Shown in pieces: positions 1-64,000 of a DNA stretch of 64,000 bases. The position numbers and the translations under genes were made by a program. Positions within the stretch are counted from its first letter, which is position 1; each line of letters begins with the position of its first letter. The notes under the pieces are model-generated. The model was not told the origin of the DNA, did not search any database, and saw only the letters and a list, made by a program, of their open reading frames with translations. The stretch comes from Agarophyton chilense (taxonomy: Eukaryota; Rhodophyta; Florideophyceae; Gracilariales; Gracilariaceae): positions 1 to 64,000 of the forward strand of contig JARGXX010000001.1 of NCBI GenBank assembly GCA_030374765.1, given 5' to 3'.

Positions 1-797
1 AAACCCCTAAACCCTAAACCCCTAAACCCCTAAACGCCCTAAACCCCTAAACCCCTAAACCCCTAAAACCCCTAAAACCCCTAAACCCCTAAACCCCTTA
101 AAGCCCTAAACCCCTAAACCCCTAAAACCCCTAAACCCCGCCCTAAACCCCTAAGCCCTAAAACCCCTAAACCCCTAAACCCCTAAACCCCTAAAACGCC
201 CTAAAAACCCCTAAAGCCCTAAACCCCTAAACCCCTAAACCCCTAAAACCCCTAAAACCCCTAAACCCCTAAACCCCTAAACCCCTAAAACCCCTAAAAC
301 CCCTAAACCCCTAAAGCCCCTAAAACCCCTAAACCCCTAAACCCCTTAAACCCCTAAACCCCTAAAACCCCTAAAACCCCTAAACCCCTAAACCCCTAAA
401 CCCCTAAACCCCTAAACCCCTAAACCCCTAAACCCCTAAAACCCCTAAACCCCTAAAACCCCTAAACCCCTAAACCCCTAAAACCCCTAAACCCCTAAAA
501 AACCCCTAAACCCCTAAAACCCCTAAACCCCTAAAACCCTAAACCCCTAAAACCCCTAAAACCCCTAAAACCCCTAAACCCCTAAACCCCTACGCCCTAA
601 ACCCCTAAAACCCCTAAACCCCTAAAACCCCTAAAACCCCTAAAAACCCCTAAAACCCCTAAAACCCCTAAACCCCTAAAACCCCTAAACCCCTAAACCC
701 CCTAAAACCCCTAAACCCCTAAAACCCCTAAAACCCCTAAACCCCTAAAACCCTTAAACCCCTAAAACCCCTAAACCCCTAAACCCCTATAACCCCT
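1..797. repeat. Terminal telomere repeat tract (CCCCTAAA / CCCCTAAAA)
   Basis: Nearly uninterrupted C-rich repeats, mostly CCCCTAAA with many CCCCTAAAA units and rare variants such as GCCCTAAA, CGCCCTAAA and CCCTTAAA. The C-rich strand reads 5' to 3' from the left, which places the chromosome terminus at position 1 (established telomere polarity). The mixed 8/9-base unit suggests a telomerase template that permits slippage. The tract stops abruptly at 797 where the first, truncated 349-bp element begins. Confidence 0.97.
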
Positions 798-3700
798 GAA
801 CAGTTGCAAGTCGATTAGTACCTTAAATGGAAACGTCGCAAGTCCATAAGTCAAGCCAATATGAGTACGTTTAGCTCAGTGGTTAATATTTGTTAATATT
901 TTCCACAAGTCGTGGGTTCAATTCCCATTGTTTGCAGGACAATTACAATTAGGAGTAGCGCCCCTAATATCATGTAATTAGCTTAATGACGAGGTAACAC
1001 TTGCAATTAAGGTTTGGCCACCCCTAATTAGCAAATTAAGTTCCTCCAGAGCACAGCGACGCCGCACATTCCCACCGCATTTCTTAACACCTAAACCCCG
1101 TTCGCGGAATAGAAAAATGCCGTCGCCAACCAAGTACCCTTAAGGGGAACAGTTGCAAGTCGATTAGTACCTTAAATGGAAACGTCGCAAGTCCATAAGT
1201 CAAGCCAATATGAGTACGTTTAGCTCAGTGGTTAATATTTGTTAATATTTTCCACAAGTCGTGGGTTCAATTCCCATTGTTTGCAGGACAATTACAATTA
1301 GGAGTAGCGCCCCTAATATCATGTAATTAGCTTAATGACGAGGTAACACTTGCAATTAAGGTTTGGCCACCCCTAATTAGCAAATTAAGTTCCTCCAGAG
1401 CACAGCGACGCCGCACATTCCCACCGCATTTCTTAACACCTAAACCCCGTTCGCGGAATAGAAAAATGCCGTCGCCAACCAAGTACCCTTAAGGGGAACA
1501 GTTGCAAGTCGATTAGTACCTTAAATGGAAACGTCGCAAGTCCATAAGTCAAGCCAATATGAGTACGTTTAGCTCAGTGGTTAATATTTGTTAATATTTT
1601 CCACAAGTCGTGGGTTCAATTCCCATTGTTTGCAGGACAATTACAATTAGGAGTAGCGCCCCTAATATCATGTAATTAGCTTAATGACGAGGTAACACTT
1701 GCAATTAAGGTTTGGCCACCCCTAATTAGCAAATTAAGTTCCTCCAGAGCACAGCGACGCCGCACATTCCCACCGCATTTCTTAACACCTAAACCCCGTT
1801 CGCGGAATAGAAAAATGCCGTCGCCAACCAAGTACCCTTAAGGGGAACAGTTGCAAGTCGATTAGTACCTTAAATGGAAACGTCGCAAGTCCATAAGTCA
1901 AGCCAATATGAGTACGTTTAGCTCAGTGGTTAATATTTGTTAATATTTTCCACAAGTCGTGGGTTCAATTCCCATTGTTTGCAGGACAATTACAATTAGG
2001 AGTAGCGCCCCTAATATCATGTAATTAGCTTAATGACGAGGTAACACTTGCAATTAAGGTTTGGCCACCCCTAATTAGCAAATTAAGTTCCTCCAGAGCA
2101 CAGCGACGCCGCACATTCCCACCGCATTTCTTAACACCTAAACCCCGTTCGCGGAATAGAAAAATGCCGTCGCCAACCAAGTACCCTTAAGGGGAACAGT
2201 TGCAAGTCGATTAGTACCTTAAATGGAAACGTCGCAAGTCCATAAGTCAAGCCAATATGAGTACGTTTAGCTCAGTGGTTAATATTTGTTAATATTTTCC
2301 ACAAGTCGTGGGTTCAATTCCCATTGTTTGCAGGACAATTACAATTAGGAGTAGCGCCCCTAATATCATGTAATTAGCTTAATGACGAGGTAACACTTGC
2401 AATTAAGGTTTGGCCACCCCTAATTAGCAAATTAAGTTCCTCCAGAGCACAGCGACGCCGCACATTCCCACCGCATTTCTTAACACCTAAACCCCGTTCG
2501 CGGAATAGAAAAATGCCGTCGCCAACCAAGTACCCTTAAGGGGAACAGTTGCAAGTCGATTAGTACCTTAAATGGAAACGTCGCAAGTCCATAAGTCAAG
2601 CCAATATGAGTACGTTTAGCTCAGTGGTTAATATTTGTTAATATTTTCCACAAGTCGTGGGTTCAATTCCCATTGTTTGCAGGACAATTACAATTAGGAG
2701 TAGCGCCCCTAATATCATGTAATTAGCTTAATGACGAGGTAACACTTGCAATTAAGGTTTGGCCACCCCTAATTAGCAAATTAAGTTCCTCCAGAGCACA
2801 GCGACGCCGCACATTCCCACCGCATTTCTTAACACCTAAACCCCGTTCGCGGAATAGAAAAATGCCGTCGCCAACCAAGTACCCTTAAGGGGAACAGTTG
2901 CAAGTCGATTAGTACCTTAAATGGAAACGTCGCAAGTCCATAAGTCAAGCCAATATGAGTACGTTTAGCTCAGTGGTTAATATTTGTTAATATTTTCCAC
3001 AAGTCGTGGGTTCAATTCCCATTGTTTGCAGGACAATTACAATTAGGAGTAGCGCCCCTAATATCATGTAATTAGCTTAATGACGAGGTAACACTTGCAA
3101 TTAAGGTTTGGCCACCCCTAATTAGCAAATTAAGTTCCTCCAGAGCACAGCGACGCCGCACATTCCCACCGCATTTCTTAACACCTAAACCCCGTTCGCG
3201 GAATAGAAAAATGCCGTCGCCAACCAAGTACCCTTAAGGGGAACAGTTGCAAGTCGATTAGTACCTTAAATGGAAACGTCGCAAGTCCATAAGTCAAGCC
3301 AATATGAGTACGTTTAGCTCAGTGGTTAATATTTGTTAATATTTTCCACAAGTCGTGGGTTCAATTCCCATTGTTTGCAGGACAATTACAATTAGGAGTA
3401 GCGCCCCTAATATCATGTAATTAGCTTAATGACGAGGTAACACTTGCAATTAAGGTTTGGCCACCCCTAATTAGCAAATTAAGTTCCTCCAGAGCACAGC
3501 GACGCCGCACATTCCCACCGCATTTCTTAACACCTAAACCCCGTTCGCGGAATAGAAAAATGCCGTCGCCAACCAAGTACCCTTAAGGGGAACAGTTGCA
3601 AGTCGATTAGTACCTTAAATGGAAACGTCGCAAGTCCATAAGTCAAGCCAATATGAGTACGTTTAGCTCAGTGGTTAATATTTGTTAATATTTTCCACAA

Positions 3701-5287
3701 GTCGTGGGTTCAATTCCCATTGTTTGCAGGACAATTACAATTAGGAGTAGCGCCCCTAATATCATGTAATTAGCTTAATGACGAGGTAACACTTGCAATT
3801 AAGGTTTGGCCACCCCTAATTAGCAAATTAAGTTCCTCCAGAGCACAGCGACGCCGCACATTCCCACCGCATTTCTTAACACCTAAACCCCGTTCGCGGA
3901 ATAGAAAAATGCCGTCGCCAACCAAGTACCCTTAAGGGGAACAGTTGCAAGTCGATTAGTACCTTAAATGGAAACGTCGCAAGTCCATAAGTCAAGCCAA
4001 TATGAGTACGTTTAGCTCAGTGGTTAATATTTGTTAATATTTTCCACAAGTCGTGGGTTCAATTCCCATTGTTTGCAGGACAATTACAATTAGGAGTAGC
4101 GCCCCTAATATCATGTAATTAGCTTAATGACGAGGTAACACTTGCAATTAAGGTTTGGCCACCCCTAATTAGCAAATTAAGTTCCTCCAGAGCACAGCGA
4201 CGCCGCACATTCCCACCGCATTTCTTAACACCTAAACCCCGTTCGCGGAATAGAAAAATGCCGTCGCCAACCAAGTACCCTTAAGGGGAACAGTTGCAAG
4301 TCGATTAGTACCTTAAATGGAAACGTCGCAAGTCCATAAGTCAAGCCAATATGAGTACGTTTAGCTCAGTGGTTAATATTTGTTAATATTTTCCACAAGT
4401 CGTGGGTTCAATTCCCATTGTTTGCAGGACAATTACAATTAGGAGTAGCGCCCCTAATATCATGTAATTAGCTTAATGACGAGGTAACACTTGCAATTAA
4501 GGTTTGGCCACCCCTAATTAGCAAATTAAGTTCCTCCAGAGCACAGCGACGCCGCACATTCCCACCGCATTTCTTAACACCTAAACCCCGTTCGCGGAAT
4601 AGAAAAATGCCGTCGCCAACCAAGTACCCTTAAGGGGAACAGTTGCAAGTCGATTAGTACCTTAAATGGAAACGTCGCAAGTCCATAAGTCAAGCCAATA
4701 TGAGTACGTTTAGCTCAGTGGTTAATATTTGTTAATATTTTCCACAAGTCGTGGGTTCAATTCCCATTGTTTGCAGGACAATTACAATTAGGAGTAGCGC
4801 CCCTAATATCATGTAATTAGCTTAATGACGAGGTAACACTTGCAATTAAGGTTTGGCCACCCCTAATTAGCAAATTAAGTTCCTCCAGAGCACAGCGACG
4901 CCGCACATTCCCACCGCATTTCTTAACACCTAAACCCCGTTCGCGGAATAGAAAAATGCCGTCGCCAACCAAGTACCCTTAAGGGGAACAGTTGCAAGTC
5001 GATTAGTACCTTAAATGGAAACGTCGCAAGTCCATAAGTCAAGCCAATATGAGTACGTTTAGCTCAGTGGTTAATATTTGTTAATATTTTCCACAAGTCG
5101 TGGGTTCAATTCCCATTGTTTGCAGGACAATTACAATTAGGAGTAGCGCCCCTAATATCATGTAATTAGCTTAATGACGAGGTAACACTTGCAATTAAGG
5201 TTTGGCCACCCCTAATTAGCAAATTAAGTTCCTCCAGAGCACAGCGACGCCGCACATTCCCACCGCATTTCTTAACACCTAAACCCC
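798..5287 (+). mobile_element. Tandem array of a 349-bp tRNA-derived, telomere-linked short retroelement (12 full copies plus 1 truncated)
   Basis: An exact-looking 349-bp period runs through this tract. Element boundaries can be set: 5' end at GTTCGCGGAATAG (first at 1100), 3' end at CACCTAAACCCC (first at 1099). Full copies are 1100-1448, 1449-1797 and so on to 4939-5287; the outermost copy (798-1099) lacks its first 47 bp and abuts telomere repeats directly, while the innermost 3' end runs into telomere repeats. Each unit carries Pol III A- and B-box-like motifs at tRNA spacing and has no long ORF. Its termini match the Penelope-like element: GT(T/A)CGCGGA(A/G)TAG plus TGCCGTCGCC at the 5' end, and GCGACGC(A/C)GCACA plus a CCTAAACCCC-type end at the 3' end. 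I infer a non-autonomous, SINE-like element mobilised by the neighbouring reverse transcriptase. A plain satellite is the alternative. Confidence 0.85.
872..925 (+). promoter_or_regulatory. Pol III internal promoter-like boxes (A box and B box) in the 349-bp unit; repeated every 349 bp
   Basis: TAGCTCAGTGG (about 873) fits the A-box consensus and GGTTCAATTCC (about 915) fits the B box; the 43-base spacing is that of a real tRNA. The T-stem pairs GTGGG with CCCAT. The D-stem partner, anticodon arm and acceptor stem do not pair, so this is a tRNA-derived head and not a functional tRNA. It would drive transcription rightward through the unit. Confidence 0.7.
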
Positions 5288-6586
5288 TAAACCCCTAAAT
5301 CCCCTAAAACCCCTAAACGCCCTAAAACCCCTAAACCCCTAAACCCCTAAAACCCCTAAAACCCCTAAAACCCCTAAAACCCCTAAGCCCTAAACCCCTA
5401 AAGCCCTAAACCCCTAAACCCCTAACGCCCTAAAACCCCTAAACCCCTAAACCCCTAAAACCCCTAAACCCCTAAAACCCCTAAACCCCTAAACCCCTAA
5501 AACCCCTAAAACCCCTAAACCCCTAAACCCCTAAAACCCCTAAAACCCCTAAAACCCCTAAACCCCTAAAACCCCTAAACCCCTAAAACCCCTAAACCCC
5601 TAAACCCCTAAACCCCTAAAACGCCCTAAAACCCCTAAACCCCTAAACCCCTAAACCCCTAAACCCCTAAACCCCTAAAACCCCTAAACCCCTAAACGCC
5701 CTAAACCCCTAAAACCCCTAAACCCCTAAACCCCTAAACCCCTAAAGCCCTAAACCCCTAAAACCCCCCCTAAACCCCTAAAACCCCTAAAACCCCTAAA
5801 CCCCTAAACCCCTAAACCCCTAAACCCCTAAACCCCTAAACCCCTAAACCCCTAAACCCCTAAACCCCTAAACCCCTAAACCCCTAAACCCCTAAACCCC
5901 TAAACCCCTAAACCCCTAAAACCCCTAAACCCCTAAACCCCTAAACCCCTAAAACCCCTAAACCCCTAAAACCCCTAAAACCCCTAAACCCCTAAACCCC
6001 TAAAACCCCTAAAAACCCCTAAAAAAACCCCTAAACCCCTAAACCCCTAACCCCTAAACCCCTAAACCCCTAAACCCCTAAACCCCTAAACCCCTAAACC
6101 CCTAAAACCCCTAAACCCCTAAACCCCTAAACCCCTAAACCCCTAAAACCCCTAAAACCCCTAAACCCCTAAACCCTAAACCCCTAAAACCCCTAAAACC
6201 CCTAAAACCCCTAAACCCCTAAACCCCTAAACCCCTAAACCCCTAAACCCCTAAACCCCTAAAACCCCTAAAACCCCTAAACCCCTAAACCCCAAAACCC
6301 CTAAACCCCTAAACCCCTAAACCCCTAAAACCCCTAAAACCCCTAAAACCCCTAAACCCCTAAAACCCCTAAACCCCTAAACCCCTAAACCCCTAAACCC
6401 CTAAACCCCTAAACCCCTAAACCCCTAAACCCCCTAAACCCCTAAAACCCCTAAACCCCTAAAACCCCTAAACCCCTAAAACCCCTAAAACCCCTAAAAC
6501 CCCTAAAACCCCTAAACCCCTAAACCCCTAAACCCCTAAAACCCCTAAACCCCTAAACCCCCTAAACCCCTAAACCCCTAAACCCC
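5288..6586. repeat. Internal telomere repeat tract between the short-element array and the Penelope-like elements
   Basis: Same CCCCTAAA/CCCCTAAAA repeat as the terminus, with the same C-strand orientation. It is bounded on the left by the 3' end of the innermost 349-bp copy and on the right by a 5'-truncated Penelope-like element that begins mid-ORF1 at 6587. The arrangement suggests telomerase healed the chromosome after the Penelope insertions and before the short elements arrived. Confidence 0.95.
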
Positions 6587-6946
6587 TTTGTATCTTCTCT
6601 GAATGATAAGAAGATACAAGCCACAATAGCGAGCGGTCTAGGTAGCTACATAAAGAACACCAAAAAGAAAGCTGACCTCCTGAAGAAATCCGCGCAATCG
6701 GCTGATGAAGAGGGGGCCCCAGAAGGGGTCGATCAGACGCGGAAGGAGCTAGCAGCCCTTAGAAATAGAATTAGTGTTTTGGAGAGTTCTCGTAAGAATA
6801 ATCCCCCCAAAGCTCCAAAAGCCCCTAATAAACAAAAGCCCCTAAAGGGCAGGGCTAAAGCAGCGGGGAAAAGTAGTGTAAAGCCTAATCCGAAGCCGAA
6901 AAACGGAAAGGCAGGCGCCGCCGGACGGGGCGCCAGGCAAAATTAA
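6587..6946 (+). pseudogene. ORF1 C-terminal fragment of the truncated Penelope-like copy
   Basis: Corresponds to residues from about 177 to 295 of the ORF1 protein at 9119-10006. The 5' part, including start and promoter, is missing because the element is truncated at the junction with telomere repeats. The lysine-, proline- and alanine-rich C-terminus is retained unchanged, as is the putative frameshift region into the RT frame (6898-6934). With no start codon of its own it is not expected to be made. Confidence 0.85.
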
Positions 6947-7071
6947 ACCGTTCCAGGCCAAGGAAGCCCCGTTCCTTCTCCTGCGAGTTCAAATATAACC
7001 CACCGGTTGGAATCAAAGACGAGGAAGTACCTTTTGAAGTTAAAAAGGTACTCTCCGTCGGTGGTGGGTTC

Positions 7072-8697
7072 ATGCTTCGAACTCCATTAAAGGAATGCCT
7101 TGAAGATACAGTGGATCCCCTCTTTAAGGCACTAGGAACGGGGACAGGGAGAATGGTTCATCCCCTAGCTATGCGAGTGACACGGAAGTTTGAGAGAGAA
7201 CTCACTCGTATTGAGGATGACATTCCCCCAGCCTTGCATCGAACGTTGATGCGAGGTATTAAGTACATGAAGACGAAGGACTGGGTCGTCAAACAAGCCG
7301 ATAAGAACCTCGGACTCACACTTATGAGCCGAGAGTTCTACGACGACCTTGTGCGCAAGGAGATTCGTGAGGGTGCATTCTCCGAGGTAAGCTCATTCCC
7401 CCATGGAAGGCTCCTCGGTAACCTCAACGCAATCTTGCTGGCATGTAATCTGGGGAGTAAATTCACAGATGAAACGCTAGAATACGCTTTAGGCGCCAAG
7501 TTCCCGGCACCCTTCTATGTACTACCGAAGATTCACAAGCCTACGGTGAAGTCTAGACCGATCACGGCGTCACACTCGTACATCACGTCGGGGTTGTCTA
7601 GACAACTTAGCACCATTCTCAACAAGGAGGTGCAAAAGATTCCGGCTATAACAGTTAATAGCTGGCAAACCGTAAGGCAATTGGAACATATAGAGCTCCC
7701 GTCAGACTGTGTCTTCTTGACGTATGACGTGGAGCGATGTTACCCCAGCATCGATATCAGAGACGCCATAAGAACTCTGTTACATGAATTGCCTCACATA
7801 TTCATGGCAAACAAAGGCTTCTGGTGTCGTGCTTTGGAGTTCATCATGTTTAACAACTATGTAACAGATGGACAGGGTGTACATCGACAGCTTATTGGTA
7901 CAGCAACTGGAACACCGGTAGCTCCAGCATTTGCTAACCTTTATTTGTTCTTTAAGTTTCGAGGAATCTTCTTGGACTTTGTAAGCAAGATCATCATCAA
8001 TCGCCGCTATATTGATGATGGACTTGTGATACTCAGAGATAGGGCAACTGCGGAGGCTCTCATGCATAGATTGAACACCTGTTCAAACCTGTCTATGACA
8101 TGGGACATCAGCTCCAAAAAAGCAGTCTATCTTGATTTGGAGATATATAAAGGAAGGAGGTTTATGTTTCATAACATTGTGGACATTCGGGTATACACAA
8201 AGCCCATCTCCAAGTTCCTATATCTCCATGGAAAGTCCAACCATCCCACGCATACTTTGTCAGGAATCGTGAAAGGAGAAATGATAAGATATCTCCGTAA
8301 CACTTCCGATAAACATACGTGGGAGGCCAAAGTAAGCATCCTATTCCGAATGTTAGCGAATCGTGGATACACAGGACAGCATCTACGGGCTGCTTTGGAA
8401 TATGTGTCTTACCAAGACAGGGCGAAATATCTTGAGAAGTTCGTCAAACCATCTCCAGACTTGGGAGGATGGGTAGTCTGCAGATTCCATCCTCGCATTA
8501 AGATGTTCTGGCGCCGCTTCAAGGAACTAATGGAAGTTCAAGTCCCGCGAAGTGGAATCCAAGAGAAATGGCCACGTACTCTTGTCTTCAGACGAGGTAA
8601 TGGAGTAGCTCGCCATGTCATAAGTGCTATTGCGAAAGGAGCAAAGTCTTCGGACTTAGCCAATAGCACTCAAAACCAAACTAATGGAACCAATTAG
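7072..8697 (+). CDS. Penelope-like reverse transcriptase (outer copy)
   Basis: 541 residues from the first ATG. RT motifs in order: KIHKP near residue 153, YDVERCYPSID near 221 (first catalytic Asp), GTATGTPVAPAFANLYL near 274, YIDDG near 313 (catalytic Asp pair), then a YLDLEIYKG block and YTKPISKFLYLHG, all typical of Penelope-like RTs, which are related to telomerase RT. No GIY-YIG endonuclease follows, as in the telomere-attached endonuclease-less class known from rotifers and fungi. It differs from the inner copy by one residue seen (Ser for Arg at about 129). The frame is open upstream of the ATG back to 6889, overlapping ORF1. The copy is intact, but its promoter and ORF1 start are lost. 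Confidence 0.92.
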   Translation: MLRTPLKECLEDTVDPLFKALGTGTGRMVHPLAMRVTRKFERELTRIEDDIPPALHRTLMRGIKYMKTKDWVVKQADKNLGLTLMSREFYDDLVRKEIREGAFSEVSSFPHGRLLGNLNAILLACNLGSKFTDETLEYALGAKFPAPFYVLPKIHKPTVKSRPITASHSYITSGLSRQLSTILNKEVQKIPAITVNSWQTVRQLEHIELPSDCVFLTYDVERCYPSIDIRDAIRTLLHELPHIFMANKGFWCRALEFIMFNNYVTDGQGVHRQLIGTATGTPVAPAFANLYLFFKFRGIFLDFVSKIIINRRYIDDGLVILRDRATAEALMHRLNTCSNLSMTWDISSKKAVYLDLEIYKGRRFMFHNIVDIRVYTKPISKFLYLHGKSNHPTHTLSGIVKGEMIRYLRNTSDKHTWEAKVSILFRMLANRGYTGQHLRAALEYVSYQDRAKYLEKFVKPSPDLGGWVVCRFHPRIKMFWRRFKELMEVQVPRSGIQEKWPRTLVFRRGNGVARHVISAIAKGAKSSDLANSTQNQTNGTN

Positions 8698-9118
8698 AAA
8701 TGACCAACTGTCCAAGAACGGGGCTAAAAACCCCACTCTGGGCTTAGTTAAGTTAGTAATGTTCGTTTCATTAGATAGGGAGCAACATAAGTAGAGCAGT
8801 GCTTGGGCCATAGGAGGCTATGTAAGAAGCCGTGGAGAGCTCTCCACCTCTCTTCCAACCTTCTCATCCCAACATAAGGCACTGAGGAGTCATAAAGACG
8901 AAAGCGCTCTGCCACATCGTTCACTTCACCCCGCTTCCCCTCCCTTTCCCTTTCCCCCTCCCCTTCCGGCTTCAAGGGCGTCCTAGTCCTTAAGCAGTCT
9001 CTCTCTCTCCCCCCCCTTACATTCTGCGCGACGCAGCACACTTTCAACCACCTTACTCAATCCCTAAAACCCCTGTACGCGGAGTAGGTGCCGTCGCCGA
9101 TCACAAATCTCTTTCGCA

Positions 9119-10006
9119 ATGCCTCGTCGTGCAATCGTCAGACGTGCACAAGAGGAAGAGGTCGATGAAATCGAGCCAGTCCAGGAAACTCTCCTAGGCG
9201 ATAAGCCGGAGTGTACGGACGAAATGCTCTTCGACTTCACGAAACCACTCTTAATAAAAGTTTGCGCTCCCTTTCGTAAACAGATTCAAGTAGTGGATGA
9301 GACGATCGCTCGCAGAACAGTCTATGTGAGCCAATTGATGAAGCATGCTGAAGAGGATACGATACCGAAATCTATCGTGGTACCCCGTATGCCTCAGCTT
9401 CAAAGCGCTCAGATAGACAAATACAGCTCGCAGTTCAAACAACTTTCGGAAAATTTTGCGAAACAATTTCTGAAACTTCTTATTCAAGCCAAACTGGACG
9501 AAGTCCGTGAGCTTAAAAAGTCTCGAAGGAAACTACTCGAAGAAGCTTTCGAAAGTTTGGAGGAGGCGCTTACGGAGGGCCTCATTTGCCTTTCGTACGT
9601 CACCAATGAACAAACCAAGAACCTCTGTGAAAGGTTCAAGGAAATGTTTGTATCTTCTCTGAATGATAAGAAGATACAAGCCACAATAGCGAGCGGTTTA
9701 GGTAGCTACATAAAGAACACCAAAAAGAAAGCTGACCTCCTGAAGAAATCCGCGCAATCGGCTGATGAAGAGGGGGCCCCAGAAGGGGTCGATCAGACGC
9801 GGAAGGAGCTAGCAGCCCTTAGAAATAGAATTAGTGTTTTGGAGAGTTCTCGTAAGAATAATCCCCCCAAAGCTCCAAAAGCCCCTAATAAACAAAAGCC
9901 CCTAAAGGGCAGGGCTAAAGCAGCGGGGAAAAGTAGTGTAAAGCCTAATCCGAAGCCGAAAAACGGAAAGGCAGGCGCCGCCGGACGGGGCGCCAGGCAA
10001 AATTAA
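9119..10006 (+). CDS. ORF1 protein of the Penelope-like element (coiled-coil, basic C-terminus)
   Basis: 295 residues, starting 44 bp from the element's 5' end in a suitable context (GCAATGC). The N-terminus is acidic and Arg-rich, the middle (about 60-160) is rich in charged and Leu residues compatible with coiled coil, a short heptad-like stretch lies near 228-243 (LRNRISVLES), and the last 50 residues are Lys/Pro/Ala/Gly-rich and strongly basic. No zinc knuckle or RNA-recognition motif is visible. By analogy with ORF1 proteins of other retroelements it may bind element RNA or multimerise at chromosome ends; that is inference. Its 3' end overlaps the open RT frame by 58 bases, in the -1 frame. 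Confidence 0.8.
   Translation: MPRRAIVRRAQEEEVDEIEPVQETLLGDKPECTDEMLFDFTKPLLIKVCAPFRKQIQVVDETIARRTVYVSQLMKHAEEDTIPKSIVVPRMPQLQSAQIDKYSSQFKQLSENFAKQFLKLLIQAKLDEVRELKKSRRKLLEEAFESLEEALTEGLICLSYVTNEQTKNLCERFKEMFVSSLNDKKIQATIASGLGSYIKNTKKKADLLKKSAQSADEEGAPEGVDQTRKELAALRNRISVLESSRKNNPPKAPKAPNKQKPLKGRAKAAGKSSVKPNPKPKNGKAGAAGRGARQN
9958..9994 (+). promoter_or_regulatory. Candidate -1 ribosomal frameshift signal between ORF1 and RT
   Basis: In the ORF1 frame the codons AAA AAC (9959-9964) are preceded by G, giving GAAAAAC, a near-match to the classic AAAAAAC slippery heptamer. Nine bases later GGCGCC (9974-9979) can pair with GGCGCC (9989-9994) to make a six-pair GC stem. The RT frame is -1 relative to ORF1 and is open from 9949, so slippage here would give an ORF1-RT fusion. 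The first base of the heptamer is not ideal, and independent initiation at 10132 remains possible. Confidence 0.45.
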
Positions 10007-10131
10007 ACCGTTCCAGGCCAAGGAAGCCCCGTTCCTTCTCCTGCGAGTTCAAATATAACCCACCGGTTGGAATCAAAGACGAGGAAGTACCTTTTGAAGT
10101 TAAAAAGGTACTCTCCGTCGGTGGTGGGTTC

Positions 10132-11757
10132 ATGCTTCGAACTCCATTAAAGGAATGCCTTGAAGATACAGTGGATCCCCTCTTTAAGGCACTAGGAACG
10201 GGGACAGGGAGAATGGTTCATCCCCTAGCTATGCGAGTGACACGGAAGTTTGAGAGAGAACTCACTCGTATTGAGGATGACATTCCCCCAGCCTTGCATC
10301 GAACGTTGATGCGAGGTATTAAGTACATGAAGACGAAGGACTGGGTCGTCAAACAAGCCGATAAGAACCTCGGACTCACACTTATGAGCCGAGAGTTCTA
10401 CGACGACCTTGTGCGCAAGGAGATTCGTGAGGGTGCATTCTCCGAGGTAAGCTCATTCCCCCATGGAAGGCTCCTCGGTAACCTCAACGCAATCTTGCTG
10501 GCATGTAATCTGGGGAGGAAATTCACAGATGAAACGCTAGAATACGCTTTAGGCGCCAAGTTCCCGGCACCCTTCTATGTACTACCGAAGATTCACAAGC
10601 CTACGGTGAAGTCTAGACCGATCACGGCGTCACACTCGTACATCACGTCGGGGTTGTCTAGACAACTTAGCACCATTCTCAACAAGGAGGTGCAAAAGAT
10701 TCCGGCTATAACAGTTAATAGCTGGCAAACCGTAAGGCAATTGGAACATATAGAGCTCCCGTCAGACTGTGTCTTCTTGACGTATGACGTGGAGCGATGT
10801 TACCCCAGCATCGATATCAGAGACGCCATAAGAACTCTGTTACATGAATTGCCTCACATATTCATGGCAAACAAAGGCTTCTGGTGTCGTGCTTTGGAGT
10901 TCATCATGTTTAACAACTATGTAACAGATGGACAGGGTGTACATCGACAGCTTATTGGTACAGCAACTGGAACACCGGTAGCTCCAGCATTTGCTAACCT
11001 TTATTTGTTCTTTAAGTTTCGAGGAATCTTCTTGGACTTTGTAAGCAAGATCATCATCAATCGCCGCTATATTGATGATGGACTTGTGATACTCAGAGAT
11101 AGGGCAACTGCGGAGGCTCTCATGCATAGATTGAACACCTGTTCAAACCTGTCTATGACATGGGACATCAGCTCCAAAAAAGCAGTCTATCTTGACTTGG
11201 AGATATATAAAGGAAGGAGGTTTATGTTTCATAACATTGTGGACATTCGGGTATACACAAAGCCCATCTCCAAGTTCCTATATCTCCATGGAAAGTCCAA
11301 CCATCCCACGCATACTTTGTCAGGAATCGTGAAAGGAGAAATGATAAGATATCTCCGTAACACTTCCGATAAACATACGTGGGAGGCCAAAGTAAGCATC
11401 CTATTCCGAATGTTAGCGAATCGTGGATACACAGGACAGCATCTACGGGCTGCTTTGGAATATGTGTCTTACCAAGACAGGGCGAAATATCTTGAGAAGT
11501 TCGTCAAACCATCTCCAGACTTGGGAGGATGGGTAGTCTGCAGATTCCATCCTCGCATTAAGATGTTTTGGCGCCGCTTCAAGGAACTAATGGAAGTTCA
11601 AGTCCCGCGAAGTGGAATCCAAGAGAAATGGCCACGTACTCTTGTCTTCAGACGAGGTAATGGAGTAGCTCGCCATGTCATAAGTGCTATTGCGAAAGGA
11701 GCAAAGTCTTCGGACTTAGCCAATAGCACTCAAAACCAAACTAATGGAACCAATTAG
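10132..11757 (+). CDS. Penelope-like reverse transcriptase (inner, full-length element)
   Basis: 541 residues from ATG 10132. It carries the same ordered RT motifs as the outer copy: KIHKP, YDVERCYPSID, GTATGTPVAPAFANLYL and YIDDG, followed by YLDLEIYKG and KPISKFLYLHG. The catalytic aspartates are present, so the enzyme looks functional. The in-frame sequence upstream of this ATG (9949-10131) is open and encodes a protein-like segment ending VLSVGGGF, so the true RT product probably starts earlier or is fused to ORF1 by frameshifting. No GIY-YIG domain follows. It is expected to copy element RNA onto telomere 3' ends and may also mobilise the 349-bp elements. Confidence 0.93.
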   Translation: MLRTPLKECLEDTVDPLFKALGTGTGRMVHPLAMRVTRKFERELTRIEDDIPPALHRTLMRGIKYMKTKDWVVKQADKNLGLTLMSREFYDDLVRKEIREGAFSEVSSFPHGRLLGNLNAILLACNLGRKFTDETLEYALGAKFPAPFYVLPKIHKPTVKSRPITASHSYITSGLSRQLSTILNKEVQKIPAITVNSWQTVRQLEHIELPSDCVFLTYDVERCYPSIDIRDAIRTLLHELPHIFMANKGFWCRALEFIMFNNYVTDGQGVHRQLIGTATGTPVAPAFANLYLFFKFRGIFLDFVSKIIINRRYIDDGLVILRDRATAEALMHRLNTCSNLSMTWDISSKKAVYLDLEIYKGRRFMFHNIVDIRVYTKPISKFLYLHGKSNHPTHTLSGIVKGEMIRYLRNTSDKHTWEAKVSILFRMLANRGYTGQHLRAALEYVSYQDRAKYLEKFVKPSPDLGGWVVCRFHPRIKMFWRRFKELMEVQVPRSGIQEKWPRTLVFRRGNGVARHVISAIAKGAKSSDLANSTQNQTNGTN

Positions 11758-12134
11758 AAATGACCAACTGTCCAAGAACGGGGCTAAAAACCCCACTCTG
11801 GGCTTAGTTAAGTTAGTAATGTTCGTTTCATTAGATAGGGAGCAACATAAGTAGAGCAGTGCTTGGGCCATAGGAGGCTATGTAAGAAGCCGTGGAGAGC
11901 TCTCCACCTCTCTTCCAACCTTCTCATCCCAACATAAGGCACTGAGGAGTCATAAAGACGAAAGCGCTCTGCCACATCGTTCACTTCACCCCGCTTCCCC
12001 TCCCTTTCCCTTTCCCCCTCCCCTTCCGGCTTCAAGGGCGTCCTAGTCCTTAAGCAGTCTCTCTCTCTCCCCCCCCTTACATTCTGCGCGACGCAGCACA
12101 CTTTCAACCACCTTACTCAATCCCTAAAACCCCT
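11758..12134 (+). other. 3' UTR of the Penelope-like element with hairpin and polypyrimidine tract
   Basis: 377 bp of non-coding sequence; the outer-copy equivalent is 8698-9074. It contains GGGG-CTAAAAA-CCCC (11780-11794), a hairpin whose loop and 3' arm read like a telomere unit, then a CT-rich tract (about 11998-12078) and a terminal TCCCTAAAACCCCT complementary to the telomere G-strand. The segment GCGACGCAGCACA near 12088 is shared with the 3' end of the 349-bp element. It probably acts as the RT recognition and priming end. Confidence 0.6.
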
Positions 12135-12555
12135 AAAACCCCTAAACCCCTAAAACGCCCTAAACCCCTAAACCCCTAAAACCCCTAAACCCCTAAAACC
12201 CCTAAACCCCTAAACCCCTAAAACCCCTAAACCCCTAAAACCCCTAAACCCCTAAACCCCTAAACCCCTAAAACCCCTAAACCTAAACCCCTAAACCCCT
12301 AAACCCCTAAACCCCTAAACCCCTAAAACCCCTAAACCCCTAAAACCCCTAAAGCCCTAAACCCCTAAACCCCTAAAACCCCTAAAACCCCTAAACCCCT
12401 AAACCCCTAAAACCCCTAAACCCCTAAACCCCTAAACCCCTAAAACCCCTAAACCCTAAACCCCTAAAACCCCTAAACCCCTAAACCCCTAAAACCCCTA
12501 AAACCCCTAAACCCCTAAACCCCTAAAACCCTAAAAACCCTAAACCGTAAAACCG
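12135..12555. repeat. Innermost telomere repeat tract and telomere-subtelomere boundary
   Basis: CCCCTAAA/CCCCTAAAA repeats that become irregular from about 12530 (ACCCTAAAAACCCTAAACCGTAAAACCGCC) and then stop. Everything to the right is non-telomeric, so this is the oldest surviving telomere of the chromosome, onto which the Penelope elements were added. Confidence 0.9.
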
Positions 12556-12719
12556 CCTTAAACGATGCTAAAACGGCAGCTGATTCGTTAACCGCTTGTT
12601 TTCAAAATATTCTCATACGAGTTAGTGACTTTTCATATCTTTTTTCTTTACTTTTCGAAATCCCCCAATGTATAATTTTAGTTGTCCCTGGCGCCACTAC
12701 AATACTTATATAGTTTTTA

Positions 12720-13131
12720 TTACTGAATATGTAGTATTTGTATTGTTTGGATTTCCATGGCAACATTCATTTTATTAAAACTCAGTTCAACCATAAACCA
12801 CGTAAATGATTTAAGCTTCAATTTGCCTGCCACATCTAAGTGACAGCCAACGAGTTCACCTCGCCGACAGATCGTAGTGTCCGATGCTCCCCAGTCTTTA
12901 TCCGGACCGCTGTCTTTCGCGATAGTAACATCTTTGAAGCTGAGGTCATGGTTTCTCTTGATAGGCATGGGGTCCGAGAGCCAACGACTCTAAACCCCTG
13001 TCTGTCAGTTTAAACTGAAACGGTTGTCCTTCTTTCACAAGTGCTCGCTCATCAGGTACAGTACACCCTTTCAGTTTTCTAACGAGGTATCGCTGCAAAC
13101 CAATGTCCATGGTATAGGTTGCGTGCGACAC
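12720..13131 (-). other. Possible small broken gene, two overlapping minus-strand frames
   Basis: Two short frames, 13131 to 12946 (61 residues) and 12968 to 12720 (82 residues), overlap by 23 bases and read with normal protein composition across the junction, so a single gene of about 135-140 residues with one frameshift is possible. No domain is recognised. It could be the 3' neighbour of the minus-strand gene at 13591-15305 or an exon of something larger. The surrounding 12.56-13.59 kb otherwise shows only AT-rich non-coding sequence. Confidence 0.25.
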
Positions 13132-13590
13132 TGCAAGTGCAAGACTTAATTCCGCGGAACCCTCTGTACACTACACGGGCATTCAGAACAACGCATGCTG
13201 TCCCCTAACGCAGATGCTAAACACCCTTCCATGCGTCGTGCATGCACTCATACATGCAATGACAATGTGCGTATCAACTAGTTCTAATTTCACCCGTTGT
13301 CAATAGTTTTCTCTTTCAAACTGCAATCTACATTTTCTTTATCTTTGCACCAACATTATTCACATTGGAAACGACGGTGCTGGTATATCATGGTTTCTTT
13401 CGACTTGTTCTGGCCCTCAAGATCTCTGTTTCGTTCTACAGAAGTGAGTACTTCCTTTTCGTACTCGTCTTCGCTATTGAACGTCCTTCAATCTCCGATA
13501 TCCTGTGTTGTATCATACGATGATTTCCTCATTTAAACCCCATAGTCCTACGTCTTCTCCCTGTTCAAAACCCCAATCTTCTTTTGACTG

Positions 13591-15305
13591 TCATGTCTCT
13601 TGGTCTTGACCGTTCTCGCTTGCGGTACTATCTTCAGGAGATGAGCCTTCAGTATGATCAGAGCATGAGCCTTCCGATGATGAGCTTTCCTCCTCCTCCT
13701 GAATGCTGTCACTACTGTTTGAACTATCATCTTCTTCCATCATCTTCTCCTTCACCAAAACATTCAACTCGCAAAGATCTAAGGGGTACTGAATGCCATC
13801 TTTTAAAAGAGAGTCAACGTAGGTGTATAGATCTTTCTCTAAAAACCATTGTTTGTTATGTCCGAACCACATTCGAATCTCTGGTGTTGCGCCACCATCT
13901 TCATACGTAACTCCCTCAACCCATTTCAATAACTTGAGAACAGGGTTTTTCAAATATACATCTTCCATTCGCAGCAGTCCTGGTACTGCATCGTACATAT
14001 TCCGCAAAAGCATTTTTCTAAATTCAGAGTTGATCTTAATATCCATTACCGTAGGAATTGTACCAACAACCCCTTCTCTCGCGCTCTTCCCATGGCGATG
14101 CAGAATGTTGAAGTTAACAATATCCATGTTCTGTAGAAACGACGGCGTCAAAAACTCCGTACGACTGTCAATCTCGTCGATACCGGGCAAAATATCGGAT
14201 TCTTCTCTACAGCAAAAGTCCATTACTTCGTTTCCCAATCGCTCTGCTTTCAATAAGTATCCAAAAACCTGTACTTTGTATCTTTGGGGTCCTCCAAACC
14301 GTACAGCCAAAGTGCTAGGAAGGATTAGACATGAACCCACTGTCATAAAGAAAGTCCTTGACTCGTTTGACTGCATCGGGCGCAAAGGCGCAACAAACTC
14401 ATAGTACAGCCCGGACTCTCCCCTTTTCGCTGTGTGCCCGGTTACTATCTGTTCTGTGACAGTGACGTATATTCCGATACCCTCCAACTCACTAGCAAAA
14501 AACCGCCTGAGGAAGTAGGAAAAAGAGTGTAGACCACGTAAGATCCAGTGGCCTTATTCTCCGAAGATTCCTTCGCATTACGCTGCCAACGCCCGGGACT
14601 GTCTTCTCGCTCGTTTACGGGAAGCACGGTCTTGGGGGAGATAATTAGGCTTCTCGATGTCTCAATTTGGTAACTGGATATGTCTTCGTCGATTACCCTT
14701 ATGAAATCCTGCATGCCCTGGATAGGATACAGCACAATGTTGAACCTGCAACGTACACTCGTCAGAACCTGTAGATTGCGAAACTTCGGCATCACATCCG
14801 TAGTACATCCGTACTTCTCCTCAACTATACCACGCTCTAGCACTCTTGATACAGCAAGCTGATGAAGAACAATAATCTTTTCCAACACACCAACATGGTC
14901 TCTTCGTGGCGCAAACCTTACAATAAAGCTCTTTCCAATCGGACCTTTGTAGTCGAAATCCATCATTTGTGGCGCCTGCATGGAAGATAGGTTACTCCGC
15001 ATATCTCCTTTATCAAACTTGTACTCTAGATATTGGTCTATTTCACAATAATCACTCGGTGACAAATGGTGTATGGTAAGTCCGAATCCGAATCCTTTCA
15101 GAAGACCGTCATAGGCAGCTTTCCATGATCCACACTTCACATCACTTGCTGGGAGCGCCGGCTTATGAGGAAGCGGGCGATCGTCAACCAAGATTTGTAA
15201 AAGAGGTTGAGGCCCCTTGCCAAGGTGATCTACAGCCTGAGATGAAACATTAATAGATGTCATGCTCGCGGTTATTGAAGTAACCGCACATAAGTCCCGT
15301 AACAC
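13591..15305 (-). CDS. Unknown protein in two overlapping frames, possible -1 frameshift at TTTTTTG
   Basis: The upstream frame runs 15305 to 14445 (286 residues), the downstream frame 14487 to 13591 (298 residues by ATG). In the overlap the upstream frame reads GGT TTT TTG: T TTT TTG is a canonical -1 slippery heptamer, and slippage moves exactly into the downstream frame, giving about 560-570 residues. No domain is recognised. The C-terminal 55 residues are Ser/Glu/Asp-rich and low-complexity. It lies in the same cluster as the ParB-like/C48 gene and the tyrosine recombinase and may belong to the same mobile element. A one-base deletion in a T-run (decay or base-calling error) would look the same as programmed frameshifting. 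Confidence 0.55.
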
Positions 15306-15699
15306 GAAGAAATGTATGGTGCAACAAAATGGATATCGAGTGTAGCATGCTCCCCTGTGTAGTGTAGTATATCACGAACTACGTCAGTCTGATAGTTGGC
15401 GCACGAACCAATCGCTTACGCGAGAGTACCGTGTTGGGGGTAATCCAGGATAAAAACGGTGTACGAGAGAAGCGGCTGGTCTTTGTGAACGTAGGCACAG
15501 GTTCTAACCTTCGAGACAGAAAGCAGAAGGCTTCCTGTTAGGGAGATGGGACGCGGTTGTCACTGTTGGCGAGAGTCGCAATTGTTAAGCGCGGAAGTAC
15601 AACTCCCAGAAGAGGCCTCAGTGTATGTGAAGGCACGGGTGCGATAACATGAGATAGGGGCTGCGTGTGAGGGTGTTGGAGAGCGGGCGCGTTGTTAAA
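15306..15699. other. Intergenic sequence, upstream region of the minus-strand gene
   Basis: No coding frame with protein-like composition or recognisable motif. It probably contains the promoter for the leftward gene ending at 13591 and separates it from the tandem repeat block at 15.7-16.8 kb. Confidence 0.4.
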
Positions 15700-16770
15700 G
15701 GCTAAGGCCTGATGAGCCCGGGATCGGCGAACGTGAATGGAAGCCGGAAGTGAGGCACCATGATCACAGAAAACGCTGTCACAGGCACCAAATGATTTCA
15801 AGAAAACGAAGCAAAGTAGGGCACCAAGTGCCGTCGGCAGATTTGGGGCCGGGCTCTAGGGGCTGCATGGCGCAGTGCTATTAAGTTCAATTTTTTAGAT
15901 TTTTTTTGAGTTCGAAATCAAGGATTGAATCTGCCACTCGATTTGTCGGCCATTTCAGAAAAGAATTTTTTTTTCCATTCCGATGCTCCTGGCAAAATGG
16001 GGGATTCCGTCCTCCAAATGAGTGGCTGCGCTGTCCAGTTTTAATTTAAATGGACTAATGAGCCCGGCATGAGCGAACTTGAATCAAAGCTAAAAACGGA
16101 GGCACCATAATTGCGCAAAACGCCGCCACGGGCGCCAAAAGATTTCAAAGAAAAGATGCAAGAAAGGGTACCAAGTGCAGGTGGCAGAGTTGGTGGGGGG
16201 TTCTAGGGGCGCCATGGCGCAGCGCAATTAAGCTCAATTTTTTAGATTGGTTTTTGAGTTCCAAATCCAGGAGCGAATCTGCCACTCGATCTGTCGGCCA
16301 TTTCATAATAATACTTATTTTTCGATTCCGATGCTGCTCGCAAAATGGGGGATTCTGTCCTCCAAGTGAGCGGCTGTGCAGTCCAGTTTCCAAAAAAATG
16401 GACTGATGAGCCCAGAATGTGCAAACGTCAATCAAAGCCAAAACTGTAGCACCATGATCGCGCAAAACGCCGCCACGGGCGTCAAAAGATTTCAAAAAAA
16501 GCCAAAAAGGGCACCAAGTGCGGGTGGCAGATTTGGTGCGTGGTTCTAGGGGCGCCATGGCGCACTGCAATTAAGCTCAATTTTCTAGATTTTTTTTGAT
16601 TTCCAAATCGAGGATTGAATCCTCCAATCGATCTGTCGGCCATTTCAGAAAATTCTTTTTTTTCAATTCGAATGCTGCTTCCAAAATGAAAGATTCCGTC
16701 TTCCAAATGAGCAGTTGCGCCTTCAAGTTTTCTGAAAAATTTTGTGCGCAGTAAAGAGTACACAAGCGCT
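15700..16770. repeat. Degenerate tandem repeat, period about 345 bp, about three copies
   Basis: The phrase G(C/T)ACCAAGTG recurs at 15821, 16168 and 16511 (spacing 347 and 343), and around it the same order of landmarks repeats: TCTAGGGGC(T/G)(C)CATGGCGCA, a T-rich stretch, GATCTGTCGGCCATTTCA, GGATTC(C/T)GTC(C/T)TCCAAATGAG and ATGAGCCC. Copies have diverged by substitutions and small indels. It is non-coding and lies between divergently oriented genes. It is unrelated to the 349-bp telomeric element apart from similar length. Confidence 0.75.
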
Positions 16771-17284
16771 GCACCTCCATTACGTGCAATGCCACATGCT
16801 GGTATGTGCTCCTGATCTGCGCCGTTCTTTTAGAGCACGTGGGTGAAAGAATGCTAGGGGAATTCGCTGCGCTTCGCTGCGGCTGTTCTAAGTCTCTACA
16901 CGTCGGCTCTCTTTCCCACTCATACTGTCTGCTTCGTCAAATGCCTCTAGTCGCCAGTCGGCCGTGGTGAGACCACACCGAACCGACGTTCTTTCCTAAT
17001 ACAACAGCGTTTTCCTGGATTCTAATGGACCCTCCCGAGCAGTACATCTATGACATAGTCCAAAGCCTTCGTTGTTTCTCGTTCTCACATTGATCACTGT
17101 GGCATCGCTCCGAAAAAGAGATCTTTTTGGTACACGATACGCGCCATACTTGTCCTACTATCTAGAGCGCATTGGATATAGTTTCTCTGGTTGTCCTTCA
17201 AACACAAACCGTACTATATTACTCCACAGGAATACTTTTACACATCCTCTGCGCTTCTTCAAAAGTATCATCTCCATAAAGCAC

Positions 17285-20011
17285 ATGGATTCTTTCGAAA
17301 GGGAGCTTTATCAATGCATTCTGAGAGGAAGATCCTCCGAGGTATTTTTGGGATGTATTGATCTGTTTATAGGCCCCATTATCGGACGCAGCACCTCACC
17401 GCTTAGACTTTTTCAGGTCTCCAAAGAAATCAGGGCCCCATCTGAGTTTCGACTTTCAGACCCACTGCTGATCGTGAAAGGTATGAAGGGTGTTAGCCAG
17501 GGGAAGCTCCTTGTCCTCAGTGGTTCTCATAGACTGATAGTGAGTGCAAGGCAAATGCTGATTCCTTTGTTACCGTATCAAATAATCGACTTCTCATCAC
17601 TTCACGGAAAATTGAACCTTAGAACTCATGAAGCTCTTATTACTCACCATATAGAATCGCTTCAACCCCGCCCACAAACGTATGGAATCATGCAGCAAGT
17701 GGTTCTATATGGAAAGCTGAAGGAGTACTGGCTCTGGCAGGAAAGCAATAGACTTTCACAGACAAGAAGCGCGAAACCAAAATCCATGACACATTCAAAG
17801 CTGCTTAAACTCTACAAAGGACTTCAAGATCTAACGGGTGACTCGAGCAAATACGCCATTGCTTTTCTTGATTCAAATTTGGCAATGAATACTTTAAGAG
17901 GGTACATGTCCGGCGCCGATCGACTTCTCGAGGCCGACGTTGTTTCGGACCTTTGTGTAATAGAAGATTGCGGAGATTCGAAGTTCACTCGAACCACACT
18001 GAATACTTTGAAGAGATGGCCCGTGGAAAATATAAGAAGAACAGTATCTCTGTGGCTTTCGCGAAGAAGTGAAGGAATGAAATTCATCTGCCAGTTTTCT
18101 GATATCACTGGAAGTGAAGTGGACGGGAAAAAAAGGGGAAGAAAAAGAAAGTATGAGCAAGGAGACACAAGCACGCAAACGTTCCGAACCAAGCCTCCTA
18201 AAGGCTGGGAGCACTATATTGATTGGAGTACTCCGGGATGCGTTGCGCTTTTAGATGAACTTGACCTCATTATACGTAATGAACCAGTGAAGGAAGATCC
18301 GGATATCAAGGAAGGACGTATACATGTACTCGATGGCACTGAAGAGAAGAGAAAAATTATCAACATGGTGAGGGCAGAGCTGGAGAAGAAGAGGGATATT
18401 GAAGAAGATGTAGAAGAGTTCAATCTTATACAAATGATCAACAATGCAATCGATGTGCTTGAGACCGAGGGACTGAAGGAAGCTCGACTACTCGTGGATG
18501 GTGGTACCTGCCAGGAATCTTTCACCTTGGGGAAGAGCGACATGAAATCTATCCAAGCCCTCACAATGGCAAGCGACGAAACGCTTTTATTCATTTTGAA
18601 TTTTCTTAACAACTGGACTATGGAATCAATTTCGGAGGTGTACATTTTGCCTTCTATTCTAGTTAGCGGCTGGTGGGACAGTGTTTTCATGGAAGGCAGC
18701 CCTGAGTTGGATGAACTGATTCGAAAGGTGCAGGAACACAAGAATACAAAACAGAATGCTCACGAGATTGTCTGGGACTCGAATATCACCGTCGTCATGT
18801 TTTGTGGCAGCAATCACTGGTCTATAGCCGTCGTTGCTAATCTCCCGCGACTACTGTACGACCTTGAACACGAGGATGGGTGCTCAAGTGAACCAGTGCC
18901 AGAAAGAGAAAGGAAGACGCATGTGTATTGCTTGGATAGTATGGGGAGCAGTTCCCCTCACAAGGGTCTAGACTCAAACTTGATCCACTATCTGGTAGCA
19001 AGCTATCCAGGAAAGCGCTGTGTATCCAGTTCTACGTTGAGCCGTTTTATTTCAGTGGTCAGTCTTAGGAAAGCTCTTCAGAAGCGCCTGGAATGTGGAT
19101 TCTACGCTACCTACCATATTTCTTTGGTCGCTAAAAACTTCAGTATCTTCCTGGGTGGTTCTGTGACACAAGTTGAACAATATATGAAGATGTGTTATTC
19201 GAAGTACACATTTACACAGTACAGTCATGACATCCAGGCGCGTCTCAAACTACTTTGCATAGCATACGACAAACAATCACCAAAACCGATCAGGAGCACT
19301 GTTTACCTTTGGGATGACGACAACGCACATGTGCGAACACTGCCTCTTTCAGAAACGAATGATATTATCCAGGCACAATCTGCCAACGGACCTCCAACCT
19401 TCGGAAAGCCAGACCCATGCAAAGAGCACTTTGATGAAGGCCCTGTACTCGCAAATAGTGACAAACATTTCGAAAAATGTTCCTGGATCCCTTCTCTCCA
19501 GCAACAACGCTTAGACAGTACGCAGTGTATGTCGACATCTGAGCCTGAGTTTCTTGTACGCAGTATGTCAGAGAGAGCCATCAAGGCCATTGGCAATGAA
19601 GAGGATTTAAAGAAGAAAACGAGTATTCCCCGACTTTTGAATGAGCCAGAGATGAAGAAAATGAGAGAAGAGCTTGACGATGAGGCCACTATACGAAGCA
19701 AAGTTGAACGAATCATTTCTACGGTGCCTCCAGGACTTGAAAGAGAACAAGACAAGCAGAGGAAGGTTTCACCTCCTGCAAATAGCCAACCACTTCCAAG
19801 CTGCGAGCGCCTGATTCGGAGAGTAAGCAAAGTGCATAGAATTCAGGGTGAAGAAATTTCTGAGTCGGCACCGAGATGGAGCCAAATCATACAAGAAGGT
19901 GGGTATCTAGTACACAAGGTTGAAGATAATGAGATGAAGATGGAGTGGGAAGCATGCATGAAGAATGCCGAGGATCTGGTGAATCGTATGAAGAAAAGCA
20001 GGTCGATCTAA
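17285..20011 (+). CDS. ParB-like / C48 (Ulp1-type) cysteine protease protein
   Basis: 908 residues from ATG 17285, chosen because the homologue at 27685 starts at a similar place; an upstream ATG at 17072 would add 71 poorly conserved residues. Residues about 60-230 include a ParB-like signature (LSGSHRLIVSARQ, then IESLQPRPQTYGIMQQ) and a possible helix-turn-helix. A basic, NLS-like cluster (KKRGRKRKYEQ) lies near residue 282. From about 420 to 660 is a C48 peptidase fold with His (NHWS, about 510), Asp (CLDSM, about 549), Gln and Cys (LQKRLECGFYATY, about 603) in the order of SUMO proteases. The C-terminus is charged and helical. Its 3' end converges with the tyrosine recombinase gene. It probably deconjugates or cleaves a protein partner of the element; the substrate is unknown. 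The protease call is firmer than the ParB call. Confidence 0.75.
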   Translation: MDSFERELYQCILRGRSSEVFLGCIDLFIGPIIGRSTSPLRLFQVSKEIRAPSEFRLSDPLLIVKGMKGVSQGKLLVLSGSHRLIVSARQMLIPLLPYQIIDFSSLHGKLNLRTHEALITHHIESLQPRPQTYGIMQQVVLYGKLKEYWLWQESNRLSQTRSAKPKSMTHSKLLKLYKGLQDLTGDSSKYAIAFLDSNLAMNTLRGYMSGADRLLEADVVSDLCVIEDCGDSKFTRTTLNTLKRWPVENIRRTVSLWLSRRSEGMKFICQFSDITGSEVDGKKRGRKRKYEQGDTSTQTFRTKPPKGWEHYIDWSTPGCVALLDELDLIIRNEPVKEDPDIKEGRIHVLDGTEEKRKIINMVRAELEKKRDIEEDVEEFNLIQMINNAIDVLETEGLKEARLLVDGGTCQESFTLGKSDMKSIQALTMASDETLLFILNFLNNWTMESISEVYILPSILVSGWWDSVFMEGSPELDELIRKVQEHKNTKQNAHEIVWDSNITVVMFCGSNHWSIAVVANLPRLLYDLEHEDGCSSEPVPERERKTHVYCLDSMGSSSPHKGLDSNLIHYLVASYPGKRCVSSSTLSRFISVVSLRKALQKRLECGFYATYHISLVAKNFSIFLGGSVTQVEQYMKMCYSKYTFTQYSHDIQARLKLLCIAYDKQSPKPIRSTVYLWDDDNAHVRTLPLSETNDIIQAQSANGPPTFGKPDPCKEHFDEGPVLANSDKHFEKCSWIPSLQQQRLDSTQCMSTSEPEFLVRSMSERAIKAIGNEEDLKKKTSIPRLLNEPEMKKMREELDDEATIRSKVERIISTVPPGLEREQDKQRKVSPPANSQPLPSCERLIRRVSKVHRIQGEEISESAPRWSQIIQEGGYLVHKVEDNEMKMEWEACMKNAEDLVNRMKKSRSI

Positions 20012-20353
20012 TGGCCCAAGGTTCATGGTACGGTCGTATGTTCTATCTGTCTCTCTTTTCAGATTCCAAGACATAAAATGCAAGGCTGCAAATTTCGACA
20101 AGGGATCGGCGTTCAACATTTTACCTCTTGTTGCAAACGGATTATCGAGTGAATACATTCTACCTATCCATTCTATAGAGTTTGTTTCTTTCCCGCTGAA
20201 CAATGCATCTCCGAGAGATCACAGTAGTGCGCATCATTTACGTTATTCCCTACTTTCTCACCGCGTTTTCTATATCATGGCTCGGAAATGTATCAAGCGC
20301 AGAACTCTCCGTTGCGACCCTTTCTGAACAGAGCATTTCTATCGAACTTTTTC

Positions 20354-22960
20354 CTAAATCTCCTCCTCATCGTCTTCAAAGAGTTGAAACCCACCACTGG
20401 AGAGTTCATCATCATCATCATCATCATCACTGTCACGTCCAATATTTCCCCTTATCACGTTGTCTTTCTCTGGAGTACCTGCCTCACTTACTCCGCGCTT
20501 CACTGGTTTGTCGTCATCTTCTTCATTGAGGACAATGCAAAAATGCTTTGAGATAAGGTCCATGGTTTCCTTGAAGTCAGTGGAGTAGCAAGCAGCATAC
20601 GTACAGCGCAATTGCTCAACTGATGTGTTCATTTGCTTTGCAACCAATCTCAAAAACTTTTCCTCAGACATGGATTTACCAAGCGATCCAGAACGAAACT
20701 GATGCAGCATTGATGTGGCGTAGCTGGCGCGCAATGTCATTGCAGTAACTGATTTCAGATCGGGATCTATTTCGCGCATGAACATCTTGATGGAATTTGA
20801 AACATTGGCTGTGGTAAGAAAGTCCCCGTACCGTGAATGCAAGAGAAGTGGCTGACCAGTCTTAGATATCAACTGATCGTTTCTACTGCGATGTAGAAGA
20901 ATTGGTCGTACTACTTTGACGTGGAATCGAAGGTATGACACAATCATGCAGGGAAAGTTAACATTCGGAATGTCTAGCGCTCTTGCCGTCTTCTCTGAAA
21001 GCGTGTTGATACCGACTGTATTTCCGCCATTGCCACCAGCCCTCCCCATTTCCTTGAGCTCTTTCTTAGTCGGACACTGAAGTTTTGCGTATGCCTGTGG
21101 CCGTTGTCCTCCACCGCACAAAGCAAGGAGAGCTAGAAAGTTGATGCACCATTTGTCGAGGAGCCCTTGGTTCTTTTGCATCTTCTGCACGCTCTTCTCA
21201 TGGCCTTTGCCATTGACATCGGCTGCAAAATTGTTACAAATATCTGAGAGACGACCTCGCGCAAGCCGAACCCCGCGCTTGATATGATCCTCAGTGACAA
21301 TCATATGATTTTGAACGCGTTTCTCAGCCGCCTGCTTCATTCGAGATTCCTTTCGGGCACGTGTTTTAGCGGCGTTGAAGATTGTACTCAAAAACATCAT
21401 AACCCTTTCCAAGTCAGAAATCTTTTCGGCATTCGTTACGTACCTCATTCTGGCAAACCTGCACACATTGAGGAGTGTGTTGCACTTTGAAGCCACAGTG
21501 CAGCAGGATGCCATGGAAATGAAGTGGTTGATGAAACACTTCATAAGGTTCTCATTTGAAACACATGAAAACAACGAGTTCTTCCGCCATCCCGAAGATC
21601 GGCGCATCACACAAGCAGAAATACACCAGCGCATAAACTGCCCGGTGATTGACTTCACCAACATAAAACTGGTCCCACTGGAAACATTCATCAGTTCGCG
21701 TGTTTTGTATTTCAGGGAATAGATCTCTTTCAGGTCCTCACAGTTTTCAGGTGTAATTCTGAGACCTGCGTAGGCTGTGAGGCCCTTCCCGACCCTAGGA
21801 CATTTCTCCTTCAGCAGAGCGATGGGGCTCGTGAAGAATTCTGGGTCACGAAGGAGCGTATCACGAATCATCATGTGCCACTTTTCTTTGGATGATAATT
21901 GTTGCCCTGGATCCTTGTGTGTGATCATCAGATCGGGGGCGTTGACCTCGTCTACCTTCCCGTAACCATAAGCACGTCTGGAATTGAATTTCGAACGGTA
22001 GATATCTGCTCGGGAGTGCCAATATGCATCATTCATCTGATCCAGCTCTCTCTCTTGATATTCGAGAAGACCTGTTAAATCCATGGGTTTTAATTCTTCA
22101 CCATCATCTGTGTTTTCTGCTTTCACTCCTTCCTCTTCTCCAATAATATCAACAGTTCTTCCGTCGATGTGGTTCGAGAGCCCCGTTTCATCCTCATTTT
22201 CCCCTTCTCCGTGCTCTTCGGAGTCACTAAAGCTCAAGCGCTGGGGCTTTTCTTTTGACGAAACAAGAACTTTCCCGTCATTTGTTGTATCTCCCACGGG
22301 TTTCTCGAATGCAGGCGGCTGTTCGCCGGAATCACGTGGCGGTAGATAGTGGACATCTTCATGATACTCTCCTTCATCTTCCCATGCTCTCTGCATCTCA
22401 TTGTGACCGAAATGTGGAGCATGGTGGGGGTTTCTCATCTTTGTTGTAGATGGAAGCTCGGGAACCACCGACTTCAATCGGTTCTTTCTATTACTCCTTG
22501 TCGTATTGCTAGGATTGGGTTCTAAATCAGACTGGGATGCAAGTGAGGAAGACAAAGTGCCTGGTGGGGTTGCCTTTTTCTTTTTCTTTCGAGGGCCTTC
22601 GTCTTCATTATCGCTTTGAGGAGCATGGAGAGCTTTTTTCACCTGTTGCGTAGACGGCAACTCGGGACCCGCAGACGTCAATCGGTTCTTTCTATTTTTC
22701 CTTTCCACAGTGCTTGGATGTGGAACTGAATCAGACGGGGATCCAAGGGAGGAAGACAGATCATCGGGTGGCGTTGCCTGGTTCTTTTTATTTCGAGGGC
22801 ATTGGTCTTCATTTTCGCCTCTTCTCGATTGTTTTTGGCGGTGTCTTTCGTGTGTTGCCGACTGGCCTTCACGTCGTGAAAGCTTATATTGTGGTTCGGG
22901 AGATTCTATGTCGGACGAGATTCCGTAGACGGTGTTAAAAAACCCGGCCGCGTTCGTCAT
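20354..22960 (-). CDS. Crypton-like tyrosine recombinase
   Basis: 868 residues. Residues 1-330 are charged and low-complexity, with two copies of a roughly 65-residue segment (ATPP.LSSSL..SD and NRKNRL) near 55-180. The C-terminal 350 residues resemble tyrosine recombinases: LLALCGGGQRPQAYAKL (about 617, first catalytic Arg), a LLLHSRYGDF stretch, AMTLRASYATSM (about 740, second Arg box) and EQLRCTYAACYS (about 786, candidate nucleophile Tyr), in the order seen in Crypton and DIRS-type enzymes. The tail (about 850-868) is strongly acidic with a GAT/GAC run. It converges on the C48 gene, whose 3' end is 342 bp away. Likely role: excision and integration of a DNA transposon. Element ends were not identified. 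Confidence 0.7.
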   Translation of the reverse strand: MTNAAGFFNTVYGISSDIESPEPQYKLSRREGQSATHERHRQKQSRRGENEDQCPRNKKNQATPPDDLSSSLGSPSDSVPHPSTVERKNRKNRLTSAGPELPSTQQVKKALHAPQSDNEDEGPRKKKKKATPPGTLSSSLASQSDLEPNPSNTTRSNRKNRLKSVVPELPSTTKMRNPHHAPHFGHNEMQRAWEDEGEYHEDVHYLPPRDSGEQPPAFEKPVGDTTNDGKVLVSSKEKPQRLSFSDSEEHGEGENEDETGLSNHIDGRTVDIIGEEEGVKAENTDDGEELKPMDLTGLLEYQERELDQMNDAYWHSRADIYRSKFNSRRAYGYGKVDEVNAPDLMITHKDPGQQLSSKEKWHMMIRDTLLRDPEFFTSPIALLKEKCPRVGKGLTAYAGLRITPENCEDLKEIYSLKYKTRELMNVSSGTSFMLVKSITGQFMRWCISACVMRRSSGWRKNSLFSCVSNENLMKCFINHFISMASCCTVASKCNTLLNVCRFARMRYVTNAEKISDLERVMMFLSTIFNAAKTRARKESRMKQAAEKRVQNHMIVTEDHIKRGVRLARGRLSDICNNFAADVNGKGHEKSVQKMQKNQGLLDKWCINFLALLALCGGGQRPQAYAKLQCPTKKELKEMGRAGGNGGNTVGINTLSEKTARALDIPNVNFPCMIVSYLRFHVKVVRPILLHRSRNDQLISKTGQPLLLHSRYGDFLTTANVSNSIKMFMREIDPDLKSVTAMTLRASYATSMLHQFRSGSLGKSMSEEKFLRLVAKQMNTSVEQLRCTYAACYSTDFKETMDLISKHFCIVLNEEDDDKPVKRGVSEAGTPEKDNVIRGNIGRDSDDDDDDDELSSGGFQLFEDDEEEI

Positions 22961-24100
22961 CGCTCAAAGACTGCCTAAAAACGTGAAGAGTTTGGAATGC
23001 AGAACGCAACTGTAGGGTTTAGAAGACGTAAGAACCGGATAATAAAAAAAGAGAGGAAATGCAACAGAAGCCGAAGACACTCATCCCGCGTTGGGGACAA
23101 TGTACAAACGAGAAAAGACTCGACTACTACCCTGAGAAACACGAGCTGGCTCTGAAATACTCCTTTTCTGCGAAGATGAGAGCATGGACTGTGCGCAGGG
23201 AGCACAGGGTACACAAACTGGACTTCTCGCTTGTTCCTTACAGAATCCAAATTCACAGTTTATACAGGAAGACGACGGCATTGATGCTTCTACCTTTTCA
23301 GTTCATGCCAAAGTGTATGTACGCGCGTCAGGTTTGTACCTCTTTAATTTCAATTCCAATATCGCCAACTTGCACGGGAACTGATGGATCTCATGGGGGG
23401 GCTCTTTAATTTCTCTTCCAGTATGTAGGCAGTGGAGGTACCACTTGAGAGGTGTATTCGCCAAAACTGATCTCATATTTGCAGTTTGGAATGTATATCT
23501 GATCATGTGGGGAAGACAGGGAGTTTGTCTGTGCTGCACTGTATACAATCAAGGGAAGGACTGCGCAAGATAGGTAACTCCTCCATCTTTGAGGATCATA
23601 CATATATTCACGCATTGCCGAAAACATGTGTCACGCTAGATCCGTGCTGTATGACGCTTGAGGTGTTGGTGATCTCGTTTCATTCTAAAAATCGTCAGAC
23701 CCCATTGAAACTAAACTGCCAACATCTGCATGAAGTCCTAAAACCCCTACGTCTTCTTCTGAGGCGAGAACCAAAGTCCCGATTTCTGCAACTCGTTGTT
23801 GTGTTGCCTTTGCAAGCGATTATAACGCGAAGAAAAAAACATGGAGTTGTGCGCGTAGTAGTGCTTAGGTATTTTTTGCTCGTCAGCCCACTCTGACATC
23901 TTTCTGCTACAAAAAACCATTAGTAGTATAGTAGAAAAAGCTGATGGCTATTCTGGAACGACTAGACTCTTATAAAAGAACAGATTCCAATTTCAAGTCG
24001 TAGTCGTTTAGAAAGCCCTCGGCAATTTTGGGCAAGAATGAAAAACAAAATACAGCAGCGATTGTGAAGAACTCCTTTGTAAACACTGCATGACGCCCAT
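22961..24100. other. Intergenic region without recognisable genes
   Basis: Several frames of 60-136 codons exist on both strands but overlap one another and have no protein-like pattern. It includes the upstream region of the leftward recombinase gene. I see no repeat or RNA gene here. Confidence 0.5.
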
Positions 24101-24104
24101 GGCC

Positions 24105-24205
24105 AGTGAGAGCCATGCAGTGTGACGAGAATTGAACCCACGATCTCCGGCGGCGTAACACAGTGTGCAGGGCCAGTGCACACTGTACTACGCCAGCGGA
24201 TTTCG
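24105..24205 (-). repeat. tRNA-derived sequence with Pol III-like boxes (minus strand)
   Basis: On the minus strand TGGCGTAGTACAGTG resembles an A box and GGGTTCAATTCTCGT a B box, about 45-50 bases apart. The T-stem pairs imperfectly and the acceptor stems do not match, so a functional tRNA is unlikely. GCACACTGT and ACAGTGTGC form an inverted repeat between the boxes. It is probably a SINE head or tRNA relic. Confidence 0.4.
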
Positions 24206-24514
24206 CTTGGTCAACCATCGACCAGCGGTCCAATTTAATCTAAACTGCGGTCTTGCAGTATCCCAATATCCTATGCACAAACCATGGCAACATCGGTATG
24301 TGTACACAAACACGTATCACAGAGCGAGAGCGGTGGACAACGTGTCATTGGTGTTCAGCGTGTAGTGAACGTGTAATGTATGTCCGCGGAAGAGTTCGCT
24401 ACGTGTGCCACGTGTTGTCTAGAATGGAGGATACACTCCTCCATTCCCAATTTGAGGATGGCTGCCACAAAAAATCAACCTCAAATCTGACAAAGATGAT
24501 GTCCATCTTCTGAA

Positions 24515-25402
24515 TCCTGTTTAAAACGGGAAACAACCGGGGAAAAAGAGTAAAACCCCGTAAACCCAGGTATTTCTCATTCTGTAAAACCGATACACCC
24601 CTGAAAACCCCGATGAAAACCCTTTAAACCGATTAAACCGGGTATTTGTTAAACCATAAATCCGATAAAACCCTTAAAACCCAAATAAAAACCCTTTAAA
24701 CCTCAAAAACACATTTTCGAGTTTCGTCAATCCTTATGAAAACCTTTAAAACCTGGAAAACACAATTGCTTCTATTCTAAAACCCCTGAAAACCATGAAA
24801 AACATGGTAACCCTTTTAAACCCAATCTTAAAACCTTGAAAAACCCTAAAACCAAAAAAAGCTCTCTACAAAACATAGAAAACACAAAAAACCTCGTTAA
24901 ACACATTTCCCGGTTTCGCGTTCTCCTTCGAAAAACTAATTCCAAATTCCTAAAACCGCGTAAAACAATACGAAAACCGCACTTAAACCGAAAAACCATC
25001 CCTATAGTTATAGTAGAAAGAACCCCTAAACCCTAAACAATCTGTTCACCACGCATTCGTACTATACTGGAACTTGACGTCTCGACTCTAGACCCCTAAA
25101 ACCCCTAAAATCCAATAAACGCAAAGCTTCCCCTAAAACCCGTAAAGCCCACCAGCCCCTAAACAATGTTTTCCTCTCCGTAAATAAAAAATCCCATAAA
25201 GGTAAAGTTTCCCCTAAACCCCCTGAACCCCTGAACCCCTGAACCTGTAAAACCCCTAAAACCCCTACACAATGTTTTCCTCTCCGTAAATTCAAAATCC
25301 CATAAAGGTAAAGCTTCCCCTAAAACCCCTAAACTCCTAAACCCCTGAAACCTGTAAAAGCCCGTACACAATGGTTTCCTGTACGAAAACGTAAACTCCC
25401 GT
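24515..25402. repeat. Degenerate interstitial telomere-like belt
   Basis: Continuous C/A-rich sequence of the form AAACCCC(T/G)TAAA with many variants (AAAACCCTTTAAACC, CCCCTGAAAACC), in the same C-strand orientation as the terminal telomere. From about 25080 it becomes closer to CCCCTAAA and contains a repeated unit, CAATG(T/G)TTTCCTCTCCGTAAA followed by an AAAATCCCATAAAGGTAAAG type segment and TTCCCCTAAA, at about 25165, 25268 and (partial) 25368. I infer an old telomere or subtelomeric array decayed by point mutation. Confidence 0.8.
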
Positions 25403-25403
25403 A

Positions 25404-26262
25404 GGCCCTGACCAATAGCTACTTTGTGGCGATGGCACTGTTGGGCAAACCTTAACGTCATAAGACCCTACCTGGCATCGTTAAGCATACGTCATCCCTA
25501 CCTCACTGAACGCACTGCACGCGTCTTCTTTACCTGAGAGTGTGGCGCCAGCACTCGCCTGACCTACTACTCACCACACTCAACCTACATTGAACTTGAC
25601 AATACCAACGAATATCGGCCCCCAGTGTTGCCGGATATGAAAACCATCCTAGAACCAAGCGCAAACGCACCTTTTTTAGCCGCGTCCACGACCCCAAAAA
25701 CGCACATACAAAACGCCTGACAATGTGCCAACTGCCTCCACGAAATCGCCACAGAACCAAGCGCAAACGCATACCCTAACTCTTTCTTTTGATAAAATTT
25801 TCGCACATTATCCAGCTTACAACACAGATCGACTGTGCAGCGGAGATGTGGCTGAAACCAAGCGCCTTTGAGTGCCACACTCGACGCACGCCTCCACGTT
25901 GTGTAGCAAAAATGTTACAATAAAGCATGTGCAAACGCAGGATTCGGCAGAAAGCCCAGGGCGCGTAAAATTTATGATTTTTTCAAAAGCAAATATTGCG
26001 AAAATGGGTGCTGCGCCCCTACATCTGGCAAGTCGCGCGCTACGTTACCCGAATGAAGCGCCTGAGCGCAATTAGCCACGATTTTTTGAGCGTGCCAATG
26101 TGTCATACGCGCTCTCCAGCACAACGTTTTCCATCCAGGGGGTCAAAATCGCACATACGTCGAATGCAGCGCGTGGCGCTTGGTGTATGTAATTACCAAG
26201 CGCTACTGACAACTGCGTTTTACCAAGCGCCAGCCCACACTTACAACCTGTAATATATATAG
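25404..26262. repeat. Repeat A, copy 1 (about 860 bp)
   Basis: Nearly identical to copies at 26590-27450 and 37535-38354. It carries five direct ACCAAGCGC motifs and one inverted GCGCTTGGT; the last pair forms a perfect 9-bp stem (26176-26184 with 26195-26203). It ends in CCTGTAATATATATAG. It has no coding frame with protein-like features and is inserted in the telomere-like belt. It is likely a non-autonomous transposon or LTR-like sequence of unknown class. Confidence 0.8.
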
Positions 26263-26589
26263 AGATGAGTTTGGTATGGCAACTGTCACAAGTTCATACA
26301 CACCCGTGGTGTCTCAGACACCCGTTTTGTCTCAGACACCCGTTTTGTCTCGGACAACCTCCATTTTTGGCACCTTCTATCGCGCTTTTCTAGTGTCGAT
26401 CAGACTTGCATTTGCGGTGTACTGAGGCCTGCTATTCGGTAGATTTAATCAAAATACATGTCTGGCTGCTTGACCTGCGCCACAGCATAATTTTTACAAT
26501 TTTTTGTCTGGCCGGCCCTGTTTTCAACTCAGACACAGACATCAAAAAATTCATTGATTTTTCAGCATGCCAAAACACCAATATATTCA
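26263..26589. repeat. Repeat B, copy 1 (about 327 bp)
   Basis: Matches 38813-39143 almost exactly. It starts AGATGAGTTTGGTATGGC and ends CACCAATATATTCAG. It contains a short tandem of an 18-bp unit (TCTCAGACACCCGTTTTG, about 26323-26355). It lies exactly between two A copies, so the order here is A-B-A, resembling two terminal repeats around a short body. Confidence 0.75.
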
Positions 26590-27450
26590 GGCCCTGACCA
26601 ATAGCTACTTTGTGGCGATGGCACTGTTGGACAAACCTTAACGTCATAAGACCCTACCTGGCATCGTTAAGCATACGTCATCCCTACCTCACTAAACGCA
26701 CTGCACGCGTCTTCTTTAGCTGAGAGTGTGGCGCCAGCACTCGCCTGACCTACTACTCACCACACTCAACCTCCATTGAACTTGACAATACCAACGAATA
26801 TCGGCCCCCAGTGTTGCCGGATATGAAAACCATCCTAGAACCAAGCGCAAACGCACCTTTTCTAGCCGCGTCCACGACCCCAAAAACGCACATACAAAAC
26901 GCCTGACAATGTGCCAACTGCCTTCACGAAATCGCCACAGAACCAAGCGCAAACGCATACCCTAACTCTTTCTTTTGATAAAAATTTCGCACATTATCCA
27001 GCTTACAACACAGCTCGACTGTGCAGCGGAGATGTGGCTGAAACCAAGCGCCTTTGAGTGCCACACTCGACGCACGCCTCCACGTTGTGTAGCAAAAATG
27101 TTACAATAAAGCATGTGCAAACGCAGGATTTGGCAGAAAGCCCAGCGCGCGTAAAATTTATGATTCTTTCAAATGCAAAAATTGCGAAAATGGGTGCTGC
27201 GCCCAAACATCTGGCAAGTCGCGCGCTACGTTACCCGAACGAAGCGCCTGAGCGCAATTAGCCACGATTTTTTGAGCGTGCCAATGTGTCATACGCGCTC
27301 TCCAGCACAACGTTTTCCATCCAGGGGGTCAAAATCGCACATACGTCGAATGCAGCGCGTGGCGCTTGGTGTATGTAATTACCAAGCGCTACTGACAACT
27401 GCGTTTTACCAAGCGCCAGCCCACACTTACAACCTGTAATATATATATAG
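26590..27450. repeat. Repeat A, copy 2 (about 860 bp)
   Basis: Same content as copy 1 with a few per cent substitutions and the same ACCAAGCGC motifs and hairpin. It ends CCTGTAATATATATATAG. It lies immediately upstream of the frameshifted ParB-like/C48 gene region and may have supplied or displaced its promoter. Confidence 0.8.
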
Positions 27451-27549
27451 ACCACTTCCCGTCCGTTTCAGCCTCTACTTTTTGCACCATTGTAAAGTGC
27501 AGGGCCGTAGCTACAGATATAGTGCGCCCTCCCCCGGACCCCCCCCTAA

Positions 27550-27570
27550 TTGGGGGGCTGCGCCCCCCAA
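27550..27570. other. GC-rich perfect inverted repeat upstream of the second ParB-like/C48 gene
   Basis: TTGGGGGGC (27550-27558) and GCCCCCCAA (27562-27570) form a 9-bp perfect stem with a 3-base loop, flanked by long C-runs. It could be a hairpin or G-quadruplex former, or the end of a small transposon. It would sit in the 5' UTR of the gene starting at 27685. Confidence 0.6.
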
Positions 27571-27684
27571 ACCCCCCCCCCTCTTTTTCGTTCTCACCAG
27601 GTACTCCATTTCAGGTTTATCTCCGTTCGGATCAACCACTTTTCATTTCCACTACCTCGTTTTGACTTCTTCCGCCTTTCTCTC

Positions 27685-30485
27685 ATGCCCAAGCGCGATG
27701 CTGTTAAGGTCAATACCGCCTATGACAGAAGTATGGAATCCCTTTCCATCTTCTCGTCGAATGTTTATCGACGAATTCAGGAAGCCAGAACGTCTTCTGT
27801 GCGTGTGGCTTGTGTAGATCTCTTCGTTGGACCCGTTTTTGGCCGTCGCACATCTATGAAGAAGTTAACTACGTTAGCCCAGGAGATTGGTTCAAGTCTG
27901 GAATACCATTTGTCAGAGCCTCTGCTGATACTGAACGGAACGGGTAGCGTGCTGTATGGTAAACTGGTTGTTGTCGGTGGTGGACACCGTTTCCTGGTGG
28001 GAGCCCGACAGAAGCATATGCTCTTGATACCGTACCAAGTTGTGGATCTATCTAATCTTAATGATGATGGAAGTCCTGTAGACTTTTTGCGCCACGATTT
28101 CCTTCTCATTCATCACATAGAATCTTCTGAGCCGCGGCCTGCGGTTTACGGGATCATGGCACAAGTAGCCGAATATGAAAAGCTTCGAAACTACTGGAAG
28201 ATGAAAGAAAATGAGCGCGTCCGCAAGCTCAACCACCCCAGCGCTACACCCCTATCTCCAACACATCCCAAAATTATCGATCTCTACAAGGTACTCTACA
28301 AACCATCGCGAAACAGAAGTACTCATGCCATTGCTTTCATGGATCCATCTTTAACTATGAAGACATTGCACGGTTACTTATCGGGGGCGGATAGATTACT
28401 GAAAGCAAACGTAGTTGGAGATCTCTGTTTCTTGGAAGGCTTTGCAAACACAAGCTTCAACATTAGATCGCTTGAAACTGTACGTACCTGGAAGATCTCA
28501 AAGATTAAAGCTACCTTGACCACTGGTTCCATATCATTGAGAAGGAACCAGATACGCTGCTAAAGTTTGTCAAGGAGAGAAAAACGGGAAAGAAGAAGGA
28601 CAATAAATCTACCGATAAGCAGTCCTGTAAGAACAATTCAACCATCCCCGGTCCGCCGATTCAGCATACAAAGCCTCCTGCTGGATGGGAATCTTACATT
28701 AATTGGACAGTGCAGGGGACGCTTTCCCTACTTGATCAACTGAAGTGGGCGCTCGAAGAAGAAGACGAAAGGGTGAGGAAGCAGGCGGGATGTTCGGCTA
28801 CGGTGATTGATGACAACTCAGACAAACTGGATATTGTTGAAAAAGTGAGATTGAGGATGTTATCTGCCCAAACGAAAGCTGGGCATGTTGTTGACTTAGC
28901 AGCCCTTGTACAGGAAGAATCTGTTTCTTTCGAAACGGCCAGAGACCGTAGTGCTGAACTAGTTGTGGCAGGAGGGTTACTAAGGACCAAACTCAGTCTA
29001 TCTCCAAACGATATACTTTCTATACAGAACCTAAGCTGGGCTACTGATCAAGTGCTTTTGTATACAATCTCGTTTTTGAACAACTGGACAGATCGCACTA
29101 TGAAAGAAGTATACGTATTGGACCCTTTACTAACGCACGGGTGGTGGGATAACAAATTTAACGAGGACTCCGCTGCTCTCAGACAGTTGCAGCAAAACGT
29201 TCGATCGACCACAAAGGCGAAAATCAACCCCCACGAACTAGTTTGGAGGTCTCAGGTGTCGTTCTTGCCAATGTGTGGAAACAAGCACTGGAGCCTAGCT
29301 GTCCTTATAAACCTCCCCCAACTTCTTGATTCAATGGAGTTCAACTCAAATCTTAAGGATGAGCAGTATCCGTCCCACCAAGTCGCTCGATGTATTATAA
29401 TGGATAGCATGAATGCCAAGACATCGCCACATCAGAACCTTGCGCAAAATGTACTGCATTACCTTACCTGTGCTTATCCGAACCCGACGCTACAGACTGA
29501 GACTCTGCGAAGATTACTTCCCATTTTCGAGTACAGAACAAACCTGCAGAAAGCGTGTGAATGTGGCTTTTTCGCCACTTACCATGCTGCAGTCACAACT
29601 CGAAACATTCAAGTGTTCCGTGAAGGTAATTTGGAGGATGTACGCACCTACCTCAGTGACGTGCGGAGGAGTTACTCGTTCAGTGAATATGCTCATTCTC
29701 TTCAAACGAGGATGCATATCATGCAATTCAAATTTGGCCAAAACGGGAGAAAATGTGTAGGCAGCAACGTCTTTCTTTGGAACGACTATGAAAGTGCTCA
29801 TGAGCCTCATCAGCGCGAGGATTCAAAGAAGTTACCGGAATCAAAGCTCTCCAAACATGAGCCTGTGTCGAACAGGACAAGGCTAAAAGCTGGAACGTCC
29901 AGAACGTCGCAGAAGACCATCGATATCAGCGATGAAGCCCCATCGTCCAACGACCCAACCCGAGAAGACAAATCAACTACAAGGCCACCAACAACTTCGT
30001 CACCCAACCTTGAAACCAACAAAGGAATTGCTCGTGCTCTACTGCAGTTCAGTCTTAATACCGCCCCGGAAACTAAAGTCGAGGAAGGTGGTTTCATTCA
30101 CATTTTGAGCGACCCGAATGTGGAACGGGTGATGCAAGAAGTGTACCGGAGCAACGATGTGCTGCAGGCTATAGGAAAGGTCACTTCCGTTCTGGCGCCT
30201 CGTATTGAAGAGGCTTTGCAAAGGACGAGAACCCCTCCTACAAAAGAGAGTTTCAACGGAGACAAAGGCCCGAGTTTGATGTTACCAACCTCTCAGCTCG
30301 GTGCCTCCAACCCAGATCATCATTTCGAGGAGCGGACTGGCACTGATGCAGAATCAATATTACTGGAAGGTGCAAAATTGATGAAACACAGCGCGGACAA
30401 GAGTATTCAGAAAGAATGGCAGGAATGTATGCAGAAAGCGAAGGAGCTCATTGATCATGTGAAGAAAAAACGTAGGCTCAACTAG
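27685..30485 (+). pseudogene. Second ParB-like / C48 protease gene, interrupted by one frameshift
   Basis: Homologous end to end to the protein at 17285-20011. The first part (27685-28563) contains the ParB-like region (VVGGGHRFLVGARQ; IESSEPRPAVYGIMAQ). Near 28500-28511 the homologous frame shifts by -1 and continues to 30485, containing C48 residues His (NKHWSLAV, about 29284), Asp (IMDSM, about 29401) and Cys (LQKACECGFFATYH, about 29556). No slippery heptamer is seen at the shift, so a single-base indel is likely. If it is a sequencing error the gene is intact at roughly 930 residues. The C-terminal helical end (SIQKEWQECMQKAKELI) matches the first copy. A YR-helicase gene follows downstream on the same strand. 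Confidence 0.7.
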
Positions 30486-31914
30486 ATTTTGTGCCCCACA
30501 ACATAATGAATTCTCGAACCGCATGCTATTTTTTTTCCAAACCAACGGCAAAGCCCTCTTCTTCAAAATAGGACTCTCAACAAATCTCAAAATTATTTTT
30601 ACATTCGTTTTTCAACTACATTTTTTACGAATTGGGTGTATAGAATTTGGAAATCACACCTTCGAATGTCAAGACAATTAATTTCGATATTGTTTCAAAT
30701 CTTTTCGAAATGGAGGGCATAATCCTCCTATTCACAATGTGGCGCTCAGGGAAACTTCGAAAGTTTTATTCAAAACTTATTGTGAGTCTTAAAACGTGAA
30801 AAGTGCAGTCTTCAATCAAATAATTTAGAACGTTTTCTGAAATATTCAAAATTGATGGCATCGTCGTGTTTTCCGGTATGTGACGCTCCGCCATTTTTTA
30901 ACAATTTGGTTCGACACTAATGCAGAGCCAATTTACATGGACCTTTCATTTTTCACAACTTGAACCAATCAAGAGTCTCTTCGAGGTCAATCTTAATAGA
31001 AATCGGACTCTCATTTTTCGGTAGCGACAACTGACTACCCTAACGTTTCATGGTGTGTGCAATGAATACAGATTGAGACACACTCTTCTTTTCAGATCAG
31101 AAAAATTCTGGAATTATTCGAATACTTCGATAAACATGTTATTCTGGTTTATCAGACTCACGAATTTGTTCACTTGACCAACGGACCTTTCAGCTAGGAT
31201 TGAGAAATACACAAAGTTCTAGGAAAATGGATTACCAATTACTCTTTTCCAACTTACTATCACTACACTCAAAATACGCCGTTGAACGACCACCTGACAC
31301 AAATGGAACGGAGAATGTTCACGAAAAAAATGGTAGAAGTTCATCCAAGATTTATGCACGAAGCAAAACTTCGCTCACCGGAACGCCATTTCACAATATC
31401 CACCATCACCATCGAGTCGTATCAGTTTTTCTGTCGGGATCCGAATATGTGGAACACCGCAAATATTCAGGTGTCCATCACCAAGTAAGCAGTTTGCATC
31501 ATTCCTTGAGATTGTGATCCCCCCATTTGTGAATGCTTCCCGCAGCGCATTCATAATGAAGAGCACATGGAACACGGTGAAAAATCATGCATGTTTTCGT
31601 TGCCAAGTAAGCAGCTTGCATCATTCCATGATGCTACAATCCCCCATTGCAAACGTTACACGGATCGCAATCATAATTTCATTTTCGATTCTGCCCTTCT
31701 CCAGAAATCAACATGGAGCAAGTGGGTCCAATATCCCTTTAGGATACACCTTATCACACATCACCACACTACATCAATATGGCTTTGCACGTTGTGTCTT
31801 TCGAGGGCATTCTTCGTCTTCTTCTTCAGCCTGGAGCTTTCGTTGGAGCTTGGTATTTGCCTTTTCTTGTGTGCATACTGTGTTCACACTCTTTTTTTCA
31901 TCAATCAAACCATT
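30486..31914. other. AT-rich intergenic region with an 85-bp imperfect direct repeat
   Basis: No convincing gene. CCAAGTAAGCAG(T/C)TTGCATCATTCC begins two related segments at about 31481 and 31602, each followed by ATC-CCCCCATT and a CGCA-ATCATAAT-like end. It lies directly upstream of the helicase start and could be a regulatory repeat. Confidence 0.5.
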
Positions 31915-34900
31915 ATGAACGGGGATATAGAAATTGGAGTTCATTCAGTGGGATTCTTCGTGTTGTGCCTTACATGTAAATTGGGAATACGATCTTCGAA
32001 AGGGGTAGCACGCCATCTATCTGTTCGGCACGGTGCCTCAACTGATGAGGGAAAAGATATGGCTGCGACAGTTTGGGAGAGAAAGCAAGAATTGGAGTCG
32101 AAGCTTCCGTACGTACCTCTCTGGAATCGCTACATCGCTCATAGTGAAGAGGAAAACTGCAGAAGTGGTGTTTCGGGCATGGAGCCGACTGCCGTTTTTA
32201 TGTCAGCAAGGCCACTAGCCCCCCTAACCGGCCTTAAAGTCTTGTACGGGTACAAATGCCCGAATTGTATCACGTGCTACACGGACATGAGAAGTTTATC
32301 TACGCATCTCTCGACCGCGCATGGCGTTGAAGATACGGCCAATGTCATCACTGACGTAAAAAAACGTGGATTGATACGCCTGCAAACCATTTTCGGAGGA
32401 CGTTGTCGAAAATTGTTTCCTGTATCAGAAGCTGTCCAGGTGGGAGAAGTGACGATCGTCTTCACTTCCAAATGTAGCTCCCCTCGGCAGAAAATTTCGA
32501 ATCCTAACCTTCTTGGGCAGAACTCACTGAACGGATCAGAGGAGGGTCTTAGGATCGTTCACGAAGAAATCTCTGGTGTTGGTATGAACTCGGCTGCCTC
32601 AAAAATCATTTCGTCTATTGTAGGGTTTACTGATGACCTACAAGAACAGGAACCTATGCATGACAAGATGAAAAATACTTTTGTTGCCTTGTCAAGGGTA
32701 GATGAGGTCCTAGATCACAGGAAGATATCACTTCAGGACGCGGTGAAACTCTCTGGGTCAATTACTGAGAAAAGTATTTTATGGGACGTCGTGCAGCAAG
32801 ACGTCGTTCAGTACCTCAGGATGGTTCGGGATTTAACCATTGACATGCCGAACTGTGTGCTTGAATCTATCAACGTAAGAAGCCGGGGTGATAATCGCTT
32901 TACATTCAGAACCGTTTCTTCTAAGTGCGTCAAAGCCTTTGCAGTTGAGATAAGTCACTTTCTATCGTTCTGCATCAAATGTCAGCACCGCCATGAACAC
33001 CTATGCAATGAAGAAGTTGCCGGATTAATCGCTTTATATCTGGAGGAGCTTAATGAGAATGTTTTACATCAAAAACTTGACGTTCCAGACCCTTTCAAAT
33101 CCACGAAACCAATGTGCTTCGAAAAAAGATACCTTGGTCTTCATTTCTTCATGAAAAGCGTTCTGCTAGAGGTTCGCCCAATGTCTTCTTCTTGCGAATC
33201 ACTTGCAGTGAAAAATTTCTTTAGTTGTCGCTGCGTGCGATCTGAGGAAGACGCTCGTTTGCAGACAGCTCAACCCAACAACTTTCGATATGCAGAAGCA
33301 TGGGAGGTCAAAAGAACACTTGCAGCTCTCCAGTATTGCATATCTGCCTGCGCAGTGCATGAGGTATCCATGTCTCAAAAACAAAATGAAGACAACAGAA
33401 ATGGATTTCTCTTAGACAGCACTGACCACACGATGAATTTGATCAAGGACGCTCTGGACCTCCAAAAGAACAACACTACATCATATGTGCGATCTGCTTT
33501 GAATTTGGCAATGGGTGTCATTGACCAGGAAGATATTGCTGTTACTTTCGATTGCTGTCGGAGCCATGATCTCTGTGGAGTGGTCAATAACACTCATATT
33601 CGATTACAAGATGTCGGGACTTGGGTGAGGGACGCTCATATCAGAATCGACTCGCTCCTGTTCAGTAACCTTCTGAACAATACTGCACTTCCTGATGGGT
33701 TTATGAACATGATTCAGTCGTTGACAGACAATTTTACTGTTAAGGCCCCAGGTTACAACTTCATGTCAGTTTTGGAAAAGAAAAAGAATTGGTTGCAAAA
33801 GAACACTTGCTTTGTACTCGAACCGTTGAAAACGCGTGCTGGTTGGATTTCTCTTAGTCATCCCAACGCTTCCGAAGTATGTCTTCCAGGAGATAAAGAA
33901 GTTGTAGATTTGCACGGTGTCCTTATGCTCAAGTCAATGGTTCTTGACTGGTTGAACTACTGCCGTCAGATTCAGGAACTTTTATTGTTCTGTGTACATA
34001 TATCATCAGGATCTCCTGCTAGGGCTACAGAAATAGCTACTCTTCGTCTCACAAACGATATATATGGGATGCGAAGTCTTTTCGTCTCACAAGGTCAGGC
34101 AATGATCGTTACAAGGTGGGTCAAAACCCGAGGAATGAAAGGATTCTCGAAGCCCATACCACGTTTTCCAGATTCCAAAACAAGCGAGTATTTTCTCATG
34201 TATCTTGTTCTAATAAGGCCATTGGAAACTGCAATGGTCTCAGCTTTATATGGGCCCTCTTTGGGAAAAGAACACTGGAACATCCTCTTCTGCAACAAGG
34301 GTAAACCTTTCACTGATGATTACATACGCGGTTTGGTATCGAAACATCTTGAACTAAAAGGCATCCAACTAACCTTCAACGACTACAGAAATTATTCAGT
34401 TGGCATGGTCCCTGCCGTTAGTGAAAGAAAAGCTCATGATCTAATGGATCAGATTCGTGACGAGTTCCGTGCAGTCGGGCACAATCAGGCAGCTCACAGT
34501 GTGGAAACTGCTGAAAGGGCTTACGCCAGAACTAAAGAGGAATTAATCCATTTGCAGAAACCTAGTTTGGACAAGTATCGTAGATGGTCTATGCAATGGC
34601 ACAAATACCTGGGCTTTCACGGGAAAGAAAGGAACGCTTCTGAGCTTCAAAACGACACAGATGAGTCTGGTCGTCCCAGAAAAAGGCTGAAGCCTTTAAA
34701 CTTGCCTACATCAGAGAACAAAGTCCAGATGCAAGACAAGTCAGGGCATCACCCAAATCTTGATACGATTCCTTTCGATGTATCGAAACCAAGTTCTCAG
34801 AGTCTTGGGCGCCGAAGCTATTCTGGAGCCGCTGTTCTGGAAAGCGATATTTCTTTGGAATACAGAGGAAATACAATCTTTGAAATTGGCCCATATCAGC

Positions 34901-37107
34901 CCATGTCTCCCTTCGGTGTCAAACTCGTCGATGTAGGGACTCGGACATATGAACATCATCTCCCTACTTTTCTAGAGCACCTTCGCACAATGAACAGCTG
35001 TAATCACTCGGTGTTTAAGTCCACCATGCAATTTAATGTTACTGTTGCAGTAGCAGAACGCCGTGAAAACATTCTAGTGGTCATGCCCACCGGATCGGGA
35101 AAGACTTTGTGCATTCTACTTCCAGCGTTTATGGAACGCTCATCCTTTACTACAATCATGATTGTTCCGCTGGTGGCACTGGTAGAGGAGCTTAGGCTCC
35201 GTGCCGAAAAATGTGGGCTTCATGCCAGTACAACTATACCTGGAAACATCGGAGAGCCAGCCGACGTTTACATGCTCGTTCCCGAGCAGGTTCGGGACCA
35301 ACGATTCAAGCAGTTGGTTCAAAAACTTGTGGCGGAGAGAAGACTGGCCCGCGTTGTAATCGACGAAGCCCATCTCACTGCATCTTGGTCTTCTTTTCGA
35401 CAAAGCCTGCTTGATTTGAGATACGGACTACTTGAAGTACCGAAAAACATCCCACGCATCTTACTAACTGGGACAATTCCACCACGAGATCGCTCTGCCC
35501 TTGTCGCAAAGCATGGAATGCGTAAAGCTTCTGTTCTCAGCATGCCCACAGTCCGCAAGAACCTTTGTTTCGCCGTGATCAACGTCGAAAGCGATTCATT
35601 ATGTTCGCAAGATCGTTCAGAGGGCGGAAGGTTTCAAAGTGCGAAGCAGAAGATCCTCGAGAAGACTCTCTCCGTTCTTGAAGAAAAGTTAGAAGAGATA
35701 GGTCAACAAGTTAGGCTTAACGCCAATGCTCATCAGGACTCGCCTGCTTTCCGAGTTCTCCTTTACGTCACTCGAAGGAAGGACGCCGAGCAGCTCAGTG
35801 ATATTCTATCAGCCTTATACGAGGAGGAACAAGGTTTAGACAACGGAAGCCCCAGGAAACCACTATCGAAAAAGGTCTCTTTTCTTTGCTATCACGCCGG
35901 CATGGACAAGATTCAACGGATCCAGATATACAAAGCTTGGAGACAGCAAAATAGTCAAGGTGAAAAAGATACGACGGATTCATCTCAGTGCACAGTGGTC
36001 CTCATGGTGTGCACGTGTGCGTTTGGAGCTGGAATAGACGCCCCTAATGTGAGACTAGTCTTGCATGTAGGTGGATCTACGTCACTTTCGGACCATTCTC
36101 AGGAGTCTGGAAGAGCAGGGAGGGATGGAAGGCTCGCTTTTTGTATCACCGTCTACTCCAGTAGTCTTGCACGTTCCTTTGAGGCTGAACTAGAGCGAAA
36201 GGCATTGCAGATCCAAAATGAAGAAGACTATATTAAACTAGAGCAGTGGAGGGAAGAACAGAAATGGCTCGAAAACACTTTGTTGTGCCGAAAGAACTGG
36301 ATGTATGTTGTCATGGACGGGGAACAAAGTGGCATGTGCTTGCTAGATAGCGAGTCGGAAAATTGTGACATTTGCGACACTCAAAGCAATGGTGCACCAA
36401 AATTTGATGACGGTGATAAGCGACAGAGTTGGGAGAATTGCAGCCCTGCTGGGCCGAAATGGAGACCGAAACCCCACGCCCTGGAAGCGGAAGGTCCTGC
36501 TAACGCCTTCTCTCAAGCATATGAACCTTCTAGTCGGGCACTACAATTTACATCTTCTCATGAAGAAGACTCAATGAGTCATGTTGTAGGGACTTGTGAG
36601 TCCCTCATTCGAGAATTTGAACATGATTGCATTGCTTGCTATGTTTCACACAAAGCAGTTGTGAAACACGGTAATCAAAGTTGCGGGTGGAAAAGGAACC
36701 GATGCTTCAGATGCTACTCAAAGGATCACAGGTACCGCTTGTGTGACAAAGATCTTGCAATACCATCTGGAGGTTGTTTCAAGTGTGGTCTGTCTTACGC
36801 GAAAGGATTCAAAGTACACAGGGATGGGCTGGGTTTCGGTCCTACTTGTAGACTGGTTCTTCTCAGGGAACTTGGCTGGTTTCTGTGGAGATCATCGCCG
36901 ATGAAAAGGGCGCGTTTGGTACAGGATCTTTTCTGCGACAGAGACTGCAGTCTCTTCAACGAATCACAAGTGGCAAGCTTACGTTCTGACTCTACTTTGT
37001 TTCACGAACAAGACCGGGTGTTTGCGAAATGGTTATCGTCGTCGGACGACGAAACTCCCAATGTTCTAAGGATTGGCGTTTGGTTTTCAAATGTGAGGAA
37101 GGAGTAA
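31915..37107 (+). CDS. Telomere-linked RecQ-type helicase fused to a tyrosine-recombinase-like domain
   Basis: 1730 residues from ATG 31915; an upstream ATG at 31567 would add 116 residues that look like translated leader. Two C2H2-like fingers lie near residues 15-40 (CLTCKLGIRSSKGVARHLS then H) and 120 (CPNCITCYTDM). A recombinase-like region at about 690-875 has SGSPARATEIATLRL (about 700), DYRNYSVGM (about 822), GHNQAAHS (about 855) and AERAYAR (about 869), an R-R-H-Y order. The SF2 helicase has MPTGSGKT (about 1057), VIDEAH (about 1148), LLTGTIPP and QESGRAGRDG (about 1397). The C-terminal Cys-rich zinc region (CFRCYSKDH...CFKCG) resembles fungal telomere-linked helicases. Subtelomeric position fits that family. 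RecQ assignment is by motif style; recombinase activity is inference. Confidence 0.82.
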   Translation: MNGDIEIGVHSVGFFVLCLTCKLGIRSSKGVARHLSVRHGASTDEGKDMAATVWERKQELESKLPYVPLWNRYIAHSEEENCRSGVSGMEPTAVFMSARPLAPLTGLKVLYGYKCPNCITCYTDMRSLSTHLSTAHGVEDTANVITDVKKRGLIRLQTIFGGRCRKLFPVSEAVQVGEVTIVFTSKCSSPRQKISNPNLLGQNSLNGSEEGLRIVHEEISGVGMNSAASKIISSIVGFTDDLQEQEPMHDKMKNTFVALSRVDEVLDHRKISLQDAVKLSGSITEKSILWDVVQQDVVQYLRMVRDLTIDMPNCVLESINVRSRGDNRFTFRTVSSKCVKAFAVEISHFLSFCIKCQHRHEHLCNEEVAGLIALYLEELNENVLHQKLDVPDPFKSTKPMCFEKRYLGLHFFMKSVLLEVRPMSSSCESLAVKNFFSCRCVRSEEDARLQTAQPNNFRYAEAWEVKRTLAALQYCISACAVHEVSMSQKQNEDNRNGFLLDSTDHTMNLIKDALDLQKNNTTSYVRSALNLAMGVIDQEDIAVTFDCCRSHDLCGVVNNTHIRLQDVGTWVRDAHIRIDSLLFSNLLNNTALPDGFMNMIQSLTDNFTVKAPGYNFMSVLEKKKNWLQKNTCFVLEPLKTRAGWISLSHPNASEVCLPGDKEVVDLHGVLMLKSMVLDWLNYCRQIQELLLFCVHISSGSPARATEIATLRLTNDIYGMRSLFVSQGQAMIVTRWVKTRGMKGFSKPIPRFPDSKTSEYFLMYLVLIRPLETAMVSALYGPSLGKEHWNILFCNKGKPFTDDYIRGLVSKHLELKGIQLTFNDYRNYSVGMVPAVSERKAHDLMDQIRDEFRAVGHNQAAHSVETAERAYARTKEELIHLQKPSLDKYRRWSMQWHKYLGFHGKERNASELQNDTDESGRPRKRLKPLNLPTSENKVQMQDKSGHHPNLDTIPFDVSKPSSQSLGRRSYSGAAVLESDISLEYRGNTIFEIGPYQPMSPFGVKLVDVGTRTYEHHLPTFLEHLRTMNSCNHSVFKSTMQFNVTVAVAERRENILVVMPTGSGKTLCILLPAFMERSSFTTIMIVPLVALVEELRLRAEKCGLHASTTIPGNIGEPADVYMLVPEQVRDQRFKQLVQKLVAERRLARVVIDEAHLTASWSSFRQSLLDLRYGLLEVPKNIPRILLTGTIPPRDRSALVAKHGMRKASVLSMPTVRKNLCFAVINVESDSLCSQDRSEGGRFQSAKQKILEKTLSVLEEKLEEIGQQVRLNANAHQDSPAFRVLLYVTRRKDAEQLSDILSALYEEEQGLDNGSPRKPLSKKVSFLCYHAGMDKIQRIQIYKAWRQQNSQGEKDTTDSSQCTVVLMVCTCAFGAGIDAPNVRLVLHVGGSTSLSDHSQESGRAGRDGRLAFCITVYSSSLARSFEAELERKALQIQNEEDYIKLEQWREEQKWLENTLLCRKNWMYVVMDGEQSGMCLLDSESENCDICDTQSNGAPKFDDGDKRQSWENCSPAGPKWRPKPHALEAEGPANAFSQAYEPSSRALQFTSSHEEDSMSHVVGTCESLIREFEHDCIACYVSHKAVVKHGNQSCGWKRNRCFRCYSKDHRYRLCDKDLAIPSGGCFKCGLSYAKGFKVHRDGLGFGPTCRLVLLRELGWFLWRSSPMKRARLVQDLFCDRDCSLFNESQVASLRSDSTLFHEQDRVFAKWLSSSDDETPNVLRIGVWFSNVRKE

Positions 37108-37534
37108 AACGAGCTTAGTCAGATATGAAAGTAAATGCAGCTGTACGTAAGTATAAACTTTCACATTCGTTTCACTTGTACATGTTTTAGGGCAGTACTG
37201 CACCATTACCGATCAGAGATATGAAATGCGAGTTATATGAACCGTGTGATGCTTGAAGTAAAGACCATGCTCCATTTCGCCGCGTTCTATGGTTTTGGTA
37301 TCGTGAAATGATCAACAATGGAACGGGGCTCAATTTACCGGAGCGCCTTGGCATACAACTGGTTCTCCAAAAAATTAAAAATATAATCGCGTTCCATTGC
37401 ATCCATCAGGCGCTGTCAAAAACGCACATACACTTATTCTGCGCTGCGTTCCATGGTTGGCGTCAGAGCAATGACAACATGTAAGCAGCCCAAACGCATG
37501 TAAAATCATAGAACCCAACCTGATCCTAGTAGTA
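37108..37534. other. Intergenic sequence after the helicase gene
   Basis: Nothing recognisable; it presumably contains the polyadenylation region of the helicase gene. It ends where truncated repeat A copy 3 begins at GGACAAACCTTAACG. Confidence 0.4.
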
Positions 37535-38354
37535 GGACAAACCTTAACGTCATAAGACCCTACCTGGCATCGTTAAGCATACGTCATCCCTACCTCACTA
37601 AACGCACTGCACGCGTCTTCTTTAGCTGAGAGTGTGGCGCCAGCACTCGCCTGACCTACTACTCACCACACTCAACCTACATTGAACTTGACAATACCAA
37701 CGAATATCGACCCCCAGTGTTGCCAGATATGAAAACCATCCTAGAACCAAGCGCAAACGCACCTTTTTTAGCCGCGTCCACGACCCCAAAAACGCACATA
37801 CAAAACGCCTGACAATGTGCCAACTGCCTCCACGAAATCTCCACAAAACCAAGCGCAAACGCATACCCTAACCCTTTCTTTTGATAAAATTTTCGCACAT
37901 TATCCAGCTTACAACACAGCTCGACTGTGCAGCGGAGATGTGGCTGAAACCAAGCGCCTTTGAGTGCCACACTCGACGCACGCCTCCACGTTGTGCAGCA
38001 AAAATGTTACAATAAAACATGTGCAAACGCAGGATTTGGCAGAAAGCCAAGCGCGCGTAAAATTTATGACTTTTTCAAATGCAAAAATTGCGAAAATGGG
38101 CGCTGCGCCCCAACATCTGGCAAGTCGTGCGCTACATTACCCGAACGAAGCGCCTGAGCGCAATCAGCCACGATTTTTTGAGCGTGCCAATGTGTCATAC
38201 GCGCTCTCCAGCACAACGTTTTCCATCCAGGGGGTCAAAATCGCACATACGTCGAATGCAGCGCGTGGCGCTTGGTGTATGTAATTACCAAGCGCTACTG
38301 ACAACTGCGTTTTACCAAGCGCCAGCCCACACTTGCAACCTGTAATATATATAG
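37535..38354. repeat. Repeat A, copy 3, missing its first ~45 bp
   Basis: Matches the copies at 25404 and 26590 with a few per cent differences and the same ACCAAGCGC motif set and terminal hairpin. Immediately after it comes ATGGTTTTCCTTACTGC...CCCCTAAACCC (38355-38410), a relative of the telomere-like belt unit near copy 1, so this copy too sits in old telomere-like sequence. Confidence 0.8.
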
Positions 38355-38812
38355 ATGGTTTTCCTTACTGCAAATATAAAACCCCGTAATGGTGCATCTT
38401 CCCCTAAACCCACCTCTTTTCTTAAGGGACTGCAAGTCATTCAAACATTTTTCGGCATGCTAAAACGCCAATCATCACACGGTTTTTGTGTCCAACTCGG
38501 TCCCTCTTCAGCACTCTTACACATCATTCACATCCAACACACTCTCCTCAGCCCTACTTGTGCGTGTCCACAGTTCGGTGAATCACGAGCTAGTCATCTG
38601 CCGTCTACCGCACACACGGCAAAGACCTTTTCCCAGATTGTAAAACCCCTCCCAAACACACCCAAATCCGAAGCTTTTCGAAAATTAGATCAGATCATCT
38701 AGCGGCCACCATCTTCAACTGTACACTTTGGATTTCTCTAAGATCCTCCCTCACACGTCTTTCTACGTGTTTAGCCGCGTTGCAGGCCCGTGCAACGTGT
38801 AGTCCAGTGCCC

Positions 38813-39143
38813 AGAGATGAGTTTGGTATGGCAACTGTCACAAGTTCATACACACCCGTGGTGTCTCAGACACCCGTTTTGTCTCAGACACCGGTTTTGT
38901 CTCGGACAACATCCATTTTTGGCACCTTCTATCGCGTTTTTCTAGTCTCGATCAGACTTGCATTTGCGGTGTACTGAGGCCTGCTATTCGGTAGATTTAA
39001 TCAAAATACATGTCTGGCTGCTTGACCTGCGCCACAGCATAATTTTTACAATTTTTTGTCTGGCCGGCCCTGTTTTCAACTCAGACACAGACATCAAAAA
39101 ATTCATTGATTTTTCAGCATGCCAAAACACCAATATATTCAGG
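38813..39143. repeat. Repeat B, copy 2 (about 330 bp)
   Basis: Almost identical to 26263-26589, including the 18-bp tandem and the CACCAATATATTCAGG end. Here it is separated from repeat A copy 3 by about 460 bp of unrelated sequence, unlike the A-B-A arrangement at 25.4-27.4 kb. Confidence 0.75.
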
Positions 39144-39574
39144 TCGAGTCCCCTCCCCCACGAGAACAAAGAACTTTCAAAGTTATTTTCGCTCTAATGG
39201 AAGTCGAGAGCAAGGGAGGTGGAGACAGCGAATTATTAGCGAGATGTACCTGCCAGAAAACCCAGTCAATGCGATTTCCCTGTCTTCACATCATGAAATG
39301 TGCAATGCCGTATGGGGACATCGCTGAACTGAACCCCATCCACAGGGAGATTCTTGACCATTACATTGAACTCGAAGGACTGTTCGACCCCTATTGTAAG
39401 GCCGACTCACATGAATTTGACTATCTTTGCGTCTGCATTCTCCAAAAGTGTAGTATCCGCTTTAACGGAGAGAGCAGATACCTGCGACAGCGTTCGGACT
39501 GCCGATGGGTCGCTTGCGGCGAAGGAAAAAGGGTAGTAGAGCTACAACACCAGCGAGCTGGAAGTGGGGTGTAA
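39119..39574 (+). CDS. Hypothetical protein or gene fragment
   Basis: 151 codons from the first ATG, the first eight of which lie inside repeat B; an internal ATG at 39197 would give 125 residues. The middle (LNPIHREILDHYIELEGLF) looks protein-like and helical and is followed by a Cys-containing stretch. No family recognised. It may be the remnant of a larger gene disrupted by repeat B on the left and the LTR-like sequence on the right. Confidence 0.25.
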   Translation: MPKHQYIQVESPPPREQRTFKVIFALMEVESKGGGDSELLARCTCQKTQSMRFPCLHIMKCAMPYGDIAELNPIHREILDHYIELEGLFDPYCKADSHEFDYLCVCILQKCSIRFNGESRYLRQRSDCRWVACGEGKRVVELQHQRAGSGV

Positions 39575-39599
39575 GGCCACTACTCGCCATCGAGGGTGA

Positions 39600-40110
39600 A
39601 CAGTGCAACTGTAAAACGTTGATGGGACGTAAGTACGAGACGGCTCGTGAAGTGGATGGGGGCTGACTATCTATTATAGCTCGTCCGGATCTCCGGTTAA
39701 GGAATCCTAAGCGAGGAACAGAATAGTCATGATGCCCATATTGTCACCTCTACTTGGAGTCGGCGCGCACCTCTGGTGCACTATATACTGTATGCCAGGG
39801 TGAGTGCCCAAATAAATATATAAATAATACCCAGTGGTCAGCCACTTAGACAAACCACTGTATGGGTATGGTCCCTAATGGACGTCTAGCTACAAAGGGT
39901 AATAAAACCAGCCACGTGGATCGCCACTACATGCGCCGTTGCAAGCCACTCCACTCTTGATACCACGTGTCCCAACACTGTACTCCGCCTCCTGGCATCC
40001 TACGCGGTGTGCCGTTTCATATCACAAGTTTGATGACATCACTCAGTTATGAGTTCCAACCGCGACTTCGCGAAAAACCAACCCATCGGATTCCCCGACA
40101 TATTAGAATA
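39600..40110 (-). mobile_element. LTR-like remnant of a gypsy relative (minus orientation)
   Basis: AT-rich box (AAATAAATATATAAATAATAC) next to ACTATATACTGTATGCCAGGG and CACGTGG motifs resembles, in reverse complement, the AT box, ACTATATAGTGCCAGGG and CACGTGTACCACGGGTGG order of the LTR at 43186-43979. It lies immediately before the decayed antisense ORF, the same relation as the 3' LTR and antisense ORF of the complete element at 43-55 kb. Boundaries are approximate. Confidence 0.45.
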
Positions 40111-40139
40111 CTACATACCCCCCTCGTTAAGCGCGAACC

Positions 40140-41801
40140 ATGGGAAACGCAGGAAGCGTTTATACGCAGTCGGACCGGTGTTCCGGGTACTCATCGTCAT
40201 CACTAATTCTTCGGCGCCCGACCAACACTTACAGTTCTCAACAGCATTCTGTTTCTCACCGCTCTTCAGCTCGATCTCTCGCAATGAATCCGAACGCCTG
40301 GTCCAACCCGTTTCAGCCCTCCTCTAAGGATGTGCCTTCTGGGGCTCCGTCCCACACAGCTGGTTATGCGTCGCATCCTACTGCTCAACTCGGTCCATAC
40401 CGTTCGTTCCCCACAACGTGCACCGGATGCCGGTCGGTACCGTTACCTCAGCCAACCGTGGCTCCGATGCCGAACGCGGCTTACGTCGCCTCTGCAGGTG
40501 TGATTCGAGCTCCTTCTCGTCGTGCTCAGCGGAGCTACCCGCACCCTGCGGATTTCTATGGACGAGATGCTCTCGACAACGTTGAACTTTTCGCGCAAGC
40601 GGCCTGGTTAGATCCAGTTGCTATCCACGATGACGCGTTGATACAACAGTATGTACAAGTTAGGTACTTCCCTGACGGTATTCCAGAACACGCAATTCAT
40701 AGCGACGCCCGGGCGAGCCATATTGCCTTGCCAGACAACGCGATTGCGCGATATTCAACGGAAACCTTGTCCGAAGCCCGTACGCGGTTCACCAAGATGA
40801 TTTACTAGCGTCTTCACCGATTCATCAGTACGGTTCTCCTCCCGCAGGACTGGAAACTAGATACCTGGAAAGCCCGTGCCAACGCTGAAGGTTACTTGTA
40901 TATCGAGACACTCGTTGAAGTCGATGTTACCGGTTGGCGCGGTGTCCGCGGTGTGCGTGATTCAGCTCTCTGCTTTCAGCAACCTCTTCGCCGTGCGGAG
41001 TTCCGCTTCCTTCGAAAGCGTGACATTCTCTCTTGGGATTATCCCCGTTGGGAACGTCGTACTCGATCACGTTTGGGGTATTTGGTGCCGTATCAAATGA
41101 TAGAGATTGACCGCATCCGGCGGAACGCGCGCTTCAGGCGCTACATCGGTATTCCGGAGCATTAGGCGGCGATCGAGAGTCCTCATGGTTGCCTTGTGGA
41201 GATCCCACCGGCGATCTCCTACATCGAGTCCGCGTTGGTTAACGACCCGTTCTGGGGATATTAGACGGTGGTTTATACCGAGTTTATCGCCAAGATGGCG
41301 GTCTTCCTCCTGTGGGATGCTTATGATACCTTTAGAGTTTGGTACATGTCGCCCACAGCGCGAAAGTATGCGAGAGAACTCGATCTTTCCCTTGTCGTGG
41401 GATCCCGTGCGAACCATGCCGACTTCCTCCATCTTGTGGATTTGATCGACAGTGTCGATTGGTTTGGAGTACCAGCTGATCAATCCGCTCGCAGAACCCG
41501 TGCAAGACGCTACGACCATTCTCGTGGACGAACAGCAAGTGCTGGAGATTTCGTTTGGTACAACCCCTGGACGCGCCAGTTGATCACCTCCGAGCAGGCT
41601 CGCTTTCTTCGGGAGAACCCGCGTGACATGCCACCGAACCAGATTACTGGATACTTGTACGATGCTACTCCATCCGAGAACGGAGAGGATCCGTATGAGG
41701 AAGCGCCGGGAGCTGAGGCTGAACTCGGTTACGAGGACGAGCCAGAGATGGCAGGCGTAGCGACTTCTGTCGATCAATCCGCAGCGGCGGGAGTTGCTTA
41801 A
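40140..41801 (+). pseudogene. Decayed copy of the gypsy antisense protein
   Basis: One reading frame with stops near 40806, 41163 and 41262 (and a broken stretch about 40809-40895) aligns along its length with the intact antisense protein at 54102-52165: FRSVPLPQ-like start, WLDPVAIHDDALI, RAEFRFLRKR, RSRLGYLVPYQMIEIDRIR, VFLLWDAYD, GDFVWYNPW and an acidic C-terminus. Several stops are explicable as single transitions (TGG to TAG, CAG to TAG). It belongs to a minus-strand relative of the gypsy element whose gag-pol is gone. Confidence 0.75.
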
Positions 41802-41949
41802 ATGCTGCTATAAACTTAGCAATCGGTATTGTAGAAAAAAGAGATGGGTAAACGTGAGATCAAATAGTACATGTAGTTTACCAGACGAGTGTGACTATCA
41901 GGTGCCCCTCAGTTTTATTCACTCCTAGCTCGCTAGCGGCCTAGCTATA

Positions 41950-43047
41950 GTGCGTTATCTTTTTACGAAATTCGTTCAGTTCCATCTACCTTGTAACTTT
42001 CGTACTTTCGTACTACGAAGGCGGATGATTGGCTTCGACTTATGTCATCCAGACTGCACGCCTTGCAAAGATTTGCTTTTAGCTTTTCCAGAGCTTTCAT
42101 TGCATACAATTGATGATATTCCAGCCACTCTTGCACAGTGACCACCTCGAGATCCCCCCCTACTACCGGCTCGTAGCTTGTACAAAAATGTGATGCTCAT
42201 TGTCTTCTCGTCAACCTTAGCCGCCATTTCAAATATCTTGGCTGTCAGTCGCCCTTATCGATTTCCCAATCAAACAATGTCGTCCCCAAGTCTGAAATAA
42301 TGCGTTGAGAACACTGTCAATGATTTGTTGACTCTAACAACATGGTTCAAAACAACGTATGTAACGGCATAGGCACCATGCGTTGAAGTTCTACGACCAA
42401 CTCCGTCTGCCATAACTAGTCAGCAGCTCGTGGCGTTATTCAAAATAGTACTTGTTCCATTTCAACCATTAACGTAAACCCTCCACGCGCGACGTCATCA
42501 CTTGCAGCCATCCGCACATAGGTATCCTCGAACGACCTCCAATTGCATGATCTAGCAAGGAAAATGGCGATTTTTCGAACAAGTGTTGACTTTCCTCCAG
42601 CCTTTGGACCAGTTAAGATCATAATATTTAAAGATCCATCACCTGTTCTCAATTGCACATCAATTGATACAAATGACTCTGAACTCCTTTCCAAAATGGG
42701 GTGTCAAAACTCCGAGACATTAATGATAGGAAGTGGATATTTTTTAGGCAAGATTGTAGGACGAGAAATTGGTCCACCTCCTTCGTCTGCACAATGCACC
42801 ATCTTAGTTTGGTTCTCACGTTATCGAGCGTACCGACGCTCCCGCAAGCGTCCTCGCTATGTCCTTTTCGCCTGCTACCGTCTCCGTCAATGTAGGACAA
42901 CACTTGGAGCGGAGACACCACGAAGATGTTCAGGATCTTCCTCTCTTGAGAGACACGCCTCAGGCGGAGGAGACGCGTCCCAGCGGAGCACAGAAACAGA
43001 GCCACTATGAAAAGGCACGACGAAGTCGGTTGTAAGACCGAGGCCAA
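41950..43047 (-). pseudogene. MutS homologue (MSH6-like) ATPase-domain fragment, broken
   Basis: Read leftward: a pre-ATPase stretch, LTGPKAGGKSTLVRKIA (Walker A, about 42610), ASDDVARGGFTLMVEM (about 42480; family ASDD.A.G.STF.VEM), LVMADGVGR.TSTHG (about 42410; family L.DE.GRGTST), an STHY-like block and MAAKVDEKTMSITFLYKL (about 42220). The order and motifs are those of MutS ATPase domains, most like MSH6/MSH2. The Walker B Glu is replaced by Gly, and there are several stops and frameshifts, so it is a pseudogene or a relic of a partial duplication. The N-terminal mismatch-binding domains are absent. Confidence 0.75.
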
Positions 43048-43185
43048 TCTGGCGGGGTAAACCTAGAGTGTTTAAGTGAGCACGGCACAGTCCGGGGTGT
43101 GACCAATCCTCGGCGGAGCGGTACCACGGAGATTGTCGGAAAAAAAGCGAGGAAACACTCGTATGAGGTGGACGAGCTAGGTGAG

Positions 43186-43979
43186 TGAAGTGCAACCCTC
43201 GTGAGGGCCGTTTTCTAGGACTTGGTTGTTTTTCCGCCTCGGGCGATACTTGTGAGATCTATGAGTAATACCGCTACTAGCGGGCTGGCGTAGCCAGGTG
43301 TATACGCGTTGTACGCGAAGTGCACCGGCGGCCGTGCGCCGTGGCCCCGATTCGGGTGTGACTTACCCACGTGTACCACGGGTGGCCTAGGACAGGTTGG
43401 CACAGCATAGCTGGATATTTCTCTATTTATTTAGCTTTATTACACTAGGTTAGGGAGCTCTCTACAGTAGTCTACACTATATAGTGCCAGGGCGATCTCG
43501 CCCTGACACTAAGTAAACCTCCCCAACCAGGGTTCTTGGCTCTAAGTCTTTTTCCGCTTTCGCGAGTCTTCCACACTCTACGGAGGTGAAGCTGCGTTAC
43601 TAACGGTAGACTTATCCACCCTGCGTCAACAGGAGACTCACCGCTGTTAGCGTGTATATCTTTCATACCACTGCCGTGTTCTCGCCCCAGTATTGGGTTT
43701 GCTACATATTTCTTTTGGCTCTCGTGGCCCATGCCCCCGATCGCCCCCACTGTGTGGTCCCCCCTTTATTACTTGCCCACTCCCGTGGAATACAGCTCAT
43801 ACCTGGTCTGCTCCCTTCTAGCATCCCGCACTCTCCCCGCTTGGCGAGCCGGTGAACCTCGGCCTTACACCCCGACTTAGTCGTGTTCACTCCGGAGAGG
43901 CTCCGTCGCCGTGCTACCCTCCTTGGAGGAAGACTCGGACATCTTCGTGTGTTTCCGCCGCCCTTGGCGTTGCACTATA
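43186..43979 (+). repeat. 5' LTR of the 43-55 kb gypsy element
   Basis: Matches 54138-54931 at an offset of 10952 with few substitutions (for example TATA versus TACA at the end). It contains CTATATAGTG next to a 28-bp dyad, AGTGcCAGGGCGA / TCGCCCTGaCACT (43483-43510), and CACGTGTACCACGGGTGG. The primer-binding site starts 3 bp after its end. Confidence 0.9.
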
Positions 43980-44139
43980 AACTGGTCTCCCGACTTAGAA
44001 GGCTAAGCGGACCTGGTTTGGTTGTTTTTCACATTGCTGTGCTGTCTTCTCTCGTCGAGATCTGCTTTCCAATTTCTTATTTTGGACCCACTTGGTGGAC
44101 GCTTTTGTTGTCCTATTCTTAGTGGTCAACGCTACAACC

Positions 44140-46089
44140 ATGTCACGACTACCGACGGAAGCGGAACCCGCGATCACGCGAAGCAGTTCCGTCAATGACG
44201 TGGCGCCTGCGGACCCTGGAAGGTTTCCCCCGCCGTTACCTCAAGCCGCTCCGAAAGGCAAGAGTAAGGGGTCGAACTCCTCCAAGAACAACAAGCTACC
44301 GCCTAAGGCGTCGAAGAATGGACCCAATTCTGGTGCTGGACCGGCCCCTGCCGTGGATGACCCGGCTCCTGCCGACGAAAAGGCCCAGAAAAACGAGTTC
44401 CACATCGACATAAACTCAAGTGTGAGGCAACAGATCCGCCTAATGCGGGAAGCGCACAATGCCTTCGTGGAAGAGTTCGAAGCCCTGCGTTCCAGGTGTG
44501 ATGGCTCTTCTATGAAGGAAGTGGTTGACGACCTCCGCGTGTTGCGGGCGGACGTCAACACCCTGTTGGAATGTTTTGGTGGTCTCGCCGCTTACGTGGA
44601 AGGTGTCGAGACCCGAATCAATCGTGTTAGCGCCCGTCTCCAGACGTTAGAGCAAACCATCTTGATAGAAGACGTCCCGGAGAAACCGGTTGCTGTGTCG
44701 CACCAAGCGAAACACGAGAGGAAAAGGGACGATACCCGCCGTCGGCGTGGAGAGCGTGACAGCGATGACTCGGACTCGTCAAACTCCTCACGGTCGTCGC
44801 GTGGCTCTCACCATTCAAATTGGTCGGACTCGTCAGGTTCGTCTTCTGACGATGGCCATCGCAGGCGTTCATCCCGTTCTAAACGGTCGTCTGCCACCCA
44901 AGGTGTGATCCGCGCCCGCGAGAAGGGAAGGAAACACTCCGGGTTGAAGGAGCTGAAATGCACCAACCCCCTGTACAAGAAGTTGGTTTCTTACCGATAC
45001 TATCGGCTAGAGAACTCCTCTTTGGATCGCACGCCCCGTGGCACGGGTAGAGTGAAGGATTGCATAAATCGTATGCAACTGTCCCTCAGGAACCAGAACT
45101 TTTCTGGAGAAGACCCCATTTTGGTGTTGGATTTCCTTGCGAGGTTCGTCGCCGAAGCGGATATTTTCGGTATGACCGAAGGACAGGCGTTTGTTGCACT
45201 CCCGTACTTTACGAAAGGCCTCGCCGAGGATCAATACAACTCTGTAAGAGGTTCGTCTAGAGCCTCCGAAGGAAGGGTAACCTGCTGGCCAGAAGCAGTA
45301 TAATACCTCTTGAGGTCCTACGCCACTAATCACGCGATTCAGTCGGCCATTCTCGCTCTTCGCGATACGCGCCAGAAGTCTGGAGAAACGGAAACCGAAT
45401 TCTCGGTGCGCCTGAACAAGGCTTTCCACCGTAGTGGGAACGTACACTCCGCCGGAGAGCGCTGCACCATGTTCATCGATGGACTGAACCCCGCTATCCG
45501 AACACTCGTGGCCCGTTACCGGGAAGACCGAAGGAAAACCACGTATCTGGACTTGGTCCAACACGCGCAAGCGGAAGGTGACGCTTCAAGAGCTCGTGCC
45601 CCCGGACACAGGTCGCGAACCGCCAAGGCGTTGGTGATGGAAACGAAGTCGCCATCCCTATCCCTGATTGCGAGTGAGCGCCCCCAACAGGAGTACGACA
45701 ACGTACACTTCGCCCGAAGCGATATCCATTCGGTCCCGACAACTAAACTACCGTCTACGACGGACGACTGATATGACACGGCCCAGGATGGACCCCTGCT
45801 GTACGCAGACTCTCCCCGTGTTCACGGACCTCGCATCCCGTATTCAAACGGTGCGCTCCGACAGAGTCGCCCTGGATGGAAGGATACCCGCCAAGCGATG
45901 AAGTTCACGGATGCTCGCTCCGGTTTGCAGCCCTCACGCCCGGGACTCATATGCCACATATGCTACGAACACGGTCATATTTCACCGGACTGTATCCTCA
46001 CCATGAGGGAAGTAACCCGAGTAATCGGTAACTATGAGGCGTTGACCCCAGTGGAAAAGCGGATTGTTCCGATGACGTCGTATCTTTGA
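44140..46089 (+). pseudogene. gag of the 43-55 kb gypsy element, interrupted by in-frame stops
   Basis: ATG 44140 sits in a good context (ACCATGT). One frame runs to 46089 with stops at 45301 (TAA, in EAV-stop-YLLRSYATN) and 45769 (TGA). Contents: Pro/Ser/Lys-rich N-terminus, a coiled-coil-like stretch, an Arg/Ser/Asp-rich low-complexity region (about 200-260), a capsid-like helical domain spanning the first stop (DPILVLDFLARFV... ETEFSVRLNKAF), and one CCHC zinc knuckle (CHICYEHGHISPDC, about 45951). The TAA is explicable as CAA to TAA. Not functional without readthrough. Confidence 0.85.
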
Positions 46090-46313
46090 GCGAAGATCGA
46101 TTTTCCACGGAGTATTCCGGAGGCGAAACCGCGCAATGCGTTACTTTACCCTGCCGAGCAGGCTTCCGAACACCACTCCGTTCCTTCAAACCCCGCCGCT
46201 GGCGCCCCATTGCTAGTGGTTCAGGATTCTGAGGCCCCGCCCCAGGCGAATGGGACTCAGGAAAACTGATTTCGGGAGTTTCCCCTTCGGGAGAGGCGTC
46301 CCCAACAACGAGG

Positions 46314-49300
46314 TTGACGACGCCCGAGGCGTCTCCACCTCGCTCCCCGGTCACAATCCTCACGAGGAAACAGGCCGTCTCAGAAGTGGACTCTGAACAC
46401 TTTGGTGTTCTACGTCGACCGTGGAAACGTGTTCTTAACCGCCAGTTCCCGGATAGGGTCTTAGTAATTGCCAAGCGCAATTACAAGGTGTATGCCGACC
46501 TTGGCCTTTCTACCCAGTTTATGGTTCGAGTCCTTACTGTTTTGGACACAGGTGCTGGTCCGAATTTCATCGTGGAGTCGCTGCTGCCCCTGCCCTTTCG
46601 GTCTCAGATCCGCCTTGGCGTGGCGCCCGACGTCGTGGACGCGAATAACAACCCGTTGTCAACGGTTGGAACCGTCGCTCTCGCCGTTCGCTTGGGCTCC
46701 TTCGTGGTGAAACTCGACTTTATTGTATGCCGGAAATTGGCTGCCCCCATCATCTTGGGATGTGACTTCTGTGACAGATTCGTTGACGCCATAAGGCCCC
46801 GCTTAAAGCGTGTTGAGATGGAAGACGGCTCGTCGGTCCCGATTGTCCGTCGTCCGCTGCGGCGTGCCTCCAAGAAGCACGTACCGCTCCCTGCCGCGCA
46901 GGAACCTCCACCCGCTTCTCGGGAGTCTACCAAGCTCCGCGTGGCTGCGTCTGTCCGAATCCCGCCAGAGTCCCAAGTATGGGTGTGTGTTACTTCCCGT
47001 CAACACGGTTTACGAGTCATTCAGCCTCTTTCATCTCTGTACGATGGATATCAACTCGCCGTGGCGAATGGAGTCGCGCAGATTGTCCCAGACAAGCCGT
47101 TCACCGTGCTCGTTGCCAATCTGGGCTCAACCCCCCAGTCACTGGTGAAAAACCAAGTTAATGGATCGGTAATGCCTCACCCCACCGCGATGGTCCCCAC
47201 TAGGCTGACCGCTGCCGAAGTCCTTGGTCTCGTTCACTCTAAGGAGGGGGAGGAAGCTGCCGTCCAATCACCGAATGATTCGGAATCGCAACCTGCCGAA
47301 ACAGAAAAGAAGCCCGTTCCCACGAGGTACGACCGGGTAGACCCCGTGAAAGAACTCGAGGAACTCGACCTCGGTCATGTACCGGAGTCACACCGTGAAA
47401 GTCTGCGTGAGATGTTACGGGAGTTTACCACAATGTGGGATGGCTCTCTTGGTGAGATAAATACAACGGAACACCGGATAGATTTATTGCCGAACACCCG
47501 ACCGGTGGCTCAACACCCTTACAGGGCAGGCCCCAAGGCTCGAGAAGAGGAACAGTTCCAAGTTGAAAAAATGCTCCGAGCTGGAGTGATCGAACCAGCT
47601 CAGTCGCCGCGGGCATCCCCAGTGGTACTGGCTCCGAAACCCGATGGGTCCTGGCGCTTTTGAATCGACTACCGTCGCTTGAATGATACTACCGTCAAGG
47701 ACGTGTATCCGATCCCACGAATGGATGAGTACATCGACTCTCTCGGCACTGCTACCGTGTTCACGGCTTTGGACGCCAATTGGGGATATTGGCAGGTTCC
47801 CGTTAGGGAGGAGGACCAAGATAAGACTGCGTTTGTCTGTCATTCGGGACTCTACCGTTTCAAACGGATGCCTTTTGGTCTAACCAATGCTCCCGCTACC
47901 TTTCAGCGTGCTATCGACATTTTGTTGGCCCGCTTTAAGTGGCATACTTGCCTCGTCTATTTGGACGATATCATTGTATTCTCAGACAATCTGGATGACC
48001 ATCTCACCCAAGTCAGGGACATAATGACCACTCTACGTGACGCTGGAACAACCCTTAAACTGAGGAAATGTGAGTTCTTTACCGATACTGTGAAGTATCT
48101 CGGGCACATTATCCGTCCTGGACGTGTAATGATAGAGGAAGCTCGAGTGAGGTCCCTTCGCAAGGCGAAAGAACCCGCTACCCAGACGGAACTGCGCTCC
48201 TTTCTAGGATTGGTCAACGTCTACCGACGGTTTATCCCTAACTTCGCTGACATCGCGGCCCCCTTGAACGCGCTTCTGCGGAAAGGTCAACCACCTAAAC
48301 TGGACCCCTTTACGTCCGCCCAGACGGATGCTTTTAACTCCCTTAGGGAGGCTGTCACATAAGCACCGATTTTATCGTTACCGAAACCCGGACTACCGTT
48401 TTCCGTGGACACGGACTCTAGCGACTACCAGGTAGGCTGTGCGCTCTTTCAAACTACTCCCGAAGGAGAACGCACACCCATTGGGTACTGGTCACGCTCG
48501 CTCAATGTCCACGAGCGGAACTACTCCGTGTCGGAGAAGGAGTGCCTCGCAGTTGTGTGGGCCCTCTCTACACTCCGCCCCTACCTCATGGGTGTGCACT
48601 TTACCGTTTACACGGATCACTCGTCCCTACGAGGGCTCATGACCATCTCGGAGCCGTCAGGCCGCTTAATGCGTTGGAGACTCCGCCTCGCGGAATATGA
48701 CTTTGAAGTGATCTACAAGAAGGGCACTCAGAACGCGCAAGCGGACGCGCTCCTGCGTTTACCCACGAATGGGGAAGCTCTAGCCGTCGATGACGAGGAT
48801 ATACCTTGCTTCGCCGTAGACGATGGAACACCGGGAAACCCGGATTGGTTACAAGATAAATGGAACGAAAGCCCGGAATCAGACGATGATATTGACGCAT
48901 TGTACGTCTCGGACGATTCATAGAAACCCCCGGAGGAGATGGTCAGAGAACAGCAGGGTGACCCCTTCTGTACGAAGATTCGCGCCTGGCTTAATGGCGG
49001 TGCACAACTCCCTTTCGAGGTGAACGATCTTGGATACCTCGTCAGGACGGTTCAGTCATCCCCACAAGTCGTGGTGCCGCATACTCTACAGTCTAGAGTT
49101 TTGCATCTATCGCACTATGGGAAACTTGGTGGACACGCCGGTGGACGGAAACTATACCTCACTTTGCGAAGGAACTTCTACTGGCCCGCCCTGGCGGTGG
49201 ATTGCTACGCAAGGGTGCGGTTTTGTACCGAATGTGCTAAGAATCGGGTGAAACTTCGCAAGTACTCAACGAAGTTGAAACTATTCCCGGCACGGGCTCC

Positions 49301-51986
49301 TCTCGAGTTTGTCGCCATTGACATCCTCGGCGAGCTTCTCACCACAAGACGTGGGCTTAAGTTTTTACTCGTTATCACGGATCGTTTCTCAAAACTGGTT
49401 CGGACCGTACATTTACGGAATATATCCGCTTTCACGGTTGCACAAGCATTTGTAACCCATTGGGTATTCGTCTACGGCCCGCCGGTTAGTCTTCTATCCG
49501 ATAACGGAAAACAGTTCGCATCGCGATTCTTCGAGGACATGTGCAGGATTCTTGACATCAAGAACCTGTTCACAACAACCTATCACCCCCAGTGTAATGG
49601 GCAAGTGGAGCGGTTTAACCGAACGCTATTAGCGTCTCTCCGTTCTTACGTTGCCGACCACCCAAAGACATGGGATTTATATACCGACGCCTTGACGTTC
49701 GCGTACAATACGCAGGTACACCGTACTACGGGCTTGACTCCATTCGAACTGGTCTTGTCCCGCCCTCCGCCCGCTGTCGCGTTAGAACCCCAGCCCACGC
49801 TGGATGCGTTCCCTTCCGGGAAGGATTATCGCCACAGGTAAAAAGAGTGGCTTACGAAGCTGATCCCGGTCGCCCGAAGCTCGATGGCTCGCGCCCAAGC
49901 CGCTTACAAGCGTGATTTCGACTCTCGCGTACGCGGTAAGGCCCCGCCAATCAAAGCCGGTGACTTCGTGTTCGTCCGTAAGGAGTACTGGAACCCTGAA
50001 CAGGAAAAGAAGCACAAGCTTTCTTCCGTCGCGGACGGTCCTTACAAGGTCATTTCGGTGAAAGACGACACCATCGTGGTGGAAATTGTCGACGCTCATG
50101 AGCGGATCTCCCGCGACCGCGTCGTACTCGCCCCTGCACCGACGTTGGAAGTAACCGAAATGGGTCAACAATCTCTCTCTGAGGATGATGGTGCTCGGCA
50201 CACAACGGTGGCTCAGCCCACTGCCGTGGTTTCCAGACCTTCTGCGTTACCACACCCTACCCGGGGACTCACTGACTTGCCGATCTTATCGGACCAAGGC
50301 CAGAATGGCCTCTCTTCTCTCACGCCACGGCGCGGTGTCTACCCCCGCCCGTTGGGCGTTTCAACCACTCCCCATGCCGTTCCGTCTCAGGAGGGGGAGG
50401 AGGCTCATAACTCTCGTCGAGAGACGGAAACCGCTTCGTCGCGTCATGACAACCGTGGTGCACGGACTCCTGGACACACCAGCAAGAACAACGGTGACCC
50501 GGACGTCCCGTCTACCGACGTGCCATTTCCACATCTGCGCGCTACAGCCGTTGCTGAACCCTCTATGGGAAGCGCCACCGCATCTGCGTCTGATCGCACT
50601 CCCCACGGGGACTCTACTCGACAGGACGCACCACGTAGTGGAAACCCCCTCGCCGAAGCGAAACCGAATTCGTCGCAGGATGCTGTTCGCCCTCGCGATA
50701 CTGGACCGGCTAGGCCGTCGAGCGTTGACCCGCAGCCCGTGGGTCACGGTTCGTCGACACCAGCTACGCTGGAAAACTTAGAGAATGCCCTCGCAGGCCC
50801 CTCTAAGCCGAATCGATCGGAAGTGGTCCCTCGTACTCTACGGCAGGACACACCGGCTAAGCCGGGCAAGAACACCGTAGCAGACGGGAGATTCACACCC
50901 AGCACGCTTGATGCTGGTTCAGAACCCGTGCGAAGTGGCGGACGCACTCCGAGTGTCGCGGTTGACCCCGACAGCGTTGTCGAAGGCGCACCGGTCACCC
51001 CGGAGAATGTGCCCGTCAATAACGGAAGCACCTCGTCGCCGAGTGAAGTTGAACCCTCGAAAGGGATAGTTGAGGACGAGCTCGCTCCCCGCAGGGGTTC
51101 CTCGCCGCGCACTTCGCAGCCCGTTGGTGAGGAAGGCACGGTTGACCCGGAGTTGCACGCCCGTCGCGGTACTGTGTCGCTTAAGCGAGCAGACATACCG
51201 GCAGCGCCGTTGCACACGCCCTCACGTGAGGAGGCGGAACGCAGCACTGCGCGGAGTACTCCCAGCCATCAGCCGGACGTGTCACGTGACCAGACGACAC
51301 CTGGCTCGAGAGATACGCCAATCAACGCCAAAGGCGGCTCACCCGGCAAGGCACGACGCCCCGTGATGAAACCGCCTCCCGCGTCAAGTCCAGCTCCGTC
51401 GCGACGGATTTCACCCCGACGACTTGCGGAACGCGACCGCGAAACCCAGCCTTGGGATGAGTCCGCGTTCCCCCGAAGGGTAGCCTCTGCACGAGAACAC
51501 TCGGAAAGCATTTCGACCCAAAAACTGGGAGAATTGCCCCACGGGAAGGCCTCCGGCCGAAGCCGTCGAACTGACGCTCTTCGTCATGACGCCTTGGCGG
51601 AAGCAACCCGCCAAGCGGCCAAGGCAACCCGGAACCCGGTTCGTTCCCCTACCCAGGGCATGGAAAGGCAACGCCAACCCATGGACCCCTCGGGGGAAGG
51701 GCACAGTAGCCCACACGCACCTGCGGACGTACACCGGTTTGGTTCGGTGACGAGTACACCGCAAGGGCGGGAAGTCTACGAGAAGGAGTTCGTGGTCGAC
51801 CACATAGTGGAGCACTCATACCATCCGGATGGTTATATTCAATACCTCGTCCGTTGGTACGGTTTAGGGCCCGAATGGGATTCGGATGAGCCGATGGAAC
51901 ATCTGCCACGTTCGAAGGTGGTGTCATATCACCGCAGAACGCGGACGGGAATCCCGGCATCGGTTGTTAAATCCCAGGTGGGATAA
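46314..51986 (+). pseudogene. pol of the 43-55 kb gypsy element (protease, RT, RNase H, integrase, chromodomain), interrupted by stops
   Basis: A single frame, -1 to gag, with stops at 47661 (TGA), 48360 (TAA), 48921 (TAG) and 49839 (TAA). Domains: aspartic protease VLDTGAGPNFI (about 46540); RT with FTALDANWGYWQVP, FGLTNAPATFQ and VYLDDIIVFS (47.5-48.0 kb); RNase H starting DTDSSDYQVG (48.4 kb); integrase H2C2 zinc site and D-D-E at AIDILGE, LLSDNGKQF and NGQVERFNR (49.1-49.6 kb); a long Ser/Pro/Thr-rich linker; and a chromodomain (EFVVDHIVEHSYHPDGYIQY then LVRWYGLGPEWDSDEP, about 51780-51900). Stops are all within otherwise conserved sequence, so decay is recent. Confidence 0.9.
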
Positions 51987-52164
51987 AACACACCTCGGTG
52001 GAAGAGAAAAGAGAAGTAGGTTTGCTTGAGAACAGGTTAGTGAAGGAAGGTTTTGGGTTACACAAGTCAATTGGTTTTTATTCGAAGCTATCGATGGAAT
52101 ACCGAGCACTCGGGATACTACTCTAAGTCACAAGGGAAACTCCCCATCGGGATCGCGTGCCCCG

Positions 52165-54102
52165 TCACGGGTTCGGCTCACCGCCCCCGGGTTCGTTACC
52201 TCCCTGGAGGCGGGTGATCAAGGCCTCGCGCATCGCGGCAACATCGCCACTCGCTGCGTTGGTCCCCATCCCCACCTGTCGCAGGAACTGGGAGATCACG
52301 GCCGCTTGACCCTCCGGAGCGGAGCTCGCATCGCCTGGGGCGGACGCCCCACCACTTGGGAGACTCACCGGTGGAACCGGAGGAGGTCCAACTACCGCGT
52401 ACTCCGACCCAGCCCCCGCGGGGTTATCCAAACCCGCGTAAGGCGTGGCTGGCGTCCCCGCGTTAGAGGGACCTTCCGCTTCGGATCCCTCGACCTCCGC
52501 CTCGGCGTACGCTTCCCCGTCGTCGGGTTCGTTGTCCACCATTGGATCGTCGCCGTCGTAGACGTGGTAATATTCATCCGCGTCCACGAAACCGATCGGA
52601 TGCCCCTCGGGGATATGGCGTGGTGCAAACCGGAGTTCGTTCGCTTCCTCCGCGGAGACTTCGTGCCCTTCCCAGGGGTCAAAGTATACGAAATCACCTC
52701 CCAAGGGAGTACGCCTTCCTGGTGACAGGTCCTGACCCCGGCTACCCACGGTGCGCCCGCTTTGTTCAGTCGGAACGGCGGTCCAGTCCAACTGGTCGAT
52801 GTAATCGAGAAGACCCGCCACTTCCCCGGCGTTGGTTACTCCACCAAGTGGGATGCTCAGGTCCAGGCTGCGAATCGCGGACCTCAACCGGAACGGGAGG
52901 AACCACAGTCTGTACTGGTCATACACCTCCCAGAGGAGGAACACCGCCGCGCGGACTGCCCATTCGGTAATCACCACGGACCACAGTCCGGACTCGGGAT
53001 CCTCGATGAGGTACGAACCGTAATACGTGATGACGGGTGGCAGCTCGATGTAACAGCCCCGGCAGGCCTCGAGGTTCGACCACCACGGTGGAATGAGGAC
53101 ATAGCGACCCCGTCGGTCGGCCACGCGAAGGCGTTCGATCTCCACGTTCTGATACGGGACCAAATACCCGAATCGGGATCGTGCTCGACGCTCGAAGCGG
53201 ATCAGGGCGAGGAAGTTGGCCCGCGCAAGTCGACGCATGTAGCGGAATTCTGCCCGGATAATCGGTCGCGTCCAGCACATGGCCTCTTGCCGTGCTATCG
53301 GGATGCCCCTCCACGAAAGTGTTTCCAAACCCGCCAGGCGGTCGACGTAACCAATCTCACCTTGAGTGCGATAAAGCCGAATGTCGGTGCCGAGACCATC
53401 GGGGATGGGATATTCGAAAGGAGCCCGGCGAAGCCGTTGATGGCCAAGAAGGACGAAGGCCGCATGAGCGGAAGCCGAGGTTTCCCTACCCCGGCGCGCC
53501 ACAGCGTGGACCGGAACCGCTACGCGGCGTCGCCAATCCAACGAAGTTGTCGCCACGGCCGGAATATCGCCCGGAAGCATCCCGTTTCCATCGGTGTACA
53601 TCGCTATGAGCGCTTCTTTTAACACTGCAATCGGGTGGAACCACGGCGCAAGCCGGAGAACGGACGCATGATGCCCAGGATGGCGCCCGACAAGCATGTT
53701 GTATGGCGGCCACCCTCTCGGGGGGAACATTCCGTACGGAGCAGCAGCCGCGTTCGCGATAGGAATATGCGGCGCAGCCGATGACGCGCTTTGCGGAAGC
53801 GGAACGGACCGGAAGCCGGAGAAGTACCCCGCAGGGAGACGGTTGGGTTGATTGTTTTGGTTGCTCATCGGTGAGCGAAGAGGCCGGATGACCGGAAGAG
53901 GAAACCGGCGAAGCGGGAGACGATGCAGAGGAATCGGAGCACTGGCACGCAAGGATGCGGATTCGGTTGAGATGGAACGTTGAGAACGGTTGTTGCCAGG
54001 AGACTGGAGTTTTGCCGCACTGCGTTTCTTGGCACCGGATGAAGTGGATCCCAGCGAGCTGGTTGCACTCTTATGCATTCGTCTCGGCGCGTCGCCCACC
54101 AT
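52165..54102 (-). CDS. Antisense protein of the gypsy element, intact
   Basis: 645 residues read against gag-pol, starting 36 bp inside the 3' LTR boundary and ending 179 bp from the pol stop. The N-terminus is Ser/Arg-rich, followed by a conserved core of about 400 residues (FRSVPLPQ; APWFHPIAVLKEALI; AEFRYMRRLARANFL; RSRFGYLVPYQNVEIERLR; FLLWEVYDQYRLWF; GGDFVYFDPWEG) and an acidic then Gly/Ala/Pro-rich C-terminus. No known domain recognised. Unlike gag-pol it has no stop or frameshift, and a diverged copy exists at 40140-41801, so it is a genuine gene of the family. Transcription would start in or near the 3' LTR. Possible roles include structural, regulatory or envelope-like function, but no signal peptide or clear membrane segment is visible. 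Confidence 0.75.
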   Translation of the reverse strand: MVGDAPRRMHKSATSSLGSTSSGAKKRSAAKLQSPGNNRSQRSISTESASLRASAPIPLHRLPLRRFPLPVIRPLRSPMSNQNNQPNRLPAGYFSGFRSVPLPQSASSAAPHIPIANAAAAPYGMFPPRGWPPYNMLVGRHPGHHASVLRLAPWFHPIAVLKEALIAMYTDGNGMLPGDIPAVATTSLDWRRRVAVPVHAVARRGRETSASAHAAFVLLGHQRLRRAPFEYPIPDGLGTDIRLYRTQGEIGYVDRLAGLETLSWRGIPIARQEAMCWTRPIIRAEFRYMRRLARANFLALIRFERRARSRFGYLVPYQNVEIERLRVADRRGRYVLIPPWWSNLEACRGCYIELPPVITYYGSYLIEDPESGLWSVVITEWAVRAAVFLLWEVYDQYRLWFLPFRLRSAIRSLDLSIPLGGVTNAGEVAGLLDYIDQLDWTAVPTEQSGRTVGSRGQDLSPGRRTPLGGDFVYFDPWEGHEVSAEEANELRFAPRHIPEGHPIGFVDADEYYHVYDGDDPMVDNEPDDGEAYAEAEVEGSEAEGPSNAGTPATPYAGLDNPAGAGSEYAVVGPPPVPPVSLPSGGASAPGDASSAPEGQAAVISQFLRQVGMGTNAASGDVAAMREALITRLQGGNEPGGGEPNP

Positions 54103-54137
54103 CGCAGATGTCTTACTCGCGCCCCAGGAGGGGGATA

Positions 54138-54931
54138 TGAAATGAAACCCTCGTGAGGGCCGTTTTCCAGGACTTGGTTGTTTTTCCGCCTCGGGCGATA
54201 CTTGTGAGATCTATGAGTAATACCGCTACTAGCGGGCTGGCGTAGCCAGGTGTATACGCGTTGTACGCGAAGTGCACCGGCGGCCGTGCGCCGTGGCCCC
54301 GATTCGGGTGTGACTTACCCACGTGTACCACGGGTGGCCTAGGACAGGTTGGCACAGCATAGCTGGATATTTCTCTATTTATTTAGCTTTATTACACTAG
54401 GTTAGGGAGCTCTCTACAGTAGTCTACACTATATAGTGCCAGGGCGATCTCGCCCTGACACTCAGTAAACCTCCCCAACCAGGGTTCTTGGCTCTAAGTC
54501 TTTTTCCGCTTTCGCGAGTCTTCCACACTCTACGGAGGTGAAGCCGCGTTACTAACGGTAGACTTATCCACCCTGCGTCAACAGGAGACTCACCGCTGTT
54601 AGCGTGTATATCTTTCATACCACTGCCGTGTTCTCGCCCCAGTATTGGGTTTGCTACATATTTTTTTTGGCTCTCGTGGCCCATGCCCCCGATCGCCCCC
54701 ACTGGGTGGTCCCCCCTTTATTACTTGCCCACTCCCGTGGAATACAGCTCATACCTGGTCTGCTCCCTTCTAGCATCCCGCACTCTCCCCGCTTGGCGAG
54801 CCGGTGAACCTCGGCCTTACACCCCGACTTAGTCGTGTTCACTCCGGAGAGGCTCCGTCGCCGTGCTACCCTCCTTGGAGGAAGACTCGGACATCTTCGT
54901 GTGTTTCCACCGCCCTTGGCGTTGCACTACA
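54138..54931 (+). repeat. 3' LTR of the 43-55 kb gypsy element
   Basis: Matches the 5' LTR at 43186-43979 and retains TG...CA ends. It is preceded by the purine tract at 54126-54135 and followed by the target duplication GTGAG. The dyad and TATA-like segment lie at 54435-54462. It may also hold the promoter of the antisense gene. Confidence 0.9.
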
Positions 54932-54936
54932 GTGAG

Positions 54937-55450
54937 TGAGGCAGCCACTCACGAGAGCCAAAAAGGAGAAAAAGAGGAAAACGGGGCGAAACCCTATACA
55001 GGGGCGAGACTACGACAAGTGTCGGCGATTAAATATGAACCCACGGTGGTGGTAGCACTCTGGTCGACAGAGGGGTGGATGAACTAACGTGCGACGGGCG
55101 CTCACGCAGTATGCGGTGAAGACGCGCCGAAGGCGAAGAGTTCAGAGCCAAGACTGCCTCCATGGGTTCTCCCAAGAGGGTGTTTACTGGGGAGCACTTC
55201 TCAACCTCCTAAGAAGTGTGGCGCGCGGCCCTTTACAGTGGACCCGCGCCCGAAAAATAGACACTAAATAGCGATAGCGTAGCTAAATAAATACTAAAAA
55301 ATACTAAATAATACTAACCATTATGTAAAATCCGGGCCACGTGTGGCACGCCTCGCACTCGAGCGTCGGCATCCGTGCAGTCCACGTGTTCCACCAGTGT
55401 GCACTTCCGGTCCCAACCGGCCGTCAGCACGCAATAGCGGTATAGCTTGT
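54937..55450. mobile_element. Probable LTR relic flanking the gypsy insertion
   Basis: AT box CTAAATAAATACTAAAAAATACTAAATAATAC (about 55285-55315) beside CCACGTGTGGCACGCC resembles the reversed AT box and CACGTG block of the gypsy LTR family. No long gene. The complete gypsy element may have inserted into an older related LTR, but both sides are too diverged for me to align. Confidence 0.3.
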
Positions 55451-55744
55451 CATAGACCAAGCTAGTCTTCAAGAGAGCGAAATCTCTAAGTCCTGGGAAG
55501 AAACCCCCCCTTGAAGGGCATTTTCCTTCATGGTTTTGGAAGATTGATCTAGCGTTGAGGACTGAAGGGTGTTTGGGTTATTATTGATGACACTGTCCGT
55601 ATCATGGACCTCGAATCTGTAGCTGAGCAGCAGAAACATCAGCAGAAGCGCGGAATCGCCCTTTCCATTATCCTCCTTTCTGTAGGCAATCCATGCATTG
55701 CCCCTGTTGTTAAGGAGAAGGATCCACAAGTCGTGTAGAACACA

Positions 55745-56395
55745 TTGCAAAAGAACTTCAGGATGGTGTCACAAGCCAGCAACGAGGTTCTGCTAAACAA
55801 ATATCAGGAAATAAGCATACATCCTGGTGAGTCCGTGCTACCATACATGAGCCGTCTAATCGAAGCTCGGCAGTGTCGGTCATTTTCTATCGGACAAGTC
55901 AGACTCCGGGCACTTCTTACAGGGTTGTCAAAGGAGATTCAAGTGGCAGCAGAGGTGGTCCGTGCTACTGGCAGGAAGGGGCATAAAGCAACTCACATGA
56001 TAATCAGAAGGGAATTTCAGGTCGCCATGGGCGGATCAGCATCGGACAGTGGCAGTGGTAGAGCTTCTTTTCACGTTCGAGGGTCTACATCAAACAAGGA
56101 CAAAAATTCCTTCTTCTGTAATGGAAAAGGACAAATCAAGACTTTCTACAGAAAGAACCCGCAAAGCGAGAACTATGCCAAGAAAGACCGGGCTTTTTCG
56201 AAGGGCGCTGTAGAGCAGAAGAAGGACAAAGGATCGGACGATAAGGTAGACGAAAATGCATGGGTTTCGTTCATCACAGCACATGTGGCCTCGGGACCAG
56301 GGGTTTTTTATCAAAAGAGAACACAAGTGGTACTTGAACTCTGGGGCTATGAAGCATATGGAGAAGAGTCCGAAAATATTCACAGAAGAGCTTAA
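55745..56395 (+). pseudogene. Copia-like gag fragment
   Basis: 216 codons. LLNKYQEISIHPGESVLPYM followed by RLRALLTGLSKEIQ fits the copia-type gag pattern (GES.. Y..R.. L.. LL.GLP.E). A degenerate zinc knuckle follows (FCNGKGQIKTFYRKN, with the second Cys, His and last Cys lost), then a Lys-rich stretch. No protease, integrase or RT follows, so this is a truncated, decayed fragment. Confidence 0.55.
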
Positions 56396-57020
56396 AGGTC
56401 CAAGAAAGAAAGATATAGCGGTTGAACCGGGCTGATCTATCGTTTTCAAGTCTGATGAGCTATAGAACGGAATGTATCTGGTAATCAATCAACGAAAAGG
56501 CGATATCAGGGGTTCTCGAATATAAATCAATACAAGCCTCTACTAGATGGTGTTCAGTTCTGTGTCCAAAGAATAGGAAGTTATTCCAAAGGCAAGCAAG
56601 TCCTAGCGGAAAATGCGACGTGCAAATGGATTGCAAAACTAACACTCCAGTCGCATTTCAACTAAGATCAATATACACTCCTTTTTGAAACCCTACTTCT
56701 TTTACCACTTCTCTGGGGATCCTCTGACACTCAGCCAAAAGAATTGAGTTGTGCTACACACCGTATGAACATGGTTTTCTTGAAGTATTATCGTTTTGAG
56801 CTTCGTTTAGATACCCTTTGCGTTCAATGTGCACCTTCTTTTGAAACTCTATCTTATTCATTTGCCTTGACTCATCGATTTCCGTGAGTAGATCTTGACA
56901 GATCTGCTCGAAATGTCTTTATTCTTCCCAACTGTCAGACACAGCCGATTTATGACCATCATTTTTCCTGAACTTGTTCATCAAGAGCTGGAAACGGTTT
57001 TGGGAATGTTTTTCATTCGT
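56396..57020. other. Non-coding sequence, possible continuation of decayed element
   Basis: No frame with recognisable domain on either strand. It may be remains of the copia-like element or the 3' flank of the minus-strand SANT-like fragment. Confidence 0.35.
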
Positions 57021-57023
57021 CTT

Positions 57024-57335
57024 TTAAGTAACCAGCTTAGTAGTGTTGAATTGCTGTGCCACTTTTTCGAATAGCACTAACGTTTGCCCATGTGGCGCGC
57101 AATGTACTGTTTTTTGTTTTAGCTCTTTCAGAAGAGCCAGATCGAGGTTTGCTATGAATATGTAACGAGAAGGGCCGTTACTAGTGGCCAGATTGCTCCC
57201 AGACGGCGCGGCATCAGTAGAGGGCTGCATGTATTTGGGCTGGGGCGGGCATTGATGCTGGTGTTCCGTGTCAAGAACGACAACCGCCCTTGATGGGGCT
57301 TGTCGAGTAGGGGGCTGGTTTTCAATGGTTGACAT
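57024..57335 (-). CDS. Possible Myb/SANT-like domain protein, short
   Basis: 103 residues from ATG 57335. The last 40 residues (IANLDLALLKELKQKTVHCA then PHGQTLVLFEKVAQQFNT) resemble Myb/SANT-like DNA-binding segments of the DLALL.E....P..A..G....W..VA..L type. The N-terminal half is Pro/Ser/Gln-rich. The protein stops right after the domain, so it is probably truncated. The gypsy 5' LTR inserted 82 bp upstream of its start, likely removing its promoter. Confidence 0.4.
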   Translation of the reverse strand: MSTIENQPPTRQAPSRAVVVLDTEHQHQCPPQPKYMQPSTDAAPSGSNLATSNGPSRYIFIANLDLALLKELKQKTVHCAPHGQTLVLFEKVAQQFNTTKLVT

Positions 57336-57416
57336 GGTGGTGGTGGTGCAGGCTGTGAGAGGTCGGGTAGGGCCTGTGTGTGGGATACCGAAAAGCCACT
57401 TCGGCAGAAAGGGGCA

Positions 57417-58242
57417 TGTGGGTCGCGGAACGTGTGGAATGTTCCGGCACTGCTGTAACACACGTGTAGGATGTGCCAGCAGCGCCGGGAGTTCCTACAT
57501 CTTTGTTGACGCCGACGTTGCAGTGGTATTCTGGTGATGTCAGGCGTAGTTGTTACATTTTAATTGGTTAGTGTGCTGCTGTACTGGCTTCTAGAAGCCA
57601 ATAGAGTAACCTAGAAGCACACCGTAGTAATAAGTGAGTATCAATGCGTTGCAGCCCATTCTGTGGGTTCTAGATCTCTATAAAAGGGCCTCTGAAGTCT
57701 CCGAACACCATCTCGGACGACCTCAAGCCAACAAACACCCAATTCAACTATTTCCTTTGGCTTCGAGCCCTTCAACTATAACAAAAGGTGAGGCGTTTGC
57801 CGCCTAGGGTCCAGTGAGGCGCTTGCCGCTGGAGGAGCAACCCTATAATTATCTAAAATCGGTGAGGCGTTTGCCGCCGTATAGAGGACCAGTGAGGCGT
57901 TTGCCGCTGGAAGGTGCACCCTCTATCAGCCCACTGTACCGGTTGAAGCGCCTTTGGCGTGGACGGGAGACGGCTTGTGTGTACCAACGGTACTGCGTCT
58001 GGCAAGGGGTCCCCCACAGAGTGAAAAGCCTGTGTCGGTCGGTAAGACCTGGAGGATTCCTGGGATTCAGTACTGGACGGGAAGCTGCCGCAAGTGGTGC
58101 CGCGTAACCTTTCCTGCAAAAGGCCAGCTTGGGTATATGAGTGAAGGCATATCTCGCTGTCATTAGCTCTCCTCGGGAAGCCTTGTAGGGATTGTATACG
58201 CGTGCTTCTGGTTGGCGCAGAAGTACGTAGGCTGCAGAAATC
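57417..58242 (+). repeat. 5' LTR of the young gypsy element (at least 826 bp)
   Basis: Contains GGAATGTTCC (57436-57445) and the palindrome GGCTTCTAGAAGCC (57586-57599), both fitting heat-shock-element spacing, a TATAAAA box at 57679-57685, and four GTGAGG(C)GTTTGCCGC-type repeats (57788-57915) each able to form a small GC stem. The true LTR end is beyond 58242 because the 3' copy is cut there. Confidence 0.85.
57679..57685 (+). promoter_or_regulatory. TATA box of the young gypsy LTR
   Basis: TATAAAA followed by GGGCC, about 870 bp before the gag ATG at 58550; the same box is at 63437-63443 in the 3' LTR. A CCAAT motif lies at 57598. It marks the likely U3/R region. Confidence 0.6.
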
Positions 58243-58549
58243 GTCTCACATCCGGAGTGTCTTATCGGAAGTCGGGAGTCTGACTCCTAGTGACCATTGA
58301 CATAAGTCTTTCGTTGCGTATCGTCCTAAGAAGATTTTGGAGAATTATCGCTAGGTTGAGCTTCGTTCTCCCCTTGTCATTTTATCTATTTTTATCTGAC
58401 GGGTTGAGTATTGTCCCTGTCTTGCCGTTCTACTTATCTCTTTGCGAAACCGAACTACACTTATCTGTACGGGCCTTTTTTGGCTACGAGGGACTCCCAT
58501 TTACATTGACTTTTACTGTCAAGTTGGCCCACCGCGTCACACTCCCAAG

Positions 58550-61500
58550 ATGGCGCCCACATGGTACTCTCGAGGAGGCAGTTCCGTGGAAGCCGGCCCT
58601 TCAGTTACTACCTTCGATGGTTCATCTATTGATGTTGTGAAGTTCTTTTTCTATTTCGAAAATGTTGCTTTGAGAGGAAAATCCAAGGAAGAGATGGCAT
58701 TAGAATTGCTCGGTTTCCTAGAGAAGGAGGCGTTCGAGTTTTATTATGATACTTATGCTGTCAATGGTTCACTCTCTGAAGAAGCAAAAGATTATGAATC
58801 TGTCAAGAAAACCTTCATCAATCGATTCGGAGAAGTCAAAGAACCTGAGGAAGACATTCGATTGGCAATATCGGCAAAATTGGATTACGGTGACTTAGTT
58901 GGTTCAATGAGTTACATGGATAACCTCTTTCAGAAGGCGGGTTTTAATGCCGAGGCGAAGTTTGGCCTTTTGAAAAAGGCTGTTATGGGGTACGCAGACC
59001 TGGCCCAGTTTGTCATCTTTCGAGGTGCAGAAAATTACGATGAGTTAAAGGTTCAAGTGAAAGCCTTTGACACTGCCAAGAAAACGATTGGACCACATGT
59101 CTCGTTCTTTACCCCACCAAAGCGTATTGTCCCTAATCCTAGGATCCTTGAAGGTCCTTCTTCGTCCCATGGTTTGGAGTCTAAGGTCGACAAGTTAGCA
59201 GATCAGCTTTCACAGCTCTCTCTCATGGTGAAGAAATCACAGACAGATCGCCGAGACTCAGAAAGGTCTTGTTCTTACTGTAGGAAGCCCGGACATTACG
59301 CTTCTCAGTGTGACTCAAACCCGCATCGTGATACGAGATGTAATCGGTGTGGCAAGATGGGACATTCTGAAATCACCTGTTGGCGACGGATATGGCCCGA
59401 CGAAGCTCGAAAGGTATCAAACAATTCTGAAGAACAGAGAGAAACCTCAAATAATGATCGAAAAGGGCCTGATCCTGTTTCAATTGTGACGGAGGACTCA
59501 GAAACGACTGATGTCGTCGCTGCAATGAAAAGAACCGTGGACGGAGAAGCGCTACCAAAACAGCTTCGCTCGGAAGGCAAAGCGCCCATTCCGTTCATGT
59601 TGAACCCGCCTCTTCATGAAGAAAGAGTTCGTCGTAAGAAGATTACCGAAGGTAAGCCAAGAAAGCAGAAGCAGAGGAAGCCGAAGAAAGAGAACATACC
59701 AGATCATGCAAGAAAGTATAATGTAATTACAGAGTTGGCAAACGCCTCTTCTGGGATCACGTTTGGCCAGTTGATGCGCGGAGATGCCGACGATGCCAAG
59801 AAACAGATCAGAAAGCTCATTAGTCGCCGAAGCACTGTTCGCCGTCCTTTTGTGGGCCCTGTTGCCAAGCACCCTAGACGTTTAAAAGCTGTTTCTGTCG
59901 GAATATTCGGGAGGGAAACTGAAGCTCTGCTTGATTCTGGCGCTGTTCCTAATCTAATCTCAAAGAAGTTGTGCGAAAAGCTTTCTCTGAACCCCAAGGA
60001 AACCTCAAAAAAGATTACTGTCGCCAATGGAGACAGTGCTTCATGCAGAGGAGTTCTTCACGACGTGCCAGTCTCCTTCGGAGGTATATCAGTTCCGCTA
60101 GATTTTCTTGTCATTGAAGGGCCACCGTTCGATGTCATCATCGGGTGCCCAACTCTAGAGATGCTACAGGCTTGCTTAGACCTTGGCAACCAACAAGTGA
60201 AGATGAAGATTGCCGGACAGAAGATTATACTCGGTTTTGACTACGCCCGTGTTGAGGCCCCAGATGGAGAAGGATCTGATACGGATAGTGAAGACTTTAC
60301 GTCAGATTCTGATGCCGCTGTTGAGGATACTGTCTCTGAAGATGAAGAACTGGTCGTGGCTCTTACTGACAAAGTGAGAATTGATGAAGATGAGATTATA
60401 CCGGAACTGAATATATCTGGATCCGATCCTCAGGAAGAACTTTTGCTGTCCAAGTTGTCTCACATACCTACGAAAGAAAAAGGAAAATTTATTTCGAGTT
60501 TGAAGGAGACCAATGTCATCGCTTGGACCCTGATGGACCTCCGCCCAGCAGATGTTCCAGTATCACATTCGTTCGAACTGACTATCAACAAGCCTATATA
60601 TTTCAGAGCGAGAAGAATGTCTCCTAGGCATAATGAGTTCATCCGGGAAGAGATCGATTTATTACTGGAGGCAGGTATCATTACTCCTTCTGCATCAGCG
60701 TGGTCCTTTCCTGTTGTTATCGCAACCAAGAAGGATGGTAGCCCCAGGTTCTGCGTGGATTACCGAGAACTCAACCGTGTCATGAAAGCCGATCGATGGC
60801 CGTTGCCACGTATGGAAGAGATCTTTGATGACTTAGGCGGATGCTGTTTCTTTACAACGCTTGATCTTTTCACTGGATACTGGCAAGTGAAAATGTCGGA
60901 AGAGTGCAAAGAAATGACTACTTTCGTATGCAGATATGGGACCTTCATGTTCGAAGTAATGCCATTTGGACTTATGAATGCTCCTTCTACCTTTCAGCGT
61001 ATGATGGACGTCGTCCTCCGTGGGCTTTCCTTCGTCCGGGTCTATATCGACGACGTTGTAATCTTTTCGAGAAGTCTCGAAGAACATGTACGGCACATCC
61101 GGTCTGTCTTGGAACGAATAAGTATGCATGGCCTTAAACTGAAGTTATCAAAGTGTTTCTTTGCCCTTCCTAAGGTACATCTTCTCGGCCACGTTATTGA
61201 CGCGAGTGGCGTTTCAGTAGATCAAGCAAAGATTGATAAGATTCAGGAGGCACCCATACCTTCCACCACGACGGAGTTGAGATCATTCCTTGGCCTAGCC
61301 GGATACTATCGTCGCTTCATCAGAAACTTTGCTGAGACTTCGGCAGTGCTTCACAGTGCTACCTCGGGAAATAAAACCCTGACTTGGACTGAAGACATGC
61401 TTGACGCCTTCCACGGGTTGAAGAAGAAGTTAACTCAGCCACCAGTGTTGTCATTCCCGGACTTTGAGAAACCTTTCATTGTTGAGACAGATGCGTCGAG

Positions 61501-63163
61501 TGTGTCGCTTGGGGCCGTGTTGTCTCAGAAGAAAGAAGACGGTAGGATCCACCCCTTGCAGTTCGCTAGTCGCACGATGACTGCAGCGGAAAGGAACTAT
61601 TCTGCATCTGAGAGAGAAGCATTGGCAGTCATATTTGCCCTGAAAAAGTTCAGAGTGTATCTTCTCTCCTCTGTTCCGTTCAAAGTTATTACGGATCATA
61701 TGGCTCTCCGATATGCCTTTCAGAAACGTGATATACATGGTCGCCTAGCCCGTTGGCTCGATTTCCTTGCCGAGTATGACTTTGAGATAGTATATCGGGC
61801 TGGGAAGGACAACGGTGCTGCCGACTATCTTTCGAGGATTCTCCATGGTGATAAGGTTGAGTTGCACGAGGATGAAGGAGACCTCGTATGCCTCATAGGT
61901 GACACTGATCAATTTCGTGGACTTGAACCATACTATGCAAACATTGCCCGTTATCTCTGTGGAATGTCAATGAACGAACATGACAGTCATGTTCGCCAAA
62001 TCGTGAGACGGAATGCGAAACGGTTCTTAGTTTGGGAAGGAAAGCTATTCAGGCGCACTACAAAGGGTCTACGAGTCGTACCAGATGTTTCTCATAGGCA
62101 GAGTATACTGAGGTCTTTTCATGACGATATCGGACACTGGGACGTCAAGGCTACAAGGAAGTTTATTACGGAGAGGTTTTGGTGGCCTACAATGTATCGA
62201 GAAACTGGGGATTACGTCAAAAGCTGTGACGCTTGTCAGAGGATGGCACCACTTCCACAGTACTATACTAGCCTTCACACACCGGTTTCGTCTCTGTTTG
62301 ATGTGTTTTCAATTGACTTTGCCGGTCCTTTCCAGAAGAGCAAGGCAGGAAACCGATTTCTCTTGGTTTGTGTTGAGCATCTTACTGGATGGCCGATTGC
62401 CGCCCCGACAAGGAATTCAACGTCAGAAACTGTAGTAGAATTTGTGAAAAGTGGAATCATCGCCCCTTTTGGCCTTCCCCGTGTCATCGTATCCGACAAT
62501 GCGACCTGTTTCACGTCCATGTCACTCGTTTCGTTCATGAAAGAGAAAGGAATCAAGTGGAAAACTGTTCTGGCTTACGCACCTATGTCCAATGGTAGGG
62601 CTGAGAGAATGGTTGGTACACTTAAACGAGCTCTTGGAAAGACTGTCTTAGCCCGTGGTTCAAGCTGGGATGATGACCTCCCTTCAGTTCTATATGGATA
62701 TCGACGTCGCCATCTTGCCAGCGGAATATCGCCTTTTGAATTGCTTTATGGCGTGAAACCACGTATGACATCGTATGACTCGGGTGTGGCGGTGCAGCAT
62801 GGGGATTCTTCACAGATATTTAGGACCTTGGAGACTTTAGCTTCATCTAATCCTCGGGCAGCGCGTGCTGAGATGAGAGTTACTAGGGATATTCCGGAGA
62901 AGAAGATAAGAAAGTTCCAGGTTGGAGATGAGGTTTTGGTGGCGAAGGGGAAGGCGCTGAATACCACAGTGAAGTGGCCGGCATTCTCCTCAAAGTACTT
63001 TGGACCTTGCCGTGTTGTCCGTGCAGATCACCCCAGGTACACTTTGGTCTCACCACACAACCGCTATACTCGTCAAGGGATACATTGTCGACGCCTCAAA
63101 ATCTATCTGCCGCGACCATTGGATGCTAAGGTTTCCGGGTTGCCGCGGCGTAGCAACCGTTGA
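58550..63163 (+). CDS. Gag-Pol polyprotein of the young gypsy element
   Basis: 1537 residues if ATG 58550 (context AAGATGG) is used; an upstream in-frame ATG at 58442 reads through leader. Gag has a helical capsid-like domain and two CCHC knuckles (CSYCRKPGHYASQC, CNRCGKMGHSEITC, about 59270-59380). Then: a Lys/Arg-rich linker; protease ALLDSGAVPNLIS (about 59930); RT with CVDYRELN, TTLDLFTGYWQVKM, FGLMNAPSTFQ and VYIDDVVIFS (60.7-61.1 kb); RNase H ETDASSVSLG (61.5 kb); integrase with HH-CC zinc site, FSIDFAGPF, VSDNATCF and NGRAERM (62.1-62.6 kb). No chromodomain is seen. Gag and Pol share one frame with no stop, as in some Ty3/gypsy lineages. Confidence 0.93.
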   Translation: MAPTWYSRGGSSVEAGPSVTTFDGSSIDVVKFFFYFENVALRGKSKEEMALELLGFLEKEAFEFYYDTYAVNGSLSEEAKDYESVKKTFINRFGEVKEPEEDIRLAISAKLDYGDLVGSMSYMDNLFQKAGFNAEAKFGLLKKAVMGYADLAQFVIFRGAENYDELKVQVKAFDTAKKTIGPHVSFFTPPKRIVPNPRILEGPSSSHGLESKVDKLADQLSQLSLMVKKSQTDRRDSERSCSYCRKPGHYASQCDSNPHRDTRCNRCGKMGHSEITCWRRIWPDEARKVSNNSEEQRETSNNDRKGPDPVSIVTEDSETTDVVAAMKRTVDGEALPKQLRSEGKAPIPFMLNPPLHEERVRRKKITEGKPRKQKQRKPKKENIPDHARKYNVITELANASSGITFGQLMRGDADDAKKQIRKLISRRSTVRRPFVGPVAKHPRRLKAVSVGIFGRETEALLDSGAVPNLISKKLCEKLSLNPKETSKKITVANGDSASCRGVLHDVPVSFGGISVPLDFLVIEGPPFDVIIGCPTLEMLQACLDLGNQQVKMKIAGQKIILGFDYARVEAPDGEGSDTDSEDFTSDSDAAVEDTVSEDEELVVALTDKVRIDEDEIIPELNISGSDPQEELLLSKLSHIPTKEKGKFISSLKETNVIAWTLMDLRPADVPVSHSFELTINKPIYFRARRMSPRHNEFIREEIDLLLEAGIITPSASAWSFPVVIATKKDGSPRFCVDYRELNRVMKADRWPLPRMEEIFDDLGGCCFFTTLDLFTGYWQVKMSEECKEMTTFVCRYGTFMFEVMPFGLMNAPSTFQRMMDVVLRGLSFVRVYIDDVVIFSRSLEEHVRHIRSVLERISMHGLKLKLSKCFFALPKVHLLGHVIDASGVSVDQAKIDKIQEAPIPSTTTELRSFLGLAGYYRRFIRNFAETSAVLHSATSGNKTLTWTEDMLDAFHGLKKKLTQPPVLSFPDFEKPFIVETDASSVSLGAVLSQKKEDGRIHPLQFASRTMTAAERNYSASEREALAVIFALKKFRVYLLSSVPFKVITDHMALRYAFQKRDIHGRLARWLDFLAEYDFEIVYRAGKDNGAADYLSRILHGDKVELHEDEGDLVCLIGDTDQFRGLEPYYANIARYLCGMSMNEHDSHVRQIVRRNAKRFLVWEGKLFRRTTKGLRVVPDVSHRQSILRSFHDDIGHWDVKATRKFITERFWWPTMYRETGDYVKSCDACQRMAPLPQYYTSLHTPVSSLFDVFSIDFAGPFQKSKAGNRFLLVCVEHLTGWPIAAPTRNSTSETVVEFVKSGIIAPFGLPRVIVSDNATCFTSMSLVSFMKEKGIKWKTVLAYAPMSNGRAERMVGTLKRALGKTVLARGSSWDDDLPSVLYGYRRRHLASGISPFELLYGVKPRMTSYDSGVAVQHGDSSQIFRTLETLASSNPRAARAEMRVTRDIPEKKIRKFQVGDEVLVAKGKALNTTVKWPAFSSKYFGPCRVVRADHPRYTLVSPHNRYTRQGIHCRRLKIYLPRPLDAKVSGLPRRSNR

Positions 63164-63174
63164 GCTTGGGGCTG

Positions 63175-64000
63175 TGTGGGTCGCGGAACGTGTGGAATGT
63201 TCCGGCACTGCTGTAACACACGTGTAGGATGTGCCAGCAGCGCCGGGAGTTCCTACATCTTTGTTGACGCCGACGTTGCAGTGGTATTCTGGTGATGTCA
63301 GGCGTAGTTGTTACATTTTAATTGGTTAGTGTGCTGCTGTACTGGCTTCTAGAAGCCAATAGAGTAACCTAGAAGCACACCGTAGTAATAAGTGAGTATC
63401 AATGCGTTGCAGCCCATTCTGTGGGTTCTAGATCTCTATAAAAGGGCCTCTGAAGTCTCCGAACACCATCTCGGACGACCTCAAGCCAACAAACACCCAA
63501 TTCAACTATTTCCTTTGGCTTCGAGCCCTTCAACTATAACAAAAGGTGAGGCGTTTGCCGCCTAGGGTCCAGTGAGGCGCTTGCCGCTGGAGGAGCAACC
63601 CTATAATTATCTAAAATCGGTGAGGCGTTTGCCGCCGTATAGAGGACCAGTGAGGCGTTTGCCGCTGGAAGGTGCACCCTCTATCAGCCCACTGTACCGG
63701 TTGAAGCGCCTTTGGCGTGGACGGGAGACGGCTTGTGTGTACCAACGGTACTGCGTCTGGCAAGGGGTCCCCCACAGAGTGAAAAGCCTGTGTCGGTCGG
63801 TAAGACCTGGAGGATTCCTGGGATTCAGTACTGGACGGGAAGCTGCCGCAAGTGGTGCCGCGTAACCTTTCCTGCAAAAGGCCAGCTTGGGTATATGAGT
63901 GAAGGCATATCTCGCTGTCATTAGCTCTCCTCGGGAAGCCTTGTAGGGATTGTATACGCGTGCTTCTGGTTGGCGCAGAAGTACGTAGGCTGCAGAAATC
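63175..64000 (+). repeat. 3' LTR of the young gypsy element (partial)
   Basis: Same sequence as 57417-58242, cut by the end of the window. It begins 12 bp after the gag-pol stop; the intervening TTGAGCTTGGGGC is a weak polypurine tract. Confidence 0.9.

Follow-up and report, generated by a model that had tools for sequence, protein, structure and literature searches.

The window analysed here, a stretch of 64,000 nt, is a chromosome end of the red alga Agarophyton chilense, and the telomerase gene in the genome is identical to the one from that species. It contains a tandem array of a short SINE-like element embedded in CCCCTAAA telomere repeats, with telomere tracts on both sides (1-797 and 5288 to about 6587). 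Proximal to the array lie a Penelope-like element, PLE1, and a truncated copy of it. The array limits (798-5287) and the 349-bp repeat period given in an earlier note on this DNA were reproduced in our re-analysis. Copy comparison shows 0 differences among the 12 full units, and the truncated PLE1 copy differs from the full one at 4 of 2487 bases. All features are collected in Table 1.

Table 1. Features of the telomeric array, of one 349-bp unit within it and of the neighbouring Penelope-like element.
Feature	Position	Strand	Basis
Distal telomere tract, CCCCTAAA/CCCCTAAAA repeats	1..797		repeat reading
Most distal SINE-like copy, 5'-truncated, begins at unit base 48	798..1099	+	copy comparison
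Twelve full 349-bp SINE-like units, head to tail, no telomere repeats between	1100..5287	+	copy comparison
Unit head shared with PLE1, 28 bp, aligned to first 24 bp of PLE1	1449..1476 (one unit shown)	+	alignment
Predicted panhandle 5' arm TGCCGTCGC, unit 19-27	1467..1475	+	pairing probabilities 0.84-0.98
A-box-like TAGCTCAGTGG, unit 122-132	1570..1580	+	motif match
B-box-like GGTTCAATTCC, unit 165-175	1613..1623	+	motif match
Predicted panhandle 3' arm GCGACGCCGCA, unit 306-316	1754..1764	+	predicted fold; tail breakpoints
Telomere-like 3' end CCTAAACCCC, proposed annealing site of telomere overhang	1788..1797	+	alignment, junction data
Interstitial telomere tract separating SINE-like array from PLE1	5288..6587		repeat reading
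5'-truncated PLE1 copy, start uncertain by 1-2 bases; RT ORF 7072-8697	about 6588..9074	+	copy comparison, ORFs
Full-length PLE1, 3060 bp	9075..12134	+	copy comparison
PLE1 ORF1, 295 aa, lysine-rich C-terminus	9119..10006	+	no Pfam family at E<=0.001
PLE1 reverse transcriptase ORF, 541 aa from first ATG; open frame extends upstream	10132..11757	+	RVT_1
PLE1 tail motif GCGACGCAGCACA, counterpart of SINE-like tail motif	12088..12100	+	alignment
Proximal telomere tract adjoining subtelomere	12135..12546		repeat reading

The unit starts with GTTCGCGGAATAG, ends with CACCTAAACCCC and has a longest ATG-initiated frame of 26 aa, which makes it short and non-coding. The earlier note had described a tRNA-like A/B-box head. 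The boxes are indeed present: a strict A...B box pattern occurred in 0 of 20000 mononucleotide shuffles, and a looser one in 20 of 20000. They sit some 120 bp into the unit, downstream of the PLE-like head rather than at the unit's start. Because the match to the tRNA covariance model scores only 15.9 bits (E 3.1), below the gathering score of 29, and ARAGORN found no conventional tRNA gene within the window, the label 'tRNA-like' is fair but weak. The unit may be transcribed by Pol III from these boxes. Known ribozymes, hammerhead included, gave no Rfam match at gathering threshold in the whole window, and no hammerhead was found at relaxed E in 1400-2200 or 8700-9300. A PLE with a hammerhead ribozyme in its pLTR was considered and rejected, as the motif is absent from the regions searched.

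The link between the unit and PLE1 lies in their termini, which are in register over the first 28 bp and the last ~45 bp of the unit. PLE1 was scanned in 5-bp steps on both strands, and scores were compared with those of 5000 dinucleotide shuffles. The first 45 bp of the unit match PLE1 best at base 1, with a score reached in 12/5000 shuffles, and the last 60 bp match best to the last 60 bp of PLE1 (0/5000, or 37/5000 when the telomere-like end is removed). Taken alone, the head similarity is modest. Elsewhere, the unit resembles PLE1 no more than 100 shuffles do. The earlier note had claimed that the unit's first bases match the Penelope 5' end and that the 3' ends are held in common, and had named a lack of significant terminal similarity as grounds for giving up the idea; the similarity proves significant and in register at both ends. 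The end motifs are shared with PLE2 as well (head 10/5000, with a local match of merely 9 bp, GCCGTCGCC; tail 0/5000). No third head family emerged from a relaxed head pattern, which hit only PLE1 (43 places), PLE2 (8) and a single site of a different type, and no SINE-like element of PLE2's own was found within its reach.

Head and tail of the unit are predicted to pair, GCGACG with CGTCGC, in a panhandle, a prediction to be set beside the 9 of 60 end-shuffled controls that also form a 6-bp head-tail helix of some kind. Whole PLE1 is predicted to fold with another head-tail helix, and the panhandle stem does not covary across the three families (unit, PLE1 and PLE2). By eye, the spacer portions of head and tail seemed to form a second, compensatory helix in these families; we rejected it, as cognate pairs did no better than shuffles (p 0.25, 0.28 and 0.55).

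The PLE1 reverse transcriptase (RT) has a Pfam match to RVT_1 (E 3.8e-7), and its homologues bear PF00078/PF28514/PF26215. Its predicted model (pLDDT 89) has Candida telomerase as the top PDB match (E 1.6e-9), with LINE-1 ORF2p second at a similar E-value. The RVT_1 match, the homologue domains and the model match together place it among PLE/TERT-like RTs. No GIY-YIG match was found in Pfam at a limit of E 10, a search in which HMMER filters drop most matches above 0.1, and none appears among the Pfam annotations of 120 listed of 213 RT homologues. Beside the RT, the search found no second Pfam domain in the PLE1 helper, such as a MoTeR-type restriction-like endonuclease. At chromosome ends, PLE1 copies abut telomere repeats with their 3' end, while the 5' end faces the terminus. 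Fragments of the PLE RT are present at non-terminal sites too (C97:275627, 96% identity, and C98:1042305, where C numbers denote contigs). By RT type, lack of GIY-YIG and end location, PLE1 appears to be an endonuclease-deficient telomeric PLE. Neither PLE relatives nor the exact core of the 349-bp unit were found in viral contigs.

Genome-wide, about 361 unit heads are present (404 pattern matches minus 43 PLE1 heads; the first 100 places of the 404 were listed). Of 14 clusters found on contigs >500 kb, 12 sit within 40 kb of a contig end, and all 12 have the 5' end outward, toward the contig end, with truncated 5' ends of copies on the distal side. The other two are internal decayed relics (88% and 80% identity). 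Four further clusters belong to shorter contigs (22-60 kb), on which position is less informative; one of these contigs, C64, has its middle occupied by the array, which is not clearly turned to either end. The unit, its boundaries and its direction recur on many contigs, mostly with 100% identical units. The expectation that all copies lie at telomeres with 5' truncations outward is thus borne out by the 12 terminal clusters and not by the two relics, and the predominance of internal copies that would have spoken against it is not seen. Because the copies are terminal and mostly tandem, not dispersed, we call the unit SINE-like and do not file it as a SINE.

Junctions between elements are nearly constant, whereas the last bases of an element often follow the telomere where it meets telomere repeats. 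Unit-unit junctions are the same in 71/74 cases, the other three differing by one base in a run, compared with 10/14 for SINE-like tail-telomere junctions (13 pattern sites plus C121), where the variants are CACCAAAACCCC in C2 and C64 and TTAACCCCTAAA in C93. For PLE1, 42/42 element-element junctions are the same and 5/9 telomere junctions, with CCCTAAACCCC in C32, C87 and C135 and CCCTAAGCCC in C76. The PLE2 tandem junction reads CCTAAAACC-TCTA-GTAC in 2/2 read, a 4-nt gap that fits all 8 PLE2 tandem heads by coordinates, and its telomere junction reads CCTAAAACC-CCTAAA in 4/4 read. Sequencing error could account for some of the run-length variation, and with so short a telomere-like tail the exact base of priming is ambiguous. 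The pairs C2/C64, C1/C75 and C128/C129 share junctions and are not independent.

Short tails provide a further clue. In C99 an isolated 36-38-nt tail has telomere on both sides, and tail-plus-jump copies, whose tails start at unit base 317 (C71), 318 (C92), 324 (C2) and 308 (C75), have a common right-hand limit and differing left-hand limits. Breakpoints of both kinds concentrate between bases 308 and 324, on the predicted 306-316 arm or slightly 3' of it. In three proximal copies the unit breaks off and passes straight into telomere repeats, at base 260 (C75), 57 (C87) and 228 (C71); these copies have no tail, and a priming model does not predict such ends.

Taken together, these observations make it probable that the unit is a non-coding, non-autonomous telomere retroelement that uses the RT of the adjacent endonuclease-less PLE, and that is telomere-primed and telomerase-capped. 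The reading as a non-autonomous partner, put forward in the earlier note, gains support from the shared termini in register, the terminal clusters with 5' ends outward and the RT without GIY-YIG; that RT would mobilise the unit in trans. The unit would carry the recognition ends of the PLE as its head and tail, with an unrelated A/B-box stretch between them that may make its own Pol III transcript. Arrays would give rise to multi-unit or read-through RNA, which the RT would bind through the shared head and tail, able to pair in the predicted fold. The 3' G-rich telomere overhang would then pair with CCTAAACC, a telomere-like stretch close to the tail, and prime cDNA, so that bases 3' of the annealing point would come from the chromosome and not from the RNA, as the junction data support. 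Synthesis would proceed through one or more units, sometimes with a stop or jump after the first ~26-42 nt, as the short tails support. Finally, telomerase would cap the new, often 5'-truncated end; this step is supported because telomere repeats lie distal to truncated copies and the genome has a TERT gene. Later exchange between telomeres, supported for some end pairs, probably also copies and enlarges arrays.

Twelve identical units and arrays of many kilobases are more easily explained by recombination than by one long cDNA. The unit could be a subtelomeric satellite which acquired PLE ends in the past and now spreads by telomere recombination alone, through break-induced replication, D-loop or circle copying, or unequal exchange. 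Besides the identity of the twelve copies, it speaks in favour of this that the truncation point (unit 48) is common to C1 and C75, which also carry a similar CCCTATA telomere variant distal to it, that C128 and C129 share the same four-copy array and proximal flank, and that tandem amplification by D-loops has been argued for the arrays of MoTeR2 (PMC7367193). It does not readily explain the telomere-matching variation of the last bases at telomere junctions, the isolated tail inside telomere, the differing left limits of the tail-plus-jump copies beside their common right limit, or the retention of PLE-like termini, and we consider it unlikely as the whole account.

Telomerase, rather than the PLE enzyme, could also be what writes the unit RNA onto the chromosome ends, given the TERT gene and the telomere-template-like terminus CCTAAACCCC. 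However, the unit matches the PLE at both termini, for which TERT has no known need, and telomerase is bound to its own RNA template (PMC4700185); we regard this as very improbable. Run-length indels near the contig ends of C71, C75 and C2 and a mosaic SINE/telomere stretch in C32 do resemble read or polishing errors, as expected if long-read telomere errors or misjoined tandem copies had produced the pattern. Since the mostly identical units recur with the same boundaries and direction across so many contigs, an assembly artefact is scarcely credible.

The pairing of PLE1 and the unit has parallels in known systems. According to PMC3846280, transposition of Athena of bdelloid rotifers and of fungal, protist and plant endonuclease-deficient PLEs is largely at chromosome ends, where exposed 3' ends prime and telomeric repeats are added to the truncated 5' end. 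The present pair resembles them in its PLE-type RT without GIY-YIG, chromosome-end location and telomere repeats at truncated 5' ends, and differs from the elements as described there in its short non-autonomous partner and red-algal host. MoTeR1 and MoTeR2 of Magnaporthe oryzae are telomere-specific, and the RT-less member shares termini of 860 bp and 77 bp with the other (PMC7367193). Shared termini at both ends, head-to-tail arrays and 5' truncations joined to telomere repeats are common to both systems. The MoTeR pair differs in that a putative restriction-like endonuclease accompanies the RT of the helper, that MoTeR2 measures ~1.7 kb, and that TTAGGG tracts separate the copies (PMC7367193), whereas the 349-bp units abut directly. 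Poseidon PLE of Anolis (PAc), as presented in PMC11167929, likewise has tandem copies, a proposed multi-copy RNA and proposed internal RT initiation. It differs in that it possesses an endonuclease and cleaves AT-rich DNA, and its start site has no homology to the cleaved DNA, in contrast to the proposed telomere-complementary start site of the unit.

In HeT-A and TART of Drosophila, too, a telomere element that is not autonomous depends on the RT of a partner (PMC4700185). Unlike in the present pair, that RT is of the non-LTR type, HeT-A is a long, coding element, and Drosophila has no telomerase. Like tRNA-derived SINEs, the unit is short and non-coding, with A/B boxes and a 3' end common to its helper; unlike them, it has a PLE and not a LINE as helper, shares both ends with it and has copies in telomeres, mostly in tandem.

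The earlier note had proposed a new kind of telomeric retroelement pair. What is new is the SINE-like partner and the endonuclease-less PLE helper; MoTeR1/MoTeR2 already provide an example of a telomeric autonomous/non-autonomous pair with common ends (PMC7367193). Among the open-licence papers listed, judged at title and abstract level, none describes a SINE-like element as partner to a telomeric PLE, and none telomere PLEs in Gracilaria/Agarophyton. To our knowledge, within the literature searched, this would be the first telomere-specific SINE-like element and the first for a Penelope-like RT.

On a wider proposal, for which we see the case as evenly balanced, the SINE-like element and the endonuclease-less PLE would form a second chromosome-end lengthening system beside telomerase, in which the overhang primes internally on multi-unit RNA and the shared panhandle marks the RNA and sets the early stop. 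Penelope-like RTs and telomerase have a common ancestor (PMC3846280). If our reading is true, this pair would be still writing RNA onto telomere overhangs, and the 349-nt template would be a small natural substrate for studying how such an enzyme chooses its RNA, where it starts and how it works beside telomerase. The helper/parasite logic of LINEs and SINEs would then reach a third retroelement class, and the red algae.

The short unit and the Penelope-like elements at these chromosome ends share both termini. The 349-bp unit, PLE1 (the full Penelope-like element) and PLE2 (a second, related family) begin with GTTCGCGGAATAGAAAAATGCCGTCGCC, GTACGCGGAGTAGGTGCCGTCGCC and GTACGCGAGGTAGTAGCCGTCGCC, respectively, and the tails of all three contain GCGACGC(C/A)GCACA about 15-25 nt ahead of CCTAAA. 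The places in PLE1 that best match the unit's head and tail are PLE1's own ends. The middle of the unit bears A and B boxes and is unrelated to PLE1, and the longest product the unit could encode is 26 aa.

The window covers the left end of the 2.29-Mb contig C1, from a genome of 79.8 Mb and 135 contigs. The telomerase encoded on C73 of this genome is 100% identical, across the 1027 residues compared, to a database protein of Agarophyton chilense, a red alga (Gracilariaceae). All units and Penelope-like elements in the window direct their 5' ends at the terminus.

Features of the window, from the tip inward
Feature	Positions	Remarks
Distal telomere repeats	1-797	CCCCTAAA/CCCCTAAAA
5'-truncated 349-bp unit	798-1099	
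Twelve full units	1100-5287	identical
Telomere repeats	between unit array and truncated Penelope-like element	1.3 kb
5'-truncated Penelope-like element	about 6588-9074	head-to-tail with full copy
Full Penelope-like element	9075-12134	3060 bp
Telomere repeats	proximal to full Penelope-like element	0.4 kb, then subtelomeric DNA
Subtelomeric repeats of ~106 bp	25156-25363	degenerate telomere repeats mixed with CAATGTTTTCCTCTCCGTAAA; also L083 3900-4420; like stretches at another end (by eye)
18-bp tandem repeat ACACCCGTTTTGTCTCAG	26300-26356, 38852-38908	also in L084 (C111)
Large ORF	31567-37107	DEAD/Helicase_C; sub-threshold OrsD match
Genes of LTR retrotransposons in the subtelomere (for RT, RNase H and integrase)	48939-51986, 58442-63163	weak chromodomain match in 49884-51986

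At another end (L086, on C95) a helicase-like gene, recognized by eye, adjoins PLE2; this gene and the large ORF of the window resemble fungal telomere-linked helicase genes.

PLE1 encodes an ORF1 of 295 aa, which has a lysine-rich C-terminus and no Pfam family at E<=0.001, and an RT ORF of 541 aa counted from the first ATG, whose sole Pfam match is RVT_1; a Pfam search of the RT ORF gave no GIY-YIG match with the cut-off placed at E 10. Its RT motifs, including YIDDG and, ahead of the RT core, a DKN..G motif that we take to be the 'DKG' motif of Penelope-like elements, are kept in a 36-sequence alignment. The best PDB match of the AlphaFold model (pLDDT 89) is Candida telomerase, followed by LINE-1 ORF2p. 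The RT frame extends ~61 codons upstream of the first ATG (window 9949-10132), overlapping the end of ORF1 in a different frame, and is confidently folded from 10045 onward; from the open frame and this predicted fold, expression by frameshifting is possible. PLE2, with a period of 3.23 kb, is 70% identical to PLE1 in amino acids and occupies sites near contig ends. Fragments related to the two families are also found away from ends, for example at C97:275627 (96% identity) and C98:1042305.

Subtracting 43 PLE1 heads from 404 pattern matches leaves about 361 unit heads. Clusters were gathered from several genome searches, in which the first 100 places of the pattern matches were listed and the DNA search counts are lower bounds, so there may be more clusters than those given here. 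Among the matches listed, all 12 terminal clusters on contigs >500 kb (C1, C2, C12, C31, C71, C75, C92, C93, C96, C99, C121 and C128) lie <=40 kb from an end, that of C31 at about 36 kb, with their 5' ends toward it. Four more occupy contigs of 22-60 kb (C32, C64, C87, C129). Because three contig pairs (C1/C75, C2/C64 and C128/C129) each have a common junction, the independent events are fewer than the clusters. Two further clusters on contigs >500 kb are internal and do not point their 5' ends toward the nearer end: that of C22 (88% identity) lies 203 kb inside, that of C6 (80% identity) 401 kb from the nearer end. At least one telomere-capped end, on C6, has no unit head nearby among the matches listed. 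On C96 and C121 the DNA distal of the units is non-telomeric and is the same subtelomeric repeat; this repeat, ending TGTAATATATATA, adjoins truncated units at differing unit positions (L071 and L072).

Distal copies are truncated at unit base 48 (C1, C75), about 150 (C12) or 296 (C93), and telomere repeats lie outward of each; the distal copy of C128/C129 is full length, then telomere repeats follow. At proximal ends, telomere repeats adjoin the tail. Junctions between elements are nearly constant: of 74 unit-unit junctions read, 71 are alike, the other three being off by one base within a run, the PLE1-PLE1 junction is invariant (42/42), and PLE2 before another PLE2 ends CCTAAAACC-TCTA (2/2 read). 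In contrast, 4/14 unit tail-telomere junctions deviate, as do four of nine PLE1-telomere junctions, where AAA or AAG replaces AAAA; PLE2 before telomere repeats ends CCTAAAACC-CCTAAA (4/4 read). Such variability at telomeres, against near-constancy between elements, is expected if a telomere overhang anneals within the RNA and provides the end. For Poseidon, a Penelope-like element of Anolis, PMC11167929 demonstrates internal initiation in vitro, although at a site without homology to the cut DNA, unlike the telomere annealing proposed here. In the unit tail on C32 (L075 1699-1839), several stretches resemble telomere repeats; a decayed copy, conversion and a polishing artefact are candidate readings.

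Some copies beside proximal telomere repeats have short tails, starting at base 317 (C71), 318 (C92), 324 (C2) or 308 (C75) and joined to upstream base 124, 229, 168 or 112, respectively, with 0-2 nt of microhomology. The C75 copy is followed by only a short telomere remnant; on this contig the sequence was read at this copy and at the distal array, ~23 kb apart. On C99 a tail of 36-38 nt stands alone inside a telomere tract. The 14 tail-telomere junctions comprise 13 sites of a pattern search and that of C121. In a clustering noticed post hoc, 5/14 of them break within one 17-nt span, at or just 3' of bases 306-316, which are predicted to pair with head bases 19-27 (pairing probabilities 0.84-0.98). 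An RT starting at the tail would stop or jump on meeting this head-tail stem, leaving short tails. The predicted stem is retained in 54/60 units with a shuffled middle, and some 6-bp head-tail helix forms in 9/60 end-shuffled controls. Its sequence is invariant among the unit, PLE1 and PLE2, so covariation support is absent; the fold of whole PLE1 has a different head-tail helix.

Three proximal copies do not agree with priming at the tail: they lack a tail and end within the unit at telomere repeats (base 260 on C75, 57 on C87, 228 on C71), which may reflect end joining or tail-independent priming. Recombination as an additional process is suggested by long arrays of identical units, together with junctions common to different ends; PMC7367193 likewise argues for it in MoTeR2 arrays.

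Endonuclease-deficient Penelope-like elements, as described in PMC3846280, prime at chromosome ends that are exposed, and their truncated 5' ends then receive telomeric repeats; the element of the window is consistent with this priming and capping. The nearest precedent for the logic of a partner is MoTeR2, which differs in its enzyme class and its greater length. Among the matches listed in the literature searched, no short non-coding partner sharing both ends of an endonuclease-deficient Penelope-like element was found. Within these searches, what is new here is such a partner of a telomeric Penelope-like element, with putative transcription and trans-mobilization.
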